From Caloramator sp. E03 (GTDB taxonomy: Bacteria; Bacillota; Clostridia; Clostridiales; Caloramatoraceae), in NCBI RefSeq assembly GCF_006016075.1, contig NZ_CP040093.1, positions 992,001 through 1,056,000 of the forward strand: a DNA stretch of 64,000 nucleotides, in the 5' to 3' direction. Under the pieces are notes generated by a model, which saw nothing but the letters and a program-made list of their open reading frames with translations, was not told the DNA's origin and did not search any database. How positions within the stretch are numbered: position 1 is the stretch's first letter; every line of letters starts with the position of its first letter. This document shows, piece by piece, positions 1 through 64,000 of the stretch. Position numbers and translations under genes: made by a program.

Positions 1-857
1 CAATTAGTCTCTGGTATGCTCTTAAAATAAACTCTATAATTTCCATTATCTGATTTATAATTAAATTCACCCTCTTTATTTTTCAGCATAGTTAATGCTT
101 TAGATGAAAAGTCCAGATTAATGTCATCTGTAATTTTTTTCTTCATTATTTTGCTTGAATCTTTGTCTGCAATATAAAAACCATTTTTATCAATTAAAAA
201 AGCACTTCCTGTATTTCCTATCTTTATACTGCCTACAGAATTTTGAATCATCTTAAGGCTTATATCTGCAGTTGCAACTCCAATAAAATTTTTATTGCTA
301 TCAAAAAAAGGAGCTGTTGCTGTTATCATTGATGTTTTTGAAACTTCATCAAAATATGGATCTGACCACGCCACCCCTGAAGGGATGTTTTTACCTATTT
401 TATACCAATCATATTTAAAATAATCATACTTTTCGCTGCTATATTCATCAGTATAAACAATTTTCCCCTCTTCTCTATAAACGTATGGTCCAAAGTATTT
501 TATTCCTTCTTTATATTTATTGGGTTCAAACCAAATACCTGCTCCAAAGCTTTCAGGATTAGTAGATAAAACTCCTTTTAATAATTTTTCATAATGCTCT
601 TTACTCATTACAGCACCTGAAGATTCAGCTGATTTTGCAAGAGCTTCAACAAGTTTTGAATGCTTTGAAAGGCTTTTATCTATATCTTTTACGATTGAAT
701 CAAGCTGTGCATTCATCTTATAATCTATTTCCTTATCAATAATGGATTTTCCTGAACTATAGCTTATAGTAGTAAGCAGTATCATTGCTATAATTGAAAT
801 TGGAAGTATAGCAATGATTACAAGTAGCCTTACACTTTTTAATTTTGGTAATTTCAT
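1..857 (-). CDS. Methyl-accepting chemotaxis protein, Cache sensor part (3' end outside window)
   Basis: My translation from the ATG at 857 stays open to base 1, so the signalling half lies outside the window. The N-terminus (MKLPKLKSVRLL) runs into a hydrophobic segment (about residues 10-32), followed by a long extracytoplasmic region. That region has dCache-like blocks: GAGIWFEPN, a WSDPYFDEVSKTSMITATAPF stretch, then GVATADISL and GSAFLIDKNG. This is the normal order for a dCache_1 chemoreceptor, which senses a small ligand outside the membrane and signals through a HAMP and MCP domain. The HAMP and signalling domains are inferred, not seen. A GGAGGG ribosome site sits just before the ATG. 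A sensor kinase with the same Cache domain is the main alternative. Confidence 0.8.
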   Translation of the reverse strand, partial: MKLPKLKSVRLLVIIAILPISIIAMILLTTISYSSGKSIIDKEIDYKMNAQLDSIVKDIDKSLSKHSKLVEALAKSAESSGAVMSKEHYEKLLKGVLSTNPESFGAGIWFEPNKYKEGIKYFGPYVYREEGKIVYTDEYSSEKYDYFKYDWYKIGKNIPSGVAWSDPYFDEVSKTSMITATAPFFDSNKNFIGVATADISLKMIQNSVGSIKIGNTGSAFLIDKNGFYIADKDSSKIMKKKITDDINLDFSSKALTMLKNKEGEFNYKSDNGNYRVYFKSIPETN

Positions 858-986
858 CTTAATCCCTCCACTGTCATAATAAAATAAGTTTGGTCTTTAA
901 TATCCTTTTCGACTTAATTTGCTATTTTTTTATATTTTATATCTTAAGTTTTTTTAACCTTTAAAATCATCCTTAAAGTTTTCTCC

Positions 987-1035
987 ATTCTCCGGTGCCT
1001 GGCACCGTTTAGGTATGGAGGGACGGTTACTTATT
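987..1035. repeat. REP/MITE fragment (truncated GGTGCC-T-GGCACC palindrome plus GGGACGG motif)
   Basis: Bases 994-1006 read GGTGCC-T-GGCACC, the core of the perfect palindrome at 31264-31300, but the right arm breaks off after one more base. From 1020 it continues into GGGACGGTTACTTATT, the signature of the dispersed element seen around 24.5, 31.2, 41 and 43 kb. It lies in the gap between the chemoreceptor start and the decayed ltaE gene. The rest of that gap shows only AT-rich promoter-like sequence. Confidence 0.75.
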
Positions 1036-1088
1036 ATATTTACTTTATATAATATAAGAAATATTATAGATTTAAAGGAGGGATAAAA

Positions 1089-2120
1089 ATGAGATACATT
1101 GATTTAAGAAGCGATACAGTCACTATGCCAACCCAAGAGAATGAGAAAGAAAATGTATGGCAAAGAGTTGGAGATGAATGTTTAATAGAGATGATCCAAC
1201 AGTAATAGAGCTTGAAGATTATGCAGACAAAACTTGTTGATAAAGAGGCTGCCCTTTTTGTACCAAGTGAACCTTCGGAAATCAGCTTTCTCTCTTTACT
1301 CACTGCAACAGAGGCGATGAAGTTATTCTTGGTGATGACTGCCATATTGTTGTACATGGAAGTTGGAGCAGCATCGGTTATTGCTGGAGTACAACTTAGA
1401 ACACTTAAAAGCAATAGAGGTATACTTGATCCTGATGAAATAAAATCAAAAATAAGAGGAATAGACATACACTATCCAAAGACAGGACTTATATGCCTTG
1501 AAAATGCTCATTCAAATGGAAGAGTAATTCCTCTTGAGAATATGCAAAAAATATATAATATTGCAAAGGAATACAATATACCTGTACATCTGATGGTGCA
1601 AGGCTTTTTAATGCTGCATCATATCTTAATGTTGAGCCAAATGAAATTACAAAATACTGTGATTCTGTTATGTTCTGCCTTTCCAAAGGGCTTTGTGCAC
1701 CTGTTGGTTCAATTCTTGCTGGGAATAAAGATTTTATAGAAAAGGCAAGAAAGAAAAGAAAACTTATGGGTGGAGGATTAAGACAGGCTGGAATACTAGC
1801 TGCTGCAGGAATTATAGCCCTTAAAAATATGCGTGAAAGATTAAAGGATGATCATGAAAACGCCCTATATCTTGGAAGGGAACTATCAAAAATTCCTAAC
1901 GTTAAAGTTTTTCTTGATGATATACATATAAATATGGTTTTCTTTGATATGAGTGCTACAGGTTATAGCACTTCAAAACTTGTTGAAGAGTTTTATAAAA
2001 AGGGAATAAAAATAAACGGTGATGAAGGCGGCATAATGAGAGTTTGTAACTAACTATTGGGTAAGTAAAGAAGACATTGATTTTGTAGTAAGTACAATGA
2101 AGGAGCTTATTTTTAGATAA
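1089..2120 (+). pseudogene. ltaE: Low-specificity L-threonine aldolase, frameshifted remnant
   Basis: A good ribosome site (AAAGGAGGG) precedes ATG 1089, and the product begins MRYIDLRSDTVTMPTQE, the classic start of PLP-dependent threonine aldolase (threonine to glycine plus acetaldehyde). Beyond codon 17 the family sequence is recoverable only by switching frames. DDPTVIELEDY is in a different frame (from 1190), then AALFVPS, then GAASVIAGVQLRTLKSNRG. The region that should read VHLDGARLFNAA, including neighbours of the PLP site, is shifted near 1590. CLSKGLCAPVGSILAG, with the usual PLP-lysine context, is intact in yet another frame, and the C-terminus needs a further shift near 2045 to reach the stop at 2118. 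At least four indels make a functional product implausible. A poor assembly could imitate part of this. Confidence 0.88.
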
Positions 2121-2211
2121 TCATTAATATCAATTATAGGATTATATATCAGTACTTATTATTTTAAAAACCGAATATACATATATTGTAATAATATTAA
2201 AAGGAGTATTT

Positions 2212-2829
2212 ATGGATAGTTGTAATGATTTAGAAGTCTTAAGAGAAATTGAAGAAAACGTTGATAAATTTATAAACTCCTTGCCTTGTCAATCTAAAAT
2301 GCCAATGCCTGAAATAAAGGTAGAAGCAAAAAACCCTCAGTATGCAAAACTATTACAAAATGCCTTCTCTGGAAGCGAGGATAGCGAGCTTGCAGCAATA
2401 CTTCAATACCTTTATCATCATGAAACAATAGAAAACAAAACTATAGCTAATGCACTTTTATGCATATCTATGATTGAAATGCATCATTACGATATTTTGT
2501 CTGAGCTTATAAGTCTTCTTGGTGAAAATCCTTTTTTATATAATTCAAATAAATATTTTTACAGTACAGGAACAATTGGGTATATAGATGATCCTTTTGC
2601 ATATTTAAAAGAAGCATCTAATGATAAAAATGATGATAAAACATCTAATGAAAAAACAAGGATAAAACTTGAAAAGGATATACTATCCGAAGTAAATGCT
2701 ATTAATGCATATAACTTTATTCAAAAAAACATAAAAGATAAATATATAAACAAAATAATAGAAAAAATTATTGAAGATGAAAAATCTCATATAAGGATTT
2801 TTAATGCACTTATTCAAAAATACTGTTAA
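2212..2829 (+). CDS. Ferritin-like diiron protein (rubrerythrin/spore-coat type)
   Basis: A 205-aa protein with the ferritin-like pattern of paired Glu and ExxH motifs on a four-helix bundle. SEDSELAAILQYLYHHE (about residues 55-71) is followed by IEMHHYD near 95, ending in the ExxH-type pairing. In the second half, EVNAINAYNFIQ (about 163-174) and IIEDEKSHIRIF (about 187-198) repeat the layout. Such proteins bind two metal ions and act in peroxide or iron handling; some are spore-coat components. No rubredoxin domain or signal peptide is visible. The ATG follows a good site (AAAGGAG). It stands upstream of sspH with a short gap, so a sporulation role is possible but inferred. The precise subfamily is uncertain. 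Confidence 0.75.
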   Translation: MDSCNDLEVLREIEENVDKFINSLPCQSKMPMPEIKVEAKNPQYAKLLQNAFSGSEDSELAAILQYLYHHETIENKTIANALLCISMIEMHHYDILSELISLLGENPFLYNSNKYFYSTGTIGYIDDPFAYLKEASNDKNDDKTSNEKTRIKLEKDILSEVNAINAYNFIQKNIKDKYINKIIEKIIEDEKSHIRIFNALIQKYC

Positions 2830-2891
2830 ATATTTATTTACTATGTATATTACATCTTTATAAAGCAGATAATACTTCAAGAGGTGATTGG

Positions 2892-3074
2892 ATGTTAACT
2901 CGGAGGGCTTTAGAAATAATGCAATCTCCAAATAATATTGAAGTATTATATAAAAGCAAGCCTGTATGGCTTGAAAATGTTGAAGGAAGCAACGTTAAAG
3001 TAAAGGATCTTACTAATAATTCTATATTAGAAGTCCCTGTATCAGAACTTCAAGAAACAGGTATAATAAAATAA
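2892..3074 (+). CDS. sspH: Small acid-soluble spore protein, H type
   Basis: A 60-aa protein with the SspH layout: an N-terminal helix (LTRRALEIMQSP), then IEVLYKSKPVWLENVEG, a short turn, and the ending VPVSELQETG. The signature V.Y.G/S.PVWI...V and VPV.EL pattern of the H family is clear, and the length is typical. H-type SASPs are minor spore-core proteins made in the forespore; a protective DNA-binding role like that of alpha/beta SASPs is not established. AGAGGTGAT supplies the ribosome site. A strong hairpin terminator follows directly, so this is probably a single-gene unit controlled by a forespore sigma factor (inferred). Confidence 0.9.
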   Translation: MLTRRALEIMQSPNNIEVLYKSKPVWLENVEGSNVKVKDLTNNSILEVPVSELQETGIIK

Positions 3075-3084
3075 ATATCTCAAA

Positions 3085-3133
3085 AAATAGGAGCAATATA
3101 TTGGAACTTTGCCAATATATTGTCCTATTTTTA
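3085..3133 (+). terminator. Intrinsic terminator after sspH
   Basis: A long stem made of AATAGGA.CAATATATTGG and its complement CCAATATATTG.CCTATT, with an AACTTTG loop, followed by TTTTTAT. The two arms are flanked by A-run and T-run, so it may work on both strands. The stretch from 3134 to 3311 holds only AT-rich promoter sequence. Confidence 0.85.
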
Positions 3134-3311
3134 TATATAATCCATTTAAAAACATTTTTTCAATATTAAAACTCGATTACTATAAACAATATTCTACTAT
3201 TTATTTATTTTAGTTTAATAAATTCGAACATTTATATTATTTTTTTCATTAATGTTCACCTTTTTGTTGACAACCTTCATTATTTTTGATAATATAACAA
3301 TTGTTTTTATT

Positions 3312-3380
3312 GCTCATATAAATCTGATAATAGGGATCAGATGTTTCTACCAGGCAACCGTAAATTGCCTGACTATGGGC
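3312..3380 (+). promoter_or_regulatory. Purine riboswitch aptamer, guanine/hypoxanthine class
   Basis: P1 is GCTCATA (3312-3318) pairing with TATGGGC (3374-3380). Between them are the two conserved hairpins with the GTTTCTACC junction and an ACCGTAAATTGCC arm, the usual purine aptamer core. The base that reads the ligand sits in GACTATG, a C, which specifies guanine or hypoxanthine rather than adenine. It precedes a purine permease gene and a terminator, so excess guanine should turn transcription off. Confidence 0.93.
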
Positions 3381-3420
3381 GAATTTATTCATAGACTGCT
3401 ATTATACACTTTGCAGCTAT

Positions 3421-3461
3421 GCATGAACTCGCTCATAAAGGTTCATGCTTTTTTATTTTTT
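3421..3461 (+). terminator. Riboswitch-controlled terminator before the purine permease
   Basis: Stem GCATGAAC (3421-3428) pairs with GTTCATGC (3441-3448), then TTTTTTATTTTTT. The 12-base loop contains TCGCTCATA (3429-3437), which repeats the 5' strand of aptamer P1 and can pair with its 3' strand (3374-3382). That gives an obvious antiterminator when no ligand is bound. Confidence 0.88.
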
Positions 3462-3493
3462 CAAAGGATAAAATACTTATAAGGGGTGTTAAA

Positions 3494-4909
3494 ATGGAGA
3501 ACTTTTTTAAACTTAAAGAAAACAAAACAACCGTTAAAACAGAAATAATAGCAGGTATTACTACTTTTATAACCATGGCCTATATTCTATTTGTAAATCC
3601 ATCAATTTTGAGCCAGGCTGGTATGAACGAAAAATCTCTCTTTGGCTCAGATGTTGTAAAAGCCGGACTTTCAATAGGAAACGATAAAGTAATAGGTGCT
3701 GTTTTCGTTGCAACTATAATCTCTGCAGTTATTGCAACATTAATAATGGGACTCTTTGCAAATGTTCCCTTTGCCCAGGCTGCTGGTATGGGAATGAACG
3801 CATTTTTTACATTCTACGTTGTATTAACAGCTAAAATATCCTGGCAGGGAGCACTTGCTATTGTTTTTATATGCGGTATTATAAATATTCTAATTACTCT
3901 TACCAAGGTTAGAATTATGATAGTTGATGCGATTCCTGAGAGCCTTAAAAAGGCAACAGGCGCTGGAATCGGTCTTTTTATAGCTTTAATCGGTCTTAAA
4001 GAGGCAGGTTTTGTAGTATCCTCACCTGAAACCTTAGTACAGTTTGGAAATTTAAAAAATCCTCAAACTCTTCTTGCACTGTTTGGTCTTATGCTTACAG
4101 TAGTTTTAATGATTAAAAGAGTTAAAGGCTCAATACTTATTGGAATTATAGCAACAACAGTTCTTGGTGTGATTGCACAGGTAAGTTTAGGAGTAAAAGG
4201 ACTTAATATTTTCATCCCAGACAAATTAGTATCCGCTCCTCCAAGCCTGTCACCAACCTTTTTAAAGCTCAGCTTTAATGATTTATTCAGTGCAAAGATT
4301 GGACTTTTATCAATAATTACAATAATTATTTCCTTCAGCCTTGTTGATACCTTCGATACTATTGGAACATTCATTGGAACTACTTCAAAAACTCATATAT
4401 TCGATGATCCAAACGAAGTTCCAAAAAAGGGAAGATTCCCAAGAAAAATAGACAGAGCACTATTTGCTGATGCCATTGCAACATCAATAGGCTCATTATT
4501 AGGTACAAGCAATGTTACAACCTATGTAGAAAGCCTTGCTGGAATCAGTGAAGGAGGAAGAACAGGCTTAACATCAGTTGTTACTGCAATCTGTTTCCTT
4601 CTTTGCCTGTTCATTTCACCGATTGCTGGTATCGTTCCAGCCTTTGCAACTGCACCAGCCCTTATAATAGTTGGAATTCTTATGATAAGCTCAATAATGG
4701 AAGTTAACTTTGAAGACTTTGAAGAAGCAGTTCCTGCATTCTTTACCCTCGTTATGATGCCCTTTACCTACAGCATAGCAAATGGAATCGCAGTAGGATT
4801 TATATTCTACACATTAATTAAAATCGTAACTGGTAAGGCAAGTAAAGTTCACCCTATAATGTATATTTTCACTGCACTTTTCATATTGAAATTTGCAATG
4901 GCACTATAA
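3494..4909 (+). CDS. Guanine/hypoxanthine permease (NCS2, AzgA/PbuG type)
   Basis: The ATG at 3494 (MENFFKLKENKTTVKTEIIAG) is chosen because AAGGGGTG lies just before it; the longer open frame upstream runs through the terminator. The 471-aa product has about 12-14 membrane segments and AzgA-family signatures: AGITTFITMAYILFVNP near the N-terminus, QAAGMGMNAFF, a DTFDTIGTFIGTT segment, and SNVTTYVESLAGISEGGRTG. These are proton-driven importers of hypoxanthine, guanine or adenine. The guanine-class riboswitch upstream supports guanine/hypoxanthine as the substrate. Single-gene unit, closed by a terminator. Confidence 0.92.
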   Translation: MENFFKLKENKTTVKTEIIAGITTFITMAYILFVNPSILSQAGMNEKSLFGSDVVKAGLSIGNDKVIGAVFVATIISAVIATLIMGLFANVPFAQAAGMGMNAFFTFYVVLTAKISWQGALAIVFICGIINILITLTKVRIMIVDAIPESLKKATGAGIGLFIALIGLKEAGFVVSSPETLVQFGNLKNPQTLLALFGLMLTVVLMIKRVKGSILIGIIATTVLGVIAQVSLGVKGLNIFIPDKLVSAPPSLSPTFLKLSFNDLFSAKIGLLSIITIIISFSLVDTFDTIGTFIGTTSKTHIFDDPNEVPKKGRFPRKIDRALFADAIATSIGSLLGTSNVTTYVESLAGISEGGRTGLTSVVTAICFLLCLFISPIAGIVPAFATAPALIIVGILMISSIMEVNFEDFEEAVPAFFTLVMMPFTYSIANGIAVGFIFYTLIKIVTGKASKVHPIMYIFTALFILKFAMAL

Positions 4910-4915
4910 ATTCAA

Positions 4916-4948
4916 GGCTATGACAAAATGTCATAGCCTTTTTTATTT
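4916..4948 (+). terminator. Terminator between purine permease and PTS IIC
   Basis: Perfect stem GGCTATGAC / GTCATAGCC with a five-base loop (AAAAT), followed by TTTTTTATTTT on the + strand. It lies between convergent genes; on the - strand the tail (TTGAATTTAT) is weaker, so it may serve both. Confidence 0.87.
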
Positions 4949-4954
4949 TACAAT

Positions 4955-6028
4955 TTAAATATCAAGTGTAATTTCTATATCTGCATCATTTGCATCATCG
5001 TTTGCCTTTTCAGAAACTGGTTTTTTAAGAAAAGCTATAAGTGCTGCTGCCACAGCAGTTCCTGCTGCTAAAGCTATTAAAAGTCCAATAACATTTGTTA
5101 CAGCTGGTATAACTATTATTCCTCCCCACGCTACCTTGTTAGTTACATGAAGCAGCGCTGCTACTGAACATCCAACTGCTGAACCTATCATATTTGCTGG
5201 TATAACCTTTAGAGGATCTGCTGCTGCAAAGGGTATTGCACCTTCTGTTATACCTATAAGTCCCATTAAAAATCCTGCTTTTCCTGCTTCTTTTTCCTCA
5301 GCTGTAAATTTCTTTGGAGCTAAAAATGTTGCTACTCCAACTGCTAGTGAAGGTACTGCAACTCCTACTGCATTTATACCTGCTATTTGATAGTTTCCAT
5401 TTGAAACAGCCATTATTGTAAATGCAAAAGCAACTTTGTTTACAGGACCTCCCATATCAAAAGCATCCATTGCTCCCATTATAATTGCGATTATAACAAT
5501 ACTTCCTGCACTTAAAGAATTAAGCCAGTTTGTAAGTCCCTGAGTAATAGATGTTATTGGTGCTCCAACAACCCACTGCATAAGTCCTGCGGTTATAAAA
5601 GTTCCTATAATTGGTATTATGAATATTGTTTTTAATGATGATAATGCCTTTGGTAGTTTTATTTTTTTAAGGTAGTGTACTGTAACACCTCCAATTAAAC
5701 CTGCTGCAAGTGCACCTAAAAATCCTGCTCCCATTGCATTTCCTACTGCTGCTCCTATTGCTGCTGGAGCGATTCCAGGCCTGTCCGCTATTGAATAAGC
5801 TATAAATCCTGCAAGGATTGGTATCATAAGCTCAAAGCCTCTAACCCCTATAAAGAAAAGGTCATTGAGAAATTTATGTGTTTCCTTATCTGGCACTGCG
5901 CCTTTACCATAAAGTACAACTGACAATGCAAGAAGAATTCCTCCAGCTACAACAAAGGGAATCATATAAGAAACACCCGTCATCAAGTGTTTTCTGGTAT
6001 CTTTAAAAATTCCTTTTAATTCATTCAT
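4955..6028 (-). CDS. PTS fructose-like permease, IIC component
   Basis: A 357-aa membrane protein of the fructose/mannitol-inositol PTS class. It starts MNELKGIFKDTRKHLMTGVSYMIPFVVAGG, the standard opening of fructose-like IIC domains. Later hallmarks are DRPGIAPAAIG, GAMDAFDMGGPVNKVAF and GITEGAIPFAAADP, the last being the conserved substrate-loop GITEGAIPF. It forms the membrane channel that works with the separate IIB (6261) and IIA (7409) encoded upstream on the same strand. The substrate is not set by sequence; with a PflD-type enzyme and a transaldolase alongside, it resembles the E. coli frw set. A 232-base gap before it carries a 24-bp palindrome. The RBS is AGGAGGTC. Confidence 0.9.
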   Translation of the reverse strand: MNELKGIFKDTRKHLMTGVSYMIPFVVAGGILLALSVVLYGKGAVPDKETHKFLNDLFFIGVRGFELMIPILAGFIAYSIADRPGIAPAAIGAAVGNAMGAGFLGALAAGLIGGVTVHYLKKIKLPKALSSLKTIFIIPIIGTFITAGLMQWVVGAPITSITQGLTNWLNSLSAGSIVIIAIIMGAMDAFDMGGPVNKVAFAFTIMAVSNGNYQIAGINAVGVAVPSLAVGVATFLAPKKFTAEEKEAGKAGFLMGLIGITEGAIPFAAADPLKVIPANMIGSAVGCSVAALLHVTNKVAWGGIIVIPAVTNVIGLLIALAAGTAVAAALIAFLKKPVSEKANDDANDADIEITLDI

Positions 6029-6216
6029 AATAGACCTCCTAAGTTACAAATATTATTTTAAATAATTTTTTTAATATCATAATGATTGGAAAAATTTCGA
6101 AAATAACTTTCATTAAATAAATTCTTAAAGGGCCCATTAAGAATACTAATTAATTTTCATCCTATTTAAATTATAATTCATCACACTCCAGACTTCAAAA
6201 CCTTAATAGTATATTT

Positions 6217-6240
6217 TACTACCACATTAATGTGGTAGTA
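6217..6240. promoter_or_regulatory. Perfect 24-bp palindrome upstream of IIC, probable operator
   Basis: TACTACCACATT is followed at once by its exact reverse complement AATGTGGTAGTA. No T-run follows on either strand, so it is not a terminator. The core CACA-TTAA-TGTG recurs upstream of the PRD regulator (10028-10053), where 22 of 26 positions match. From memory, MtlR-type activators use a CACA-N4-TGTG core, which fits the regulator in this operon. Confidence 0.7.
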
Positions 6241-6260
6241 TTTCACTTATTTAGGCAAAA

Positions 6261-6572
6261 TTATTGACCTAATTTTTCTATTATTTTTTTCATTATTGCA
6301 TCTGCTTTTTTAATACAGTCACTTGAGCCTACCCTTACTATAGGCTTTCCCTTAAATCTATCTTCCTTTTTAATTCCAATATCGTTTGTAAGTATTACTA
6401 CGTTTGCCTCCTGTATATCCTTTACAGTTAGTTCATTCTCAATGCCTATTGATCCTTGAGTTTCAACCTTAATTTCTAATCCATTCTTTTTTGCAGCAAT
6501 TGCAAGAGCCTCCGCTGCTAAATAAGTATGTGCTACTCCTGATGGACATGCTGTTACTGCTACTATTTTCAT
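6261..6572 (-). CDS. PTS fructose-like IIB component
   Basis: A 103-aa cytosolic IIB of the fructose family. MKIVAVTACPSGVAHTYLAAEAL contains the phospho-accepting Cys9 in the TACPSGVAHT loop, with the usual VETQGS and NVVILTNDIGI segments. It takes phosphate from IIA (7409) and passes it to the sugar during transport through IIC (4955). Strong ribosome site (GGAGGGG). It is separated from the upstream transaldolase gene by a hairpin-bearing gap and from IIC by an operator-like palindrome, so its expression level may be tuned separately from that of its neighbours. Confidence 0.92.
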   Translation of the reverse strand: MKIVAVTACPSGVAHTYLAAEALAIAAKKNGLEIKVETQGSIGIENELTVKDIQEANVVILTNDIGIKKEDRFKGKPIVRVGSSDCIKKADAIMKKIIEKLGQ

Positions 6573-6658
6573 AATTTTCCCCTCCTAATTTCTTATCAAA
6601 AGTTATAAATTTAATCTTATATATTTCATCCTTATAACTTATACCTATTTCTTATACA

Positions 6659-6691
6659 GTGCTAATGTTTCTAATTAGAAAACATTAGCAC
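6659..6691. other. Intercistronic hairpin between transaldolase and IIB genes
   Basis: GTGCTAATGTTT (6659-6670) pairs perfectly with AAACATTAGCAC (6680-6691) around a nine-base loop. No T-run follows on the - strand, so it looks like an RNA-stability or processing hairpin inside the operon rather than a terminator. Function is inferred. Confidence 0.5.
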
Positions 6692-6721
6692 CTCGTCAAT
6701 TACTCTTCGATGTATTTATAA

Positions 6722-7393
6722 TTACCCATTTGTTTTTATGCCTTTTCCAAAAGCGTTTTCCCAATCTTCAATGAATTTATCTACGCTCCAGTCAGTTAAT
6801 GGATGGCTCATCATAGCTCTTATTATATCTGCAGGAACTGTAACACTATGAACCCCAAATTTCATAAGTTCAAGAACTTGCTGCGCATTTTTAAAGCTTG
6901 CAGCTAAAACCTTTGAATTTAAATTATTTACATTAATAATATTTACTAAGTCTTTAACAGTATTCACTCCATCTGCTGATATGTTGTCAAGTCTATTAAC
7001 ATAGGGAGCAACATAATCAGCTCCTGCCTTTGCTGCTAAAAAGCCCTGATGTGCTGTAAATATTGCTGTTGCAGTTATTTTAATGCCTTTCTTTTTAAGT
7101 TCTTTAATAGCCTTTAAGCCATCATTAGTTACCGGAATTTTAACGTACATGTTTTTTCGAAGTCCGCTTATAAACAGAGCCTCTTTTAGTATCTCTTCAT
7201 ATCTAATACTTAAAACCTGTCCATGAATAGGTGTATTTTCTCCTACAATTGAATCTATTTCATTTATTAAATCAACAAATTTTTTCTTTTCTTTTGATAC
7301 TATTGTCGGATTTGTCGTAACCCCGTCAATAGGTAAAATGTCATATAATTCTTTTATCTCTTTTACATTCCCTGTATCCAATAGCAGTTCCAT
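6722..7393 (-). CDS. Fructose-6-phosphate-aldolase-like transaldolase (FSA/TalC family)
   Basis: A 223-aa single-domain TIM-barrel aldolase, the length of E. coli FsaA/FsaB plus a few residues. MELLLDTGNVKEIKEL and GVTTNPTIVSKE give the phosphate and substrate entrance. The Schiff-base lysine is Lys85 in YVKIPVT, and TAIFTAHQGFLAAKAGADYVAPYVNRL follows. Fsa enzymes cleave fructose-6-phosphate, and as recently reported 1-deoxyfructose-6-phosphate, to glyceraldehyde-3-phosphate plus dihydroxyacetone or hydroxyacetone. Many relatives are annotated simply as transaldolase. It lies 15 bases after the PTS IIA gene and near a PflD-type enzyme, the partnership seen in E. coli. The 1-deoxy substrate here is inferred. 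Confidence 0.9.
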   Translation of the reverse strand: MELLLDTGNVKEIKELYDILPIDGVTTNPTIVSKEKKKFVDLINEIDSIVGENTPIHGQVLSIRYEEILKEALFISGLRKNMYVKIPVTNDGLKAIKELKKKGIKITATAIFTAHQGFLAAKAGADYVAPYVNRLDNISADGVNTVKDLVNIINVNNLNSKVLAASFKNAQQVLELMKFGVHSVTVPADIIRAMMSHPLTDWSVDKFIEDWENAFGKGIKTNG

Positions 7394-7408
7394 TTAAATC
7401 CACTCCTT

Positions 7409-7861
7409 TTATATAACTGATTGTAATAATTCTACAATTTCTTTCTCTGATTCAATCGTATTCAGTTTTTCAATAAAATCTTCATAAAGGAGCCTTCTTG
7501 AAATTGCAGCAAGTATTCTTAAATGTTCATTGCAGGATTCTCCATCAGATGGAACTGCTAATAAGAATACTATTTTTACAGGTTCTCCATCCATAGAATC
7601 CCATTTTATTCCTTCTTTTTTTCTTCCAAAAGCAACCGCAGGAGTTTTTACAGCACTGCATTTTCCATGTGGTATAGCTATACCAAGACCAATGCCTGTA
7701 CTTGTTTTTTTCTCTCTGTCAAACACTTCGTTTATATAGTCTTGATAAGAAACGAGCCTTCCTTCAGAATGAATCAATTTTGCAAGTTCACAAATAACCT
7801 CTTCTCGAGTATCTGCTTCAAGATTTAATTTAATTAAATTCTCATTAATAATTTTAGACAT
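7409..7861 (-). CDS. PTS fructose-like IIA component
   Basis: A 150-aa IIA(Fru) domain protein. The phosphorylated histidine is His65 in GLGIAIPHGK, and the preceding GEREKKTSTGIG-type segment (here DREKKTSTGIG) is typical. It receives phosphate from HPr and hands it to IIB. It sits 20 bases downstream of the PRD activator and 15 bases upstream of the transaldolase gene, so these are clearly cotranscribed. The regulator carries its own IIA-like domain, so this free protein should be the transport IIA. Confidence 0.92.
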   Translation of the reverse strand: MSKIINENLIKLNLEADTREEVICELAKLIHSEGRLVSYQDYINEVFDREKKTSTGIGLGIAIPHGKCSAVKTPAVAFGRKKEGIKWDSMDGEPVKIVFLLAVPSDGESCNEHLRILAAISRRLLYEDFIEKLNTIESEKEIVELLQSVI

Positions 7862-7881
7862 GATAAACCTCCAGTCATAAT

Positions 7882-9915
7882 TTAGTTGTTTTCATCAAGC
7901 AATATTAAAATTTCCTTTGCATTATCACTTTGCCTGATTCTATTTAGTTTATTAAAGTCATCCAATATAGAGTAAAAATACTTAAAAAAGTTTTTTACAT
8001 GATGTTTATCTTCAAATTTTAATGCCAATAGAAAAATAATATCTGCTTTTTCCTTTCCCCACTCTATTTGCTCCTTTAAAGTAATTACAGCAATACAAGA
8101 CTTTATAACCAAATCACTTTCTCCATGGGGAATTGCAACATTGTTTCCAACAGATGTTGATGTAATCTTTTCACGGTTTAAAACAGAACTTGTAAAGCCT
8201 TCAAAAACATAACCCTTTTTTATGAGAACATCACAAATCTTTATTATCAATTCCTTTTTGGATTTTATATTTTCATTTACAAAAATCAAATCCTCATAGA
8301 AAAGCTGAGGTTTATTATTAGCCATCTTTTCGCTGTCATCTTTAGCATAACTATCTTTTTTATCTATTTTTCTCATAATACACTTAATGCTGTTTATATC
8401 TTCATTAACTACAAAGGGGGAAATTTTTACTATTGGCTTACTTTTAAACTTTATGCTGTCAAGAGGTATCGTAGTAATAATAAAATCAAAATCCTCTTCA
8501 TTTAAATGTTTAAGTTCAAACATAGAATAAGTCCCTAATATATTTATTTCTGTTATTTGCTTTTTCAGCCTTGCTGCAACAAGCTCACAGGTACCTATGC
8601 CGCTGCTGCATATAACAATTGCCCGTAGACTATTGTTAATCCTCTCAAGGGCTGCTCCTATATGCATTGCAATATAACCTATTTCCTCTTCTGAAACCTT
8701 TATTTTATAGTATTTTTCAAATAGGCTGCTCGCTGCCCAGCAAGCTCCAAATATAGCAGGATACTTGCTTTTTATTTCAGTCAAAAGAGGATTTCTTAAG
8801 TTAAGACCATAGGTCATGCGGTTTATAGCAGGTCTTAAATGCAGCAGCAGGCTTTTTATAAGCCTCTCATCATTATTCAGATTACATGATAATATATTGC
8901 TTATTAAGGCAATCAATTCTTTAGTAAATTCTAACAGCTGAACATCTGCATCTTCTATTATCTTATTTTCATCGCTAAGCTGTATATTTTCATGCAATTT
9001 TGAGCCTAATATATGAAGCGCTAAATATGCAATCTCACTTTTAGAAAATGAAATATTGAATTCAAATGCCAATCTCATAGTAATCCATTTTGCTGTTTCA
9101 TATTCCTTTGTGTTTATAAGCGCCATCAATTGTTCTTTTGTAACTTCAATATCATTTTCATCCTTTAATCTTTTTAAGCTTATAGCTATGTGAATTATAA
9201 GACCTTCATGAGCTTCATCTGTAAGAGAAAGCATATATCTTTCTTCAGCTTCATTAAGTATAGTTTCAATCTTTCTTAAATCAAATTCTGGAATAAGCTC
9301 CTTTATCTGATTAAAACTCTTATAATCTAATCTGCTATCATAGTGAAGCTCACTAGATTCTTCAAGCATCATTTTTAATTCTTCATTGCTTTTTAAAATT
9401 GACAACAATTCAGAAGCTGCCTTTCTCCAATTCTTTTCATCACCTGAAATCTGAAGGCCATAATTTTGCTTTTTAATAAGCTTCAAATCGAATTTTTCAA
9501 GCCAATTCTCCACAGCTTCCAAATCATTATGAATTGTAGCTCTGCTTACATATAATTCATTAGCTAAATTCTGCATTTTAATGATATCCTTTGCCTGAAG
9601 AAGTTGCTTAATTATATAGTATTTTCTTTCATCTGTAGATAAAGGTTTTATATAAGTTTTGTTCAAGCTAATTAAATTTAAAAGGCTGCTTCGTCTGTTT
9701 TCCGGATACTCAAGCCATATCCCTATCCTTGCTTTTTTATAAATTTTAATATCATCGAAATGCTTTAAAAAATTTTCAAGCTCCTCAAGATCATACCTTA
9801 TCGTTCTGTTTGAGACATTTAATCTTTCTGCAATTTCATCAATTGTTATTGGATTGTTTTGCTCCATTAAAATATTTAATATTTTATTACATCTTTCGCT
9901 TAAGCATTCTTTCAT
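7882..9915 (-). CDS. PTS-regulated transcriptional activator (MtlR/LicR type: HTH, PRDs, IIB-like, IIA-like)
   Basis: A 677-aa multidomain regulator. An HTH at about residues 8-55 (ITIDEIAERLNVSNRTIRYDLEELE) and a second Mga-like HTH at about 100-160 (ELYVSRATIHNDLEAVENWLEKF) come first. Two PRD modules follow, each with histidines in the usual spots (EAHEGLIIHIAISLKRL and IGYIAMHIGAALERI). Then comes a IIB-like segment with ICSSGIGTCELVAARLKKQI, and a C-terminal IIA-like domain with SVGNNVAIPHGESDL. Such proteins switch sugar operons on when the PTS phosphorylation state shows the substrate is present. As the first gene of the unit with IIA, transaldolase, IIB and IIC, it should control this operon; the palindromes at 10028 and 6217 are its candidate sites. 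Confidence 0.92.
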   Translation of the reverse strand: MKECLSERCNKILNILMEQNNPITIDEIAERLNVSNRTIRYDLEELENFLKHFDDIKIYKKARIGIWLEYPENRRSSLLNLISLNKTYIKPLSTDERKYYIIKQLLQAKDIIKMQNLANELYVSRATIHNDLEAVENWLEKFDLKLIKKQNYGLQISGDEKNWRKAASELLSILKSNEELKMMLEESSELHYDSRLDYKSFNQIKELIPEFDLRKIETILNEAEERYMLSLTDEAHEGLIIHIAISLKRLKDENDIEVTKEQLMALINTKEYETAKWITMRLAFEFNISFSKSEIAYLALHILGSKLHENIQLSDENKIIEDADVQLLEFTKELIALISNILSCNLNNDERLIKSLLLHLRPAINRMTYGLNLRNPLLTEIKSKYPAIFGACWAASSLFEKYYKIKVSEEEIGYIAMHIGAALERINNSLRAIVICSSGIGTCELVAARLKKQITEINILGTYSMFELKHLNEEDFDFIITTIPLDSIKFKSKPIVKISPFVVNEDINSIKCIMRKIDKKDSYAKDDSEKMANNKPQLFYEDLIFVNENIKSKKELIIKICDVLIKKGYVFEGFTSSVLNREKITSTSVGNNVAIPHGESDLVIKSCIAVITLKEQIEWGKEKADIIFLLALKFEDKHHVKNFFKYFYSILDDFNKLNRIRQSDNAKEILILLDENN

Positions 9916-10027
9916 AGGTGCACCTTCTCTACATAATGAATAAATGATGTAAAATTTATTTATTATCTCTTACATATTTATAATAACATCTTAATATGCT
10001 GAAACCAACAAAACAAAGGTAATTGTT

Positions 10028-10053
10028 ACTTCCACATTAATGCGGCAATATTT
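10028..10053. promoter_or_regulatory. Probable operator of the PTS regulator operon
   Basis: ACTTCCACATTAATGCGG and the following CAATATTT match 22 of 26 positions of the palindrome at 6218-6243. The dyad is imperfect here (TGTG became TGCG). It lies about 110 bases upstream of the regulator start, between two transcription units, where an activator or repressor site is expected. Confidence 0.6.
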
Positions 10054-10060
10054 ACAAATA

Positions 10061-10085
10061 TAAAAAGCAGCATAATATAGCTGCT
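10061..10085 (-). terminator. Terminator after the glycyl-radical activase gene
   Basis: Read on the - strand, AGCAGC (10085-10080) and GCTGCT (10071-10066) pair around an eight-base loop and are followed by TTTTTA. It separates the SDR-oxidoreductase-GRE-activase unit from the PTS operon. The stem is short, so some read-through is likely. Confidence 0.65.
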
Positions 10086-10090
10086 ACTTT

Positions 10091-10933
10091 TTATCCACCA
10101 ACAACAACTCTAAATCCTTTATTTTCAATGAACTCTTTTATATTTTCTATCTCCTCTTTTTCGAGAATCTTTATATCCTTTAATTCATATTCTTTACCAA
10201 TTGCCCTATATTTAGAACTGCCATATTGATGAAAAGGTAAAATATGCACAAGCTTTAAACCGAATTTTGAAATATAATCCAATATTTTTTCAATGTTTTC
10301 TATGTTTGCTGTATAGTGTGGTATTAATGGTATTCTTGGGATTATTTCAACTTTATCACTATTTTTAATCAATATTTCAAAATTATTTTTCATAATATCA
10401 ATATCCTGATTAACTACTTCTTTTGCAAGTTTTTTGTCCATTATCTTAAAGTCCCACAGGACAGTATCAATATACTTTGCCATTTCTATTATTATATCCT
10501 GCCTTCCCATTCCCGTTGTTTCAATAGCAGTATTTATGCCTTTCTTTTTTAATTCTTTTAAAAGCTCAACTATAAACTCTCCCTGAAGCAGCGGTTCTCC
10601 ACCGGATAATGTTACTCCCCCTCCTGTTGAGTCAAAAAATACTGCATCTTTATTAACCTCATCAAGCACTTCACTTATAGTCATTTCTTTTCCTATGGTT
10701 TCTAAAGCCCCTGTGGGACAATCTTCAGGGGATTTACTGCACTTATAACAGCTTGTACTACTGCACCCTATGCAAAGGCTCTGCTTTCTCATTATCTCTT
10801 TTTCAAACTTTTGAGATTCAGGGTTAGAACACCAGGGGCAAGTTAAAGGACAGCCTTTAAAGAATATAACTGTCCTTATACCATCACCATCATGCAGACT
10901 ATATCTTTGTATATTAAAAATCATAGCCTTCAT
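10091..10933 (-). CDS. Glycyl-radical enzyme activating enzyme (PflC/YbiY type, radical SAM)
   Basis: A 280-aa radical-SAM activase. Cys28, Cys32 and Cys35 in CPLTCPWCSNPES hold the catalytic [4Fe-4S] cluster. A ferredoxin-like insert follows with Cys54, Cys57, Cys62, Cys65 and Cys72, as in activases of dehydratase- or PflD-type enzymes rather than the short PflA. GGGVTLSGGEP contacts SAM. It generates the glycyl radical on the enzyme encoded immediately upstream (11-base gap). It acts only in the absence of oxygen. A terminator-like hairpin follows. Confidence 0.93.
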   Translation of the reverse strand: MKAMIFNIQRYSLHDGDGIRTVIFFKGCPLTCPWCSNPESQKFEKEIMRKQSLCIGCSSTSCYKCSKSPEDCPTGALETIGKEMTISEVLDEVNKDAVFFDSTGGGVTLSGGEPLLQGEFIVELLKELKKKGINTAIETTGMGRQDIIIEMAKYIDTVLWDFKIMDKKLAKEVVNQDIDIMKNNFEILIKNSDKVEIIPRIPLIPHYTANIENIEKILDYISKFGLKLVHILPFHQYGSSKYRAIGKEYELKDIKILEKEEIENIKEFIENKGFRVVVGG

Positions 10934-10944
10934 TCAATCACTTC

Positions 10945-13236
10945 CTAAAATGAATGTTCTGTTCTTCTTATAATATCGTTTTGAATCGCTTCATCAAGCT
11001 CAACAAATATTGCACTGTATCCTGCTACCCTAACAACTAAGTTTTGATATTTTTCAGGATGTCTTTGTGCTTCTCTTAGTGTTTCTGCTGAAATTACATT
11101 AAATTGTACATGCTGTATTTTTAGTCTGCTGAATGCTCTAATAAATCCTGCAAGCTTTTTTATTCCTTCAAATCCTTCTAATGCTTGAGGTGAAAATTTA
11201 ACATTAAGAAGGCTCCCATTAGAAGTTAGATAATTGTCGAGTTTGCTTACACTTTTTAAAACAGCAGTAGGCCCATTTTTATCCCTTCCAACCATAGGAG
11301 AGAGCCCTCCATCTGCAAGCTGTTCGCCCTTCATTCTTCCATCCGGAGTTGCTCCAACAGCTGCGCCTAAAGGTATATGAGCTGAAACTGTATATGAGCC
11401 TGGCTGGAATGTTCCACCCCTTATATTTTTATATTTTTCAACTTCCCTGCAATAATGGGAAAGCACCTCTGAACCTAAATAATCAACCTCATCAACGTCA
11501 TTTCCATATTTAGGATATTTATTTATAAATCTCTGCCTTAAATCCTCTTTTCCTTCATAGTTGCTCTCTAAAACGTCTGTTAATTCTTTTATTGTAATCA
11601 GCTTTTCCTCAAAAACAGCCTTCTTTATAACATATAAAGAATCGCTTAGATTAGGCGCCCCTATACCCTGTACTCCTGAAAAATTATATATTGCACCGCC
11701 TTCTGTTACATCCATGCCCTTTTCTATGCATCCATTAATAAAGTTTGATAAAAATGGTGTTGGCGCACATTCCCTGTGAGCCATGTCTACTATATTTGAA
11801 CCTTCTATCATATCCTTTACATATTTAGATATATTTCCTTTTAATTTATCTAAAAGCTCTTCAAAGCTGTCTATTTCTGATTTTTTCTCCCTTAGTGTAA
11901 TCTCAAATACTTTTAATAAATTAAATAATGCTATGTCATGAAGCCCATAAGTTTTCCCAGGTATGGATAATTCTACACATCCAACCACAGCATAATCCCT
12001 TGCATCATATATTGAAACCCCTCTATTTAAAAATGCCGGTATGTTAACCTCATCATTGAAAACCTGAGGCATCCCTGTACCAAGTCTTATTATCTCGGAT
12101 GCTTTTATTAAAAAATCCATTGGAGTATTTTCATTTACTCTTATACTTAAATTTGGCTGTGGAAGTCTTATATCTCCTAAAATTTCAAGCATGATGTATG
12201 ATAGCTCATTTATTGATGCTCTTCCATTTTCATCAACCCCGCCTAAAACTATAGTATAGCCTGTTGGAAAGCCTGCAAAATATTTAGCACTTTCTGTACT
12301 TCTAAGGGCTACAATCGTATTGAATTTAATATACAAGCATCTTAAAAGTTCCTTAATAAATTCAATATCAATACCATCTTCTAAAGATTTTTTAAAATAA
12401 GGATACATGTATTGGTCAAAACGTCCAATAGATATTGAACTTGCATTGGATTCATGCTGAAAAATAACGCTTATATACCAGAAAAGCTGCAGTGCTTCAT
12501 AAAAAGTCTCAGGTTTATCCTCTGAAATCTTATATGAAATTCTTGATATCTCCTCAAGTTCTTTTTTTCTATCTAAATCTCTCTCCTTTGCTGCCATATC
12601 CTCTGATAGTTTTGCATATCTTAAAATATAATCTCTTGCAGCCTCAAGTGTTATAAGTGAAGCTCTGTAAAAATAATTATCCTCATTTTCATTTATTTTT
12701 TCTTTTACTTCATTTATCATTACTTTTAGACCTTTTTTAAGCAATATTGAATAATCAGGTATAATATGACCTTGTCCTTTATCCGTCTGGTTTAAAGCGA
12801 TTATTTTCATATTTACAGTATCTTTTATGTTCTGAGGAATATGTTCATTGCAGTAATCCTTCAAAGACTTACCTGCCCAATATGGGTAAAGCTCGTTTTT
12901 AAAATACTCTTTATCCTCCTGTGAAATTTCGAATCTATCCTGTGGTCTTGTTGAAAATTCATCTAACTCCTCTAAAATCCAATAGGGTGACATTTCAGGT
13001 GAGGCAACTCCTGCACGGGGTTTAACAGTTCTATCACCAACAATAAGTTCTCCATCTTTTATAGCTATTTCTACTTTACTTAATATATTAGAAAGTGCCT
13101 TTGCTCTTCTTATAACTGAAGGTTCACCTTCAGTGTTTTTATAACTTTCAGTATAAAGCCTTGCTCTTTCAAGGGATATTTGTCTTTTTTCCTTAAAAAG
13201 TTCGTTTTTTAAAGTTTCTATTCTTTTACTCAGCAT
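10945..13236 (-). CDS. Glycyl-radical enzyme, PflD/YbiW-like (candidate anhydrohexitol-6-phosphate C-O lyase)
   Basis: A 763-aa glycyl-radical enzyme. The radical glycine is Gly739 in RVAGYSA, 24 residues from the end. The thiyl cysteine is Cys420 and the general base Glu422, in VVGCVEL. The Cys-x-Glu pair marks the C-O/C-N lyase and dehydratase branch, not pyruvate formate-lyase, which has Cys-Cys. The length matches E. coli PflD. The neighbours (activase, fructose-like PTS, Fsa-type aldolase) are those of PflD/YbiW, reported to open 1,5-anhydromannitol- or 1,5-anhydroglucitol-6-phosphate to 1-deoxyfructose-6-phosphate. Substrate assignment rests on context; glycerol, choline, propanediol and hydroxyproline enzymes are less likely given the sugar genes. 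It follows a Gfo/Idh/MocA gene by 14 bases, so it is cotranscribed with it. Confidence 0.9.
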   Translation of the reverse strand: MLSKRIETLKNELFKEKRQISLERARLYTESYKNTEGEPSVIRRAKALSNILSKVEIAIKDGELIVGDRTVKPRAGVASPEMSPYWILEELDEFSTRPQDRFEISQEDKEYFKNELYPYWAGKSLKDYCNEHIPQNIKDTVNMKIIALNQTDKGQGHIIPDYSILLKKGLKVMINEVKEKINENEDNYFYRASLITLEAARDYILRYAKLSEDMAAKERDLDRKKELEEISRISYKISEDKPETFYEALQLFWYISVIFQHESNASSISIGRFDQYMYPYFKKSLEDGIDIEFIKELLRCLYIKFNTIVALRSTESAKYFAGFPTGYTIVLGGVDENGRASINELSYIMLEILGDIRLPQPNLSIRVNENTPMDFLIKASEIIRLGTGMPQVFNDEVNIPAFLNRGVSIYDARDYAVVGCVELSIPGKTYGLHDIALFNLLKVFEITLREKKSEIDSFEELLDKLKGNISKYVKDMIEGSNIVDMAHRECAPTPFLSNFINGCIEKGMDVTEGGAIYNFSGVQGIGAPNLSDSLYVIKKAVFEEKLITIKELTDVLESNYEGKEDLRQRFINKYPKYGNDVDEVDYLGSEVLSHYCREVEKYKNIRGGTFQPGSYTVSAHIPLGAAVGATPDGRMKGEQLADGGLSPMVGRDKNGPTAVLKSVSKLDNYLTSNGSLLNVKFSPQALEGFEGIKKLAGFIRAFSRLKIQHVQFNVISAETLREAQRHPEKYQNLVVRVAGYSAIFVELDEAIQNDIIRRTEHSF

Positions 13237-13250
13237 AAATTCACCTCATA

Positions 13251-14297
13251 TCACCTTAATCCGCTCTTATATGCTTCATCTATTAATCTTTGACATTTTA
13301 ATGCATCATTAAAGGATGCTGCATTCCCTGTATCTTTATTTTCATATATTGAATTTGCAAAATTTATAATAGATGCTGTATGTGCACTTTGAAAATATCC
13401 GAGAATATTTCTTTCATCAGGGAAAAACTTCATATCATTAGAATTGCTAGCAGGTTTTATTAAATTCACTGTATTTGTATCATTTAAATAAACTTCTAAA
13501 ACGTATGGATTTTTAAAATTTATTTTCATGCTTCCCTTTGTTCCGAAAACTTCAAAGCTATCCCTTTGTTCACCCTCTGCAAATATTCTCGACACTTCAA
13601 TGCTTCCCTCTGTGCCATCAATTAGCTCTATTTCGCATCTTGAAACTTCGTCTACATAGCTTCTTTCTTTGAAATATATTTTATTTTTTGCATTAATATT
13701 TTTAATCTCTCCAAGGGTGAACTGTACTAAATCGATAAGATGAACTCCCAAATCTAAAAGCGCACCTCCGCCCGATGACTCTAATGTTCTCCAGCTTCCC
13801 CTTTTGCTGCTGCTCAAATAGCTTTTATGATAGGTTTTTAATTTAAAATCAATAATATCTCCTATTGTTCTTTTTACAACTTCTTTTCTTAAAAGCCCTA
13901 CAGCAGGTATAAATCTATACATTAATGCAACTGCATTTTTAATTCCATTATCATTTACAAGTTCAGTCATTTTAAGAGCATCTTCATAGTTTGATGACAG
14001 AGGCTTTTCACAATATACTGCCTTTTTGTATTTTACAGCTTTTAAAACATATTCTAAATGAGAATCGTTTGGAGTACATATGCTTATAAAATCTATACTC
14101 TCGTCCTTTAGTGTCTCTTCAACATCAATAGTGTTTTTAACGCCGTAAAGCTTTATATCCTTTGGATTTCTCGTTACAACATACTTAAGATTCAAAGAAA
14201 AGGGCAGATTAAATCTTATATTTGCATCATATGCTGCCAATGCATGGGTTTTTGCAATAGAACCGTATCCTATTATGGCAAAATTAATAGAATTCAT
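13251..14297 (-). CDS. Gfo/Idh/MocA family sugar oxidoreductase, copy 1
   Basis: A 348-aa NAD(P)-dependent oxidoreductase. The Rossmann motif is IGYGSIAKTHA (residues 9-19). The conserved EKP motif is YCEKPL (95-100), and the C-terminal domain carries GGGALLDLGVHLIDL (176-190) with the likely catalytic His186. Members oxidise or reduce sugars, inositols and anhydro-sugars; 1,5-anhydrofructose reductase belongs here, which is suggestive beside a PflD-type enzyme. It lies between the SDR and GRE genes with 14-base gaps. A close paralogue is at 17865. The exact substrate is unknown. Confidence 0.88.
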   Translation of the reverse strand: MNSINFAIIGYGSIAKTHALAAYDANIRFNLPFSLNLKYVVTRNPKDIKLYGVKNTIDVEETLKDESIDFISICTPNDSHLEYVLKAVKYKKAVYCEKPLSSNYEDALKMTELVNDNGIKNAVALMYRFIPAVGLLRKEVVKRTIGDIIDFKLKTYHKSYLSSSKRGSWRTLESSGGGALLDLGVHLIDLVQFTLGEIKNINAKNKIYFKERSYVDEVSRCEIELIDGTEGSIEVSRIFAEGEQRDSFEVFGTKGSMKINFKNPYVLEVYLNDTNTVNLIKPASNSNDMKFFPDERNILGYFQSAHTASIINFANSIYENKDTGNAASFNDALKCQRLIDEAYKSGLR

Positions 14298-14311
14298 AAT
14301 CTCACCTGTCC

Positions 14312-15181
14312 CTATTTAAAATTTAGTTTATATTCTTTAATACATTTTGATATTGCTTCCTTCGTTGTTGGAAATACTATTCCGTATTTTTTTATTTTTT
14401 CTGTATTAAGTCTTACATCCCTTGGTGCATCTTTATACTTTCCCTCATCTTTAACTAATATTTCATCTATTCTATCTTCAAGTCCCATTTCAGTTAGTAT
14501 GTGTTTTACAACATCATATCTGCTCATATCATTTGTACTTCCTATATGATATGTTCCATAGGGTATATCAAACACTTTTACAATGTTTTCTATCATATCA
14601 TAAACATATGTCATTCCCCTAAATTCATGGGGAGATGCATATATCTTTTCTCCTTTTATTAGGGAAGTTATTGTTTCCCATAATATGTTTGAAGCGATGC
14701 CCTTATTTCTGTCAGATAATCCAAAAAGCCATGTAAACCTTACTACCCATAGTTCATCTAATATATCTTTTAACAGCTTTTCAGCTTCAAGTTTATTTTG
14801 ACCATATACTGTGTTTGGAACTGGAATATCTTCTTCAGTATATGGACCTGACTGTATATTCCCGTTAAAAACCTGTTCAGTGCTTATAAAAAGAAGCTTT
14901 GAATTATATTTTTTACAAGCCTTTGCAACATTTACTGCCCCATCTACATTGATTTTTCTTGCGATTTCTGGATTTTTGTTGCAAAAATCAGTAACAGCAA
15001 TTGCTGCTGCGTGAATAACATAATCAGGTCTAAATTTTTCAAAGGCTTCATATACTTTTTTTTCATCAGTTATGTTTAAATCATCCTTATCTGTTGATAA
15101 AATTTCATATTCATTTTTATATCTGTCAAAAAATCTTGTGCAAAAGAATCCCAATCCACCTGTTAATAAAATTTTCTTCAT
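14312..15181 (-). CDS. RmlD-like SDR (NAD-dependent epimerase/reductase), copy 1
   Basis: A 289-aa extended short-chain dehydrogenase of the RmlD (dTDP-4-dehydrorhamnose reductase) type. It shows TGGLGFF at the nucleotide site, HAAAIAVTDFC, and the catalytic Tyr126/Lys130 in VYGQNKLEAE. The start at 15181 (MKKILLTGG) is preferred over the in-frame GTG at 15190, because AGGAG sits eight bases before it and the paralogue (18938) has the same length. No other dTDP-rhamnose genes are nearby, so a rhamnose role is not supported. First gene of the unit that continues into the Gfo/Idh/MocA, GRE and activase genes. Confidence 0.86.
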   Translation of the reverse strand: MKKILLTGGLGFFCTRFFDRYKNEYEILSTDKDDLNITDEKKVYEAFEKFRPDYVIHAAAIAVTDFCNKNPEIARKINVDGAVNVAKACKKYNSKLLFISTEQVFNGNIQSGPYTEEDIPVPNTVYGQNKLEAEKLLKDILDELWVVRFTWLFGLSDRNKGIASNILWETITSLIKGEKIYASPHEFRGMTYVYDMIENIVKVFDIPYGTYHIGSTNDMSRYDVVKHILTEMGLEDRIDEILVKDEGKYKDAPRDVRLNTEKIKKYGIVFPTTKEAISKCIKEYKLNFK

Positions 15182-15295
15182 CCTGCTCACTCCTAATTAA
15201 TATTGTTTTTTATTATTGATTATTGTTTATTCTTATTATATATTATTATCAGACAATTATCAATATAAATAATAAAATTAAACATGGAGGTTTAT

Positions 15296-15784
15296 ATGGA
15301 AAAACTTGAAATTAAACTTAATGAAATTGAAAAGCAAGAAAAAGAACTTCAATTTGATTATTTCAGCAGCGATTCTGCTTTAAAAATAGGTTTGATAATA
15401 ATTGAAAAGGCTAAAATATTATCTAAACCTATAGCTATTGATATTACAAAAAATTCTAATAAACTTTTTTATTATTCCTTTGATGGAGCATCTCCCGATA
15501 ATTATGAATGGATAAAAAGAAAAAACAATGTGGTAAACAGGTTTTTTAGAAGCTCACTTTATATTGGAACAAAACTTAAATTAATTAATAAGACTATAGA
15601 AGAAAAGTATTTAATATCTTCAAAAGAATATGCTCCTTTTGGAGGCGCATTCCCAATTATAATTAAAAATACCGGCGTTGTTGGAACCATTACAGTATCA
15701 GGCCTTTCTCAAGAAGAAGATCATAATTTAGTTGTTGAATCTATAAAAGAATATTTAAAGTTGCTTCAAAACAATAAAGAATAA
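15296..15784 (+). CDS. UPF0303 / HbpS-like (GlcG-related) protein
   Basis: A 162-aa protein matching the UPF0303 family pattern. The conserved stretch [19 protein letters not shown] is followed by [35 protein letters not shown] and, near the end, [24 protein letters not shown]. The family is sometimes described as heme-degrading-domain or HbpS-like; its biochemical role is not settled. The start at 15296 is preferred to the ATG at 15284, because GGAGG overlaps the upstream one. It is divergent from the SDR gene and lies 75 bases before the DeoR regulator gene's preferred start, so the two are probably one operon. Confidence 0.82.
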
Positions 15785-15859
15785 TAAATTTTATCTTGTA
15801 AAAAACATTTTAATGCTGAATAATTATATTAAGCAATTAATATGGAAAGGAGCAGTATA

Positions 15860-16621
15860 GTGTTTCCAGAAGAGAGATTAGAAGAGATTCTTAAAATATT
15901 AAAATCAGAGGGAAAGTTAAAGGTAAAAGATTTAAGCATAAAATTTAATGTCACTGAGGACTGCATCAGAAAAGATTTAAAAGTTCTCGAAAACAAAGGA
16001 TATCTAAAAAGAACCTATGGCGGAGCTGTGCTTTTTAGAGAATCCGCTCATGAGCAGGATATAGTTTCAAGAAAGGATATAGATATATCCTCAAAGACAA
16101 TAATAGCTCAAAAAGCCTTCGATATTATTGAGGATAGAGAAACAATATTTCTCGACATATCAACTACCAATATTATACTTGCAAAGCTTTTATCAGAAAG
16201 CAGTAAAAATATTACTGTTGTTTCAAATATGCTTGAAGTGATTAATGTTCTCTCAAACAAGAACAATATAACTGCAATATGCATAGGAGGAATATTAAAT
16301 AAAAATCTTAATGGTTTTGTCGGTGCAGCATCAATTGAATTAATTTCGAAATATAAATTCGATAAAACCTTTATAGGAAGCTGCGGAATTGATGTTTTTG
16401 ATAAAAGCATTACAACCTTTCAAATAGAAGACGGTATAACCAAATCATCTATAATAAAAGCCGGAAAAAAGAATTATATCGTTATGGAAAAAAAGAAGTT
16501 TTATTATGATGGCAATTATAAATTCGCTTCCTTAGATGATATAGACAGCATTATTACAGATGAATTAATAGATGATGATATTAAAAATATACTAATTGAA
16601 AACGGCATTGAGATAATTTAG
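15860..16621 (+). CDS. DeoR-family transcriptional regulator
   Basis: A protein of about 253 residues, with an N-terminal HTH (RLEEILKILKSEGKLKVKDLSIKFNVTEDCIRKDLKVLE) typical of DeoR and a C-terminal sugar-phosphate-sensing domain. That domain includes FLDISTTNIILAKLL, VVSNMLEVINVL and a GGILN..LNGFVGAAS segment. I prefer the GTG at 15860, which has AAAGGAG at good spacing; an ATG at 15842 overlaps that ribosome site. DeoR proteins repress sugar operons and respond to phosphorylated sugars. Placed between the two SDR/oxidoreductase pairs, it may control one or both of them (inferred). Confidence 0.88.
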   Translation: MFPEERLEEILKILKSEGKLKVKDLSIKFNVTEDCIRKDLKVLENKGYLKRTYGGAVLFRESAHEQDIVSRKDIDISSKTIIAQKAFDIIEDRETIFLDISTTNIILAKLLSESSKNITVVSNMLEVINVLSNKNNITAICIGGILNKNLNGFVGAASIELISKYKFDKTFIGSCGIDVFDKSITTFQIEDGITKSSIIKAGKKNYIVMEKKKFYYDGNYKFASLDDIDSIITDELIDDDIKNILIENGIEII

Positions 16622-16662
16622 CATATTTTATTGATTTTTATCAAAAATTTAATCTCACAATA

Positions 16663-16693
16663 AAAACCGGTTAAATATCCGGTTTTCTTTTTT
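16663..16693 (+). terminator. Terminator after the DeoR gene
   Basis: AAAACCGG pairs with CCGGTTTT around an eight-base loop, followed by CTTTTTTTG. It ends the UPF0303-DeoR unit. Confidence 0.8.
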
Positions 16694-16800
16694 GCCATAT
16701 TTTTTATATTTAAACTTAATGTTTTATATAATTAAAACTTTTAAGCAGCATAATTAACTTAAATAACTATTTTTATTTTTGTACGATTAAAAAGATAAAT

Positions 16801-16974
16801 TTGCCCTTTTGTCTTATCAATTGGGCTCTAATTGCTGCAATATTGATCATTTCAGCTGTTTCAAATTTTATAATTATAATTTATTCTATTAGAATAGTAA
16901 AAATGAAAAAAAGCTCAAAAAAGCAAGAAAGAGCTTACTGCATTATATCAGCAGATAGCCCCCTCGGATGCTAA
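16801..16974 (+). other. Possible remnant of a membrane-protein gene
   Basis: The frame from TTG 16801 encodes a single strongly hydrophobic segment (INWALIAAILIISAV then SNFIIIIYSI) followed by basic residues (KMKKSSKK) and a stop at 16972. No ribosome site precedes it and nothing identifies the family. It lies in a 419-base gap next to a gutted pseudogene, so it is most likely debris. The rest of the gap holds no other recognisable feature. Confidence 0.3.
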
Positions 16975-17040
16975 GCTTAAAAAACAGCATGAAGAGCTAA
17001 GTGCTTTAGAGCACCATCTCCAAAAAAGCTTAGTTTCATA

Positions 17041-17805
17041 TTATAAAATATCCATTGCTGCAAACATTCCATCTCTTACTGCCTCAAGGACCTTTGCAGG
17101 TTTTACGCAATCTCCAATAGCTCTAAACATTGCAACAGAACCGCGTAGGCTTTCAACAACATCTTTTTTGGGTTTCATGCCAACAGCATAAACTACTGTA
17201 TCTGCCTCATAAAAGATTTCTTTGCCATCTTTATCTTTTACTGTAATACCATTTGGGTAAATGCGAATTTCATCTAAAACCATTAGTGGAAAACGTGCAC
17301 GATTTTCAAGGCTTCCACCATACTTATCTTTACGTTTGTTGGTAAGCGGTGATAAAAACTGTGCCAGAAGCCAGCCATGGCCGCCATGGATCATAACCAT
17401 GTCAAATCCAAAATCTTTTGCAGCAGCTACTGCATTTGCATAATTATTTGCTACTTCCATCATCATCTCTTCATCCATTTCTTCAACTACAATGCCATCT
17501 TTACGAACAAAACCTGAAGGTCCAATTGGATTTTTGCCATCTTTTATTGTGGAAGGATGATTGGCATTGCCAACGTGATTGAGCTGTATTGAAGCAACAG
17601 CTCCATGGACTTTAATTGCCTCAGTAAGAACTACAAGAGATTCTATATGATGTACTGTAAGATGTGGACTTACGATATCCAGGCTGTGATCATGACGGGC
17701 AGCCCTGTCAAAATCTACAAATGTCTCTGTAACTGTAACTGCAGCAAATCCACCTCGTGCTAGGAAAAGATGAATTAAAATAGTTCTAAAATAAATGTTG
17801 GGCAT
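17041..17805 (-). pseudogene. NADH:flavin oxidoreductase (Old Yellow Enzyme/2-enoate reductase type), internally deleted
   Basis: The first ~185 residues match the flavin barrel of the long FadH/2-enoate-reductase class: ARGGFAAVTVTET, IQLNHVGNAN, MVMIHGGHGWLLAQFLSP and KYGGSLENRARF. Immediately after LDEIR the frame jumps to the far C-terminal nucleotide-binding domain (EADTVVYAVGMKPKKDVVESL, AIGDCVKPAKVLEAVRDG). Full-length relatives are about 640-670 residues, so roughly 400 residues are missing from the middle. The first ~60 residues are also missing. The FeS cysteines and most of the FAD domain are gone. A remaining functional role is very unlikely. Confidence 0.88.
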
Positions 17806-17864
17806 AATCCCAACATATTTTTTATCTTTTCATTTATTTAACAATGAATCACATTTAACTTACT

Positions 17865-18908
17865 TCACTTTAATGGGTTTTCATAAGCTTCTTTAATTAT
17901 TTTCTGGCATTTTAGACCATCTTCAAATGAAGCGGCAATACCTATATCCTTGTTTTCATAAATTGAATTTGCAAAATTTATTATTGATGCAGTATGTGCA
18001 CTTTGAAAATATCCAAGCACATTTCTCTCATCAGGATAAAATTGCATATCCTCTGCGATGTCTGGTTTAACTAGTTTTACCATATTTTCTTCATTTAAAA
18101 AGATTTCAAGAACATAAGGATTTTTAAAATTTAATTTCATACTTCCTTTGGTACCGTAAATTTCAAAACTATCCCTTTGATCAGCTTCAGCAAAAATCCT
18201 TGACACCTCTATACTTCCTTGAACTCCATTAAAAAGTTTAATATCGCAATATGCAATTTCATCAACAAAGCTTCTTTCTTTAAAGTAAATTCTTGTTTTT
18301 GAATCAATTTTTTCAATTTCACCTAAAGTAAAAAAAATCAAATCAATTAGATGGGCACCTAAATCTAAAAGTGCTCCTCCTCCTGAAGATTTAAGTGTTC
18401 TCCAAGTTCCTTTTTTGTTGCTGTTTAAATAACTTTTATGATATATTTTTATTTTAAAATCAATAATATCACCAATTGTTTTATTTGCTATCTCTCTTTT
18501 TAAAAGCCTAACAGCAGGAAGAAATCTGTACATAAACGCTACTGCATTTTTAACATTGTTTTTATTAACAGCCTCTGTCATTTTTAAAGCATCTTCATAA
18601 GTAGATGCCAAAGGTTTTTCACAATATATAGCTTTATAATATTGTACTGCCTTTTCAACATATTCTAAATGTGAATCATTTGGGGTACTTATGCTTATAA
18701 AATCAATACTTTCATCTTCCAAAACTTCTTGAACATTAATACAATTTTTTACACCAGGAAGTTTTATTTCACAGGGTTTTCTCGTAACAACATACTTAAG
18801 ATTTAATGTAAAAGGTAAATTATATCTTAAATTAGCATCGTAAGCTGCTAAAGCATGGGCTTTTGCAATTGAACCAAATCCAATTATAGCAAAATTTATA
18901 CTTTTCAT
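17865..18908 (-). CDS. Gfo/Idh/MocA family sugar oxidoreductase, copy 2
   Basis: A 347-aa close paralogue of the protein at 13251. IGFGSIAKAHALAAYDAN, YCEKPLA and GGGALLDLGAHLIDL are all kept, including the catalytic-type histidine. The start at 18908 (MKSINFAIIG) is preferred: an in-frame GTG six bases earlier lies too close to AAAGGGTG. It follows its SDR partner with a 29-base gap, mirroring the order of copy 1, and nothing but the gutted OYE gene follows. Substrate unknown; both copies probably act on related sugars. Confidence 0.87.
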   Translation of the reverse strand: MKSINFAIIGFGSIAKAHALAAYDANLRYNLPFTLNLKYVVTRKPCEIKLPGVKNCINVQEVLEDESIDFISISTPNDSHLEYVEKAVQYYKAIYCEKPLASTYEDALKMTEAVNKNNVKNAVAFMYRFLPAVRLLKREIANKTIGDIIDFKIKIYHKSYLNSNKKGTWRTLKSSGGGALLDLGAHLIDLIFFTLGEIEKIDSKTRIYFKERSFVDEIAYCDIKLFNGVQGSIEVSRIFAEADQRDSFEIYGTKGSMKLNFKNPYVLEIFLNEENMVKLVKPDIAEDMQFYPDERNVLGYFQSAHTASIINFANSIYENKDIGIAASFEDGLKCQKIIKEAYENPLK

Positions 18909-18937
18909 TTTCACTTCACACCCTTTATTTATATATT

Positions 18938-19807
18938 TTATTTGAGATTTAACTTATATTCTTTAATACATCTTGTTATTGCATCTTTTGTTGACGGAAA
19001 AACTATACCATACTTGTTTATTTTTGATGTATCAAGTCTTACATCCCTGGGGAAGTTTTTATACTTTTCTTCATCTTTTATAAGTACTTCATCAATCCTG
19101 CTCGATAACCCCATTTCAGTTAATATATGCTTTACTACATCATATCTGCTCATATCATTAGAGCTGCCAATATGATATGTGTCATAGGGAATATCAAAAA
19201 CCTTAATAATATTTTCAACCATATCATAAATATATGTCATTCCTCTAAATTCATTAGGAGATGCATAGATCCTTTCCCCTTTTATAAGCGTAGATACTGT
19301 TTCCCATAATATATTTGATGCCATCCCCATATTTCTTTCGGGCATTCCAAAAAGCCATGTAAATCTTAGTATCCAATACTCACAAATAGTTTCTTTTATT
19401 ATCTTTTCTGCCTCAAGTTTATTCTGACCATATACAGTATTAGGTACAGGAATATCTTCTTCACTATATGGCCCCATCTTTATATTCCCGTTAAAAACCT
19501 GCTCACTGCTTATAAATACAAGTTTTGAACCAAACTCTCTACATGCTCTGGCTACAAAAGCAGTACCATCAACATTGACTTTCCTTGCAATTTCAGGGTT
19601 TTTATTACAAAATTCAGTAACTGCAATTGCTGCTGCATGTATTACATAATCAGGTTTAAATCTTGAAAATACTTCAAATACCTTTTCTTCATCACATACA
19701 TTAAATTCCTCTTTCCCTAAAGATAAAATTTCATATTCATTTTTATATCTCTCATAAAACCTTGTAGAAAAGAATCCCTTACCGCCTGTTAATAAAATTT
19801 TTTTCAT
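18938..19807 (-). CDS. RmlD-like SDR, copy 2
   Basis: A 289-aa paralogue of 14312-15181 with the same TGGKGFF nucleotide site, AAAIAVTEFC, SSEQVFNGN, and VYGQNKLEAE with the Tyr/Lys pair. The duplicated pair keeps gene order and near-identical protein lengths but differs by many scattered residues, so the duplication is not very recent. First gene of a two-gene unit with the Gfo/Idh/MocA copy 2. Confidence 0.86.
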   Translation of the reverse strand: MKKILLTGGKGFFSTRFYERYKNEYEILSLGKEEFNVCDEEKVFEVFSRFKPDYVIHAAAIAVTEFCNKNPEIARKVNVDGTAFVARACREFGSKLVFISSEQVFNGNIKMGPYSEEDIPVPNTVYGQNKLEAEKIIKETICEYWILRFTWLFGMPERNMGMASNILWETVSTLIKGERIYASPNEFRGMTYIYDMVENIIKVFDIPYDTYHIGSSNDMSRYDVVKHILTEMGLSSRIDEVLIKDEEKYKNFPRDVRLDTSKINKYGIVFPSTKDAITRCIKEYKLNLK

Positions 19808-20115
19808 TTTCCCACTCCTGTTCTTTATTTGTTTTTATTTATTATTATTGTGTATTATAATTATACAATTTTCAATATTGCTATAAAACTTATATAACTA
19901 AGTAGCCGCATGTAAAAAAATAGAAAGGAATAAAATATGTTTCCTAATTTATAATAACATTGAATTAATTTAACTTTCTCTTGCAATTTGAATATTTGTA
20001 AAACTTATTTTTTAAATGAATTACATCATATAAACGCTATGTAGACATATTATGACATATTATGATATAATTATATAAGAAAAATTTGCTAAATATCGAC
20101 AATCTGGAGGGGTTT
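19808..20115. other. Divergent promoter region, no gene seen
   Basis: About 300 bases between SDR copy 2 (leftward) and a membrane-protein gene (rightward). It is very AT-rich, with several TATAAT-like boxes and no credible ORF, hairpin terminator or known RNA element. Confidence 0.5.
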
Positions 20116-20670
20116 ATGTCTATAATATTAGGCATACTTTTAGCTTTAGCTATAATATATAGAATTTATATTTCATTAAAAAATCTCATTCGCATTCTTT
20201 TAAATCCTAAATTTTATATTGCATCTTTAATTCTTTACCTGTACGTCAAAATAGGGTTAAAAATATTATCATTTACCGATAAAATTTTTAATACTATTTT
20301 TCCATATTCTTCAGATGAAAACTTTTTTGTTGAACTTATCAATATAATTTTTTATTTATCTGTTATGGGTATAATAATATACATATTAGGAAAAATTTAT
20401 TATAAAGCCTCACAAAGAAATAGCAGCCTAATGTTACCAATTTATTTTATGCTAATACTTTTAAGCTTAGGTGCTATTGCTTTTAAAGTATACAATATGA
20501 CTTCAAATTCAAGTAATAACAATAGGGAATTCGTTGACCCACATTGGGTTAACGGATATAAAAGAAAGGATGGCACATTTGTTAATGGATACTGGAGAGA
20601 TGGAGACGGGAATACAAATATAAATCTTGACAAGGAACACGGTGGAGGATATTATCGCTGGAAATCATAA
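20116..20670 (+). CDS. Membrane protein with a C-terminal glycine/tyrosine-rich tail
   Basis: A 184-aa protein of unknown function. The start at 20116 (MSIILGILLALA) has GGAGGGG in front; the longer TTG frame has none. About four hydrophobic segments fill the first ~130 residues. A polar outer tail then carries two similar units, HWVNGYKRKDGTFVNGYWRDGDGN, and ends GGGYYRWKS. Such YxRxDGTxV units occur in exported or surface proteins, but no family is recognised. It precedes the germination operon but is separated from it by a terminator. Confidence 0.65.
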   Translation: MSIILGILLALAIIYRIYISLKNLIRILLNPKFYIASLILYLYVKIGLKILSFTDKIFNTIFPYSSDENFFVELINIIFYLSVMGIIIYILGKIYYKASQRNSSLMLPIYFMLILLSLGAIAFKVYNMTSNSSNNNREFVDPHWVNGYKRKDGTFVNGYWRDGDGNTNINLDKEHGGGYYRWKS

Positions 20671-20689
20671 AAAATTATAATTATATTTT

Positions 20690-20724
20690 AAGCAAATCAG
20701 AGTTAAAGCTGATTTGCTTTTTTT
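20690..20724 (+). terminator. Terminator before the germination operon
   Basis: AAGCAAATCAG pairs with CTGATTTGCTT around an eight-base loop, followed by TTTTTTT. Confidence 0.88.
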
Positions 20725-20773
20725 ATGTATATGAAAATATTAATCTGAAAAACTAATAAAAGAAGGTGATTCT

Positions 20774-21850
20774 ATGAAAAGGTATAACAATGAAATTACT
20801 TGTTTTCAATATATGTATATAATTCAAGGTGCTATGATTGGTGTTGGAATACTTTCTCTATCTTCATCTGTATGCAAAAGTGCCCAGCAGTCAGGATGGA
20901 TTAGTGTGCTTTTAGGTGGAATCTATCCAGTGTATATTGTTATTGTTTCATCTTTAATTTATAAAAATATGAGGTACATAAATTTTTATGACCTAAATAA
21001 AAAAATATACGGAAAATATATATCTTATATATCTTACTTTATATTTATCTTGTATTTTATATTCTTTAGTGCTCTTATTCTTTCTGGTTTTACTAACGTA
21101 CTTACTTTTTCAACAGTTAAATTTTTACCTTCATATATGATTACTGCTATTACTTCTTTTGCTATTTATATTTCTATAAACTATGGCCTTACATATATAG
21201 GTAGGTTATCAGAAATTATTTTTCCTCTTACAATATTACTTCTTTTAATTCCACTATACTTTATTAATATGGGGGATATTACTAATCTGCTTCCTTTAAT
21301 AAGCAGCTACGAAGGAATAATAAAAGCAATGCCTGATACGCTTTTTTCTTATTCAGGAATTGAAATATGTTTTTTAATAATACCTTTTATATCAAAAAAG
21401 AAAAATATAATTAAATATGGAATTATCGGTAGTATAATTACTATCATAATGTATACAGTAACGGTTTTACTTATAATAAACTATTGTGGTTGGAAGTTAA
21501 CTTCAAAACTTCAATATCCTTTTCTATATCTTGTTGCTGGTGCTGATATCCCGGTATTATCAAATTTTGAACCAATATTTATATTCTTTTGGGGTAATAA
21601 AGTGTTTCAAACTATTTCAGCATGTAGCTTTACAAGTTCTTATTTGATATCACAATCGTTTAATATAGATTATAATTATTGTTCGTTAATAGTATGTGTA
21701 TTAATATTTTTAACATCTTTCTTTTTAATACCTGAATCAAACCGATCTAAAATAATAAATATTTCTCTTCCCTATATGATAATAACTATTTTTCTATGGT
21801 CTTTGCTTACATTACTTTTAAGCTATATAAAAAGAGGTGCATCAAAGTGA
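20774..21850 (+). CDS. Spore germination receptor permease subunit, GerAB family
   Basis: A 358-aa protein with about ten membrane segments and the GerAB/YndE signature (amino-acid-permease-like): QYMYIIQGAMIGVGILSLSSSVCKSAQQSGWISVLLGG at the start and YSGIEICFLIIPFI in the middle. GerAB proteins sit in the inner spore membrane and bind the germinant. Ribosome site AAGGTG. Its stop overlaps the GTG of the next gene by four bases (GTGA), so the two are translationally coupled. Confidence 0.92.
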   Translation: MKRYNNEITCFQYMYIIQGAMIGVGILSLSSSVCKSAQQSGWISVLLGGIYPVYIVIVSSLIYKNMRYINFYDLNKKIYGKYISYISYFIFILYFIFFSALILSGFTNVLTFSTVKFLPSYMITAITSFAIYISINYGLTYIGRLSEIIFPLTILLLLIPLYFINMGDITNLLPLISSYEGIIKAMPDTLFSYSGIEICFLIIPFISKKKNIIKYGIIGSIITIIMYTVTVLLIINYCGWKLTSKLQYPFLYLVAGADIPVLSNFEPIFIFFWGNKVFQTISACSFTSSYLISQSFNIDYNYCSLIVCVLIFLTSFFLIPESNRSKIINISLPYMIITIFLWSLLTLLLSYIKRGASK

Positions 21851-22938
21851 AGCACATCAAAATTATAATATTTATATTTCCTATTATTCTTTTATCAGGA
21901 TGCTACGATAGAGTTCCAATTGAAAGGACTTCAGTTGTATCCGGTTCAGCACAAGACATTATTGATGATAATCTTCTTTCAGCTTCATTAGAATATCTTA
22001 TTTTTACTGGTAAAGAAAAAATATCCAAAACAGTATCAACTCAAACAGGTCAATCAATATATGACATATTTAATAAAAGATTGCTTGAGGCTAAAAAAAC
22101 TTATTTAACAGGAACCATAAGATCTTTAATCATAAGTGAAGATAGAGCAAGATATGGAATTGATGATATAATTGATTCTTTTATGCGGGATCAAGAAAGA
22201 AACATAAATACAACTGTTGTTGTTTGTAAAGATAAAGCTGTAGACATAATTAAAATAGAACCTAAGGAGTCAAATACAATGTCTAGTGAGATAGAAGATC
22301 TTATAAAATCATCCTACCAAACAAATTTCAACCAAAGAGATACTAATATAAAGGATTTATATAACATGAGGTTTCAAGAAGGTAGAAGAATTATGCTACC
22401 TTATATAGAAAAGTATAAAGATACAGTAAAAATAAGTAGTGTAGCTGTATTTGAAAAGGATAAAATGATATTTAAAATTCCAAGCGAGGATGTAAAATAT
22501 GTAAATTTAATAAGAAATCATGATACGCTTGGATATCTCAATTTTAGCGGTGAAAAGCCTTTAGAATCATTTGATATATATTGCAAAGTAAATAGAAAAG
22601 TAAAAGCTGATATTAAAAACGATAACATAAACTATAACATAAAAATAACTCTTAATTCCTTAATTAAAGAAAACAGTATAAATAAATTTAAAGAGATGGA
22701 TAAAAAAACTATAGATACAATTCAAGATACCTATTCAAAGGAACTAAAGTCAAAACTTGAAAGTATTATTGAAAAGTACAAAAGTAATTATGGTGTTGAT
22801 GTTTTTGATATTCAAAAATATGCTGTTGCAAAATTAGGAAAAGATAAAGCTGACTATGTTTCAAGTAAATTTAAGGATTCTAATATCAATATAGAAGTAA
22901 AAATAAAAATTAACTCTATTGGAAGAGTTATAAGGTAG
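21847..22938 (+). CDS. Spore germination lipoprotein, GerAC family
   Basis: The true start is GTG 21847 (MKHIKIIIFIFPIILLSGCYDRVPIERTS), which gives a clean signal peptide with a LSGC lipobox (Cys19); the longer frame begins inside gerAB. The 363-aa protein has the usual GerAC pattern, including a basic turn near LMEAKKTYLTG (here LEAKKTYLTGTIRSLIISED) and the late YGVDVFDIQKYA segment. It is the peripheral C subunit of the germinant receptor and is anchored to the inner spore membrane by the lipid. The operon order here is AB-AC-AA. Confidence 0.92.
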   Translation: MKHIKIIIFIFPIILLSGCYDRVPIERTSVVSGSAQDIIDDNLLSASLEYLIFTGKEKISKTVSTQTGQSIYDIFNKRLLEAKKTYLTGTIRSLIISEDRARYGIDDIIDSFMRDQERNINTTVVVCKDKAVDIIKIEPKESNTMSSEIEDLIKSSYQTNFNQRDTNIKDLYNMRFQEGRRIMLPYIEKYKDTVKISSVAVFEKDKMIFKIPSEDVKYVNLIRNHDTLGYLNFSGEKPLESFDIYCKVNRKVKADIKNDNINYNIKITLNSLIKENSINKFKEMDKKTIDTIQDTYSKELKSKLESIIEKYKSNYGVDVFDIQKYAVAKLGKDKADYVSSKFKDSNINIEVKIKINSIGRVIR

Positions 22939-22947
22939 GTGTATTGA

Positions 22948-24411
22948 ATGAATGAACAACTTAAAAACGATATAAAAGATAATTACAATCAAATTTCATC
23001 TAATATATCATCAAATTTCAATTTTATAAAAAGAGAAATAACTATATTCAAAAATATAATTTGCTATATATTATACATCTCTGGGCTTTCAGATAAAAAT
23101 GATATACAGGATAATATTATAAAACCTTTACTACAAACTGATAATACTGAATTAATTAATTCACAGAATATAATGCAGGAATTAATTAATAAATATATAT
23201 ATTCTTCTGAAATCGAAAAATCTTCTTCCTTGCCAAAAATATGCTCTGAATTAATAAACGGCAAATGTGTAATTCTTATACAAAATCAAACTGAAGCTAT
23301 TATATGTAATACTGTAAGCTCAAAATATAGACAAATTCAAGAATCAACAACTGAAAAGTCAATACAAGGTTCAAAAGAAAGTTTTGTTGAAAACATAGAT
23401 GTTAACATAGCATTACTTCAAAGAAAGTTAAAAAACTCTGATTTTAGAATAGAAAGATTTGTAATGGGTAGCAAGACTAATACAGAAATTGTATTAACTT
23501 ATATTGATAAAATAATTGACCCCACAGTACTTGATAAAATAAAGTCCAAAATTTTAACTATTTCAACTCCTGCTCTTTTATCTCCAGGATTTCTTGAACA
23601 ATTTTTTGATGAAAGGACATACAATATTTTTCCAATGAGTAAAATTACAGAAAAACCTGATAAAGCTGCCTTTGACCTGCTTGAAGGGAAAGCAGTGATA
23701 TTCATTTCAGAATGTCCAAGTGCTTTAATAGTTCCAGCAACATTTATTGAGTTCTTTCAAGGTTTTGAAGATTATTCTGACAAAACAATAATTGCTTGCT
23801 TTTCAAGGATTCTAAGATTTATTGCAATAATTACAATTATAATACTTGAACCAATATACCTCATTCTTTTATATTATAATCCTGAGCTTTTTCCTTATGG
23901 TCTTATAACTATAGTAATTTCATCAAGACAAAATATCCCCCTACCTCCTTTGCTTGAAATACTTGCAATGGATCTTGCAGTAGAAATCCTCCGTGAAGGT
24001 GGTATAAGGCTTCCTAATCCAATTGGAACAACCCTTGCAATTGTAGGTGGTATTGTAATCGGAGATTCAGCTACAAAAGCAGGTTTAGTTAGTTATACAA
24101 CTCTGTTTATAGTTGCGATTACAGTTATTTCTACATTTATAATCCCAAATTATCAAATGGCATTAACTATAAGATTTTTACGCTTCCCTCTTTTAATATT
24201 AAGTCAGTTTTTGGGATTTTTTGGATTACTTATTGGATTATATTTAGTAGTAATAATATTAATCAAACTTGAAATTTTTGGAGTCGCATATCTTGCTCCT
24301 GTTGCACCATTAAGATTTGTTGACATGTATGATTTAATAATTAGAGCTCCGCTTAGAAAAGTACTATTGCAACCACGAAGCTTAAAGCCAAGCAAGAAAA
24401 CAAAAAAGTAA
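22948..24411 (+). CDS. Spore germination receptor subunit, GerAA/GerKA family
   Basis: A 487-aa protein. The N-terminal soluble half has the GerA pattern (GKCVILIQNQTEAIICNT; SFVENIDVNIALLQRKLKN). The C-terminal half has about five membrane segments with LEILAMDLAVEILREGGIRLPNPIGTTLAIVGG, the family hallmark. The basic tail (RSLKPSKKTKK) is typical. It completes a full GerA-type receptor that triggers spore germination when nutrients return. The start at 22948 lies ten bases past gerAC. The repeat array starts just beyond the stop. Confidence 0.93.
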   Translation: MNEQLKNDIKDNYNQISSNISSNFNFIKREITIFKNIICYILYISGLSDKNDIQDNIIKPLLQTDNTELINSQNIMQELINKYIYSSEIEKSSSLPKICSELINGKCVILIQNQTEAIICNTVSSKYRQIQESTTEKSIQGSKESFVENIDVNIALLQRKLKNSDFRIERFVMGSKTNTEIVLTYIDKIIDPTVLDKIKSKILTISTPALLSPGFLEQFFDERTYNIFPMSKITEKPDKAAFDLLEGKAVIFISECPSALIVPATFIEFFQGFEDYSDKTIIACFSRILRFIAIITIIILEPIYLILLYYNPELFPYGLITIVISSRQNIPLPPLLEILAMDLAVEILREGGIRLPNPIGTTLAIVGGIVIGDSATKAGLVSYTTLFIVAITVISTFIIPNYQMALTIRFLRFPLLILSQFLGFFGLLIGLYLVVIILIKLEIFGVAYLAPVAPLRFVDMYDLIIRAPLRKVLLQPRSLKPSKKTKK

Positions 24412-24492
24412 GGTTATATAGGGGCTCTACGCCAATAGTTAGGGTGGCAATTTATTCAAATGTTCACCCAACCTCTGAGTATTTTGGGACGA

Positions 24493-25124
24493 TTAGTGTG
24501 AAAATGTCCATTTACAAAAAAGGAAAAAAGTTCAAGACAGGGGACGGTTACTTATTTCATACACAATATCTGCAAAATCAGGGGTACATGTATAAAATAT
24601 TATATCTATTATTTAATATAATAAGTAACCGTCCCTTCTGTTACCTTTGAAAAAACACAAACTTTTTCATTCCGTCGTTGTGGCTACTTTTAGTCATGAC
24701 CTGTTAGTGTGAAAATGTCCATTTACAAAAAAGGAAAAAAGTTCAAGACAGGGGACGGTTACTTATTTCATACACAATATCTGCAAAATCAGGGGTACAT
24801 GTATAAAATATTATATCTATTATTTAATATAATAAGTAACCGTCCCTTCTGTTACCTTTGAAAAAACACAAACTTTTTCATTCCGTCGTTGTGGCTACTT
24901 TTAGTCATGACCTGTTAGTGTGAAAATGTCCATTTACAAAAAAGGAAAAAAGTACAAGCCAAGGGACGGTTACTTATTTTATACAAATATCTGCAAAATT
25001 AGGGGTACATGCATAAAATATTTTATCTATTATTTAATATAATAAGTAACCGTCCTTTCTGTTACCTTTGAAAAACCACAAACTTTTTCATGCCGTCGTT
25101 GTGGCTACTTTTAGTCATGACCTG
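24493..25124 (+). repeat. Three tandem copies of a 211-bp palindromic MITE-like element
   Basis: Units start at 24493, 24704 and 24915, each TTAGTGTGAAAATGTCC...GTCATGACC(TG). Inside each unit GGGACGGTTACTTATT and AATAAGTAACCGTCCC form a large inverted repeat separated by about 75 bases. Copies 1 and 2 are almost identical; copy 3 has several point differences. Single copies in the opposite orientation are at 40922 and 43039. No protein is encoded. The sequences on either side (24412-24492 and 25125-25392) hold element debris and AT-rich sequence without a recognisable gene. Confidence 0.9.
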
Positions 25125-25392
25125 TTACTTATTAGTTAAAATATAAATAATATTATTTTAAAAATTTATTTACTCCATCTTTAATAATCCCAATTCACTT
25201 TATTATATATTAATTATCTTGTTCTTCATGTAGTCATTAATGTCTGTTCTAGATTTTATGAAATATATTTTTAATTCATTTAAGAATAGCTTGTCCAATA
25301 TCTTAAGTTTATATCTTTTTAATTTCTTTTCATTAAATTATATTGTGATATTTTGGAAAACAATTTATATAATAGCCTTTTTTATTAAAAAT

Positions 25393-26301
25393 TTATATGT
25401 ATTGCACTAATATATCATTTACTATATTTTTATATTTCTCTTCCTTTACAAGCTCCCTCCCAAGGGAACATAGCTTTGAAACGTTAGATTGCCCCATATT
25501 CCCAAGTATCCTGCATATATCGGCACATCTTAAATCACAAAACTTTCTTAACACAAAGCATAGTATTGCCTTCGCTTCCTTTGCCTCCTTTGCCCGCTTT
25601 ATCCTTAGCATTAGCTTATCTACGTTGAATTTTTGTGATATTAATTCTATTATTTTATCAGGGGATAGATCCCTTACAAGGATTGTTCTCATGCTCCTAT
25701 ACTCTGTTCCTTCTTTCTTAAACTCTTCCCTTTGCGCATCAACAATACTTTTTACTTTAAATACAAAGTCTTTGTATATAGCCCTTGCTGTAGCTTCCTT
25801 TAGGCTAAACATGGATAATATAAATTTGTCATCTATAAGCTCAAATTCATCTGTCTTTTGCCCTAAGAATATGCCTAAAGATGAAAAGCGGTAATCCTGT
25901 GGATTTTTATCGTAGCCTTTTAGGTCTGTTGCGTTAAAGTGAACGTAGGCTGTTAAGGCAAAGAGGTATCTATCATCCTTTACGATTAAGCTTTTGAACC
26001 TGTCTTGAAAGAGATGGCCACTTCTTTCATACCTTTTATTAAAATACATGGCATATTTATAGTTTATAAAGTGCATTATTTTTGAGATATCTGCACCGTT
26101 TGCATCTATAATAAAATGAGCATGATTATCCATAAGGCAGTAGGAATAAACTCTAAATTCGAACTGTTCTTGGGCTTTTTTCATGTAGTCAAGGTATTTT
26201 ATTTTATCCTTATCGTCTTTGTAGAGGAGAACTTCGGATATGCTTTTTACCATAACATGATAAATAGAATCATAGCTTTTTTGCCTTGCCATTCTTGGCA
26301 T
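25393..26301 (-). CDS. REP-associated tyrosine transposase (RAYT, Y1/HUH family)
   Basis: A 302-aa HUH nuclease. The metal-binding HUH motif is NHAHFII (His60, His62), and the catalytic tyrosine is Tyr119 in AYVHFNA, the RAYT equivalent of YIHxNP. GHLFQDRFKS is also typical. A C-terminal helical HTH-like part follows (LRCADICRILGNMGQSNVSKLCSLGRE), as in many clostridial RAYTs. RAYTs are single-copy relatives of IS200 transposases, thought to mobilise or maintain REP sequences. The nearby palindromic repeats are candidate substrates. The start follows GGAGGTG, which sits inside a hairpin. Confidence 0.92.
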   Translation of the reverse strand: MPRMARQKSYDSIYHVMVKSISEVLLYKDDKDKIKYLDYMKKAQEQFEFRVYSYCLMDNHAHFIIDANGADISKIMHFINYKYAMYFNKRYERSGHLFQDRFKSLIVKDDRYLFALTAYVHFNATDLKGYDKNPQDYRFSSLGIFLGQKTDEFELIDDKFILSMFSLKEATARAIYKDFVFKVKSIVDAQREEFKKEGTEYRSMRTILVRDLSPDKIIELISQKFNVDKLMLRIKRAKEAKEAKAILCFVLRKFCDLRCADICRILGNMGQSNVSKLCSLGRELVKEEKYKNIVNDILVQYI

Positions 26302-26310
26302 AAAAAAACA

Positions 26311-26357
26311 CCTCCAACTTGGAATATATTTTTAGTATTATTTTTCCAAGTTGGAGG
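26311..26357 (-). promoter_or_regulatory. Hairpin that hides the RAYT ribosome-binding site
   Basis: CCTCCAACTTGGAA (26311-26324) and TTCCAAGTTGGAGG (26344-26357) are perfect complements with a 19-base loop. In the RAYT transcript the 3' arm is the GGAGG that serves the ATG at 26301, so the hairpin should block translation when formed. The same trick is known for IS200 transposase mRNA. Confidence 0.75.
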
Positions 26358-26394
26358 TTTGTTTATTCATAGAATTGATGTGAATTTAGCTAAA

Positions 26395-26411
26395 ATGAGT
26401 AACCGTCCCGG
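26395..26411. repeat. Solitary AGTAACCGTCCC repeat fragment
   Basis: A short piece of the dispersed AATAAGTAACCGTCCC motif (GAGTAACCGTCCCGG), about 100 bases from the RAYT start. Bases 26412-26600 beyond it are AT-rich and show only a promoter-like region for the next gene. Confidence 0.6.
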
Positions 26412-26617
26412 AAATTCATTCAATAAGTCTAAAGCCAAGTAAAAAGAAAAAGAATTGATTTAATGTATAATTTATAAATATATTCATTCTATTATTTAAA
26501 TAAAAAAATATTATCTAGTTTAATATTAAAATTTATAATCTGTTCATAATTTTTTACACAATTTCTTCACATCTTTGAATTATTATTAAAGTATAAAATA
26601 TTCGGAGGTGTTAAAAA

Positions 26618-26872
26618 ATGTTCAGATGTGCTTCAATTAGTGGTTTTGGATTTAGAGGTGTTAATTTTATGATGATGATACCTATGATTTTATTTTTTAT
26701 GCTATTTGTATATTTATTTTTAAAACTACTTAATTCCAAAAATCTTATCTTAAGTGACTCAATAGCTTCACATTCAAAGGCACTTGATATCTTAAATGAA
26801 AGATTTGCAAGTGGTGAAATAAGCGAGGAGGAATATAAATCTAAAAAGAAAATAATTTTAGATAAGATCTGA
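26618..26872 (+). CDS. Small membrane protein with SHOCT domain
   Basis: An 84-aa protein with one membrane segment (about residues 19-40, MMMIPMILFFMLFVYLFL). A C-terminal SHOCT-like motif follows (ALDILNERFASGEISEEEYKSKKKIIL), a short domain that typically follows a membrane anchor and may mediate oligomerisation. Ribosome site GGAGGTG. A strong terminator follows. The role is unknown. Confidence 0.82.
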   Translation: MFRCASISGFGFRGVNFMMMIPMILFFMLFVYLFLKLLNSKNLILSDSIASHSKALDILNERFASGEISEEEYKSKKKIILDKI

Positions 26873-26919
26873 TCTAATATTCAAACTTAATATATTAAAG
26901 TTTTGAGAAACAGTTTGTT

Positions 26920-26963
26920 TCCATGAGCAATACTAAAATACAAGTATTGCTCATGGATTTTTA
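26920..26963 (+). terminator. Terminator after the SHOCT gene
   Basis: CCATGAGCAATACT pairs with AGTATTGCTCATGG around an eight-base loop, followed by ATTTTTAT. It lies between convergent genes. Confidence 0.88.
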
Positions 26964-26976
26964 TATATAAAAAATC

Positions 26977-27747
26977 TTATTTAAATTCCCCTTTGAAGAA
27001 CTCCACAGTATATTCTAACACTTCATCTTCCCAATCTTTTCTGTTAAAGGTATGATCTGCACCTTCAACTATGTGAAGTACCGATTTTACCCCATAGATG
27101 TCAAGATATCTTTCTGATGCACTAAGGGGTACTGTCATATCCTTATCCCCATGAAGTAATAAAACGTTTTTATCAAAGGGTGAAGCCTTGCCATATATAT
27201 CAAGATTTAACACATCATCTATAAAATCTTTTCCAACAAGCAGTCCTCCTGCATCGTAAAATCCAATTTCTCTTACTTTATCAATTTCTTCCTTAGTCCT
27301 TTGAGCTGTAATAATTTCCCCCATATTTCCTGCAGGTGCCCAAAGGCATAGAGATTTAATATCATCTTTGCATTCTCCTGCAAGCATGCTTGCAACAGCA
27401 CCTCCCATGCTAAGCCCTAAAACTCCAATTCTTTGTAAATCTGCAAATTCCAATGATTTTGCATAGGATAGAATATCCTTTGCTTCTTCAAGCTCCCCTG
27501 ACAGTGTCATGTCAATAAAATCTCCATCGCTCTCTCCGCTTCCTCCAAAATCAAATCTAAGGCTTGCTATTCCCTTTTTTTCAAGGAGCCTTGAAAGCTT
27601 TACAAATATAAAATGGGGCTCCATTTTATTTCCTGTAAAACCATGAAAAATGCAAACAACAGGGATTTTCCCCTTAGTATTTTCAGGATAATGAAGCATT
27701 CCCCTTAAAGTAAGATTTCTGCTTTTAAGTTCAACTGCCCTTTGCAT
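26977..27747 (-). CDS. Alpha/beta hydrolase (S33 serine aminopeptidase/esterase type)
   Basis: A 256-aa hydrolase. The oxyanion HGFTG (35-39) and nucleophile Ser113 in GLSMGG are clear. The acid residue is in LLHGDKDMTVP, and the catalytic His is in GADHTF near residue 237. It resembles the cytosolic EstD / cinnamoyl-esterase-like group that cleaves small carboxylic esters. No signal peptide. The gene stands alone, reading away from the GH18 gene promoter; substrate not known. Confidence 0.85.
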   Translation of the reverse strand: MQRAVELKSRNLTLRGMLHYPENTKGKIPVVCIFHGFTGNKMEPHFIFVKLSRLLEKKGIASLRFDFGGSGESDGDFIDMTLSGELEEAKDILSYAKSLEFADLQRIGVLGLSMGGAVASMLAGECKDDIKSLCLWAPAGNMGEIITAQRTKEEIDKVREIGFYDAGGLLVGKDFIDDVLNLDIYGKASPFDKNVLLLHGDKDMTVPLSASERYLDIYGVKSVLHIVEGADHTFNRKDWEDEVLEYTVEFFKGEFK

Positions 27748-27834
27748 ATTATAACCTCCCCTTTATTTATTATTAAGCTAATTTTACAGATAAAAGCTAT
27801 GCACAGGATTTTTATTTTTATGCACAACTTTAAA

Positions 27835-29505
27835 CTATTTACTTAATCTATCCTTTATTGTTTTAAGCATATCCTCCGTTTCATAGTAAAGCTGCCATGC
27901 TGCTAATCCCTTTAAATTATATTTATTTAACAAATCAATTCTCCATGATAGAGTATCCTTATCCTCAACCCATGCAGCATGTTTCAAATTATCCTTATAA
28001 TATTCAGCAATATATTGCTTTACTAGTTCATCATAATAAGCTGTTCCATTATTTTCACTTATTCTATCCTTTAAAGTCTGAAGTTTTAATGATTCGTAGC
28101 CTACAACAAATCTTTTGTTAGTATTTGCTTTAACTAAAGCTCCTGATTCAAAGGGTATATAATATATATTCTCTTCTTTTTCATCAGTAACCTTGTAAAA
28201 TTTTTCTGAGGAAGAAATATATTTAAAAGTTCCATATTTAATATATTTGTTTTTTACTTCGTCATCAAAAACTTCTGATGTATAAGCATCTCCCTTTTTG
28301 AGGAGTACTACTGAATCATAGGGTAAATTTACATCTATCACTGCATAATCGTAGGTATAAAATGGAACTCCAAGCATAAGCTTATCCTTAGGCACTCCAA
28401 GATTTAAAGTTTCAGAAATAGCTTTTTCAGTCCAATTATATGAAGCTACAGAGCCTGCCTCCTTAAAGGAACCTCCATGTTCTCCATAGGCCATAAGTAT
28501 CATGTAGTTACAATATTTTGAAAGCTCTGCCCTATCATAAAAATTACAGGAAGATACTTCAGGCCTTGTAATGTCTATTGATATTAATAAATTGCTGTAT
28601 TTTGCCCTATTATAAAATTTTGAAACAAAATTAGTAAATCCATCTTTATTAGATAGTCCAAGCCCCTCAAAGTCTATATTTATTCCATCTATATTATAAT
28701 CTGCAGCATATTTTATAATCTTATCTATTATAATACTGCTTAAAGTATCATCTGAAAAAATCTCACTTGCCCTTTTAGGGCTGCTCTCAAAAAAGCTTGC
28801 CCAAACCTGATACCCGTTTTTATGAGCTGTCTTTACAAAATCACTATCCCCCTTATCAACTACATCAATAGTATCTTCTTTAAAAGACAGCTCAAACCAT
28901 GTGGGACAAAGAACATCAAGCCCTGTATCTGTGCTTTTTCTATTAACATAGTCCTTTTCATCATCCATAAATCTTTGATTATACTGCTTTCCATTTACAT
29001 ATATAAATCCAAGAGTTATATTATCTTTAAAGCTCATTCCTGTAAGTATCTGTGCACTTTGCTTTGGGATATATCTTAATTTTCCATAAAAATCTATTTT
29101 ATAATAATCTCCTATCTCACCAATTGTTTTATAGCTTTTGCCTTTTATTGCATATCTTTCATCTAAATCTCCATTAGTGGATAGTAAAAGCGGTATATCC
29201 TCTTTCACAGATACATATACACCTAATTTGGGAGGAATATATTTTTTTACATAGCTTGAATAAATATATCCCTTTGGTGTTTTTAAGTATTTACCTGAGG
29301 TTCCTATTATGTCAACTATCTGACCTTTATTAAGGCTTCCTGTAATTTTCCCTTTTGAAGAGGGGGTTTTTCTTATGTACAATTTTTGTGCAACGACTAT
29401 AGCCTTATAGCTTTGAAATTTAGCTGCGGCAAAGGCCTGAAAATTGATTTGAAATAGAAAAATCAAAGTTAAAGCTATAATTAATGATGATTTTAATCTT
29501 TTCAA
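27835..29505 (-). CDS. Secreted GH18-family hydrolase with SH3-type domain (YaaH/YdhD-like)
   Basis: I choose TTG 29505 because GGGAGG lies seven bases upstream; it gives a signal peptide (MKRLKSSLIIALTLIFLFQ...AFAA), while the longer ATG frame adds a polar leader. The 556-aa product then has an SH3-like region (KAIVVAQKLYIRKTPSSKGKI...YIYSSYVKKY). A second such region follows, and then a GH18 barrel with the catalytic motif DGINIDFEG (D-x-x-x-D-x-E). Related proteins (SleL/YaaH, YdhD) cut spore or vegetative peptidoglycan at N-acetylglucosamine. A germination or cell-wall role is likely but inferred. Confidence 0.87.
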   Translation of the reverse strand: MKRLKSSLIIALTLIFLFQINFQAFAAAKFQSYKAIVVAQKLYIRKTPSSKGKITGSLNKGQIVDIIGTSGKYLKTPKGYIYSSYVKKYIPPKLGVYVSVKEDIPLLLSTNGDLDERYAIKGKSYKTIGEIGDYYKIDFYGKLRYIPKQSAQILTGMSFKDNITLGFIYVNGKQYNQRFMDDEKDYVNRKSTDTGLDVLCPTWFELSFKEDTIDVVDKGDSDFVKTAHKNGYQVWASFFESSPKRASEIFSDDTLSSIIIDKIIKYAADYNIDGINIDFEGLGLSNKDGFTNFVSKFYNRAKYSNLLISIDITRPEVSSCNFYDRAELSKYCNYMILMAYGEHGGSFKEAGSVASYNWTEKAISETLNLGVPKDKLMLGVPFYTYDYAVIDVNLPYDSVVLLKKGDAYTSEVFDDEVKNKYIKYGTFKYISSSEKFYKVTDEKEENIYYIPFESGALVKANTNKRFVVGYESLKLQTLKDRISENNGTAYYDELVKQYIAEYYKDNLKHAAWVEDKDTLSWRIDLLNKYNLKGLAAWQLYYETEDMLKTIKDRLSK

Positions 29506-29812
29506 TTTTTTATCCTCCCATGAATTGAGATACAATTATATTTTACACTAATTAGTATAATGTTTCCAACTTATATTTAAACTCATATTTGGCTCAATCT
29601 TTTTTGAATTTAAGATATTTAATTTTTTTGCAATTAATATTCGTAAACAACCACCAGATAAAGGTAAAAACGCATAAAGACATAAAGTTTATTTTATTTT
29701 TAGGAATTCAGGGAAATATGAGTCTTAAACTAAAATATAATATTTTATGATATTTATCAAACTCCAGTAATATAGTATAATATCAATATAAACTTCTGAA
29801 AGGGCGGTACAT

Positions 29813-30139
29813 ATGGAGGAATTATTAAAGCAGTTAATCGTAGAAGTAAAAGGAATGAATACAAGGCTTGATAAGATTGAGTCAAGACTTGACAGGATGG
29901 AAACAGACATTAAAGTATTAAAAGAAGATCAACAGTTGATGAAATCTCAGCTTAATGAAAACACAAGTATACTTAAGGCATTAGAGCATAAAGCCGATAT
30001 AAATAAAGCTGAACACGACAACTTTACTATTCAACTTGCAAGAATCGAAGGCTCTGTTAATGAAATTAAAAGTGAAGTTGTTAAGGGGCAGGAAGCCTAT
30101 AATTTTGTGCAGGGAATTAAAAATATTTTAGTTAAGTAA
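29813..30139 (+). CDS. Coiled-coil protein of unknown function
   Basis: A 108-aa protein, nearly all heptad-patterned coiled coil: IVEVKGMNTRLDKIESRLDRMETDIKVLKEDQ and later NEIKSEVVKG. No membrane or signal segment, no recognised family. Good site (AAAGGGCGG) and a TATAAT box about 35 bases upstream. Short stem AAGGC/GCCTT plus T-run after the stop. Confidence 0.75.
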   Translation: MEELLKQLIVEVKGMNTRLDKIESRLDRMETDIKVLKEDQQLMKSQLNENTSILKALEHKADINKAEHDNFTIQLARIEGSVNEIKSEVVKGQEAYNFVQGIKNILVK

Positions 30140-30161
30140 GGCTTTAAGGCCTTTTTATTTT
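30138..30161 (+). terminator. Short terminator after the coiled-coil gene
   Basis: AAGGC pairs with GCCTT around six bases (TTTAAG), then TTTTATTTT. Short stem, so modest strength. Confidence 0.6.
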
Positions 30162-30360
30162 GAAAATAAATCTTTTTAAAAGCAAATCAAATTTAATTTT
30201 GTTTCTCTCAAAAAATCATTAATACTAAATTATTTTCACATCATTTTAATATATTCCCATGTAAATATTTTAAAATATATTTTCTTAAAACACTATGCAC
30301 AAAAACTTGTAACACATTTTCCCTTTCGTAAATATTCTAAATTATTAGGGGGTGGTGTTT

Positions 30361-31161
30361 TTGAACATACTAAGCAAATTTTCACCAGTAATTTTAGCGC
30401 TGTTTGCAACTTTATTTACTTACTCTGTAACAGCTCTTGGGGCATCATTAGTATTCTTTTTTAAAGATGTAAATAAAAAAATTTTAAATTCAATGCTTGG
30501 CTTTTCAGCAGGTGTTATGATAGCTGCAAGTTTTTGGTCCCTATTATCCCCTGCTATTGAAATGTGCAAAGGCAGCAATCAAAGCCCAGTAATTCCAACA
30601 GCCTTAGGCTTTTTGCTTGGGGGGCTCTTTATATACTTTACAGATATATCAGTTAATAAAATAGATGTTTTCAGGGAAAAGGAAGAAAATAATAAATCAT
30701 GGAAGAGGATGTTTCTTTTAATACTTGCAATAACCCTTCATAATATCCCTGAAGGCCTTGCGGTTGGAGTTGCCTTTGGTGCTTTAAAATTTCAAAGCAC
30801 TCAATCTGTGCTGATTGCTGCAATATCCCTTGCAGTAGGAATTGGTATACAAAACTTCCCTGAAGGGGCTGCTGTATCCCTTCCCTTAAGGCGTGAAGGA
30901 AGTTCAACCTTTAAAAGCTTTATGTACGGTCAGGCTTCAGCAATAGTTGAGCCTATCGCCGGAGTTATAGGAGCTTACCTTGTAACTTTTATAAAAGCAA
31001 TCCTTCCCTATGCCCTATCTTTTGCAGCTGGTGCAATGATATATGTAAGTGCAAAGGAGCTTATACCGGAATCCCAGTCGGAAGGCAATGAGGGAATTAT
31101 AAGCATTGTAACTTTAATAGGATTTGCAATAATGATGGTTTTAGATGTGGCCTTAGGATAA
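30361..31161 (+). CDS. ZIP-family divalent metal transporter (ZupT-like)
   Basis: A 266-aa membrane protein. HNIPEGLAVGVAFG and NFPEGAAVSLPLR are the paired ZIP metal-site helices, and AGVMIAASFWSLLSPA is the characteristic first-domain helix. The start is taken at TTG 30361, which lies behind AGGGGGTGGTG; the in-frame GTG at 30352 overlaps that site. ZIP proteins import zinc, iron or manganese. It ends next to a repeat that may also act as terminator. Confidence 0.88.
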   Translation: MNILSKFSPVILALFATLFTYSVTALGASLVFFFKDVNKKILNSMLGFSAGVMIAASFWSLLSPAIEMCKGSNQSPVIPTALGFLLGGLFIYFTDISVNKIDVFREKEENNKSWKRMFLLILAITLHNIPEGLAVGVAFGALKFQSTQSVLIAAISLAVGIGIQNFPEGAAVSLPLRREGSSTFKSFMYGQASAIVEPIAGVIGAYLVTFIKAILPYALSFAAGAMIYVSAKELIPESQSEGNEGIISIVTLIGFAIMMVLDVALG

Positions 31162-31179
31162 TTGTATTATTTTTGAGCG

Positions 31180-31238
31180 AAATAAGTAACCGTCCCCAGG
31201 CCTGTCCTTAAATTCCCAAATGGGACGGTTACTTATTT
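31180..31238. repeat. Inverted pair of the AATAAGTAACCGTCCC motif
   Basis: AAATAAGTAACCGTCCC (31180-31196) and its exact complement (31222-31238) flank 25 bases. The core resembles the 211-bp element but lacks its outer parts. As RNA it forms a 17-bp hairpin that could end the ZIP transcript. Confidence 0.8.
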
Positions 31239-31263
31239 TATGTATTTTAATTCACTTTCTATA

Positions 31264-31300
31264 TCCACATTCTCCGGTGCCTGGCACCGGAGAATGTGGA
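31264..31300. repeat. Perfect 37-nt palindrome with GGTGCC-T-GGCACC core (REP type)
   Basis: Two 18-base arms, TCCACATTCTCCGGTGCC and its exact complement, surround one T at 31282. Degenerate relatives are at 987-1007 and 46994-47027. This is the second repeat family of the window and is the typical shape of a REP unit. Confidence 0.88.
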
Positions 31301-31312
31301 CCAGATAATAAC

Positions 31313-31338
31313 AAAAAAAGGCTGTGAACTACACAGCC
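31313..31338 (-). terminator. Terminator of the riboflavin operon
   Basis: On the - strand GGCTGTG pairs with CACAGCC around five bases, followed by TTTTTTTG. It ends the rib operon just after the ribH stop. Confidence 0.88.
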
Positions 31339-31349
31339 TCTCTTTATTT

Positions 31350-31811
31350 TTATAACTGTTTTAAAAGGTTTGCCATCTCTATCCCAGCGATTGCAGCGTC
31401 ATAGCCCTTGTTTCCTGCCTTTGTTCCTGCTCTTTCTATGGCCTGCTCTATTGTATCCGTCGTTAAAACCCCAAATATTATAGGCACTCCAAGCTCTAAG
31501 GATGCATTTGCAATTCCCTTTGAAACTTCGCTTGAAACATAGTCAAAATGAGGAGTTGCTCCCCTTATTACTGCCCCAAGGCATATTACGCTGTCGTACT
31601 TTTTAGATTGTGCCATCTTCTTTGCAGTAAGGGGTATTTCAAAGGCCCCTGGAACATAGGCAATATCTATGTTTTTTTCTTCTGCTCCGTGGCGCAAAAG
31701 TCCATCCATTGCCCCTGATAAAAGTTTTGAACCTATAAACTCGTTAAACCTTCCCACTACTATTCCAAATTTAAGTCCTGTAGCTATAAGTTTTCCTTCA
31801 TATGTTGCCAT
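31350..31811 (-). CDS. ribH: 6,7-dimethyl-8-ribityllumazine synthase
   Basis: A 153-aa lumazine synthase: [47 protein letters not shown] and [11 protein letters not shown] are the family blocks that bind the pyrimidine and the butanone phosphate. It condenses them into lumazine, the direct precursor of riboflavin, and forms pentamers or 60-mers. The start at 31811 (MATYEGKL) is preferred: GGAGG is nine bases before it, while the in-frame ATG at 31820 touches that site. The gene overlaps the end of ribBA by 14 bases. Confidence 0.96.
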
Positions 31812-33015
31812 CCTGCTCATCCTCCATTTTTAAAATATGTCCCATTTTTTCCTTTTTAGTTTTTAAATAAAACTCATTTTTTTCATTCCTGCCTGTTTCT
31901 ATAGGAACTCTTTCTACTATTTCAAGCTCATAGCCTGAAAGCCCTGAAATCTTTTTAGGGTTGTTAGTCATAAGCCTTATTTTTTTAACTCCAAGGTCTG
32001 ATAATATCTGGGCACCAATTCCATAATCCCTTAAATCCGCTGGAAAGCCAAGGGCGATGTTTGCCTCAACAGTATCCATTCCCTTATCCTGAAGCTCGTA
32101 GGCCTTAATCTTATTTATAAGCCCAATGCCTCTTCCCTCCTGCCTCATATATAGTATTACTCCTCTTCCCTCTTCATTTATTTTCTTTGCAGAAAATGCA
32201 AACTGCTCCCCGCAGTCGCACCTTAAAGAGCCAAAGACATCTCCAGTTAAGCATTCAGAGTGAACCCTTACTAAAACCGGCTCCCCATCGTCAACTTTAC
32301 CTTTAATAAGGGCAACATGGTGCTCTCCGTTTAATTTATTTACATAACCTATTATTGTAAAATCGCCGTATTTAGTAGGAAGATTAGCCTTAGCCTCTCT
32401 TACTACGAATTTCTCTGTTTTTCTTCTGTAGGCTATAAGGTCAGCTATAGTTATAATCTTTAAACCATGCTTTTTAGAAAACTCAATAAGCTGGGGAACC
32501 CTTGCCATTGTTCCGTCATCATTCATTATCTCGCATATAACCCCTGCAGGATAAAGCCCTGCAATTTTGGCTAAGTCAACAGCAGCCTCTGTATGTCCTG
32601 CCCTTACTAATACTCCTCCTTCCCTTGCTTCAAGGGGAAATACATGCCCAGGCCTTTTAAAATCCGAAGGCTTTGAATTCTCATCAAGAACCTTCTTTAT
32701 AGTGGCGGCCCTTTCAATGGCAGATATACCCGTTGTAGTATCGCATGAGTCGATTGATACTGTAAAGGCTGTTTTATGAATATCAGTGTTGTCACTAACC
32801 ATTGGAAAAATCTCAAGCTCCCTTAGCCTCTCTCTTATAATTGGCATACATATAAGCCCTCTCCCATACTTTGCCATAAAGTTTATGCTCTCAGCAGTAA
32901 CCTTTTGTGCCGCCATCAAAAGGTCTCCCTCGTTTTCCCTGTTCTCGTCATCTACAACTATTACCATTTTGCCATTTTTTATATCTAAAATTGCTTCTTC
33001 TATGGTATTGAACAT
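31798..33015 (-). CDS. ribBA: Bifunctional 3,4-dihydroxy-2-butanone-4-phosphate synthase / GTP cyclohydrolase II
   Basis: A 405-aa fusion. The N-terminal DHBP synthase (about 1-200) has [27 protein letters not shown] and HTEAAVDLA. The C-terminal GTP cyclohydrolase II (about 205-400) has the zinc cysteines Cys255, Cys266 and Cys268 in [19 protein letters not shown], plus RQEGRGIGL. It opens GTP and makes the four-carbon unit, feeding RibD and RibH. It lies between ribE and ribH in the operon. Confidence 0.96.
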
Positions 33016-33027
33016 ATCATCACCTCT

Positions 33028-33669
33028 TTAAATCAGGAATCCATTGTCCCTTAAAAATTCCATGTCTAATCCTTTTTTAGAATTAAACTTCATCATCTTC
33101 TCAACATATTTTGAAAGAATGTCACACTCAATGTTAACTTCATCCCCAGTCTTTTTATAAAAAAGAACTGTACTTTGGAGGGTATGGGGTATTATTGAGA
33201 CTTTAAAAGTAAAATCATCAACAAATGCAACTGTAAGGCTTATTCCGTCAATTGCTACTGAGCCTTTATAAACTATATATTTTAATATTTCAAAGGGCGC
33301 TTTAATTTCAAACCATACTGCAATCTCATCCCTTTGAATGCTCTTAATAGTCCCGACTCCATCAACATGGCCGGATACTATATGCCCCCCAAAGCGGTCT
33401 GATAGCTTTAATGCCCTTTCAAGATTTACACAGTCGTTTGGTTTTAAGTTTTTAAGGTTTGTTTTAATAAATGTCTCTGTCATTATATATGCAGTAAAAT
33501 TATTTGAGCTGTAATCCGTTACCGTAAGGCATACTCCGTTTACTGCTATGCTGTCACCAAATTTCACATCTTCTAAAACCTTATCCGCGTTTATTATTAA
33601 TTTTGCTGATTTTTCGCCCTTTATTATTTTATTTATCTTTCCAATCTCCTCTACAATTCCAGTAAACAA
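33028..33669 (-). CDS. ribE: Riboflavin synthase, alpha chain
   Basis: A 213-aa protein with the starting motif MFTGIVEEIGKI and two lumazine-binding repeats. The first contains VKFGDSIAVNGVCLTV and the second VYKGSVAIDGISLTV. It dismutates two lumazines into riboflavin plus the pyrimidine that RibH reuses. Four bases downstream of ribD and 12 bases before ribBA. Confidence 0.95.
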   Translation of the reverse strand: MFTGIVEEIGKINKIIKGEKSAKLIINADKVLEDVKFGDSIAVNGVCLTVTDYSSNNFTAYIMTETFIKTNLKNLKPNDCVNLERALKLSDRFGGHIVSGHVDGVGTIKSIQRDEIAVWFEIKAPFEILKYIVYKGSVAIDGISLTVAFVDDFTFKVSIIPHTLQSTVLFYKKTGDEVNIECDILSKYVEKMMKFNSKKGLDMEFLRDNGFLI

Positions 33670-33673
33670 ACTA

Positions 33674-34765
33674 TCACCTCTTTATATAGCCCTCGTAAAG
33701 TATGTCTTCATCAAAGCTTTTAATGTTTATGTCTTCTATTTTTACAGCATCTTTTATAAACTCAAATCCCTCTCCTTCAACAGGGGTTTTAGAGCTTTCT
33801 CCTCCTATTATTTTAGGAGCGATAAATATCATAACCTTATCGACTACTCCTTCCTTTAGAGCGGAAAAGTTCAAAGTTCCTCCTCCCTCTAAAAGGACGC
33901 TGTCTATATTAAGCTCCCCGAGGGATTTTATAAGATACTTAATGTCTACTTTGTTATCCTTAAGGGGGGTTTTAATTATATAAGCTCCGAGATTCTTTAG
34001 TTTTTCTATTTTATTATTATCTGCATATTCGCTGCAGGCTATTATTGTTTTGGAAACTTTAGTATCAAGAACATTGGAATTTAAAGGTATTTTAAGGTTT
34101 GTATCTACTATTATCCTCGTTAAATCCTTTATAACATTTCCTTCTTTTCTTGCTGTAAGGTGGGGATTATCATTGATTACAGTGCCTATGCCAACCATTA
34201 TTGCGCTTACCCTTTGTCTTACCTTATGTACATATTCCCTCGATTTTTCATTTGTAATCCATTTAGAGTCTCCGCTAAAGGATGCTATCTTTCCATCGAG
34301 AGTCATTGCACTTTTTAATATTACAAAGGGAGTCTTTGTTGTAATATATTTTATAAATATTTCATTAAGCTTTCTTGCCTCATCTTCCATAACTCCAAGT
34401 CTTACATCTATTCCGCTTTTTATAAGCTTTTCAATTCCCTTCCCTGAAACAATAGGGTTAGGATCCCTCATAGCAGCAACAACCCTTTTAATTTTCTTCT
34501 CAATTATTGCATCTGCGCAGGGAGGAGTTTTTCCATAGTGGCTGCAGGGCTCTAAAGTAACATAAAGGGTTGAACCTTCAACATCATCCTTTGCATTTTT
34601 AAAGGCGTTTATCTCTGCGTGGGGCCCTCCATAGCGCTCATGATAACCTTCACCAATAATCTTTCCCTCTTTAACAATAACAGCACCTACAAGAGGATTA
34701 GGGTTTGTATAGCCCTCACCTAATTTTGCAAGTTCTAAGGCTCTTTTCATATATAACTCGTCCAT
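33674..34765 (-). CDS. ribD: Bifunctional pyrimidine deaminase / reductase
   Basis: A 363-aa protein. The N-terminal deaminase has the zinc site HAEINAF (His49, Glu51) and PCSHYGKTPPC (Cys74, Cys83). The C-terminal reductase (about 145-363) has LKSAMTLDGKIA, SKWITNE and VLLEGGGTLN. It performs steps two and three of riboflavin synthesis. First gene of the operon, directly behind the FMN riboswitch and its terminator. Confidence 0.96.
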   Translation of the reverse strand: MDELYMKRALELAKLGEGYTNPNPLVGAVIVKEGKIIGEGYHERYGGPHAEINAFKNAKDDVEGSTLYVTLEPCSHYGKTPPCADAIIEKKIKRVVAAMRDPNPIVSGKGIEKLIKSGIDVRLGVMEDEARKLNEIFIKYITTKTPFVILKSAMTLDGKIASFSGDSKWITNEKSREYVHKVRQRVSAIMVGIGTVINDNPHLTARKEGNVIKDLTRIIVDTNLKIPLNSNVLDTKVSKTIIACSEYADNNKIEKLKNLGAYIIKTPLKDNKVDIKYLIKSLGELNIDSVLLEGGGTLNFSALKEGVVDKVMIFIAPKIIGGESSKTPVEGEGFEFIKDAVKIEDINIKSFDEDILYEGYIKR

Positions 34766-34779
34766 TAAATCACCTCAAA

Positions 34780-34811
34780 TAAAAAAGCTCTGAAGATATT
34801 ATCCTCAGAGC
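34780..34811 (-). terminator. FMN-riboswitch terminator before ribD
   Basis: On the - strand GCTCTGAGG pairs with CTTCAGAGC around a short loop, followed by TTTTTTATTT. It is the off-state structure controlled by the aptamer upstream. Confidence 0.85.
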
Positions 34812-34839
34812 ACAAAAAATCTATACATAAACATGCACC

Positions 34840-34951
34840 TCCTTCTTCCATCCAGACTTTACTGTCGGCTCTGGAATTTCACCAGAATCTGCAGCATAAT
34901 GCTGCTCGCGGGCTGTACCGCCGGTCGGGAATTGCACCCTGCCCTGAAGGA
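34840..34951 (-). promoter_or_regulatory. FMN riboswitch (RFN element)
   Basis: On the - strand the conserved blocks appear in order: AGGGC...GAATTCCCGACCGGCGG (read with one or two variants), AGCCCGCGAGC, GGTGAAATTCCAGAGCCGACAGT and AAAGTCTGGATGGAAGAAGG. High FMN should favour the terminator at 34780 and switch off rib synthesis. Confidence 0.96.
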
Positions 34952-34972
34952 TAAATATATAATTTTATAGAT

Positions 34973-35346
34973 ATTATACCACTAACATATCAACAAATCA
35001 AATTTTAAATCTTTGTATCATCTCATTTAGTTTTTCAGCAGCCTCATTCTGGCTGTGGATAGATATAGCAACTTTCTCTATTGCCTTTGTAGTTTCATTA
35101 ACGTTTTCCATAATCATCTGAGCCTGTTCGCCTGTCTTTTGAGAATTTGCCGCCATATTAGCAGCTGCATCGGAAACCTGCCCAACTGTAGCTGTAAGCT
35201 CTTCTGACATAGCAGCTATTTCCTGTGACATTCTGCTTACAAAATCAGCATCCTTATAATACTGCTTTCCTGTTTCACCATATACTTTAAATTGCTGCCT
35301 TACATTGCTGTTTATAAAGTTTAGCATGTCACTGTTAGCCTCAATG
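34973..35346. repeat. 374-bp direct repeat, left copy (target duplication of the IS)
   Basis: Identical by reading to 37305-37678. It starts ATTATACCACTAAC and ends in CCTCAATG, with one more shared C that could belong to repeat or IS. It holds the last ~115 codons of a chemoreceptor gene plus 25 downstream bases. Confidence 0.88.
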
Positions 35347-35347
35347 C
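34998..35347 (-). pseudogene. Orphan 3' fragment of a chemoreceptor gene
   Basis: Codes for [17 protein letters not shown] to the natural end NEMIQRFKI, exactly the C-terminus of the receptor at 37330. It has no start of its own; the open frame upstream runs into IS sequence. It is the left-hand half of the duplication made by the IS. Confidence 0.9.
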
Positions 35348-37304
35348 GGGTCTTTGACAGTTGCAAGACAAAAAAAGTGCCTTAAAGCCTTGATATAGGC
35401 TTATTTTTTTGTCAAATTTTAAATTTTTATAGTGCACAATGTGTAACAATGTGTTATAATATAGATATAAATATATGAAGAGATGTGAAAAAATGAGATT
35501 ACAAATTGTTAAATCAAAAAATGCAGCATCCTTATATGTAGTTAAATCTGTTTATGAAAAAGGCAAGCGTACATCAAAAGTAGTTGAGAAGCTTGGCACT
35601 TATGATGAACTTTTAAAAAAACTAAACGGACAAGACCCTATAGAATGGGGGAAGAGGTACGTTGAAGAGTTAAATAGAAAAGAAAAAGAAGAGAAAAGAG
35701 AAATATTAGTAAAATACTCGCCTGTTAAACAAATTAACAAGGACGAACAGCATACTTTTAATGGTAGTTACTTGTTTTTACAAAAAATATATAACGAGCT
35801 TGGGCTGCAAAATATCTGTAAAAATATTTCGGATAAACATAAATTTAATTTTAATCTAAATTCAATACTATCAAGATTAATTTATGCAAGAATTATTTAT
35901 CCATCATCTAAGCTTGCTACATACGAACTATCAAAAAAATTTATTGAGCAGCCTGATTTTGAGCTTCAGCATATTTATAGAGCTTTAGAAGTGATTTCAC
36001 AAGAAACAGATTTTATTCAGTCAGAATTATACAAGAACAGTCTTAAAGTTTGCAATCGTAATAAAGGAGTTCTCTATTATGACTGCACCAACTATTTCTT
36101 TGAAATTGAACAGGAAGAAGGATTAAAACAGTATGGAGTATCGAAGGAACATAGACCCAATCCAATTGTTCAAATGGGACTTTTCATGGATGGAGACGGC
36201 ATCCCCCTTGCATTTTGTATAAACAAAGGTAATACTAATGAACAAGTAACTTTAAAACCTTTAGAGCAAAAAATTATATCCGAATTTGGGCTTTCAAAAT
36301 TTATCATTTGTACAGATGCAGGGCTTGCATCTACAGCAAACAGAAAATTTAATAATATACAAAATCGAGCTTTTATTACTACACAATCTATTAAAAAATT
36401 AAAATCACATTTAAAAGAATGGGCGTTAGACCCCAAAGGATGGCATCTTAGCGATTCAGACAAAGTATATAATTTAAACGAAATTGACGAAGAAACAGAT
36501 ATTAATAAAATTTTTTATAAGGAACGCTGGATAAAAGAAGACGGGCTTGAACAAAAACTTATTGTAACATTTTCCTTGAAATATAGAAACTATCAAAGAA
36601 CTATAAGAGGTAACCAAATAGAGAGAGCTCAAGAGGTTATTGATACCAATCCTACAAAATTGAAGAAATGTAATGCTAATGATTACAAACGCTTTATTTC
36701 AAAGACTCACTGCACACCTGACGGTGAAGTAGCTGAAAAAGAATTATACAGCATTAATGCTGATTTAATAGCACAAGAGGCAATGTATGATGGTTTTTAC
36801 GCAGTATGTACAAATATAAGTGATGATGCTGCCGCAATTATAAAAATTAATAGAAGGCGTTGGGAAATAGAAGAGTCCTTCCGTATTATGAAATCAGAGT
36901 TTAAGGCAAGACCAGTATATTTAAGAAGAGATGATAGAATAAAAGCGCATTTTACAACTTGTTTCATTTCCCTGATGATATATAGGCTATTAGAAAAAAA
37001 GCTTTCAGAAAAATATACGTGTAGCGATATTATATCAGGACTTAGAGAAATGAATTTTTATGAGATTAAGAATGAGGGCTATATTCCAATATATACAAGG
37101 ACCGATTTTACAGATGATTTACATGACAAATTTGGCTTTAGAACGGATTATCAAATAATTAATATGAAACAAATGAAAAAAATTTTTAAAGACACGAAAA
37201 AATAAAAAACATTGTTCACTTTTTTGAAAAGTATAAAAGCCTGAGAGCCCTTGATATTCAATGGTTCTACAGGCTTTTTGCTTCGCGCAACTGTCAAAGA
37301 TGAG
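35347..37304 (+). mobile_element. IS1634-type insertion sequence, copy 1
   Basis: About 1958 bases. Ends carry TCTTTGACAGTTGC as inverted repeats (35351-35364 and 37286-37299, reversed). One transposase gene fills it. The flanks are a 374-bp direct repeat. Copy 2 at 53160 is almost identical. The IS1634/IS1549 group is known from other bacteria for very long target duplications. Confidence 0.9.
35475..37205 (+). CDS. IS1634-family (IS4 superfamily) DDE transposase, copy 1
   Basis: A 576-aa transposase. The first catalytic Asp is Asp203 in YYDCTNYFFE and the second Asp281 in ICTDAGLAS. The Glu lies near residue 465 in RRRWEIEESFRIMKSEF, the IS4-superfamily YREK-like region. RPNPIVQMGLFMDGDGIPLAF is also typical of this family. 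Either ATG 35475 or ATG 35493 could start it. It differs from copy 2 at about five residues and looks intact. Confidence 0.92.
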   Translation: MKRCEKMRLQIVKSKNAASLYVVKSVYEKGKRTSKVVEKLGTYDELLKKLNGQDPIEWGKRYVEELNRKEKEEKREILVKYSPVKQINKDEQHTFNGSYLFLQKIYNELGLQNICKNISDKHKFNFNLNSILSRLIYARIIYPSSKLATYELSKKFIEQPDFELQHIYRALEVISQETDFIQSELYKNSLKVCNRNKGVLYYDCTNYFFEIEQEEGLKQYGVSKEHRPNPIVQMGLFMDGDGIPLAFCINKGNTNEQVTLKPLEQKIISEFGLSKFIICTDAGLASTANRKFNNIQNRAFITTQSIKKLKSHLKEWALDPKGWHLSDSDKVYNLNEIDEETDINKIFYKERWIKEDGLEQKLIVTFSLKYRNYQRTIRGNQIERAQEVIDTNPTKLKKCNANDYKRFISKTHCTPDGEVAEKELYSINADLIAQEAMYDGFYAVCTNISDDAAAIIKINRRRWEIEESFRIMKSEFKARPVYLRRDDRIKAHFTTCFISLMIYRLLEKKLSEKYTCSDIISGLREMNFYEIKNEGYIPIYTRTDFTDDLHDKFGFRTDYQIINMKQMKKIFKDTKK

Positions 37305-37678
37305 ATTATACCACTAACATATCAACAAATCAAATTTTAAATCTTTGTATCATCTCATTTAGTTTTTCAGCAGCCTCATTCTGGCTGTGGATAGATATAG
37401 CAACTTTCTCTATTGCCTTTGTAGTTTCATTAACGTTTTCCATAATCATCTGAGCCTGTTCGCCTGTCTTTTGAGAATTTGCCGCCATATTAGCAGCTGC
37501 ATCGGAAACCTGCCCAACTGTAGCTGTAAGCTCTTCTGACATAGCAGCTATTTCCTGTGACATTCTGCTTACAAAATCAGCATCCTTATAATACTGCTTT
37601 CCTGTTTCACCATATACTTTAAATTGCTGCCTTACATTGCTGTTTATAAAGTTTAGCATGTCACTGTTAGCCTCAATG
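37305..37678. repeat. 374-bp direct repeat, right copy
   Basis: Matches 34973-35346 by eye without differences. This copy is continuous with the full chemoreceptor gene, so it is the one in its native place on the right side of the IS. Confidence 0.88.
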
Positions 37679-39045
37679 CTTTCCTTAAATGCTCTTTGAA
37701 CATTTACAATCGTCTCCTGAATATTTTTAACAGCCTCCGATGACTGCTCTGCAAGTTTTCTAACCTCATCAGCAACAACTGCAAATCCTCTTCCCATCTC
37801 TCCAGCCCTTGCGGCTTCAATTGCCGCATTAAGAGCAAGAAGGTTTGTCTGCTCTGCTATGCTTCCTATTGTATCTGCCATAACCTTTATATTGTCTACT
37901 ATTTTGCCTTTCTCAATCACATTTTCCATAAGCTTTTTCTTTTCTTCAAATATTTTTTCGTTATCTTCAATTGCTCTTTCGCTGTTTTTTTGAACTTCAA
38001 AGGCCCTTTCTTTAAATTCATTTGCGTTATTGCTTCCTTCTAAAGCTTTTTTTGAAAGTTCATTTATGCTCGCATCTACCTCTTCAATAGAAGCGTTTAT
38101 CTCCTGTGTTGCTGCTGTTGACTCCTGCATAGTTCCTGCTATGCTGTTTATCGCCTCATCTATTTCAATGGATTTTATGGTTAAATCTTCAATGGCTGTG
38201 GATAAATCCTTGGAGGAAATTTGTATCTGATTTGAGCTGTCCATTATCATTTTTATAAAGCCTTTAATGTTTTCCTGAGCAGTATTTAAAGACTCTGCAG
38301 TCTGCCCAAACTCATCCTTCCTTTTTATAATAACAGGCTGAGAAAAATCGTAATTTGATATCCTTTGTGCAAAGCTTTTAATTCCCTCAAGAGGAGAAAC
38401 GATGTTTTTACTTACTATGTATGCTAAAAGAAGTATTATAATAAAGGCTATAAATGAAGTTATGGCAATTATATATGTAATGGTTTTGAATAATTCTATA
38501 TTGCTAGAATTATCATTTTTAGCAACTTCATCGTTTATTTCAATACACCTTTGTATCTTTTTGAAAATTGAATCGGTTACTGGTTTAAGCTCAGTATTAT
38601 AGGCTAATTCTGCATTATTAAAATCATTGTTTTTAACAAAGGTTCTAACCTTGTTAACCTTATCTGTGTATTTTGTCAAATCGTTTTTAAATTCCTCATA
38701 AAGCCTGTCCTCTTCTTCAGTTCCAGGCATAGTATCATAGTGCTGAATAGATTTATATATTTTTGAAATAGAATCATCTATATTTTTAGAAATCTCATCT
38801 GTTTTGCTGCTATCCTTTTCATATATAAGCTTTAAAACATCCGCTCTTACTTGCTCCATATTCCCTTTAATTTCATACAAATCCTTAATAGATAACAAAT
38901 TCGTGCTGTACATATAATTAGCTGAGGTGCTTATCTTTTTTGTGCTTATTATTCCAATAACTCCAATAGATAATTGAAAAATGAATACCAAAACAAATAT
39001 GGATGTAAGCTTTTTTCTAACACTTAAATTTGTAAAAAATTTCAT
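37330..39045 (-). CDS. Methyl-accepting chemotaxis protein (4HB sensor, HAMP, signalling domain)
   Basis: A 571-aa receptor. The start at 39045 ([13 protein letters not shown]) has AAAGGGGG before it; the longer frame reads into an IS200 remnant. It has an N-terminal membrane segment ([16 protein letters not shown]), a ~150-residue outer helical bundle and a second membrane segment ([17 protein letters not shown]). A HAMP domain ([16 protein letters not shown]) follows, then the methylation helices and the signalling hairpin ([26 protein letters not shown]). It should signal to CheW/CheA. The IS insertion left this copy complete. Confidence 0.92.
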
Positions 39046-39069
39046 GTTTCTACCCCCTTTTCTCATATT

Positions 39070-39370
39070 TAGTTGCATATAACATAATATCCTCTTCACC
39101 CAAACTACCTATTTCTGTATTTGCTGTTTATATTTCCTCATTTTTCATATATCATTATGCTACTCTTACTTTTTAAAAATCCCATAAAACTTGATACTCT
39201 CATTTTGGGTGGTATTTCTACTAGCATTTGTATATAGTCTGGGCATACCTCAGCTTCTATTATATTTACTCCTTTCCAATTACATAATTATCTTAAAATT
39301 GCTCCTATTTTCAATCTTTTGTCTCCATAAAATGCTTTTCTTCTATATTTCGAAGCAAAATATGTAATAT
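39070..39370 (-). pseudogene. IS200/IS605 TnpA remnant
   Basis: Read on the - strand the frame gives ITYFASKYRRKAFYGDKRLKIGAILR, stop, then LCNWKGVNIIEAEVCPDYIQMLVEIPP and SSFMGFLKSKSSIMIYEK, stop, then [10 protein letters not shown], then RGYYV. This is the TnpA Y1 transposase pattern. Stops interrupt it at several places, and the essential HIHM motif has become YIQM. Its tail runs into the region before the chemoreceptor gene. No start or intact end is visible. Confidence 0.82.
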
Positions 39371-39428
39371 TTATAATTCATTTAGTACATGATAAACTAT
39401 GAATATCATTATTCATAATAACAATAAG

Positions 39429-39486
39429 CTCCAAGTGATTTTAAATTTGTTATTGACAGACAACAAATTTATTTTATCACTTGGAG
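39429..39486. other. Long hairpin with CTCCAAGTGAT arms
   Basis: CTCCAAGTGAT (39429-39439) pairs with ATCACTTGGAG (39476-39486), and AAATTTGTT (39443-39451) pairs with AACAAATTT (39462-39470). It sits between the IS200 remnant and the MFS gene end. It could be the end hairpin of the decayed IS200 element or a terminator for rightward transcription, since GTTATTTTTT follows. Confidence 0.55.
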
Positions 39487-39516
39487 GTTATTTTTTGAAG
39501 CCTTATCCTTAAAGCT

Positions 39517-40680
39517 TTATTTTTTTGATGCATTATTTACTGTATAAGTTGCAATAAAGGAAACGATAAGCATTGCAATAGATGCACCTATAAATACATA
39601 ACTAAAGTTATTATAATAATTTATGATTTTTCCATTAATACTTGTACCTATTGCACCACCTATAAACATGTTAAAGGATGCAAGGGACATTGCAGTACCT
39701 CTTAGGTTTGGCATAGTTTCTTGTGATGTTGATACTAAAGTAGATTGAAGAGATACAAAAGCAAGCCCAAAACCAAATAAAGCTATGACTATAAACAAAG
39801 TTGAGTTGGTTTGGGACAATAGATAAAGAGATGCAGATCCAATTAATCCCATAACCAATAAAAATTTATTTTTAAGGTTATTCTTTAGTTTTGGAGCTAT
39901 TCTACCGCCTACTACCGTAGCAATACCAAATGAAGTTAATATTATTCCAACAATTAATATGTTATATCCTGTTTTTGACTGAATAAATTTACCTGTATAG
40001 GTAAAACTACCAAATACACTAAAACCAACAAGCATAATTGTTGATACCACAGAAATAAGTTTTACATTTGATAATGCTTTTTTATAAACTCCGGTCAATT
40101 CAAGATGATTTATTATTCCAGGAAGCTTAGGTAGCTTTTTAAACATAACAATTGCAAGTATTAATTCACCTAAACCATATAAGAAATAAACTGCTCTCCA
40201 CGAACCAAAATAAGCAATTATGCCTCCGATAAATGTAGCAGAAGCTCCCCCTAAGAACATCATGCCCATAACTTTACCTATAGATTTTTGCCTTTCACTT
40301 TGTTCAAAAATTTCACCAATAAGTGCCATAGTTACTGGAAATATTCCTGCACCAAATGCTCCATTAACTGCTCTAAAAAATACAAGAGAAGATAGATTAA
40401 AAGCAAAAGCTCCAAGCATACTAAATATAGCGGTACCAAAAGCTGCTATATTTATAATTTTTGTCTTTCCAAATCTATCACCTAATGGTCCAAATAAAAT
40501 TGTAAAAAGACCAAAGGATAGCATATATGCGGTAACTGATGTCGCAGCAGTAGTTAGACTTAAATTTAAGTCCTTAGCAATGTTTATAATTAAAGGTGCT
40601 GCAGCATAATTGTCACCATTTGCTAAGAAAGCCATTAGACCTAAAACAAGTAAAATAATTTTTTTGTCATTAGCTGTCAT
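39517..40680 (-). CDS. MFS transporter, DHA1-like efflux type
   Basis: A 387-aa transporter with about 12 membrane segments. MAFLANGDNYAAAPLIINIAKDL opens the first helix pair, GPLGDRFGKTK is the loop 2-3 motif A of the family, and GAFGAGIFPVTMALIGE resembles motif C of drug exporters. The substrate is not predictable. Good RBS (AGGAGG). A perfect 28-bp palindrome lies just upstream (40694-40721), suggesting control by a repressor of the MarR/TetR kind. Confidence 0.86.
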   Translation of the reverse strand: MTANDKKIILLVLGLMAFLANGDNYAAAPLIINIAKDLNLSLTTAATSVTAYMLSFGLFTILFGPLGDRFGKTKIINIAAFGTAIFSMLGAFAFNLSSLVFFRAVNGAFGAGIFPVTMALIGEIFEQSERQKSIGKVMGMMFLGGASATFIGGIIAYFGSWRAVYFLYGLGELILAIVMFKKLPKLPGIINHLELTGVYKKALSNVKLISVVSTIMLVGFSVFGSFTYTGKFIQSKTGYNILIVGIILTSFGIATVVGGRIAPKLKNNLKNKFLLVMGLIGSASLYLLSQTNSTLFIVIALFGFGLAFVSLQSTLVSTSQETMPNLRGTAMSLASFNMFIGGAIGTSINGKIINYYNNFSYVFIGASIAMLIVSFIATYTVNNASKK

Positions 40681-40693
40681 TTAAAAACCTCCT

Positions 40694-40721
40694 AACTATA
40701 TAATTATATAATTATATAGTT
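40694..40721. promoter_or_regulatory. 28-bp perfect palindrome upstream of the MFS gene, probable operator
   Basis: AACTATATAATTAT is followed directly by its complement ATAATTATATAGTT. It lies a few bases before the ribosome site (CCTCC at 40689-40693 on the + strand), where a repressor could block expression. Its regulator is not encoded in the immediate vicinity. Confidence 0.65.
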
Positions 40722-40921
40722 ATTATAGTGATATAATTGATTTTTGTCAATATAAAATATAAATTGTCGATTAACATTAAGAATAGATAAAAATATAGTG
40801 TATTTCACCATAAAGAACGTATACTTAATGTTTTATTATTTTAATTTAACTTAAATAATCATCATTTTTACTAAAAAAAATAATTTTTATCCAATTAGAG
40901 CTTTATTTAAAAATAATAATT

Positions 40922-41138
40922 AACAGGTCATGACTAAGCAATAGCCACAACGAATGCATGAAAAAGTTTGGGGGTTGTCAAAGATGACAGTAACATGAGG
41001 GACGATTACTTATTATATTAAATAAACATAATATTTTATGGATATCCCCCTAATTTTACAGATACCGTGTATGAAATAAGTAACCGTCCCTCGGCTTGTA
41101 CTTTTTTCCTTTTTTGTAAAGGGACATTTTCACACTAA
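40922..41138 (-). repeat. Dispersed 211-bp-type MITE, inverted copy
   Basis: Reading - strand from 41138: TTAGTGTGAAAATGTCC, then GGGACGGTTACTTATTTCA, then AATAATAAGTAATCGTCCC, and finally GTCATGACCTGTT at 40922. It is the reverse of the units at 24493. The copy has drifted (GGGACGATTACTTATT on one arm). No gene lies in 40722-41168. Confidence 0.85.
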
Positions 41139-41168
41139 CCGTCCTCCAAAAGCCCCTGAAAGAAAGTC

Positions 41169-41795
41169 TTATGATAAATTTTTGAAATAAAAAATCGCAA
41201 GCTGGGTTCTGTCCCTTAAATTAAGCTTTGACAAAAGATTTGTAATATAGTTTCTGACTGTCCCTTCGCTAAGATATAGCTTCTCTGCTATTTCCTTATT
41301 TGACAAGCCCTCGGAGATGAGCTTTATAATCTCATAATCTCTATCGCTAATGTCAAAATCTTTAGGTCTTTTTTTGTTTTCCTCTTTTATCATACCATAA
41401 ATAGTTTTTGCAACGCTTTTATCAAAAACCGCATTCCCTCTGTAAACAGCCCTAAGACTTTCTGCCAAACTATCAAAGGGTTGGTTTTTAAGCACATACC
41501 CCTCTGCTCCGTTTTTTATAGCTTCTTTTATATATTCATCATCCTTAAAGGTTGTAAGTATTATAACCTTTATATCTTTAAAGTTTTCCTTTATAAGTTT
41601 TGTTCCTAATACTCCATCTAAAACAGGCATTCTAATGTCCATCAAAACTATGTCAGGATGAAGCTGCCTGCACATCTCAAAGGCTTCCTGCCCGTTTGAA
41701 GCGCAGCCTGCAACCTCAATATCCTCCTCAAGCTCGCACATTATCCTAAGGCTGTCCCTTATTAAAGCATCATCATCAACTATCAAAAGTTTCAT
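41169..41795 (-). CDS. Response regulator, NarL/LuxR family
   Basis: A 208-aa regulator. The receiver domain has the acidic pocket IVDDD, phospho-acceptor Asp53 in VLMDIRMPVLDG and Lys about 103 in GYVLKNQ. The C-terminal LuxR HTH is ISDRDYEIIKLISEGLSNKEIAEKLYLSEGTVRNYITNLLSKLNLRDRTQLA. The start at 41795 is used because GGAGGG lies just before it. It overlaps the kinase gene. It probably controls the exporter at 43542-46714 (Lnr-like set), by analogy only. Confidence 0.92.
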   Translation of the reverse strand: MKLLIVDDDALIRDSLRIMCELEEDIEVAGCASNGQEAFEMCRQLHPDIVLMDIRMPVLDGVLGTKLIKENFKDIKVIILTTFKDDEYIKEAIKNGAEGYVLKNQPFDSLAESLRAVYRGNAVFDKSVAKTIYGMIKEENKKRPKDFDISDRDYEIIKLISEGLSNKEIAEKLYLSEGTVRNYITNLLSKLNLRDRTQLAIFYFKNLS

Positions 41796-42870
41796 TAATA
41801 TCACCCTCCAATTTCATAGGAAGAATACAAACAATCATAAAACCCTCTTCACCGCTTACAGAAATGCTCCCTCCTATATTTCTTATTCTCTCCCTCATTC
41901 CGCTTATTCCAAGGCCCTCATGTATTTCTTTGCAGCCTGTACCATTGTCCTTAATGTAGAGCCTTACATATTTTTCATTTATATCTATAGATATTTCAAT
42001 TTTTGTTGCATTAGAATACTTTGACGCATTAGTAAGTGCTTCCTTAATGTTTGCATAAAGTATTTCAATATGGGAGGCTGAAAGGCTGTTAAAATCTCCA
42101 TAAACTTTAAATTCTACATCGCAATATTTATACTTATCTATTATATCTTTTATGTATTCTATTCCATAATCTTCCTTAGGTTTTATGTTATGAACTGTAT
42201 CACGAAGAAGGTTAAGTGCCTTTGAAAGTTCATCTATTGATTTTTCAAGAAGAATTAAAGCCTTATCCCTGTCCTTATCAAAAAGCTTTGAACATGCCTG
42301 AAGTTGAAACAAAACTCCCGATATGCTGTGCCCTACATTATCATGTATCTGCCTTGCAATCCTGTTTCTTTCCTTTATCTTGGCAATGTGCACAGCTTCA
42401 ATGGAGGATTTTATAAGCTTTTCTTTTGCGCTTTCAAGCTCATATCTATATCTTCTTTCCTTATCATAGGCATATTTTAAATCATTATTTTTCTCTTCTA
42501 AGCTCTTGTTTATATATGCTAAATATGCACAAAGACTAAGAAACATAATATATTCTAATATCCATTCATTTTTTAAAAAATACACTCCAAAAATAATAGG
42601 CGGAATTATTCCTATGTAAGCTTTTTTATAGAAAAAATCATAAAGAATTATTCCATTAAGTATTATAAAGTGCCAATCCATTTTTACTGCAAAAAAGATT
42701 AGAATTATTTCTACTATTACAATATAAACGCTGTCATAATATTTTTCTTTGATAATGTTTATGCATATAAAGATTAGAGTTAGAGCAACTATTCTATAAG
42801 ATACGTTAGTGCTCATAGAAAATTTTATAATCAAATATAGAAAAAATGTTGATTTAAATATGTATTTCAT
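41776..42870 (-). CDS. Sensor histidine kinase, HisKA_3 type
   Basis: A 364-aa kinase with about five N-terminal membrane segments (residues 5-120) and a coiled linker. The HisKA_3 phosphorylation site is IARQIHDNVGHS (His176), and the ATP-binding domain carries EALTNASKYSNATKI (N-box) and DNGTGCKEIHEGLGISGMRERI (G boxes). No large sensor domain, so it probably senses through its membrane segments, as DesK/LiaS-type kinases do. Ribosome site AAGGAG. Partner of the regulator it overlaps. Confidence 0.92.
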   Translation of the reverse strand: MKYIFKSTFFLYLIIKFSMSTNVSYRIVALTLIFICINIIKEKYYDSVYIVIVEIILIFFAVKMDWHFIILNGIILYDFFYKKAYIGIIPPIIFGVYFLKNEWILEYIMFLSLCAYLAYINKSLEEKNNDLKYAYDKERRYRYELESAKEKLIKSSIEAVHIAKIKERNRIARQIHDNVGHSISGVLFQLQACSKLFDKDRDKALILLEKSIDELSKALNLLRDTVHNIKPKEDYGIEYIKDIIDKYKYCDVEFKVYGDFNSLSASHIEILYANIKEALTNASKYSNATKIEISIDINEKYVRLYIKDNGTGCKEIHEGLGISGMRERIRNIGGSISVSGEEGFMIVCILPMKLEGDINETFDS

Positions 42871-42938
42871 AGGCGCTCCTTAATTATCTATCTTTTTATT
42901 TAAGTATATACTTTGCCAATTTTTTTCTCAATAAAAAA

Positions 42939-42956
42939 GAGGGACGGTTATTTATT
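42939..42956. repeat. Fragment of the GGGACGG repeat
   Basis: GAGGGACGGTTATTTATT, about 70 bases before the kinase gene start, is a lone relative of the dispersed motif. Confidence 0.55.
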
Positions 42957-43038
42957 TATTGATTTATTGCTACAATTTGGACATGCATTTAACAAAAATG
43001 AATCAGGGGAAATATGCACCTAAAATTTATAAAATAAG

Positions 43039-43252
43039 TAACAGGTCATGACTAAAAGTAGCCACAACGACGGAATGAAAAAGTTTGTGGTTTGTCAAAG
43101 ATGACAGTAACAGGAGGGACGGTTACTTATTATATTAAATAAACATAATATTTATGGATGACCCCTAATTTTGCAGATATTGTGCATGAAATAAGTAACC
43201 GTCCCTCGTCTTGTACTTTTTTCCTTTTTTGTAAAGGGACATTTTCACACTA
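43039..43252 (-). repeat. Dispersed 211-bp-type MITE, inverted copy 2
   Basis: On the - strand it runs from TTAGTGTGAAAATGTCC near 43252 to GTCATGACCTGTT near 43041, with intact GGGACGGTTACTTATT arms on both sides. It is closer to the copy at 40922 than to the tandem units: both share AAGATGACAGTAAC and the AATAATAAGT side. Confidence 0.87.
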
Positions 43253-43462
43253 ACCGTCCCTCGATTTGTCCAATAAGAAAGTATCTCTAAGTTTGTCCAT
43301 ACTTGTGGCATCGGGGCTGTCCCTGTCCCTCGGTATATCCATTGCTCTAATTCTTGAATATCACAAAAAGTATCTATAATAAGTAACCGTCCCCTATAGC
43401 ACCACCCTATAGCACCAATAAGTAACCGTCCCCCATAGCACCATAGCACCCCATAGCATTGT
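43253..43462. repeat. Cluster of short repeat fragments
   Basis: Two further AATAAGTAACCGTCCC motifs (near 43378-43393 and 43418-43433) and several short CCATAGCACC-type tandem pieces (43398-43455) lie between the MITE and the terminator of the exporter operon. An open frame crossing the area is chance. No gene is seen from 42895 to 43541. Confidence 0.65.
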
Positions 43463-43523
43463 AAAAAATGCCGCCCAATTGACTTAACAAAAATCTAAGT
43501 TTGTCATTTGTCAATTGGGCGGC
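43463..43523 (-). terminator. Terminator of the ABC-2 exporter operon
   Basis: GCCGCCCAATTGAC (43470-43483) pairs perfectly with GTCAATTGGGCGGC (43510-43523). On the - strand ATTTTTTAC follows the stem. The loop is 26 bases. Confidence 0.85.
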
Positions 43524-43541
43524 ACTTTTCCCCCAGCACTC

Positions 43542-44639
43542 CTATACTGTTATATCGGTCTTTTTCCAAGAACTTAAAAGAAAGAATACTACTGAGAAAA
43601 GAATGAGTATTGGTATTTCAATATACAGCTCCCTTAATTTTGCCCCATAGGCTATCTTTTCACAGGCCCTCATGCACCATGTAGTTGGAAGGAATTTAGA
43701 TAGCTGCTGAAGGAATTTTGGCATTATTTCAATAGGCCAGTAGCATCCTCCAAGCATTAAAATAGGAGTTATTACAAGAGAAGCCATTGACTGTGCCTGT
43801 CTTAAATCCTTTGATATTGTTGTAATATAAGTTCCAAAGGATATTGCAAACAGAGAAAAGAATAAAAGTATCACAAAATAGTCAAAAAAGGACTTGCCCA
43901 AATTGCCTCCCAAAACATTTATAAAATAAAGCAAGAGCAGAATCTGCATAACCGCCAAGGTAAAAAAGCTCAGTATATTTTCAAGCATATATCTTTTCGT
44001 TGTAACCGGTGCTGTAAAAATTCTGTAATAGGTTTTATTTCTCTTATCCCTCATTATTATTGTAGCTGCAAAGCTTAAAAAGTACAGTATTCCCATTAAG
44101 GCAAAGCCCATTGATTGTATTACTTTTCTTGCGTTTTCTCCTTTGGCTTTTAAAGATATATATTCTGCCATGGACTTACTATTTCTATATTCATCAAAAC
44201 ATCTATAAAATTTTTCGCTGTCATTGTTGCAGGCTAAGGCAATATTTTTAGCCGAATTAAGATAGCTGTTTAAAAATATCTTCATATTCTCTGATGTATT
44301 TGATTCTTTAATGCTGTATATTTTAATTTTGGGACTCTTTCCAGATATTATATCCTCAGAAAATCCCTCATCTATTTTAATAATGCAGTCGTATACGCCT
44401 TCAATTATATTAGGTTTAATATCTTCGCTTTTTAAATATACTACATTTGCTCTTTTTTCAATGTCATCTATAAGTATATGAAAAAACTTACCCTTATCTT
44501 TAGATGAAATTCCTACCATAAGTGCGCTGTCATTAAACATCATAATTGTTATTATTAAAACCGCAGGCATTACAAATATTAAAAGTAAATTCATTTTTCT
44601 CCTTAAAATTCTTTTAATTGTATTTAGATATATGGTCAT
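43542..44639 (-). CDS. ABC-2 type exporter permease, second subunit
   Basis: A 365-aa membrane protein. An N-terminal membrane segment (LLLIFVMPAVLIITIMM), a ~140-residue outer domain and about five C-terminal membrane segments are in the ABC-2 order. The conserved region is ISKDLRQAQSMASLVITPILMLGGCYWPIEIMP. It pairs with the permease at 44636 and the ATPase at 45782, an arrangement like B. subtilis LnrLMN (linearmycin resistance) and related drug exporters. Start overlaps the upstream gene by four bases. Confidence 0.86.
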   Translation of the reverse strand: MTIYLNTIKRILRRKMNLLLIFVMPAVLIITIMMFNDSALMVGISSKDKGKFFHILIDDIEKRANVVYLKSEDIKPNIIEGVYDCIIKIDEGFSEDIISGKSPKIKIYSIKESNTSENMKIFLNSYLNSAKNIALACNNDSEKFYRCFDEYRNSKSMAEYISLKAKGENARKVIQSMGFALMGILYFLSFAATIIMRDKRNKTYYRIFTAPVTTKRYMLENILSFFTLAVMQILLLLYFINVLGGNLGKSFFDYFVILLFFSLFAISFGTYITTISKDLRQAQSMASLVITPILMLGGCYWPIEIMPKFLQQLSKFLPTTWCMRACEKIAYGAKLRELYIEIPILILFSVVFFLLSSWKKTDITV

Positions 44640-45772
44640 ACTTTAACCCTCCTTCCTTTTAGCGATGAAAATATAAACATTAAAATACTCATAGCCCAAA
44701 GAGATAATACTGCCTTTGAAGCTATCTGTGATGAACCGTTGTATATAGTATTAAAGAATGCTTCATGTCCAAGCTTATTTGGAATAAAAAATATTATTTT
44801 TTCTAATGAACCAAAAGTTGAAAATTTAGTATATCCTCCCGATAAAAAAGTAAACAGCGGAACTATTCCATTTAAAAAATTAACAGCACGTTTTTCATCT
44901 TTTGCAAAGAAAGCTGTCATAATACCAAAGGAAGTTGAAAAAACTGAAAAGGAAAAGGTTATAAACAATATCACAGGCATATTTTCTCCAAAGTTAACCC
45001 CATAAACATATTTAGAAAAGCATATAATCATTACAGCTTTAAGAAAAAAAGTAGCAATCAGCCCCAAAAGCTTTCCTAAAAACAGTTCATAGAATTTTAC
45101 AGGGGTGCATTTTACCCTGTTTCCTATCGCTTCATATATATCCTCGCCAGCAAGTACTGCACTTGAGATGGTATCATACATCAGCGTCATAACAAGCATA
45201 GTTACAGCATAATAATCTATTGCCCTTGGTATGTTTCCCTTTGCAGATATTGGCACATTTTCTATATTTTTATATGTTTTATATTCGCTGAATTTTCCTG
45301 TAAGGCTGTTTATAGTCTTTACAGTATTAAAACCGTCGCCAAAGCTATCAACTATATTTTTAACAACCATAGAATAAAAGCTTCCTGTCTTTTTTGAATA
45401 AACTTTTATCTTTGATTCTTCACCTTTTATAATTTTTTCAGTAAAATCCTTATCAATCATTATAAAGGAATTCGCTTTATTCTCTTCAACAAGCTTTTTA
45501 CCTTCCTCACTGCTTTTAACAATACTTACCTCAATAAACTCTTTTATTTTTTCATTATTTAAAAGCTCATCAAATCTTTTTGATATATCCCCTTTATCCT
45601 CATTAAAATAGGCAACCTTTATCTTTCCCATATTGCTTGGGGAATATTGGCTTGTAAGTGCAGTTCCTAATATTAATATTAAAACTATGGGAAAAAGCAA
45701 AGTAAGTGACAGTGTTTTATAATCCCTGAAGTTTCTTTTTATAGTGTTATAGGCTATAATTAATATTTTCAT
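44636..45772 (-). CDS. ABC-2 type exporter permease, first subunit
   Basis: A 378-aa membrane protein of the same build: an N-terminal membrane helix (LTLLFPIVLILILGTAL), a long outer loop (about residues 40-170), then five membrane segments (YAVTMLVMTLMYDTISSAVLAGE...MTAFFAKDEKRAVNFLNGIVPLFTFLSGGY). It forms the channel with 43542. The start is nine bases after the ATPase. Confidence 0.86.
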   Translation of the reverse strand: MKILIIAYNTIKRNFRDYKTLSLTLLFPIVLILILGTALTSQYSPSNMGKIKVAYFNEDKGDISKRFDELLNNEKIKEFIEVSIVKSSEEGKKLVEENKANSFIMIDKDFTEKIIKGEESKIKVYSKKTGSFYSMVVKNIVDSFGDGFNTVKTINSLTGKFSEYKTYKNIENVPISAKGNIPRAIDYYAVTMLVMTLMYDTISSAVLAGEDIYEAIGNRVKCTPVKFYELFLGKLLGLIATFFLKAVMIICFSKYVYGVNFGENMPVILFITFSFSVFSTSFGIMTAFFAKDEKRAVNFLNGIVPLFTFLSGGYTKFSTFGSLEKIIFFIPNKLGHEAFFNTIYNGSSQIASKAVLSLWAMSILMFIFSSLKGRRVKV

Positions 45773-45781
45773 AGTATCACC

Positions 45782-46714
45782 TCAATCCCTTAGTTTTTTA
45801 CCAGTTAGAGTTAAAAATACGGTTTCGAGGGTTGGCCTATCAATATTAAGGGATATTATATCAGAATCATATTTAATTATTTTTTCCATAATCGAAGCTA
45901 TATTTTTGCTGTTTTTGCTTGAAATAACGGTCATGTTGTTGTCCTCTATGATGCAGTCCTTAACCCCATCTATTTTTTTAATCTCATCAACTATTGAAAA
46001 ATTAATATTTGATAGGGTAATATCTATTTTTTCTTCTTGTGATACAAAGTCCTTAAGTTCCTCCTTTGTACCCTTTGCAATAACTCTTCCATGATCCACT
46101 ATAACAACATAGGAACATATCTGCTCTATCTCTTCCATATAGTGGGATGTGTAGATTATTGTAGAGCCCATATCGTTAAGAACTTTTATTGAATCCAATA
46201 TATGGTTTCTCGACTGAGGATCGATGCCAACGGTTGGCTCATCCATTATAATAAGCTTTGGTCTGTGGGTTATTGCACAGGCAATGTTTAGCCTTCTTTT
46301 CATACCTCCTGAAAACTTTACAGGATATTCCTTTCTCTTATCCCAAAGGCCTACGAAGTTAAGTGCCTCTTCAACTCTTTCTTTTAAAAGCGTCCCAGAC
46401 AGGCCATAGAGCCTTGCAAAATATTTTACATTTTCATAGGCGGTTAAATCCTCAAACACAGCTATATCCTGAGGAACTATACCCATATTCTTTTTAATTT
46501 CAATTTCATCCTCTTTAAGGCTTTTCCCAAATACCCTTATCTCCCCTTTGTCAATTTTGCAAAGTCCAACGATTGTGTTTATTATCGTTGTCTTTCCTGC
46601 GCCGTTAGGTCCTAAAAGCCCGAATATCTCCCCTTCTTTAATGCTCATACTAACATTATCAACAGCAAGTACATTCCCATATCTTTTTATAAGGTTTTTA
46701 ATTTCAACAACCAT
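45782..46714 (-). CDS. ABC-2 exporter ATP-binding subunit
   Basis: A 310-aa ATPase. Walker A is GPNGAGKT (35-42), the signature is FSGGMKRRL (134-142), Walker B is LIIMDEP (154-160) and the switch histidine is in TSHYMEEIEQIC. A C-terminal extension ends RPTLETVFLTLTGKKLRD, as in drug- or lantibiotic-export ATPases. First gene of the unit, presumably driven by the two-component system at 41169-42870. Confidence 0.93.
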   Translation of the reverse strand: MVVEIKNLIKRYGNVLAVDNVSMSIKEGEIFGLLGPNGAGKTTIINTIVGLCKIDKGEIRVFGKSLKEDEIEIKKNMGIVPQDIAVFEDLTAYENVKYFARLYGLSGTLLKERVEEALNFVGLWDKRKEYPVKFSGGMKRRLNIACAITHRPKLIIMDEPTVGIDPQSRNHILDSIKVLNDMGSTIIYTSHYMEEIEQICSYVVIVDHGRVIAKGTKEELKDFVSQEEKIDITLSNINFSIVDEIKKIDGVKDCIIEDNNMTVISSKNSKNIASIMEKIIKYDSDIISLNIDRPTLETVFLTLTGKKLRD

Positions 46715-47110
46715 ATTAACCCTCCCATAATTTTCTTAATTATATAATATAAACTTTAAAGGGTTGTAAATAGTGATTTTAAGAACAAACTAATATGACA
46801 ATTGTCATAAAAAGTGAACCGGTCAGCAGCTTATAAAGGCTTGGACAAGCATAGGGACAGTTACTTATTTTATTTATTTAATATAATATTTTGAGAACAC
46901 AAAAAGGGCAGCCATTATAAAATCAGCTACCCTGTATAGTAAAATGTATTTATTTTATCAATTGTCAATCTAATGGAAATTTTATCCTCCAATCTCCATC
47001 TCCAGCGCCTGGCACCAAGGATGTGGCACTTTTTCTGCTGAGCTATCCTATTGTCTATGCCGAGTACACCCCTAAAAAATACCTTTTAATTTTTCAAGGG
47101 TTATTTTCAG
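46715..47110. repeat. Repeat debris between exporter and thiamine operons
   Basis: About 395 bases without a gene. It contains a mutated GGGACAGTTACTTATT motif near 46855, an imperfect hairpin around 46905-46935, and a worn GCGCCTGGCACC copy of the second repeat family at 46994-47027. A weak hairpin plus T-run on the - strand near 47075-47105 may end the thi operon. Confidence 0.6.
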
Positions 47111-47746
47111 TTAATATATAACATTATCTGCGCACTCTGACATAATCTTAGCTGCCTGTTTTATGTTATCTTTACCTAAGATACATGAAACTACCGCAAT
47201 GCCGTCTATTTTTGCAGGTTTTAAAAGCACTGCATTGTTTTCATTTATTCCTCCAATTGCAACAACAGGAATAGATACGCTTTCTTTAATTTCTTTTAAA
47301 CGCTCAATTGAAACTGCGTCTGCATCTTTTTTGGTGCTTGTTGGGAAAATAGCCCCAACGCCTATATAATCTGCTCCATCTTTCTCAGCTTTTCTTGCTT
47401 CATCAACACTGCAAACAGAAACTCCAAGTATTTTATCTTTTCCAATAAGTTTTCTTGCTATGTCTGCAGGCATGTCTTTTTGCCCAACGTGAAGCCCTGC
47501 AGCATCTATTGAAAGTGCAATATCAAGCCTGTCATTTATAATTAAAGGTATGTCATATATATCAGTAATTCTTTTAATATTTAAAGCTATATTATAAAAT
47601 TCTCGGGTTGATATATCCTTTTCCCGAAGCTGGACTAAAGTTACTCCTCCTAATATAGCCTGCTCTACAGCCTTTGATAAATCATTATTTTTTAATATAT
47701 CTCTATCAGTAACAAGATAAAGCTTATAATTAACATTATTCTTCAT
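47111..47746 (-). CDS. thiE: Thiamine phosphate synthase
   Basis: A 211-aa TIM-barrel enzyme: [50 protein letters not shown] and [16 protein letters not shown] contain the substrate and Mg/pyrophosphate sites. It joins HMP-pyrophosphate and thiazole phosphate into thiamine phosphate. It overlaps thiM by 11 bases. Last gene of the operon. Confidence 0.95.
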
Positions 47747-48572
47747 AAACTTTCCCTCTTTGTATTATTTCTTCCTTTGATAATTTATAAATTGAATCTA
47801 TTAAATATGTTTTAAAGCTGCCTGTTCCTTCATCGTTTTTATCCATTTTTTCAAAGGCCTTTTCACCAGCGATGCCCATAGATACAATACCCGATAAAGC
47901 AGCTAAAAGATAATTATCTGATGCTCCAAGGTATGAACCAATAAGAGAAGTGCACATACAGCCTGTTCCTGTTATTTTAGACATTATTTTATGACCGTTT
48001 GTAACGCTATATAGAGCTTTTCCGTCTGTTACTATATCTGTTGCCCCAGTTATTGCACATACAGTTTTAAATTTTTTAGCAAAATTTCTTGCAATTTCTT
48101 TTATTTCAGTAAGTTCATCCTCACTTGCTGAAATCGGCTCTGCGGCATCAACGCCTTTTGTCTGTGTCTCTAATCCGTATAGGGTTTTAATCTCTGAAAT
48201 ATTTCCCCTTACAACAGATAGTTTAATTTCATCCATTATTCTTTTGGCTGTTTCCGTTCTGTATTTTGTAGCTCCTGCACCAACAGGATCAAGTATAATT
48301 GGGATATTAAGTTCATTTGCCCTCTTACCAGCTTCAATCATAGATTCAACAGTTCTTTTGTTTAATGTTCCAATATTTAATACAAGAGAGGATGCAATGG
48401 ATACCATCTCTTTAACTTCATTTATATCATCTGCCATAACCGGCGATGCTCCAATTGCAAGGATAATATTAGCGCAGTCATTTACAGTTACATAATTTGT
48501 TATATTATGTATTAGAGGATTTTTTTCTCTTAAGCTGCATAATAATTCTCCAATTTTTTTACAAGTTTCCAT
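47736..48572 (-). CDS. thiM: Hydroxyethylthiazole kinase
   Basis: A 278-aa kinase with [32 protein letters not shown] at the substrate site and [19 protein letters not shown] near the catalytic Cys. It phosphorylates salvaged thiazole for ThiE. The start lies 43 bases inside the end of the permease gene, with GGAGGTGG in front of it. Confidence 0.95.
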
Positions 48573-49765
48573 TTGTTAATCCACCTCCAGGTTATTGTAT
48601 AAATAATGCTTGTAGTTATCATTGCAGGAACTGTTGCTCCAAATAATAAATCCTGTTTAATGAAACTGTAATATGAAGCAACACCTATTGCCCATACTAT
48701 AAATGCTCCTAAGTTAATAAGAACATCGTTCTTAATTTTGTTGTTTTTCTTTATAATAAAATAGTCAGTTATAAGAATTGCAAACAAAGGTGCAAACACT
48801 GAACCTATTGCATATAAAAAGCTTTCATAGTTTTCAATTGGAAAAACTGCAGCGATTACAGTTCCAATTACCGTCATTAGTATTCCTATATTTTTTTCAC
48901 TTTGTTTTGGCATTATATTTAAAAAGGAAACCCCAGCTGAGTAAACATCAAGAAAAGTAGTTGTAACTGTTGAAAGCACAACTATGCCAAGTGCAGTTAT
49001 TCCAAGATTTGCAGCAAGCATCATAGCTGAAGGGTCTGGGTTGTTTGAAACTATAGCTGCACCAAGTCCAATAATATACATCCATGAACTTCCTAAAAAG
49101 TATCCTAAAAAGCTTCCTAAAGCTCCTTCTTTTTCACTCTTTGCAAATCTTGTATAGTCTGCAATAAGAGGAAGCCAAGACAGAGGCATAATTACATTAA
49201 GTTCAAGAGCCCCGCCAACAGATATGCTGCCGCTTCCTGCTCTATCAAACAAAGTTTTATCTTTAAATATTACAGTACCTAAAACAATCGTCAGTACAAA
49301 GAGCAAAAATACAGCAATACTGTTCAGCTTTTTCATACCATCCTTCCCATACCAAATCCAAAGTGCAACAAGTACTCCAACTAAAACAATGCTTAACAAA
49401 ACATTGTCAAAACTCCATAAACTCTTTGCTATAAGGTTTATTGAATCTGCTGCAGATTTTATCATAACCGCTGTCCAGCCTATAAGCTGAAGAACGTTTA
49501 AAATTGAGAATAAATATACTCCGTATTTCCCAAAGGATATATTTGTTGAAGTTATTGCTGGAACCTTTTCTCTTGTTCCAATTACTCCTCCCAAAACAAG
49601 CACAAAGGTTCCAATCAAATGCCCAGCTAAAATTACAATAACACCGGTTTTAAAGCCAAGAGGTGCAATCAAACCTCCAGTTAATATTTCAGCAATTGAA
49701 ACTGCCGCTCCAAACCATAAAAGTAAAAATGTCCAAAAGCCAAGCTTTTCGTTATCTTTAGTCAT
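48530..49765 (-). CDS. CytX-like NCS1 permease (probable hydroxymethylpyrimidine importer)
   Basis: A 411-aa protein with about 12 membrane segments. LGFWTFLLLWFGAAVSIAEILTGGLIAPLGF at the start and IMPLSWLPLIADYTRFAKSEKEGALGSFLGYFLGSSWMY in the middle are NCS1-type landmarks. CytX homologues inside TPP-riboswitch operons with thiD, thiM and thiE are thought to import the pyrimidine HMP. The placement here supports that. Its start overlaps the end of thiD. Confidence 0.86.
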   Translation of the reverse strand: MTKDNEKLGFWTFLLLWFGAAVSIAEILTGGLIAPLGFKTGVIVILAGHLIGTFVLVLGGVIGTREKVPAITSTNISFGKYGVYLFSILNVLQLIGWTAVMIKSAADSINLIAKSLWSFDNVLLSIVLVGVLVALWIWYGKDGMKKLNSIAVFLLFVLTIVLGTVIFKDKTLFDRAGSGSISVGGALELNVIMPLSWLPLIADYTRFAKSEKEGALGSFLGYFLGSSWMYIIGLGAAIVSNNPDPSAMMLAANLGITALGIVVLSTVTTTFLDVYSAGVSFLNIMPKQSEKNIGILMTVIGTVIAAVFPIENYESFLYAIGSVFAPLFAILITDYFIIKKNNKIKNDVLINLGAFIVWAIGVASYYSFIKQDLLFGATVPAMITTSIIYTITWRWINKWKLVKKLENYYAA

Positions 49766-50582
49766 TTAAAATTCCTCCTGCTTTATATAATGAATAAAAA
49801 TGATTAGTGGGTCCAACTCCATGCCCTATATCAAGGGAATGTTTTATAGCTGTTGTTATGTATTCCTTTGCTCTTTTTACAGCATCTTTAATTTCAAATC
49901 CAAGGGCTAAATTAGCCGTTATTGCAGATGATAATGTACAACCTGTTCCATGTGTATTTTTTGTATTAATTCTCTCTGTGCTGTAATGAACAATATTTTC
50001 ACCATCAAATAAAACATCAACCGCTTCTCCTTTAATATGCCCTCCCTTTAAAAGAACACTTTTGCATCCAAGTTTATATATTTCTTTTGCAGCTTCTTCC
50101 ATTTCACTTACTGTCTCGATTTTTATATTTTCATTCTTTACTTCATTAAGTATTTCTTCAGCTTCAGGAATATTTGGAGTAATAATTGATGATAGGGGAA
50201 TAAGCCTATTTATAAGTGCAGTTTTTGACTCAGGTTTTAAAAGAGAGTACCCGCTTTTTGAAATCATAACCGGATCTAAAACAACATTCTCAGGATTATA
50301 CTGACTTATCTTTTCACTTATTGCTTCAATCGTTGAAATCTTTGAAACCATGCCTATTTTAACCACATCAACCTTAATATCAGTAAAAATTGCATCAATC
50401 TGGGCTTTAATAATTTCCTCATCAATATCCTGCACTGCAAAAACGCCCTGTGTATTTTGTGCTGTTACTGCTGTAATCACGCTCATTCCTTATACTCCAT
50501 TTGCACTGAATGTTTTTAAATCTGCCTGTATTCCTGCACCACCACAGCTGTCTGATCCTGCAATTGTTAATGCCTTTTTCAT
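49758..50582 (-). pseudogene. thiD: Hydroxymethylpyrimidine(-phosphate) kinase with an in-frame stop at codon 31
   Basis: Read from ATG 50582 the protein begins [30 protein letters not shown], then TAA (50492-50490) where Tyr is expected, and goes on without a frame change to GMSVITAVTAQNTQGVFAV. The rest is intact: ILDPVM-like VVLDPVMISKSG, LKGGH, and NTHGTGCTLSSAI with the catalytic Cys. Without codons 1-30 the HMP-binding region is lost, so restart at ATG 50486 would give a poor enzyme, although a GGAG lies about eight bases before it. A single base change would restore the gene, so a sequencing error is possible. Confidence 0.85.
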
Positions 50583-50603
50583 ATTTTTCCTCCTTCTTAA
50601 TAC

Positions 50604-50634
50604 AAAAAAACACAAACCCATAGGATTTGTGTTT
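50604..50634 (-). terminator. TPP-riboswitch terminator before thiD
   Basis: On the - strand AAACACAAATC pairs with GGTTTGTGTTT, followed by TTTTTTTG. Positioned between the aptamer and thiD. Confidence 0.85.
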
Positions 50635-50649
50635 AAATCAAAAATTTAC

Positions 50650-50745
50650 AAACATCTTCCTACGCTGGAATTATCCAGTTCAGGTTCATAGGGTCAAAGA
50701 ATTATGGTTCTTACTCTCAGCCGGCCTATCCAGCTCCCCCGTGTT
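50650..50745 (-). promoter_or_regulatory. TPP riboswitch (THI box)
   Basis: On the - strand GGGGGAGCTGGATAGGCC, GGCTGAGAGTAAGAA, TGACCCTATGAACCTGAACTGG and ATAATTCCAGCGTAGGAAGATG follow each other in THI-box order. Thiamine pyrophosphate should favour the terminator and turn the salvage operon off. Confidence 0.96.
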
Positions 50746-50913
50746 TTGCTTATTAATTTTTATAAATTAATCATAACACAACCAATTATATTTTGCAAAA
50801 AAATTTATAATTATACTTTTTTAAAATTATAGAATATAATATTGTAATTTGCATCAATATTTAATTAAAAAACTTCCGTTGAAAATAAGAATGATTTATG
50901 TTATTATGTAATT

Positions 50914-50932
50914 GAGAATGAATTTCATTACG
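50914..50932 (+). promoter_or_regulatory. Fur-box-like site before feoA
   Basis: GAGAATGAATTTCATTACG matches the 19-base Fur consensus at about 14 positions and is partly palindromic (GAATGAAT / TTCATTAC region). It lies immediately upstream of the feoA ribosome site, so iron-bound Fur could shut the operon. Confidence 0.55.
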
Positions 50933-50943
50933 AGGTGATGTGT

Positions 50944-51168
50944 ATGTGTATATGTGATTTAGAACCTTTGAAGAAGGTATATATATGTGATATAAAAGGA
51001 AATGAATTGCTTGTAAAAAGACTTCTTGCTCTTGGTGCAACTTATGGTACCGAAGTTTATGTTAAAAATTATGCTCCTCTTGGTGATCCGATAATAATTA
51101 ATCTAAGAGGCTTTGATCTTGCAATAAGAAAGAAGGATGCAAAGAATATATACGTAAAGGAGGCGTAA
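50944..51168 (+). CDS. feoA: Ferrous iron transport protein A
   Basis: A protein of about 74 residues with the SH3-like FeoA fold pattern: CDLEPLKKVYICDIKGNELLVKRLLALGATYGTEVYVKNYAPLGDPIIINLRG. AGGTG is eight bases before ATG 50944; in-frame starts at 50935 and 50938 are too close. FeoA helps FeoB in ferrous iron uptake. One base separates it from feoB. Confidence 0.93.
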   Translation: MCICDLEPLKKVYICDIKGNELLVKRLLALGATYGTEVYVKNYAPLGDPIIINLRGFDLAIRKKDAKNIYVKEA

Positions 51169-51169
51169 T

Positions 51170-52933
51170 ATGATAACGGCTGCACTTATTGGTAACCCAA
51201 ATGTGGGAAAAACAACTCTTTTTAACCTTCTAACGGGTTCAAATCAATATGTTGGTAACTGGCCAGGAGTTACCGTTGAAAAAAAAGAAGGTTACATGGA
51301 AAACTCAATAAAAATAGTGGATTTGCCTGGAATCTATGCAATGGATACCTTCTCTAATGAAGAGAAAATATCTAAGGAGTTTCTTTTAAAAGAAAAGGTT
51401 GATGTGATTATAAACATAGTTGATGCATCAAATTTAAGTAGAAACCTATATCTTACAATGCAGCTTAAACAATTTAAAAAACCAATAATACTTGTATTAA
51501 ATATGTTAGATGCCGCAGAAAATAAAGGCATTAAAATAAACTTTGATTTATTAGCAAAAGAAATCAATTGTACTATAGTTCCAATTATAGCATCAAAGAA
51601 AATAGGAATTGATAATCTTAAGGTACTGCTTATGAGCGGTAATTTTTTAAAAAGCATAGATGATAATGATTATCATTTTTCATCAGAAAAGGAGATTTAT
51701 GACTATATAGATTCAATACTTAAAAAATCAATATCTTTTAATAGGAACAATACAAAAACAATCTCAGAAAAAATTGATAAAATAATACTTAATAAATTTT
51801 TAGCTTACCCAATATTTTTAGGATTTCTGTACTTAATATTTAAATTAACTTTCAGCTGGGTAGGCCAACCTCTTGCAGATCTTTTAGATTTATTTCTAAA
51901 CGATTATCTTGTCCCATTCATTGAAAACCTATTAAAAAGCAGTAGCCCTTATTTTAAATCTCTAATAATAGATGGAATAGTTGGAGGAGTCGGTTCTGTT
52001 GTAGTATTCCTTCCTGTTATACTTTCACTATTTCTTGGTATATCTTTTTTAGAGGACTGTGGATATATGGCAAGAGCGGCATTAATAATGGATAAACTTA
52101 TGAGGAAAATGGGTCTTTCTGGTAAAGCATTTATACCTTTGATAGTTGGATTTGGTTGCAGCGTACCTGGAATAATGTCCTCAAGAACCTTAGAAAGTGA
52201 AAAGGACAGAAAACTCACTGCATTATTAGTACCTCTTATGTCTTGTAACGCAAGGCTTCCTGTTTACGCACTATTTGCTTCAGTATTTTTCCCAAACAAT
52301 CAAACTGCAGTAGTATTTTCGCTATATATCATAGGAATAGTTCTTGCATTTGTTATTGGAATTATTTTCAAGAATACAATATTTAAAAAAGACGAAGAGC
52401 CTTTTATAATAGAGCTTCCTGAATATAAAATGCCTGATATAAGAAACCTTTTAATTCATACCTGGGACAAAGGTAAAGGATTTTTAAAAAAGGCAGGAAC
52501 AATAATATTTTCAATTTCAATATTAGTATGGTTCCTATCAAACTTTAATTTCAATGGAATGACTGAAATGAATTCAAGCTTTTTAGCATCAATTGGAAAA
52601 TTTATAAACCCAATATTTATACCTCTTGGATTTGGTAAATGGCAAAATTCTGTATCCCTTTTAACAGGCCTTATGGCAAAAGAAGTTGTAATTGGTACAA
52701 TGGGAGTAATATATGGAGGAGATTTATCTAATGTATTAAAAGGATCCTTTACTCCACTTTCAGCCTATAGCTTTTTAATATTTGTTCTTTTATACACACC
52801 ATGCGTGTCAGTCATAGCAACCATGAAAAAGGAATACGGAAGCAAGATGGCAGTTTTTTCAGTATTTTATCAGTTAATTTTAGCATGGATAGCCTCATTT
52901 ATAGTATATAACTTTGGAAAAATATTATTTTAA
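51170..52933 (+). CDS. feoB: Ferrous iron transport protein B
   Basis: A 587-aa GTPase-permease, shorter than E. coli FeoB. The G protein has G1 GNPNVGKT (8-15), G3 DLPG (51-54), G4 NMLD (111-114) and G5-like IIASKKIG. About eight membrane segments follow with the gate motif GFGCSVPGIMSSRTLES and LMAKEVVIGTMGVIYG. It imports Fe2+ under anaerobic, iron-poor conditions. Ribosome site AAAGGAGG. Confidence 0.95.
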   Translation: MITAALIGNPNVGKTTLFNLLTGSNQYVGNWPGVTVEKKEGYMENSIKIVDLPGIYAMDTFSNEEKISKEFLLKEKVDVIINIVDASNLSRNLYLTMQLKQFKKPIILVLNMLDAAENKGIKINFDLLAKEINCTIVPIIASKKIGIDNLKVLLMSGNFLKSIDDNDYHFSSEKEIYDYIDSILKKSISFNRNNTKTISEKIDKIILNKFLAYPIFLGFLYLIFKLTFSWVGQPLADLLDLFLNDYLVPFIENLLKSSSPYFKSLIIDGIVGGVGSVVVFLPVILSLFLGISFLEDCGYMARAALIMDKLMRKMGLSGKAFIPLIVGFGCSVPGIMSSRTLESEKDRKLTALLVPLMSCNARLPVYALFASVFFPNNQTAVVFSLYIIGIVLAFVIGIIFKNTIFKKDEEPFIIELPEYKMPDIRNLLIHTWDKGKGFLKKAGTIIFSISILVWFLSNFNFNGMTEMNSSFLASIGKFINPIFIPLGFGKWQNSVSLLTGLMAKEVVIGTMGVIYGGDLSNVLKGSFTPLSAYSFLIFVLLYTPCVSVIATMKKEYGSKMAVFSVFYQLILAWIASFIVYNFGKILF

Positions 52934-52946
52934 AGAAGGTGTTTTT

Positions 52947-53093
52947 ATGATTGAAAGAATAATAACAATAATCATAATAATTACAGCAATATATATTCTA
53001 TATAAAAATATTAAGAAAAAATCTTCCGGCAGTTGCGATTGTTCATCCTGTACCTCCCACTGTCAAAAATATAATAATAAGTCAGGTGTATAA
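52947..53093 (+). CDS. FeoB-associated Cys-rich membrane protein
   Basis: A 48-aa protein too short for most gene finders: a membrane helix (ERIITIIIIITAIYILY), lysines, then SSGSCDCSSCTSHCQKY with four cysteines. Such peptides regularly follow feoB in Firmicutes and may act as metal relays. Ribosome site AGAAGG. Its last codons lie in the 87-bp duplication caused by the next IS. Confidence 0.85.
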   Translation: MIERIITIIIIITAIYILYKNIKKKSSGSCDCSSCTSHCQKYNNKSGV

Positions 53094-53159
53094 CACTTGG
53101 CTTATTTTTTTATATTTTCACAAAAATATATTGCATATTTATTTAGTTTTATGTATAAT
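53073..53159. repeat. 87-bp direct repeat, left copy (IS target duplication), includes a terminator
   Basis: AATAATAAGTCAGGTGTATAAC to ATGTATAAT matches 55118-55204. It contains AAGTCAGGTGT pairing with ACACTTGGCTT and a T-run, the native terminator of the feo operon. Confidence 0.9.
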
Positions 53160-55117
53160 CTCATCTTTGACAGTTGCGAGAAGCAAAAAGCCTGTAGAAC
53201 CATTGAATATCAAGGGCTCTCAGGCTTTTATACTTTTCAAAAAAGTGAACAATGTTTTTTATTTTTTCGTGTCTTTAAAAATTTTCTTCATTTGTTTCAT
53301 ATTAATTATTTGATAATCCGTTCTAAAGCCAAATTTGTCATGTAAATCATCTGTAAAATCAGTCCTTGTATATATTGGAATATAGCCCTCATTCTTAATC
53401 TCATAAAAATTCATTTCTCTAAGTCCTGATATAATATCGCTACACGTATATTTTTCTGAAAGCTTTTTTTCTAATAGCCTATATATCATCAGGGAAATGA
53501 AACAAGTTGTAAAATGCGCTTTTATTCTATCATCTCTTCTTAAATATACTGGTCTTGCCTTAAACTCTGATTTCATAATACGGAAGGACTCTTCTATTTC
53601 CCAACGCCTTCTATTAATTTTTATAATTGCGGCAGCATCATCACTTATATTTGTACATACTGCGTAAAAACCATCATACATTGCCTCTTGTGCTATTAAA
53701 TCAGCATTAATGCTGTATAATTCTTTTTCAGCTACTTCACCGTCAGGTGTGTAGTGAGTCTTTGAAATAAAGCGTTTGTAATCATTAGCATTACATTTCT
53801 TCAATTTTGTAGGATTGGTATCAATAACCTCTTGAGCTCTCTCTATTTGGTTACCTCTTATAGTTCTTTGATAGTTTCTATATTTCAAGGAAAATGTTAC
53901 AATAAGTTTTTGTTCAAGCCCGTCTTCTTTTATCCAGCGTTCCTTATAAAAAATTTTATTAATATCTGCTTCTTCGTTAATTTCGTTTAAATTATATACT
54001 TTGTCTGAATCGCTAAGATGCCATCCTTTGGGGTCTAACGCCCATTCTTTTAAATGTGATTTTAATTTTTTAATAGATTGTGTAGTAATAAAAGCTCGAT
54101 TTTGTATATTATTAAATTTTCTGTTTGCTGTAGATGCAAGCCCTGCATCTGTACAAATGATAAATTTTGAAAGCCCAAATTCGGATATAATTTTTTGCTC
54201 TAAAGGTTTTAAAGTTACTTGTTCATTAGTATTACCTTTGTTTATACAAAATGCAAGGGGGATGCCGTCTCCATCCATGAAAAGTCCCATTTGAACAATT
54301 GGATTGGGTCTATGTTCCTTCGATACTCCATACTGTTTTAATCCTTCTTCCTGTTCAATTTCAAAGAAATAGTTGGTGCAGTCATAATAGAGAACTCCTT
54401 TATTACGATTGCAAACTTTAAGACTGTTCTTATATAATTCTGACTGAATAAAATCTGTTTCTTCTGAAATTACTTCTAAAGCTCTATAAATATGCTGAAG
54501 CTCAAAATCAGGCTGCTCAATAAATTTTTTTGATAGTTCGTATGTAGCAAGCTTAGATGATGGATAAATAATTCTTGCATAAATTAATCTTGATAGTATT
54601 GAATTTAGATTAAAATTAAATTTATGTTTATCCGAAATATTTTTACAGATATTTTGCAGCCCAAGCTCGTTATATATTTTTTGTAAAAACAAGTAACTAC
54701 CATTAAAAGTATGCTGTTCGTCTTTGTTAATTTGTTTAACAGGCGAGTATTTTACTAATATTTCTCTTTTCTCTTCTTTTTCTTTTCTATTTAACTCTTC
54801 AACGTACCTCTTCCCCCATTCTATAGGGTCTTGTCCGTTTAGTTTTTTTAAAAGTTCATCATAAGTGCCAAGCTTCTCAACTACTTTTGAAGTACGATTG
54901 CCTTTTTCATAAACAGATTTAACTACGTATAAGGATGCTGCATTTTTTGATTTAACAATTTGTAATCTCATTTTTTCACATCTCTTCATATATTTATATC
55001 TATATTATAACACATTGTTACACATTGTGCACTATAAAAATTTAAAATTTGACAAAAAAATAAGCCTATATCAAGGCTTTAAGGCACTTTTTTTGTCTTG
55101 CAACTGTCAAAGACCCG
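53160..55117 (-). mobile_element. IS1634-type insertion sequence, copy 2
   Basis: 1958 bases, inverted relative to copy 1, with the same TCTTTGACAGTTGC ends and flanked by an 87-bp direct repeat. It sits just after the FeoB-associated gene. Sequence similarity to copy 1 extends to the very ends (ends read CTCATCTTTGACAG and CTGTCAAAGACCCG). Confidence 0.92.
53259..54989 (-). CDS. IS1634-family DDE transposase, copy 2
   Basis: A 576-aa protein with the same catalytic layout as copy 1 (YYDCTNYFFE, ICTDAGLAS, RRRWEIEESFR). It differs at about five residues: Asn/Lys at 31, Glu/Gln near 176, an Asp/Asn and Thr/Ala pair in the EIN-EEADIN region, and Tyr/Cys near 413. It appears intact, so at least one copy may still be active. 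Confidence 0.92.
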   Translation of the reverse strand: MKRCEKMRLQIVKSKNAASLYVVKSVYEKGNRTSKVVEKLGTYDELLKKLNGQDPIEWGKRYVEELNRKEKEEKREILVKYSPVKQINKDEQHTFNGSYLFLQKIYNELGLQNICKNISDKHKFNFNLNSILSRLIYARIIYPSSKLATYELSKKFIEQPDFELQHIYRALEVISEETDFIQSELYKNSLKVCNRNKGVLYYDCTNYFFEIEQEEGLKQYGVSKEHRPNPIVQMGLFMDGDGIPLAFCINKGNTNEQVTLKPLEQKIISEFGLSKFIICTDAGLASTANRKFNNIQNRAFITTQSIKKLKSHLKEWALDPKGWHLSDSDKVYNLNEINEEADINKIFYKERWIKEDGLEQKLIVTFSLKYRNYQRTIRGNQIERAQEVIDTNPTKLKKCNANDYKRFISKTHYTPDGEVAEKELYSINADLIAQEAMYDGFYAVCTNISDDAAAIIKINRRRWEIEESFRIMKSEFKARPVYLRRDDRIKAHFTTCFISLMIYRLLEKKLSEKYTCSDIISGLREMNFYEIKNEGYIPIYTRTDFTDDLHDKFGFRTDYQIINMKQMKKIFKDTKK

Positions 55118-55204
55118 AATAATAAGTCAGGTGTATAACACTTGGCTTATTTTTTTATATTTTCACAAAAATATATTGCATATTTATTTAGTTTTATGTA
55201 TAAT
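55118..55204. repeat. 87-bp direct repeat, right copy
   Basis: Second copy of 53073-53159, again with the terminator hairpin. It leads into sequence with the promoter of the next gene. Confidence 0.9.
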
Positions 55205-55302
55205 TATTTTAAAGAAAGCAAATAAATAATAAATAGAAGTTATTAAATTAGTATTTGAACTGTTTCCCATATTTAAAATAAATATTCATTGGAGGTGCTA
55301 TA

Positions 55303-55674
55303 ATGACAGCATATAAGTTAGCTTTAGAAGTTGAAAAAGTAAAGGGAAAGGTAGCAATAGTTGCAAATGAAACTGATATAATCTTTGCATTATATATAAT
55401 AAAAGGCATAAAAGATTCTGAGATAGATTTGTATATAAATACATCAAAAGGCTCTATAGTTATAAGTGACATAAAAGACAAGATTGATAACATAACAAAT
55501 ACAACAAATACCATTTTTGAATACAGTGTTGACCAAATATTAAATCCTTTTGACTATAATGTAGTAATATGTTTAGGCAACATAAGTAATATAGATAAAA
55601 TAATTGATATATGCAGTAAATACGCAACCCCTATTATATCTAACATTGACACACCCCTACTAAAAATTGCTTAA
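55303..55674 (+). CDS. Hypothetical protein, 123 aa, Rossmann-like pattern
   Basis: No family is recognised. The alternating pattern (GKVAIVANETDIIFALYIIKG, IDLYINTSKGSIVISDI, YNVVICLGNIS, PIISNIDTPL) suggests a small alpha/beta fold. GGAGGTG is a strong ribosome site. No signal or membrane segment. Its terminator follows. Before the IS entered, it was the next gene after the feo operon, with a terminator between them. Confidence 0.7.
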   Translation: MTAYKLALEVEKVKGKVAIVANETDIIFALYIIKGIKDSEIDLYINTSKGSIVISDIKDKIDNITNTTNTIFEYSVDQILNPFDYNVVICLGNISNIDKIIDICSKYATPIISNIDTPLLKIA

Positions 55675-55688
55675 CCCCCTATTAAAAA

Positions 55689-55715
55689 AGGTGAGTTTCC
55701 TCACCTCATTTTTTT
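55689..55715 (+). terminator. Terminator after the 123-aa gene
   Basis: AGGTGAG pairs with CTCACCT around TTTC, then CATTTTTTT. Confidence 0.85.
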
Positions 55716-55775
55716 AACTATTATTTATAATCAAAGCTTATCTACAACATAAAAGCACGGATAAACTTTATATAT

Positions 55776-56339
55776 TTAACTCATTCCTTCCCAACGTTTA
55801 GATTTTCTATTTTCTATACCTATTTTATCAAGAAGCTTCATTATGTGATGATCAATAATATCATCTATTGTTTTTGGTTTATTATAGAATGCAGGCATCG
55901 GAGGAATTATATATGCCCCCATATTTGATAGTTTAAGCATAAGCTCAATATGTATTGAATTTAAAGGACTCTCTCTTGGGCATATAATTAATTTTCTTCT
56001 CTCCTTTAAAGCAACATCTGAAACTCTTGAAATTAAGTTTTCACTATAACCATTAGCTACTGACGACAATGTTTTCATACTGCATGGTATTATAACAACT
56101 GCATCGTATTCAAAGGATCCACTTGATACACATGCAGCAAGATTTGAGTTTTCGTGAGCATAATTTACTAATGAATAGACATATTCCAAAGAATAACTTG
56201 TTTCAATTTTTATATTTTCCTTACCATGTTCACTTATTATAAGATGTGTAGTAACGTTATCATACTGTTTCAATGCTTCAAGAAATTTTATACCATAAAT
56301 AGCTCCTGTTGCTCCAGTTATACAAACTACTATTCTCAT
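55776..56339 (-). CDS. Flavin prenyltransferase (UbiX family)
   Basis: A 187-aa protein. CITGATGAIYGIKFLEAL is the FMN-binding start, and SGSFEYDAVVIIPCSMKTLSSVANGYSENLI, CPRESPLNSIHIELML and MGAYIIPPMPAFYNKP complete the family. It makes prenylated FMN, the cofactor of UbiD-type decarboxylases. It overlaps the LpdD-like gene by four bases. No UbiD gene occurs in the window, as also happens in lactobacilli where the decarboxylase is elsewhere. Confidence 0.93.
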   Translation of the reverse strand: MRIVVCITGATGAIYGIKFLEALKQYDNVTTHLIISEHGKENIKIETSYSLEYVYSLVNYAHENSNLAACVSSGSFEYDAVVIIPCSMKTLSSVANGYSENLISRVSDVALKERRKLIICPRESPLNSIHIELMLKLSNMGAYIIPPMPAFYNKPKTIDDIIDHHIMKLLDKIGIENRKSKRWEGMS

Positions 56340-56689
56340 TTCTCTATCTCCATTCTTAACTCTTCTATCGCTTCTTCAACAAGATTACAAAATATATTAA
56401 TATCTTCAAATGAAGCATTATCCTTATGTATTCCACATAAGATGCAAACCCTGCATCCTAAAGCTTTGGAAAGTTTAACAGAATATTCCCTTGCAATTAC
56501 ATCTTCCCTATGTCCTGGAATAGCTATTACTGACGCACTTACCCCATGTCTTTCATCTGGAACTGCAAGAGCAACCGCTCCTATATGAGGGTTATCTCCA
56601 CCATAGATGCAAACATTAATATCCTCTCCCAGTTTTATAGCTATTAATGAAATATGTAAGTCATTATGCTCTTTGATTATTTTAATCAT
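56336..56689 (-). CDS. LpdD-like prenylated-flavin chaperone
   Basis: A 117-aa protein that resembles LpdD, the small third component of gallate-type decarboxylase systems: LIAIKLGEDINVCIYGGDNPHIGAVALAVPDERHG then SASVIAIPGHREDVIAREYSVKLSKALGCRVCILCGIHKD. LpdD is thought to help deliver prenylated FMN to the UbiD partner. Adjacent to UbiX, consistent with this. Family call made from memory of the pattern. Confidence 0.72.
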   Translation of the reverse strand: MIKIIKEHNDLHISLIAIKLGEDINVCIYGGDNPHIGAVALAVPDERHGVSASVIAIPGHREDVIAREYSVKLSKALGCRVCILCGIHKDNASFEDINIFCNLVEEAIEELRMEIEK

Positions 56690-56708
56690 ACTTACCCCTT
56701 TGACTAAA

Positions 56709-57608
56709 TCATTTTAAATACTTGTCTAAAAAATTTAATACCTTTTCAATATTCTCAGGGTTCTCAAATGCAGGATCTGCATGATCTGCTCCATTTAAAG
56801 TTTCAAAATAAAATCTTTCACTGCCAACTACTTCTTTTAGTTTCTCTACTAAAAGTATTGATTGCCCAAATGGTACTATATGATCTTTATCACCATGTTG
56901 AATAAATATAGGAGGCATGTTTTTAGTAATATAATTTATAGGATTTGCATATTCTACCCTTTCAGGAATTTCTGTTATTTTACCTCCAAGCAATCTTGAT
57001 TCTGGAGAATCCTCATCATTATGATCAGTTGGCCCAAGACCTGCCTGTGCAAGCTGTTCATCCATCTTTAAGAAATTTGTTGGTCCAAACCAATCAACAA
57101 CAGCTTGTATTTCACATGAATATTCAGAGTTACCCATAGTTAAATCTTCAAATTCTTTTATCATCGGTGTTGCCCCAAGCATTACAGAATAATATCCTCC
57201 TGCTGATCCTCCCCACGCAGCTATTTTATTAGGGTTAAAGCCATATTTATCTGCATTTGCCTTTATCCACCTTATAGCAGCTTTTAAATCCATAATCCCT
57301 GCTGGGAAAAGTGCCTCCCCACTTAAACGGTAGTTAACAGATACCACTGCATATCCTCTTTTTAATGCATTTAGTTGTGGATTTAACTGTATATCCTTTT
57401 TATCCCCAATTGCAAAGGCTCCTCCATGGATTGCAACAATAACTGGGAATTGTCCTTCCCCTTCATCTGGAAGATAAATATCAAGTTTTTGAGCATTTGA
57501 ATTATTTGCATAAGGTATGTCTAAATATTTTCTTTTAATATAGCTTGTATCAGCTAAAGGTATTTTTATTATTTTTTCCCTTTCAACCTGACTCATCTTC
57601 TTTTCCAT
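56709..57608 (-). CDS. Alpha/beta hydrolase of the BD-FAE / carboxylesterase type
   Basis: A 299-aa esterase. HGGAF (61-65) forms the oxyanion hole, GGSAGG (133-138) holds Ser135, and the Asp and His lie in QHGDKDHIVP and NGADHADP. Relatives include bifunctional acetylxylan/feruloyl esterases and other phenolic-ester hydrolases. First gene of the esterase-LpdD-UbiX operon, so a plausible role is to free a hydroxybenzoate or hydroxycinnamate from its ester; inferred. RBS GGGAGG. Confidence 0.86.
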   Translation of the reverse strand: MEKKMSQVEREKIIKIPLADTSYIKRKYLDIPYANNSNAQKLDIYLPDEGEGQFPVIVAIHGGAFAIGDKKDIQLNPQLNALKRGYAVVSVNYRLSGEALFPAGIMDLKAAIRWIKANADKYGFNPNKIAAWGGSAGGYYSVMLGATPMIKEFEDLTMGNSEYSCEIQAVVDWFGPTNFLKMDEQLAQAGLGPTDHNDEDSPESRLLGGKITEIPERVEYANPINYITKNMPPIFIQHGDKDHIVPFGQSILLVEKLKEVVGSERFYFETLNGADHADPAFENPENIEKVLNFLDKYLK

Positions 57609-57786
57609 TTTATATCCTCCCTATAACTAAATTTATTTATATTATATTTTTAAGCTTTCTAAAAACACATATCAATTAAAATTGAATAATATTTTATTGC
57701 TAAGCTTAATATACAGTTTATTATCTTTACTATCAATTCAATTTATGTTATTATTTATTCCAAAAAGGAATATGTTGGTGATATTT

Positions 57787-58680
57787 ATGGACATACTTCA
57801 AATCAAATATTTTTATTATATAGTCAAATTAGGAAGTTTTTCAGAGGCTGCTGCTGAACTTAATATTTCTCAATCTTCTCTTTCAAAAAGAATATCATCT
57901 CTTGAAAATGAGCTAAATGTAATGCTATTTGACAGGACAACCAGAAGAGTAAATTTAACTGATGCAGGTAAGATTTTTCTTTCCTTTAGCGAAAAAATTC
58001 TTTTTGAATATGAAGATATTCAAAATAAATTAAAAGATTTTTCTATTCCTGCAAAGGGAAAGCTTAAAATTTCCACAATTCCTGTAATGTCACAGTATAA
58101 TATAACTTCATTGATATCAGGATTTAAAGAAATATATCCAGGTATTAATATTTTTATAAATGAAACTGAATATAAATCCATATTATATTCGCTTTATGAT
58201 TCTGAGTATTCTCTTGCTTTTTTAAGAACCAACTATATTGATATGGATAAATTTGATATAATCCCAATTTCAACTGACAAACTGTCAGTATGCATTCCTA
58301 AGAATCATCCTTTTGCATCCAAAAAATCAATTGATATAAATGAAATAAAAAATGAAAAACTTATTCTTCTTGATCAAAATTCAGGTATATATGATATAGT
58401 TGTATCTGCATGTAAAAGTGCCTGTTTTGAACCTAACATATTATATACCAATACGCGTATTGAAACCATTATAGGTCTTATTGCTGCTGGAGAAGGTATT
58501 TCTCTTCTTATGGACAAAGTTGTACGTTTTTTTAATAATCCCGATATATATATACTACCTCTTTCAAAACCTATAAATAGTACGATAGCTTTAGTAAAGC
58601 TAAAAAAACAAAAGCTTTCTTCAAATGAAAAGTTATTTTGGAATTATGTATCAGAAGTTTTTAGCAAAAAAAATGTTTGA
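57787..58680 (+). CDS. LysR-family transcriptional regulator
   Basis: A 297-aa LysR. The HTH is MDILQIKYFYYIVKLGSFSEAAAELNISQSSLSKRISSLENELNVMLFDRT (start). The start at 57787 is used because the longer frame adds a hydrophobic leader and lacks a site. The effector domain (about 90-297) shows LKISTIPVMSQ and IGLIAAGEGISLLMDKV. It is divergent from the esterase operon and probably controls it, responding to a small aromatic or related compound. Inferred from position. Confidence 0.92.
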   Translation: MDILQIKYFYYIVKLGSFSEAAAELNISQSSLSKRISSLENELNVMLFDRTTRRVNLTDAGKIFLSFSEKILFEYEDIQNKLKDFSIPAKGKLKISTIPVMSQYNITSLISGFKEIYPGINIFINETEYKSILYSLYDSEYSLAFLRTNYIDMDKFDIIPISTDKLSVCIPKNHPFASKKSIDINEIKNEKLILLDQNSGIYDIVVSACKSACFEPNILYTNTRIETIIGLIAAGEGISLLMDKVVRFFNNPDIYILPLSKPINSTIALVKLKKQKLSSNEKLFWNYVSEVFSKKNV

Positions 58681-58708
58681 AAAGCTAAATATAGCTTTTC
58701 AAACATTT
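58671..58708. terminator. Bidirectional terminator between LysR and sugar ABC operon
   Basis: AAATGTTTGAAAAGCT pairs perfectly with AGCTTTTCAAACATTT around a six-base loop, with A and T runs on the two sides. It overlaps the end of the LysR gene and serves both convergent units. Confidence 0.9.
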
Positions 58709-58709
58709 T

Positions 58710-59696
58710 TTACTGTGCTAATACTTTTTCAGTATTATTTTTCCTTATCATCTTACTCTTCTTGCCACTTTTTTGATATGTGTCAAATCCAACAGCTAAA
58801 AGTAACACAAGTCCTTTTGCAATATATTGAGGATAAGTTCCAAGCCCTATTATTTGCATTCCATTGGATAATATTCCAAGTATGAGAACACCAGTCATTA
58901 CACCCCATATCTTACCACTTCCACCTTTAAAACTTATACCTCCAAGTACTGCTGCTGTCATGCAAGTAAATTCTGTTCCTACACCGGTTGCTGAAGTTGC
59001 AGATCCTGCTCTTGCTACTAATACTATTGCTGCTATAGATACAAAAAATCCACATATTGAAAAAATAATAAGTTTCATTTTATCTATATTAACTCCTGCA
59101 AGTCGTGCTGCCTCTTCATTCCCTCCCAAAGCATAAACATATCTTCCAAAATATGTTTTGTTAAGTATAAAACTTGCAACCACTGCACACACCAACATGA
59201 TTATTATACAAAATGGTATATTGAATAAATATCCTTGTCCAATAAATTTAAACTCTGGTTTAAGGCCAAAAATAGGATTAGATTTTGATATTATATAAGA
59301 TATTCCTTGAAAGATTGTCATCGTTCCTAATGTAATAATTAAAGAATGGACCTTTAAAAATACTGTAGCAATTCCATTAAAAAGTCCCAATATAATACCT
59401 GTTGTTATACCAATTATTATTGCAATTGGGATAGAAATGTTATACCAAACCATACATATTGACGTTATAACACTTACAAGAGATAGCTGATATCCAACAG
59501 ATAAGTCCATGCCTCCACTAATCATTACAAAAGATAAACCTATAGCAGCAATAATAACATAAGATTGTTGAACAAGTATATTGATTAAATTTTCAAAAGA
59601 AAAGAAAACAGGTGATATAATGGAAAATGTAATTATTAGACCTATTAATACAAGTAGGATTGCATATTTTTTAATTAACAGCTTTATCTTCATCAT
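58710..59696 (-). CDS. Sugar ABC transporter permease (RbsC type)
   Basis: A 328-aa permease with about eight to ten membrane segments. GLSFVMISGGMDLSVGYQLSL, GLFNGIATVFLKVHSLIITLGTM, LGGNEEAARLAGVNIDKMKLIIFSICG and AAVLGGISFKGGSGKIWGVMTGVLI are the ribose/galactose-type permease landmarks. GGGAGG sits before ATG 59696. It works with 59708 (ATPase) and 61258 (binding protein). Substrate not shown. Confidence 0.93.
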   Translation of the reverse strand: MMKIKLLIKKYAILLVLIGLIITFSIISPVFFSFENLINILVQQSYVIIAAIGLSFVMISGGMDLSVGYQLSLVSVITSICMVWYNISIPIAIIIGITTGIILGLFNGIATVFLKVHSLIITLGTMTIFQGISYIISKSNPIFGLKPEFKFIGQGYLFNIPFCIIIMLVCAVVASFILNKTYFGRYVYALGGNEEAARLAGVNIDKMKLIIFSICGFFVSIAAIVLVARAGSATSATGVGTEFTCMTAAVLGGISFKGGSGKIWGVMTGVLILGILSNGMQIIGLGTYPQYIAKGLVLLLAVGFDTYQKSGKKSKMIRKNNTEKVLAQ

Positions 59697-59707
59697 ATTA
59701 CCTCCCA

Positions 59708-61189
59708 TTAACTGCCTGAAGCTAAATTTAGTATATAATCCTGACTAAAATCTTGTTTTTCAACAATTCCTGTCTGGACTCCTTCGCATAATACAAGAAT
59801 CCTATCAGACATACCTAGCAATTCTTCCATATCTGAGGAAATCATTATAATAGCTATACCATTTTCAGCAAGTTGATTCATAAGGTTGTATATTTCCTGC
59901 TTTGCACCAACATCTATTCCTCTAGTTGGCTCATCGAATATTATAATCTTAGGATTCGAGGCTAAAGTCTTTGCAAGAACAACCTTCTGCTGATTTCCTC
60001 CGCTTAAATTCTTCACATCTTGTAATATAGATGGTGTTTTTATTCTTAAAATATCTTTATATCTATTTGCAGTTTCTTCTTCTACTTTTTTATCAACTAT
60101 TAAATATTTTGAAATATTTTTTATATTATTAAATGAAATATTCCATTTTATATTCATATCCAAAAAACATCCCTGTATTTTTCTGTCTTCAGGAATAAGG
60201 CCTATTCCTTTTTTTATAGCATCTGAAGGAGATTTTATAGTCACTTTTTTCCCTTCAATATATATCTCACCTTTTTCAATTTTTTCAACTCCAAATATTA
60301 ATCTGGCAAGCTCAGTTCTTCCTGCTCCAACAAGCCCTCCAATACCTAATATTTCACCTTTTTTAACGTTAAAGGTGATGTCTTCTACACCATTACCTGT
60401 TAAATGTTTTACTTCTAATGCTATATCACTTGGAGTTTTTGTTCTCTTAGGATATGATTCTTTTAGTTCTCTTCCTACCATAAGGTTAATAAGCTCATTT
60501 CTATTTGTTTCATTTGTATTTTTAGTTGAAATAAAGCATCCATCTCTCATAACTGTTACTCTATCTGATATTCTAAAAATCTCATCTAACCTATGAGATA
60601 TATATATTATTGTAACACCACATTCCTTTAGCCTTCGTATTATCGAAAACATACATTCAACTTCATTAACAGTTAATGGTGCACTCGGTTCGTCCATAAT
60701 TAATATTTTTGCATTCTTTGATATTGCCTTAGCAATCTCTACTATTTGCCTTTGAGCTGTTGTTAAATCTCCAACAAGAGTTGAGGGATTTATTTCGATA
60801 TTAAATTGTTTAAATAATTCTCTTGCCTCTAATTCCATTAAATCATAATTTACTAATTTCCCAGTCCTCTTACCTAAATAAATATTTTCAGCTGCAGATA
60901 ATGAATCGACAAGAATAAATTCTTGATATATTACTTCTATACCATTCTCCCTTGAAATTTTAGGTGTCATCTTTTTAAATGTCTTATTTTTTACCGTTAT
61001 ATATCCTGCATCGGGAGTAATTGCTCCTGAAATAATCTTTATCAACGTTGATTTTCCTGCCCCATTTTCTCCTAATAAGGCATGAATTTCTCCTTCGTAA
61101 AAATCTATTGAAAAGTCGTTTAATGCTATAACTCCAGGATAAGTTTTAGTAATGTTTTTTAAGGATAAAACAACATTTTTACTACTCAA
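59708..61189 (-). CDS. Sugar ABC transporter ATP-binding protein (RbsA/MglA type)
   Basis: A 493-aa twin ATPase. First half: Walker A GENGAGKST, signature LTTAQRQIVEIAKAIS, Walker B ILIMDEPSAPLT, switch ISHRLDEI. Second half: GAGRTELARLIFG, LSGGNQQKVVLAKTLA, IIFDEPTRGIDVG. All motifs are canonical, so this is the working motor of the transporter, in contrast with the protein at 62354. Confidence 0.94.
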   Translation of the reverse strand: MSSKNVVLSLKNITKTYPGVIALNDFSIDFYEGEIHALLGENGAGKSTLIKIISGAITPDAGYITVKNKTFKKMTPKISRENGIEVIYQEFILVDSLSAAENIYLGKRTGKLVNYDLMELEARELFKQFNIEINPSTLVGDLTTAQRQIVEIAKAISKNAKILIMDEPSAPLTVNEVECMFSIIRRLKECGVTIIYISHRLDEIFRISDRVTVMRDGCFISTKNTNETNRNELINLMVGRELKESYPKRTKTPSDIALEVKHLTGNGVEDITFNVKKGEILGIGGLVGAGRTELARLIFGVEKIEKGEIYIEGKKVTIKSPSDAIKKGIGLIPEDRKIQGCFLDMNIKWNISFNNIKNISKYLIVDKKVEEETANRYKDILRIKTPSILQDVKNLSGGNQQKVVLAKTLASNPKIIIFDEPTRGIDVGAKQEIYNLMNQLAENGIAIIMISSDMEELLGMSDRILVLCEGVQTGIVEKQDFSQDYILNLASGS

Positions 61190-61257
61190 TTGCCTCTACC
61201 CCTCATTCTTAAAGATTAGGGAGGGAATAATCCCTCCTTTAATAAACCTATTAAAAA

Positions 61258-62262
61258 TTAAAATTCATTTGCATTTTCAGGAGTAATTGGTGTAAGTGGA
61301 TCCGGATTCTTTTTGTTAAATTGCTCTCCATTAATCATCTTTTTAGCAAGTGTATAAGTATCAGCTGCTAAATCTTTTCCTCCAAATTTAACAACGCCAC
61401 GTAAAACGCTTTTGTTTGAAGCAGAATCTATAACTGCCTGCTTGCTTTGTGGATCTAAATCTGAGCAAAATACTGCAAAATCTGATTTATCAGTTATCTT
61501 TGAGCCCGGTCTCATTGCATAAGCATTTACACCTATTCCAGCACCTGAATTGTAGCAAAGAACAACTTTTACATTTGGATTTGTCTGAAATAAATTTTCG
61601 GCAGCAGCCTGGGCAGCATCAGTATTTTTAATTCCTCCAATTACCTTTACAACTTTTGCAGCCGGGCATAGTTTAGTTATTTCAGCCATACCATCACATC
61701 TTTGGCTTGCTTCTGGTGTATCCCTGGATTCAAGTATTGCAACTTCAATACTATTTGGTGCAGCATTAGGATATTTTGCTGAAATATAGTCTGCAGCCAT
61801 CTTAGCTATCATTTTTCCATCCTCAAACTGGTCAATATACATAATCGCATCATATACTCCTGTGTCACTTCCTGCAACTAATACTTTACAACCAGAAGCT
61901 TGAGCTTTCTTTATTGCATCAGCAACACTTGTTGGATCTACCGCCATTACTATTATCAAGTCAGCTTTCATTGTAGCAAAGTTTTCTATCTGGCTTACCT
62001 GCGTATTTGCATCACCAGCAGCATTTGCTATCTGAACTTCAACCCCATCTTTTTCAAACATCTGCTTTACACTATTTGATAGATTAGCTAAAAAAGGTTC
62101 TGAAGTATCAGGTATACAATATCCTATTAATTTTCTTTTATTTGTTGTTTCTTGATTTGTTGTTTTAGTGGTTGTCGAATTCCCACACCCACTTGTTATT
62201 AAAACTGCAATCATAAAAAATACACATAAAAAAAGTGTTGAAATTTTGTTGAATTTTTTCAT
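61258..62262 (-). CDS. Sugar ABC transporter substrate-binding lipoprotein
   Basis: A 334-aa lipoprotein. Signal and lipobox: LCVFFMIAVLITSGCGN (Cys26). The body has the periplasmic-binding type I (RbsB-like) pattern: IGYCIPDTSEPFLANLSNSVKQMFEK, VMAVDPTSVADAIKKAQASGCKVLVAGSD, VAILESRDTPEASQRCDGMAE and VLCYNSGAGIGVNAYAM. It catches a monosaccharide or related molecule outside the cell and delivers it to the permease. Confidence 0.92.
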   Translation of the reverse strand: MKKFNKISTLFLCVFFMIAVLITSGCGNSTTTKTTNQETTNKRKLIGYCIPDTSEPFLANLSNSVKQMFEKDGVEVQIANAAGDANTQVSQIENFATMKADLIIVMAVDPTSVADAIKKAQASGCKVLVAGSDTGVYDAIMYIDQFEDGKMIAKMAADYISAKYPNAAPNSIEVAILESRDTPEASQRCDGMAEITKLCPAAKVVKVIGGIKNTDAAQAAAENLFQTNPNVKVVLCYNSGAGIGVNAYAMRPGSKITDKSDFAVFCSDLDPQSKQAVIDSASNKSVLRGVVKFGGKDLAADTYTLAKKMINGEQFNKKNPDPLTPITPENANEF

Positions 62263-62353
62263 AATTCATCCCCCTTCTTCAATCTATTGAAAGTATATTT
62301 ATTTTTCATTTATATAGTATCGTATGAATTTTTCGAAAACAATGAGAGTAAAT

Positions 62354-63826
62354 TTAGATTTGGTGGACTTTATTAATATCTTTTTCTTCATCATTTAAAA
62401 TATATTGAACCATACTTTTATTAATTATTGCTATTCTATCACATACATTTAGAATTTCTGATTGATCTGATGAAATAATTATAAAAGAAATACCTTCCTT
62501 TCTCATAAATTCAATTAATAAATGAATTTCTTTTCTTGACATAAGATCCATCCCTCTAAATGGATTGAACATTATAATAATATCCGGTTTATATAAAAGC
62601 CATCTATACATAAGAATTTTCTGCTTATTAAGCCTATTTAGTTCTTTTATTTCTATATCTTTATCATAGCAATCTATATTCAATGTCTTTGAATATTCCT
62701 TTAACACAAAATCTAAAATTTTATTTTTAATGAATAAAAATTTGCTTATATTTTTAAGTTTCATAAAAATTATATTTTCAGCTAAGCTCATATTATAAAA
62801 AATACTTTTTTGAAGGCCATCTTCAGGTATTATTCCAATTTTATATTTTAATGCCTCTCTATAGTTTTTAAATTTAACTTCTTTTCCTTTTAAAATAACA
62901 CAACTATTTTCTTTTCCTTCAGGAGAGAAAAAAACTTCTTTTAACAATTCCTCATAATTCCTTTCCACGTCCATTATTCCCAGTATTTCTCCCCTATACA
63001 GGTTTAAACTTATATCATTTACTGAACCTTTTACACGCAAATCCTTAATCTTTAAAATTTCCTCTTCAAAGCTCTTCTTAGGCTGTATTATTTTTTCATT
63101 AAAATGTATTCCTTTAAGTAATATGCTGATTTTTTCCCCACAGAATTCATCTTTGTATAAATTTTTTATTGTAGTACCTTCTCTTAATATCGTCATTCTA
63201 TCACATATACCCATTATATCTTCAAACTGATTATTAGTTATTATAAATGATATACCGGTATTTTTTAAAGCAAATATAACCTGCTTTAAATTTTCAATAT
63301 CCTTTTTTGAATATCCTCCAAATATATCATCTATTACTATTATCTTAGAATTAAGTGAAACAGCCTTAACTAATAAAATTAAATACTGTTCAGGTATTGA
63401 TAGATCCTCAATTAGCATTTTAGGATTAACATTCATATTAATCATTTTTAACAATTTATTTGTTTCGTTATTTATAGCATTTTCATTTAAAGTTATTTTT
63501 TTTAAACTATTTTCTCTGATAACAAATATATTATCTGATATCGTTAAGTTAGGTATTAATTGTAAATTATTATATATGCAAAAAATACCCATTTTACCTG
63601 GTTTTTTTATTCTGTCAGATATTATTTTTTTACCATATAAATATATATTGCCTTCATCTATAGCTTGTGTGCCATTTAATATTTTTGTAATAGTTGTTTT
63701 ACCAGAATCATTTAAACCTATTAATCCCAATACTTCACCATAAAACAAGTTAATATTAATATTGTGAAGCTGTATTTCATTATTATTTATTCTAATTCGT
63801 TCCATTCTTAATATTTCTTGTTTCAT
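62354..63826 (-). CDS. Degenerate RbsA-like twin ATPase, probably inactive
   Basis: A 490-aa relative of 59708 with worn catalytic motifs. The first Walker A is intact (GLNDSGKTT), but the signature is LSIPEQYLILLVKAVS, Walker B ends VIDDIFGG (Glu lost), and the switch His is replaced (ITNNQFEDI). The second half has no Walker A (GIMDVERNYEEL), an LNRLNKQKILMYRWL signature and IIIMFNPFRGMDL in place of IIFDEPTRG. The reading frame is otherwise complete. It lies next to a YesM-like kinase gene, so a regulatory or sensory role is possible, but this is speculation. Confidence 0.8.
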   Translation of the reverse strand: MKQEILRMERIRINNNEIQLHNININLFYGEVLGLIGLNDSGKTTITKILNGTQAIDEGNIYLYGKKIISDRIKKPGKMGIFCIYNNLQLIPNLTISDNIFVIRENSLKKITLNENAINNETNKLLKMINMNVNPKMLIEDLSIPEQYLILLVKAVSLNSKIIVIDDIFGGYSKKDIENLKQVIFALKNTGISFIITNNQFEDIMGICDRMTILREGTTIKNLYKDEFCGEKISILLKGIHFNEKIIQPKKSFEEEILKIKDLRVKGSVNDISLNLYRGEILGIMDVERNYEELLKEVFFSPEGKENSCVILKGKEVKFKNYREALKYKIGIIPEDGLQKSIFYNMSLAENIIFMKLKNISKFLFIKNKILDFVLKEYSKTLNIDCYDKDIEIKELNRLNKQKILMYRWLLYKPDIIIMFNPFRGMDLMSRKEIHLLIEFMRKEGISFIIISSDQSEILNVCDRIAIINKSMVQYILNDEEKDINKVHQI

Positions 63827-63837
63827 TTTTTTACCCT

Positions 63838-64000
63838 TTAAATTATAGTTTTATTCTCTTCTTTTCTTATTAATGGTAATACAATTTCTACATCAGTTCC
63901 TATTTCAGGTGTACTGTAAATTTTAATCCCATATTCTTCACCAAACAAAAGTTTTATTCTCCTATCAACATTAATAAGTGCAATCCCTGATTTTTTCTGT
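63838..64000 (-). CDS. Sensor histidine kinase, YesM/LytS-like, C-terminal end (start outside window)
   Basis: The last 53 codons, read on the - strand from the window end: KKSGIALINVDRRIKLLFGEEYGIKI and STPEIGTDVEIVLPLI, then a basic tail and stop. This is the G2-box end of a YesM-type ATPase domain (GIGLxNVxxRLxLxFG). A partner of a sugar-ABC system; the sensor part is outside the window. Confidence 0.85.
   Translation of the reverse strand, partial: QKKSGIALINVDRRIKLLFGEEYGIKIYSTPEIGTDVEIVLPLIRKEENKTII

Follow-up and report, generated by a model that had tools for sequence, protein, structure and literature searches.

A 64,000-nucleotide stretch of the Caloramator sp. E03 genome (hereafter, the window) carries two pairs of oxidoreductase genes, each consisting of an RmlD-like extended SDR and a Gfo/Idh/MocA oxidoreductase (Gfo), and the first pair leads the gene unit of a glycyl radical enzyme (GRE). 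What do these enzymes contribute to the GRE pathway, and where does the second pair come from? We consider the chances about even that SDR and Gfo serve as accessory oxidoreductases in an anhydrohexitol regulon under DeoR control, interconverting anhydro-sugar phosphates for the PflD-type GRE.

Two SDR/Gfo pairs beside a PflD-type lyase

An earlier sequence-only reading had placed the two pairs around a UPF0303 gene, a DeoR gene and an OYE remnant, and all of these ORFs were found in that arrangement (Table 1). Of its claim that the pairs keep gene order, spacing and protein length, the lengths held (292/289 aa for the SDRs and 348/349 aa for the Gfos), whereas the SDR–Gfo gaps were similar but not equal (14 bp in copy 1 and 23 bp in copy 2). 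SDR1 is the first gene of the PflD unit, as had been proposed, and the description of copy 2 as an isolated two-gene unit fits a terminator-like hairpin (17816-17795; a consensus match, not proof) located ~50 bp past Gfo2 and overlapping the first bases of the OYE-remnant ORF. The remnant (254 aa) aligned with two stretches of ~645-aa profiles, and the UPF0303 protein matched NF002696 (195.8 bits; cut-off 146). The GTG start of SDR1 probably lies 3 codons too far upstream; the likely start is M4, which was invariant in a 19-row SDR alignment.

Table 1. Features of the window discussed in the text
Feature	Position	Strand	Remark
PTS IIC	4955..6028	-	59% identical to E. coli FrwC
PTS IIB	6261..6572	-	70% identical to E. 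coli FrwB
FSA/transaldolase-like aldolase	6722..7393	-	42% to E. coli FsaB
PTS IIA-like	7409..7861	-	28% to part of E. coli PtsA
Large regulator, presumably of PTS-regulation-domain type	7882..9915	-	sequence read by eye
GRE activase, PflC type	10091..10933	-	
GRE, PflD ortholog	10945..13236	-	profile and sequence comparison
Gfo1, Gfo/Idh/MocA oxidoreductase	13251..14297	-	348 aa
SDR1, RmlD-like extended SDR	14312..15190	-	292 aa, first gene of PflD unit
Predicted operator before SDR1	15200..15228	-	direct repeats around AAACAATA, just downstream of -10
Promoter-like TTGATA-17-TATAAT before SDR1	15235..15263	-	11/12 match
UPF0303 / HbpS-like protein	15284..15784	+	divergent from SDR1
DeoR-family regulator	15842..16621	+	predicted to bind operator
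OYE-type gene remnant	17041..17805	-	254 aa, not thought part of function
Terminator-like hairpin after Gfo2	17795..17816	-	consensus match
Gfo2, second Gfo copy	17865..18914	-	349 aa
SDR2, second SDR copy	18938..19807	-	289 aa
Predicted operator before SDR2	19832..19860	-	29-base model, weaker than SDR1 site
Promoter-like site before SDR2	19847..19875	-	9/12 match

Profile and sequence comparison identify the GRE next to pair 1 as an ortholog of PflD (1,5-anhydromannitol-6-phosphate [AM6P] lyase type), not of YbiW. It passed the PflD equivalog NF007437 (1212 bits; cut-off 1109) and was 59.5% identical to E. coli PflD versus 36.7% to YbiW. We also compared 89 alignment columns in which 13 clostridial PflD sequences share one residue and 6 clostridial YbiW sequences share another. 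E. coli PflD carried the PflD state in 84 of them, the YbiW state in 0 and neither in 5, while E. coli YbiW carried the YbiW state in 58, the PflD state in 8 and neither in 23; by the same columns, the window's GRE sided with PflD over YbiW.

The 2.98-Mb genome contains exactly two copies of SDR and Gfo of this kind, the next-best matches being partial (26-33% identity for SDR and 26-29% for Gfo). The proposed divergence estimate gave 75% protein and 79% DNA identity between SDR1 and SDR2, and 74% and 75%, respectively, between Gfo1 and Gfo2. The NG86 dN/dS values (0.14/0.96 for the SDRs and 0.16/1.56 for the Gfos) indicate purifying selection on both gene pairs and an old split. In both the SDR and the Gfo trees, copy 2 was sister to the copy-1 clade formed by three genomes of the genus (branch support 91/72 and 99/95, respectively). 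Because dS is ~1 to 1.6 and copy 2 falls outside the copy-1 clade, a recent local duplication was ruled out; copy 2 is either an old duplicate, with loss elsewhere, or a gained sister copy, and the trees fit both.

Distribution of the two genes and a predicted operator

A search for the pair and its neighbors in 225 genomes of the order found the pair elsewhere, with both genes tracking the PflD-type GRE. SDR or Gfo occurred in 25/28 PflD genomes versus 15/197 others (Fisher 1e-19, kinship ignored) and, counted by genus, in 10/11 with PflD versus 6/45 without (p 2e-6); one of the two lay <=5 kb from PflD in 19 of the 28. YbiW, unlike PflD, showed no link to their presence, only 2/24 YbiW genomes without PflD having SDR or Gfo. 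These counts leave out Gfo matches of 34-38% (G016, G017 and G221), SDR matches of <58% identity and 13/44 YbiW matches (46-48%); with those 13 included, a hand count found SDR/Gfo in 14/44 YbiW-like genomes and in 2/30 lacking PflD. PflD genes at a contig end (G103) or split into two or more ORFs (G192 and G095) were counted as PflD. Since G009, G162 and G164 have PflD with neither gene, the lyase does not need SDR or Gfo.

Beyond the order, the search covered Gfo and GRE (398 genomes for each; E cut-off 1e-60 for Gfo and 1e-230 for GRE). In this phylum-wide search, Gfo relatives reached <=36% identity, and no Gfo of this group stood beside a GRE in the 13 stretches inspected. The stretches around two PflD-like GREs (53%; G225 and G526) contained neither SDR nor Gfo. 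Among the matches listed in a contig scan with the Gfo alignment, covering 80 loci, L128 reached 68% identity, L129 40% and the others <=33%; neighbors were read for four of the 80 (L128-L131).

The pair is not confined to Caloramator sp. E03: SDR and Gfo are adjacent in 8/225 genomes from 5 genera. The pairing that had been taken for a conserved module thus recurs but is not obligatory, as exactly one of the two genes accompanies PflD in 17/28 genomes. This distribution (10 SDR-only, 7 Gfo-only, 8 both and 3 none), together with loci such as L077 and L108, in which either gene lies directly beside PflD without its partner, would suit a rival view that we rate as possible, though with odds clearly against it: SDR and Gfo would be stand-ins, either of which would by itself reduce a common anhydro-ketose phosphate to AM6P, with redundancy where both occur. 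However, the adjacent genes lie on one strand in all 8 genomes, copy 2 consists of the pair alone and has long been under purifying selection, and the 8 co-occurrences versus 9.6 expected (18x15/28, by hand) give no sign of mutual exclusion.

We next consider the operator predicted upstream of both SDR genes. A first, palindromic motif round took in the window's SDR1 region and L068, and widths of 22 and 29 were picked afterwards; the motif reported here, a 29-nt direct repeat, was trained on 13 regions at the PflD/DeoR loci of other genomes, leaving out the window and L068. With this model, the regions upstream of SDR1 and SDR2 ranked 1 and 2 of 127,944 positions in the window (scores 21.1 and 12.7), and genome-wide they ranked 1 and 3 (E 0.34 for SDR2). 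The 22-base model gave SDR2 a small lead (9.4 vs 8.3 at 15769). In the whole genome, 22 matches reached E 10, and the near-full-length intergenic sites among eight of these loci that were checked were those of SDR1 and SDR2. Since a model built from other genomes places the two SDR promoters at the top, copy 2 probably belongs to the same regulon as copy 1; the SDR2 promoter region is alignable with that of SDR1, and its site could reflect shared descent of the promoter. With such a promoter and operator, copy 2 may raise the capacity or bring a shifted specificity while staying under common control, presumably exerted by DeoR binding to the operator.

At a threshold of 11, which was our own choice, 1.85 Mb of stretches gave 32 sites, whereas one resampled control gave 2; most of these stretches had been picked because they contain an SDR, Gfo or GRE gene. 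Thirty-one of the 32 sites adjoined PflD, SDR, Gfo, UPF0303 or DeoR; 11 had made the matrix, and of the remaining 21, 20 adjoin regulon genes. The motif is also carried by the SDRs of G182 and G181 (15.6 and 14.8), which lie unlinked at 45 kb from PflD. A 30-genome scan at E 0.02, in which 150 of the thousands of candidates were scored for each genome, gave one match in each of 7 genomes, always at a regulon locus, and all seven belong to the 23 sequences that built the model; 23 genomes gave no match at this E value, many of them holding a weaker training site. We regard the regulon membership of SDR and Gfo as well supported.

Could the pair instead be a general sugar/cyclitol dehydrogenase module, recruited repeatedly beside PflD and sometimes kept without it? 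Pairs do stand in four genomes without PflD (G006, G129, G130 and G138), and the operator motif was not found at these pairs, so the pair can also serve a different function. The SDRs of G129, G130 and G138 fall in another SDR clade, a member of which has an unrelated Gfo (27%) as its neighbor at 26 bp in G149 (L098), and orphan SDRs occur amid functionally unrelated genes in G015, G191, G185 and G206. We nevertheless think this explanation unlikely, given the strong association with PflD and the confinement of sites >11 beside SDR/Gfo genes to PflD genomes and G089, whose GRE is in pieces.

Enzyme families and proposed reactions

In Gfo1, K98, D182 and H186 are conserved, K98 and H186 being invariant in a 21-row alignment. 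The best structural match of the Gfo model was levoglucosan dehydrogenase (6a3f-6a3j; Z 39.6, rmsd 2.5, 343 aligned), and 1,5-anhydrofructose reductase (2glx) gave Z 35.4, rmsd 2.2 and 310 aligned. The best NCBIfam profile was likewise that of levoglucosan dehydrogenase, NF052479, with scores below its cut-off (140.2 and 152 vs 650 bits), as were those for myo-inositol 2-dehydrogenase IolG, TIGR04380 (112.7 and 108.4 vs 355 bits). Gfo has T42-R43 where levoglucosan dehydrogenase has A-E, which points to the use of NADP(H). According to an excerpt of PMC5817062, S33D contributes to the change by which the S. morelense 1,5-anhydrofructose reductase comes to accept NADH, and S33 would correspond to this position in Gfo.

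The best reading is that SDR and Gfo would extend the substrate range by epimerisation or oxidation, probably feeding extra anhydro-sugars into the PflD pathway. The regulon core would comprise the PTS, the PflD-type glycyl radical lyase for AM6P and the FSA-type aldolase. Each enzyme would most likely interconvert, with NADP(H), a 1,5-anhydro-ketose 6-phosphate (e.g. 1,5-anhydrofructose-6-phosphate) and AM6P or its epimer, and jointly they could turn 1,5-anhydroglucitol-6-phosphate (AG6P) into AM6P via oxidation and then re-reduction, whereby one radical lyase would accept several anhydro-sugars. More tentatively, with somewhat less than an even chance, we propose a clostridial redox funnel in which the pair interconverts AG6P, 1,5-anhydrofructose-6-P and AM6P so that one PflD degrades all three, switched by DeoR at the direct-repeat operator and amplified as a promoter-plus-pair unit. 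The genome also encodes a YbiW-type GRE, so the AG6P-to-AM6P conversion is not required here, and this epimerisation as a necessity was unsupported.

It seems quite doubtful that the two enzymes have a downstream or clean-up role, acting on 1-deoxyfructose-6-P or hydroxyacetone or removing toxic anhydrohexitol phosphates, even though AG6P inhibits mammalian hexokinase, as excerpts of PMC12441222 and PMC10439028 state. A HAD phosphatase (Pfam Hydrolase_3) is present in some SDR/Gfo loci and would fit such a role. On the other side, several of the structures closest to Gfo belong to enzymes whose substrates are intact sugar or cyclitol rings, and in the known pathway FSA reportedly handles the product and GldA is said to reduce hydroxyacetone.

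Although the SDR matched Pfam RmlD_sub_bind (E 3e-49) and its closest solved chain was Trichomonas vaginalis RmlD (9gsc; Z 33.4, rmsd 2.3, 279 aligned, 34% identity), we give almost no credence to its being a dTDP-4-dehydrorhamnose reductase for cell-wall rhamnose, because both copies scored below the TIGR01214 cut-off (149.9 and 144.5 vs 224 bits), RmlC had no match in the genome (97.8% complete) whereas the control search matched in 11/14 genomes (over cut-off in 6), and the predicted operator of the SDR is common to the PflD regulon. Neither of the refuting outcomes named in the sequence-only reading, a pair confined to this genome or an SDR grouping with genuine dTDP-rhamnose enzymes, materialized. 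Naming by nearest family would be an annotation trap: the SDR would become a dTDP-rhamnose reductase, and Gfo a levoglucosan or inositol dehydrogenase, with no cut-off reached.

Comparison with known systems

SDR, Gfo, the regulator and the predicted operator are direct targets for assays. Anhydroglycolysis was first described recently, in 2024. The E. coli pathway, reportedly the work of Ma and colleagues in JACS, is said to consist of YbiW (for AG6P), PflD (for AM6P), a PTS, FsaA/FsaB and GldA. The window resembles it in the PflD ortholog, activase, FSA-type aldolase and FrwB/FrwC-type PTS found near one another, but E. coli has no annotated SDR or Gfo around pflD (16 kb) or ybiW (12 kb), and its regulators differ. 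Among the matches listed in a literature search, no title or abstract start dealt with a gene for an SDR or a Gfo belonging to the PflD pathway; an excerpt of PMC12441222 describes the first steps of anhydroglycolysis.

Compared with individual enzymes, the SDR shares with RmlD the SDR fold and the YxxxK motif (Y129 and K133) and differs in its sub-threshold equivalog score and in standing in a genome in which no RmlC was found. Gfo is nearest to levoglucosan dehydrogenase in structure and profile, but is far under its cut-off and has Arg in place of its acidic cofactor residue. The S. morelense 1,5-anhydro-D-fructose reductase, which makes 1,5-anhydromannitol, resembles Gfo in its Gfo/Idh/MocA family and fold, in probable NADP(H) use and, if our hypothesis is right, in product type; it is 20% identical to Gfo in the structural alignment and, according to the PMC12441222 excerpt, belongs to an aerobic pathway and takes the free sugar as its substrate.

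Two SDR–Gfo pairs and their surroundings

Checking of the ORF coordinates bore out the sequence-only reading that two SDR–Gfo pairs are present at the positions it had assigned, and protein identity was 75% between SDR1 and SDR2 and 74% between Gfo1 and Gfo2. Pair 1 had also been said to head the glycyl radical enzyme (GRE) unit; indeed, SDR1 and Gfo1 are the first genes of a same-strand run that continues with the GRE, activase, a large regulator, PTS IIA, an FSA-type aldolase, PTS IIB and IIC. The UPF0303 and DeoR-family regulator genes are transcribed away from SDR1, the old yellow enzyme (OYE) remnant lies downstream of Gfo2, and a terminator-like hairpin follows SDR2–Gfo2. No third copy of the pair was found in the genome (2.98 Mb, one contig searched), the next matches being partial and 26–33% identical.

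For both SDR and Gfo, dN between the copies was far below dS, which was about 1 to 1.6. Copy 2 was sister to copy 1 of three same-genus genomes in both trees (support 91/72 for SDR and 99/95 for Gfo), and order-wide SDR and Gfo searches found no second copy in genome G005 or in the same-genus genome G006. These results fit either an old duplication followed by loss or the acquisition of a sister copy.

In G005, SDR–Gfo–GRE–activase were 87–95% identical to those of the window, whereas the regulator, aldolase and PTS genes were only 36–63% identical, so that half of the unit has been replaced. In G006 (86% complete), the pair stands next to a relative of the window permease gene, and the IIC-to-GRE block is missing at that locus. 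Compared with these two loci (L068 and L069), the corresponding window block looks like modular exchange at one chromosomal place. Elsewhere in the window, judging by eye, we take three consecutive genes to resemble a spore germination receptor operon and a further ORF to resemble a REP-associated transposase.

Positions of features in the window, the fetched loci and the genome
Sequence	Positions	Strand	Feature
Window	3419-4909		permease gene
Window	4955-13236		block compared with L068 and L069
Window	10945-13236	-	PflD-type GRE
Window	13251-14297	-	Gfo1
Window	14312-15190	-	SDR1
Window	15200-15228		predicted operator before SDR1
Window	17816-17795		terminator-like hairpin
Window	17865-18914	-	Gfo2
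Window	18938-19807	-	SDR2
Window	19832-19860		predicted operator before SDR2
Window	20774-24411		three consecutive genes
Window	25393-26301		transposase-like ORF
L073	10833-11702		HAD phosphatase
L076	4474-5382		HAD phosphatase
L082	9653-10552		HAD phosphatase
L084	7764-8756		HAD phosphatase
L084	8944-12415		damaged PflD-type GRE
L097	4451-6588		damaged PflD-type GRE
L228			damaged PflD-type GRE
L098	8321-10194		SDR–Gfo pairing in G149
L234	C1:968976-971360		YbiW-type GRE

Association of SDR and Gfo with PflD

Presence was scored in 225 genomes of the order at thresholds of at least 60% for PflD (28 genomes), 58% for SDR (27), 49% for Gfo (22) and 50% for YbiW, the other GRE type (31). With kinship ignored, SDR was present in 18/28 PflD genomes versus 9/197 others, Gfo in 15/28 versus 7/197, and either gene in 25/28 versus 15/197 (Fisher 1e-19); counted by genus, also ignoring kinship, the last comparison gave 10/11 versus 6/45 (p 2e-6). 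Both genes occurred in 8 of the PflD genomes, SDR only in 10, Gfo only in 7 and neither in 3, and one or the other lay within 5 kb of PflD in 19 of the 28. YbiW showed no association with SDR/Gfo across the 225 genomes (8/31 versus 32/194, p 0.21, kinship ignored), and only 2 of the 24 YbiW genomes without PflD carried either gene.

SDR and Gfo were adjacent on the same strand in five genera (G000, twice; G005, G006, G129, G130, G138, G157 and G192). G129, G130 and G138 have no PflD, and their SDR falls in the other SDR clade. G149 has a second, unrelated SDR–Gfo pairing: its SDR, from the other clade (47%), stands 26 bp from a Gfo-family gene only 27% identical. The pairing is thus not limited to this Gfo. 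In G089 the PflD-type GRE is broken into pieces while SDR and aldolase are kept; in G192 and G095 it is split while Gfo is kept.

A shared predicted operator

Training was done on 13 upstream regions drawn from PflD/DeoR loci in other genomes, leaving out the window and L068, a close relative of it; the resulting motif was a 29-base direct repeat around AAACAATA. On both strands of the window, the top site of the 29-base model was before SDR1 (score 21.1); the next outside that region was before SDR2 (12.7), followed by 3.6 elsewhere. A 22-base model gave 9.4 for the SDR2 site and 8.3 for the next, at 15769. The SDR1 and SDR2 promoter regions could be aligned with each other. In the whole genome, the SDR1 site had the top rank (E 0.005); the SDR2 site came third (E 0.34), preceded by an 18-base partial match within an ORF.

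When a matrix of 11 sites was run over 1.85 Mb of fetched stretches, 32 places scored above 11, of which 31 were beside PflD, SDR, Gfo, UPF0303 or DeoR and one was within an ORF; one resampled control had 2 places above 11, neither of them above 13. By hand count within the stretches read, 23/28 PflD genomes had a site above 11, and G083, G121, G150, G164 and G103 had none. Of the fetched loci, the seven that contain or are centred on YbiW-type GREs (L220, L234, L236 and L267–L270) had no such site. In G182 and G181, where the SDR lies 45 kb from PflD, a site stands immediately upstream of the SDR (15.6 and 14.8, respectively). Since the motif stands beside DeoR genes, we infer that DeoR binds it. 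SDR and Gfo very probably belong to the PflD regulon.

Proposed reactions and relation to the E. coli systems

The predicted SDR model (pLDDT 91) most resembled RmlD structures (9gsc, Z 33.4, rmsd 2.3, 279 aligned); the SDR scored under the RmlD cut-off, and RmlC was not found in the genome. For the Gfo model (pLDDT 84), the best structural match was levoglucosan dehydrogenase (Z 39.6, rmsd 2.5, 343 aligned); 1,5-anhydrofructose reductase matched as well (Z 35.4, rmsd 2.2, 310 aligned), although fold alone proves no function. The second strand ends in T-R in Gfo and in A-E in levoglucosan dehydrogenase, a replacement that points to use of NADP(H). Each of the two enzymes can occur with PflD in the absence of the other, and YbiW is tracked by neither; most simply, then, each would supply a PflD substrate. 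SDR or Gfo would reduce a 1,5-anhydro-ketose 6-phosphate to 1,5-anhydromannitol-6-phosphate (AM6P), and the pair together could epimerise 1,5-anhydroglucitol-6-phosphate (AG6P) via the ketone; we propose these particular reactions tentatively, giving them at best an even chance.

The window GRE scored over the PflD equivalog cut-off in a profile search (1212 versus 1109 bits); its identity to the E. coli enzymes was 59.5% for PflD and 36.7% for YbiW. At 89 diagnostic columns, each invariant within 13 clostridial PflD and within 6 clostridial YbiW but differing between the two sets, and chosen with E. coli PflD left out, E. coli PflD had the PflD state at 84, the YbiW state at 0 and neither at 5, and E. 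coli YbiW had the YbiW state at 58, the PflD state at 8 and neither at 23. After PTS uptake, YbiW opens AG6P and PflD opens AM6P (PMC12441222). About 21 kb outside the window, the genome holds a second GRE, of the YbiW type (L234), 55% identical to E. coli YbiW, and Caloramator sp. E03 may degrade both anhydroglucitol and anhydromannitol. An FSA-like aldolase, activase and another DeoR accompany this second GRE. FSA and GldA steps of the pathway were reportedly described by Ma et al. in 2024.

In E. coli, FrwC and FrwB stand beside pflD, and the GRE unit of the window has relatives of both, its IIC and IIB being 59% and 70% identical to them, respectively. An HAD phosphatase recurs beside DeoR, PflD or SDR in four clostridial loci (L073, L076, L082 and L084), with Pfam Hydrolase_3 in the two scanned; it is possibly an anhydrohexitol-phosphate phosphatase, and its position can be likened to that of E. 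coli ybiV, which adjoins ybiW.
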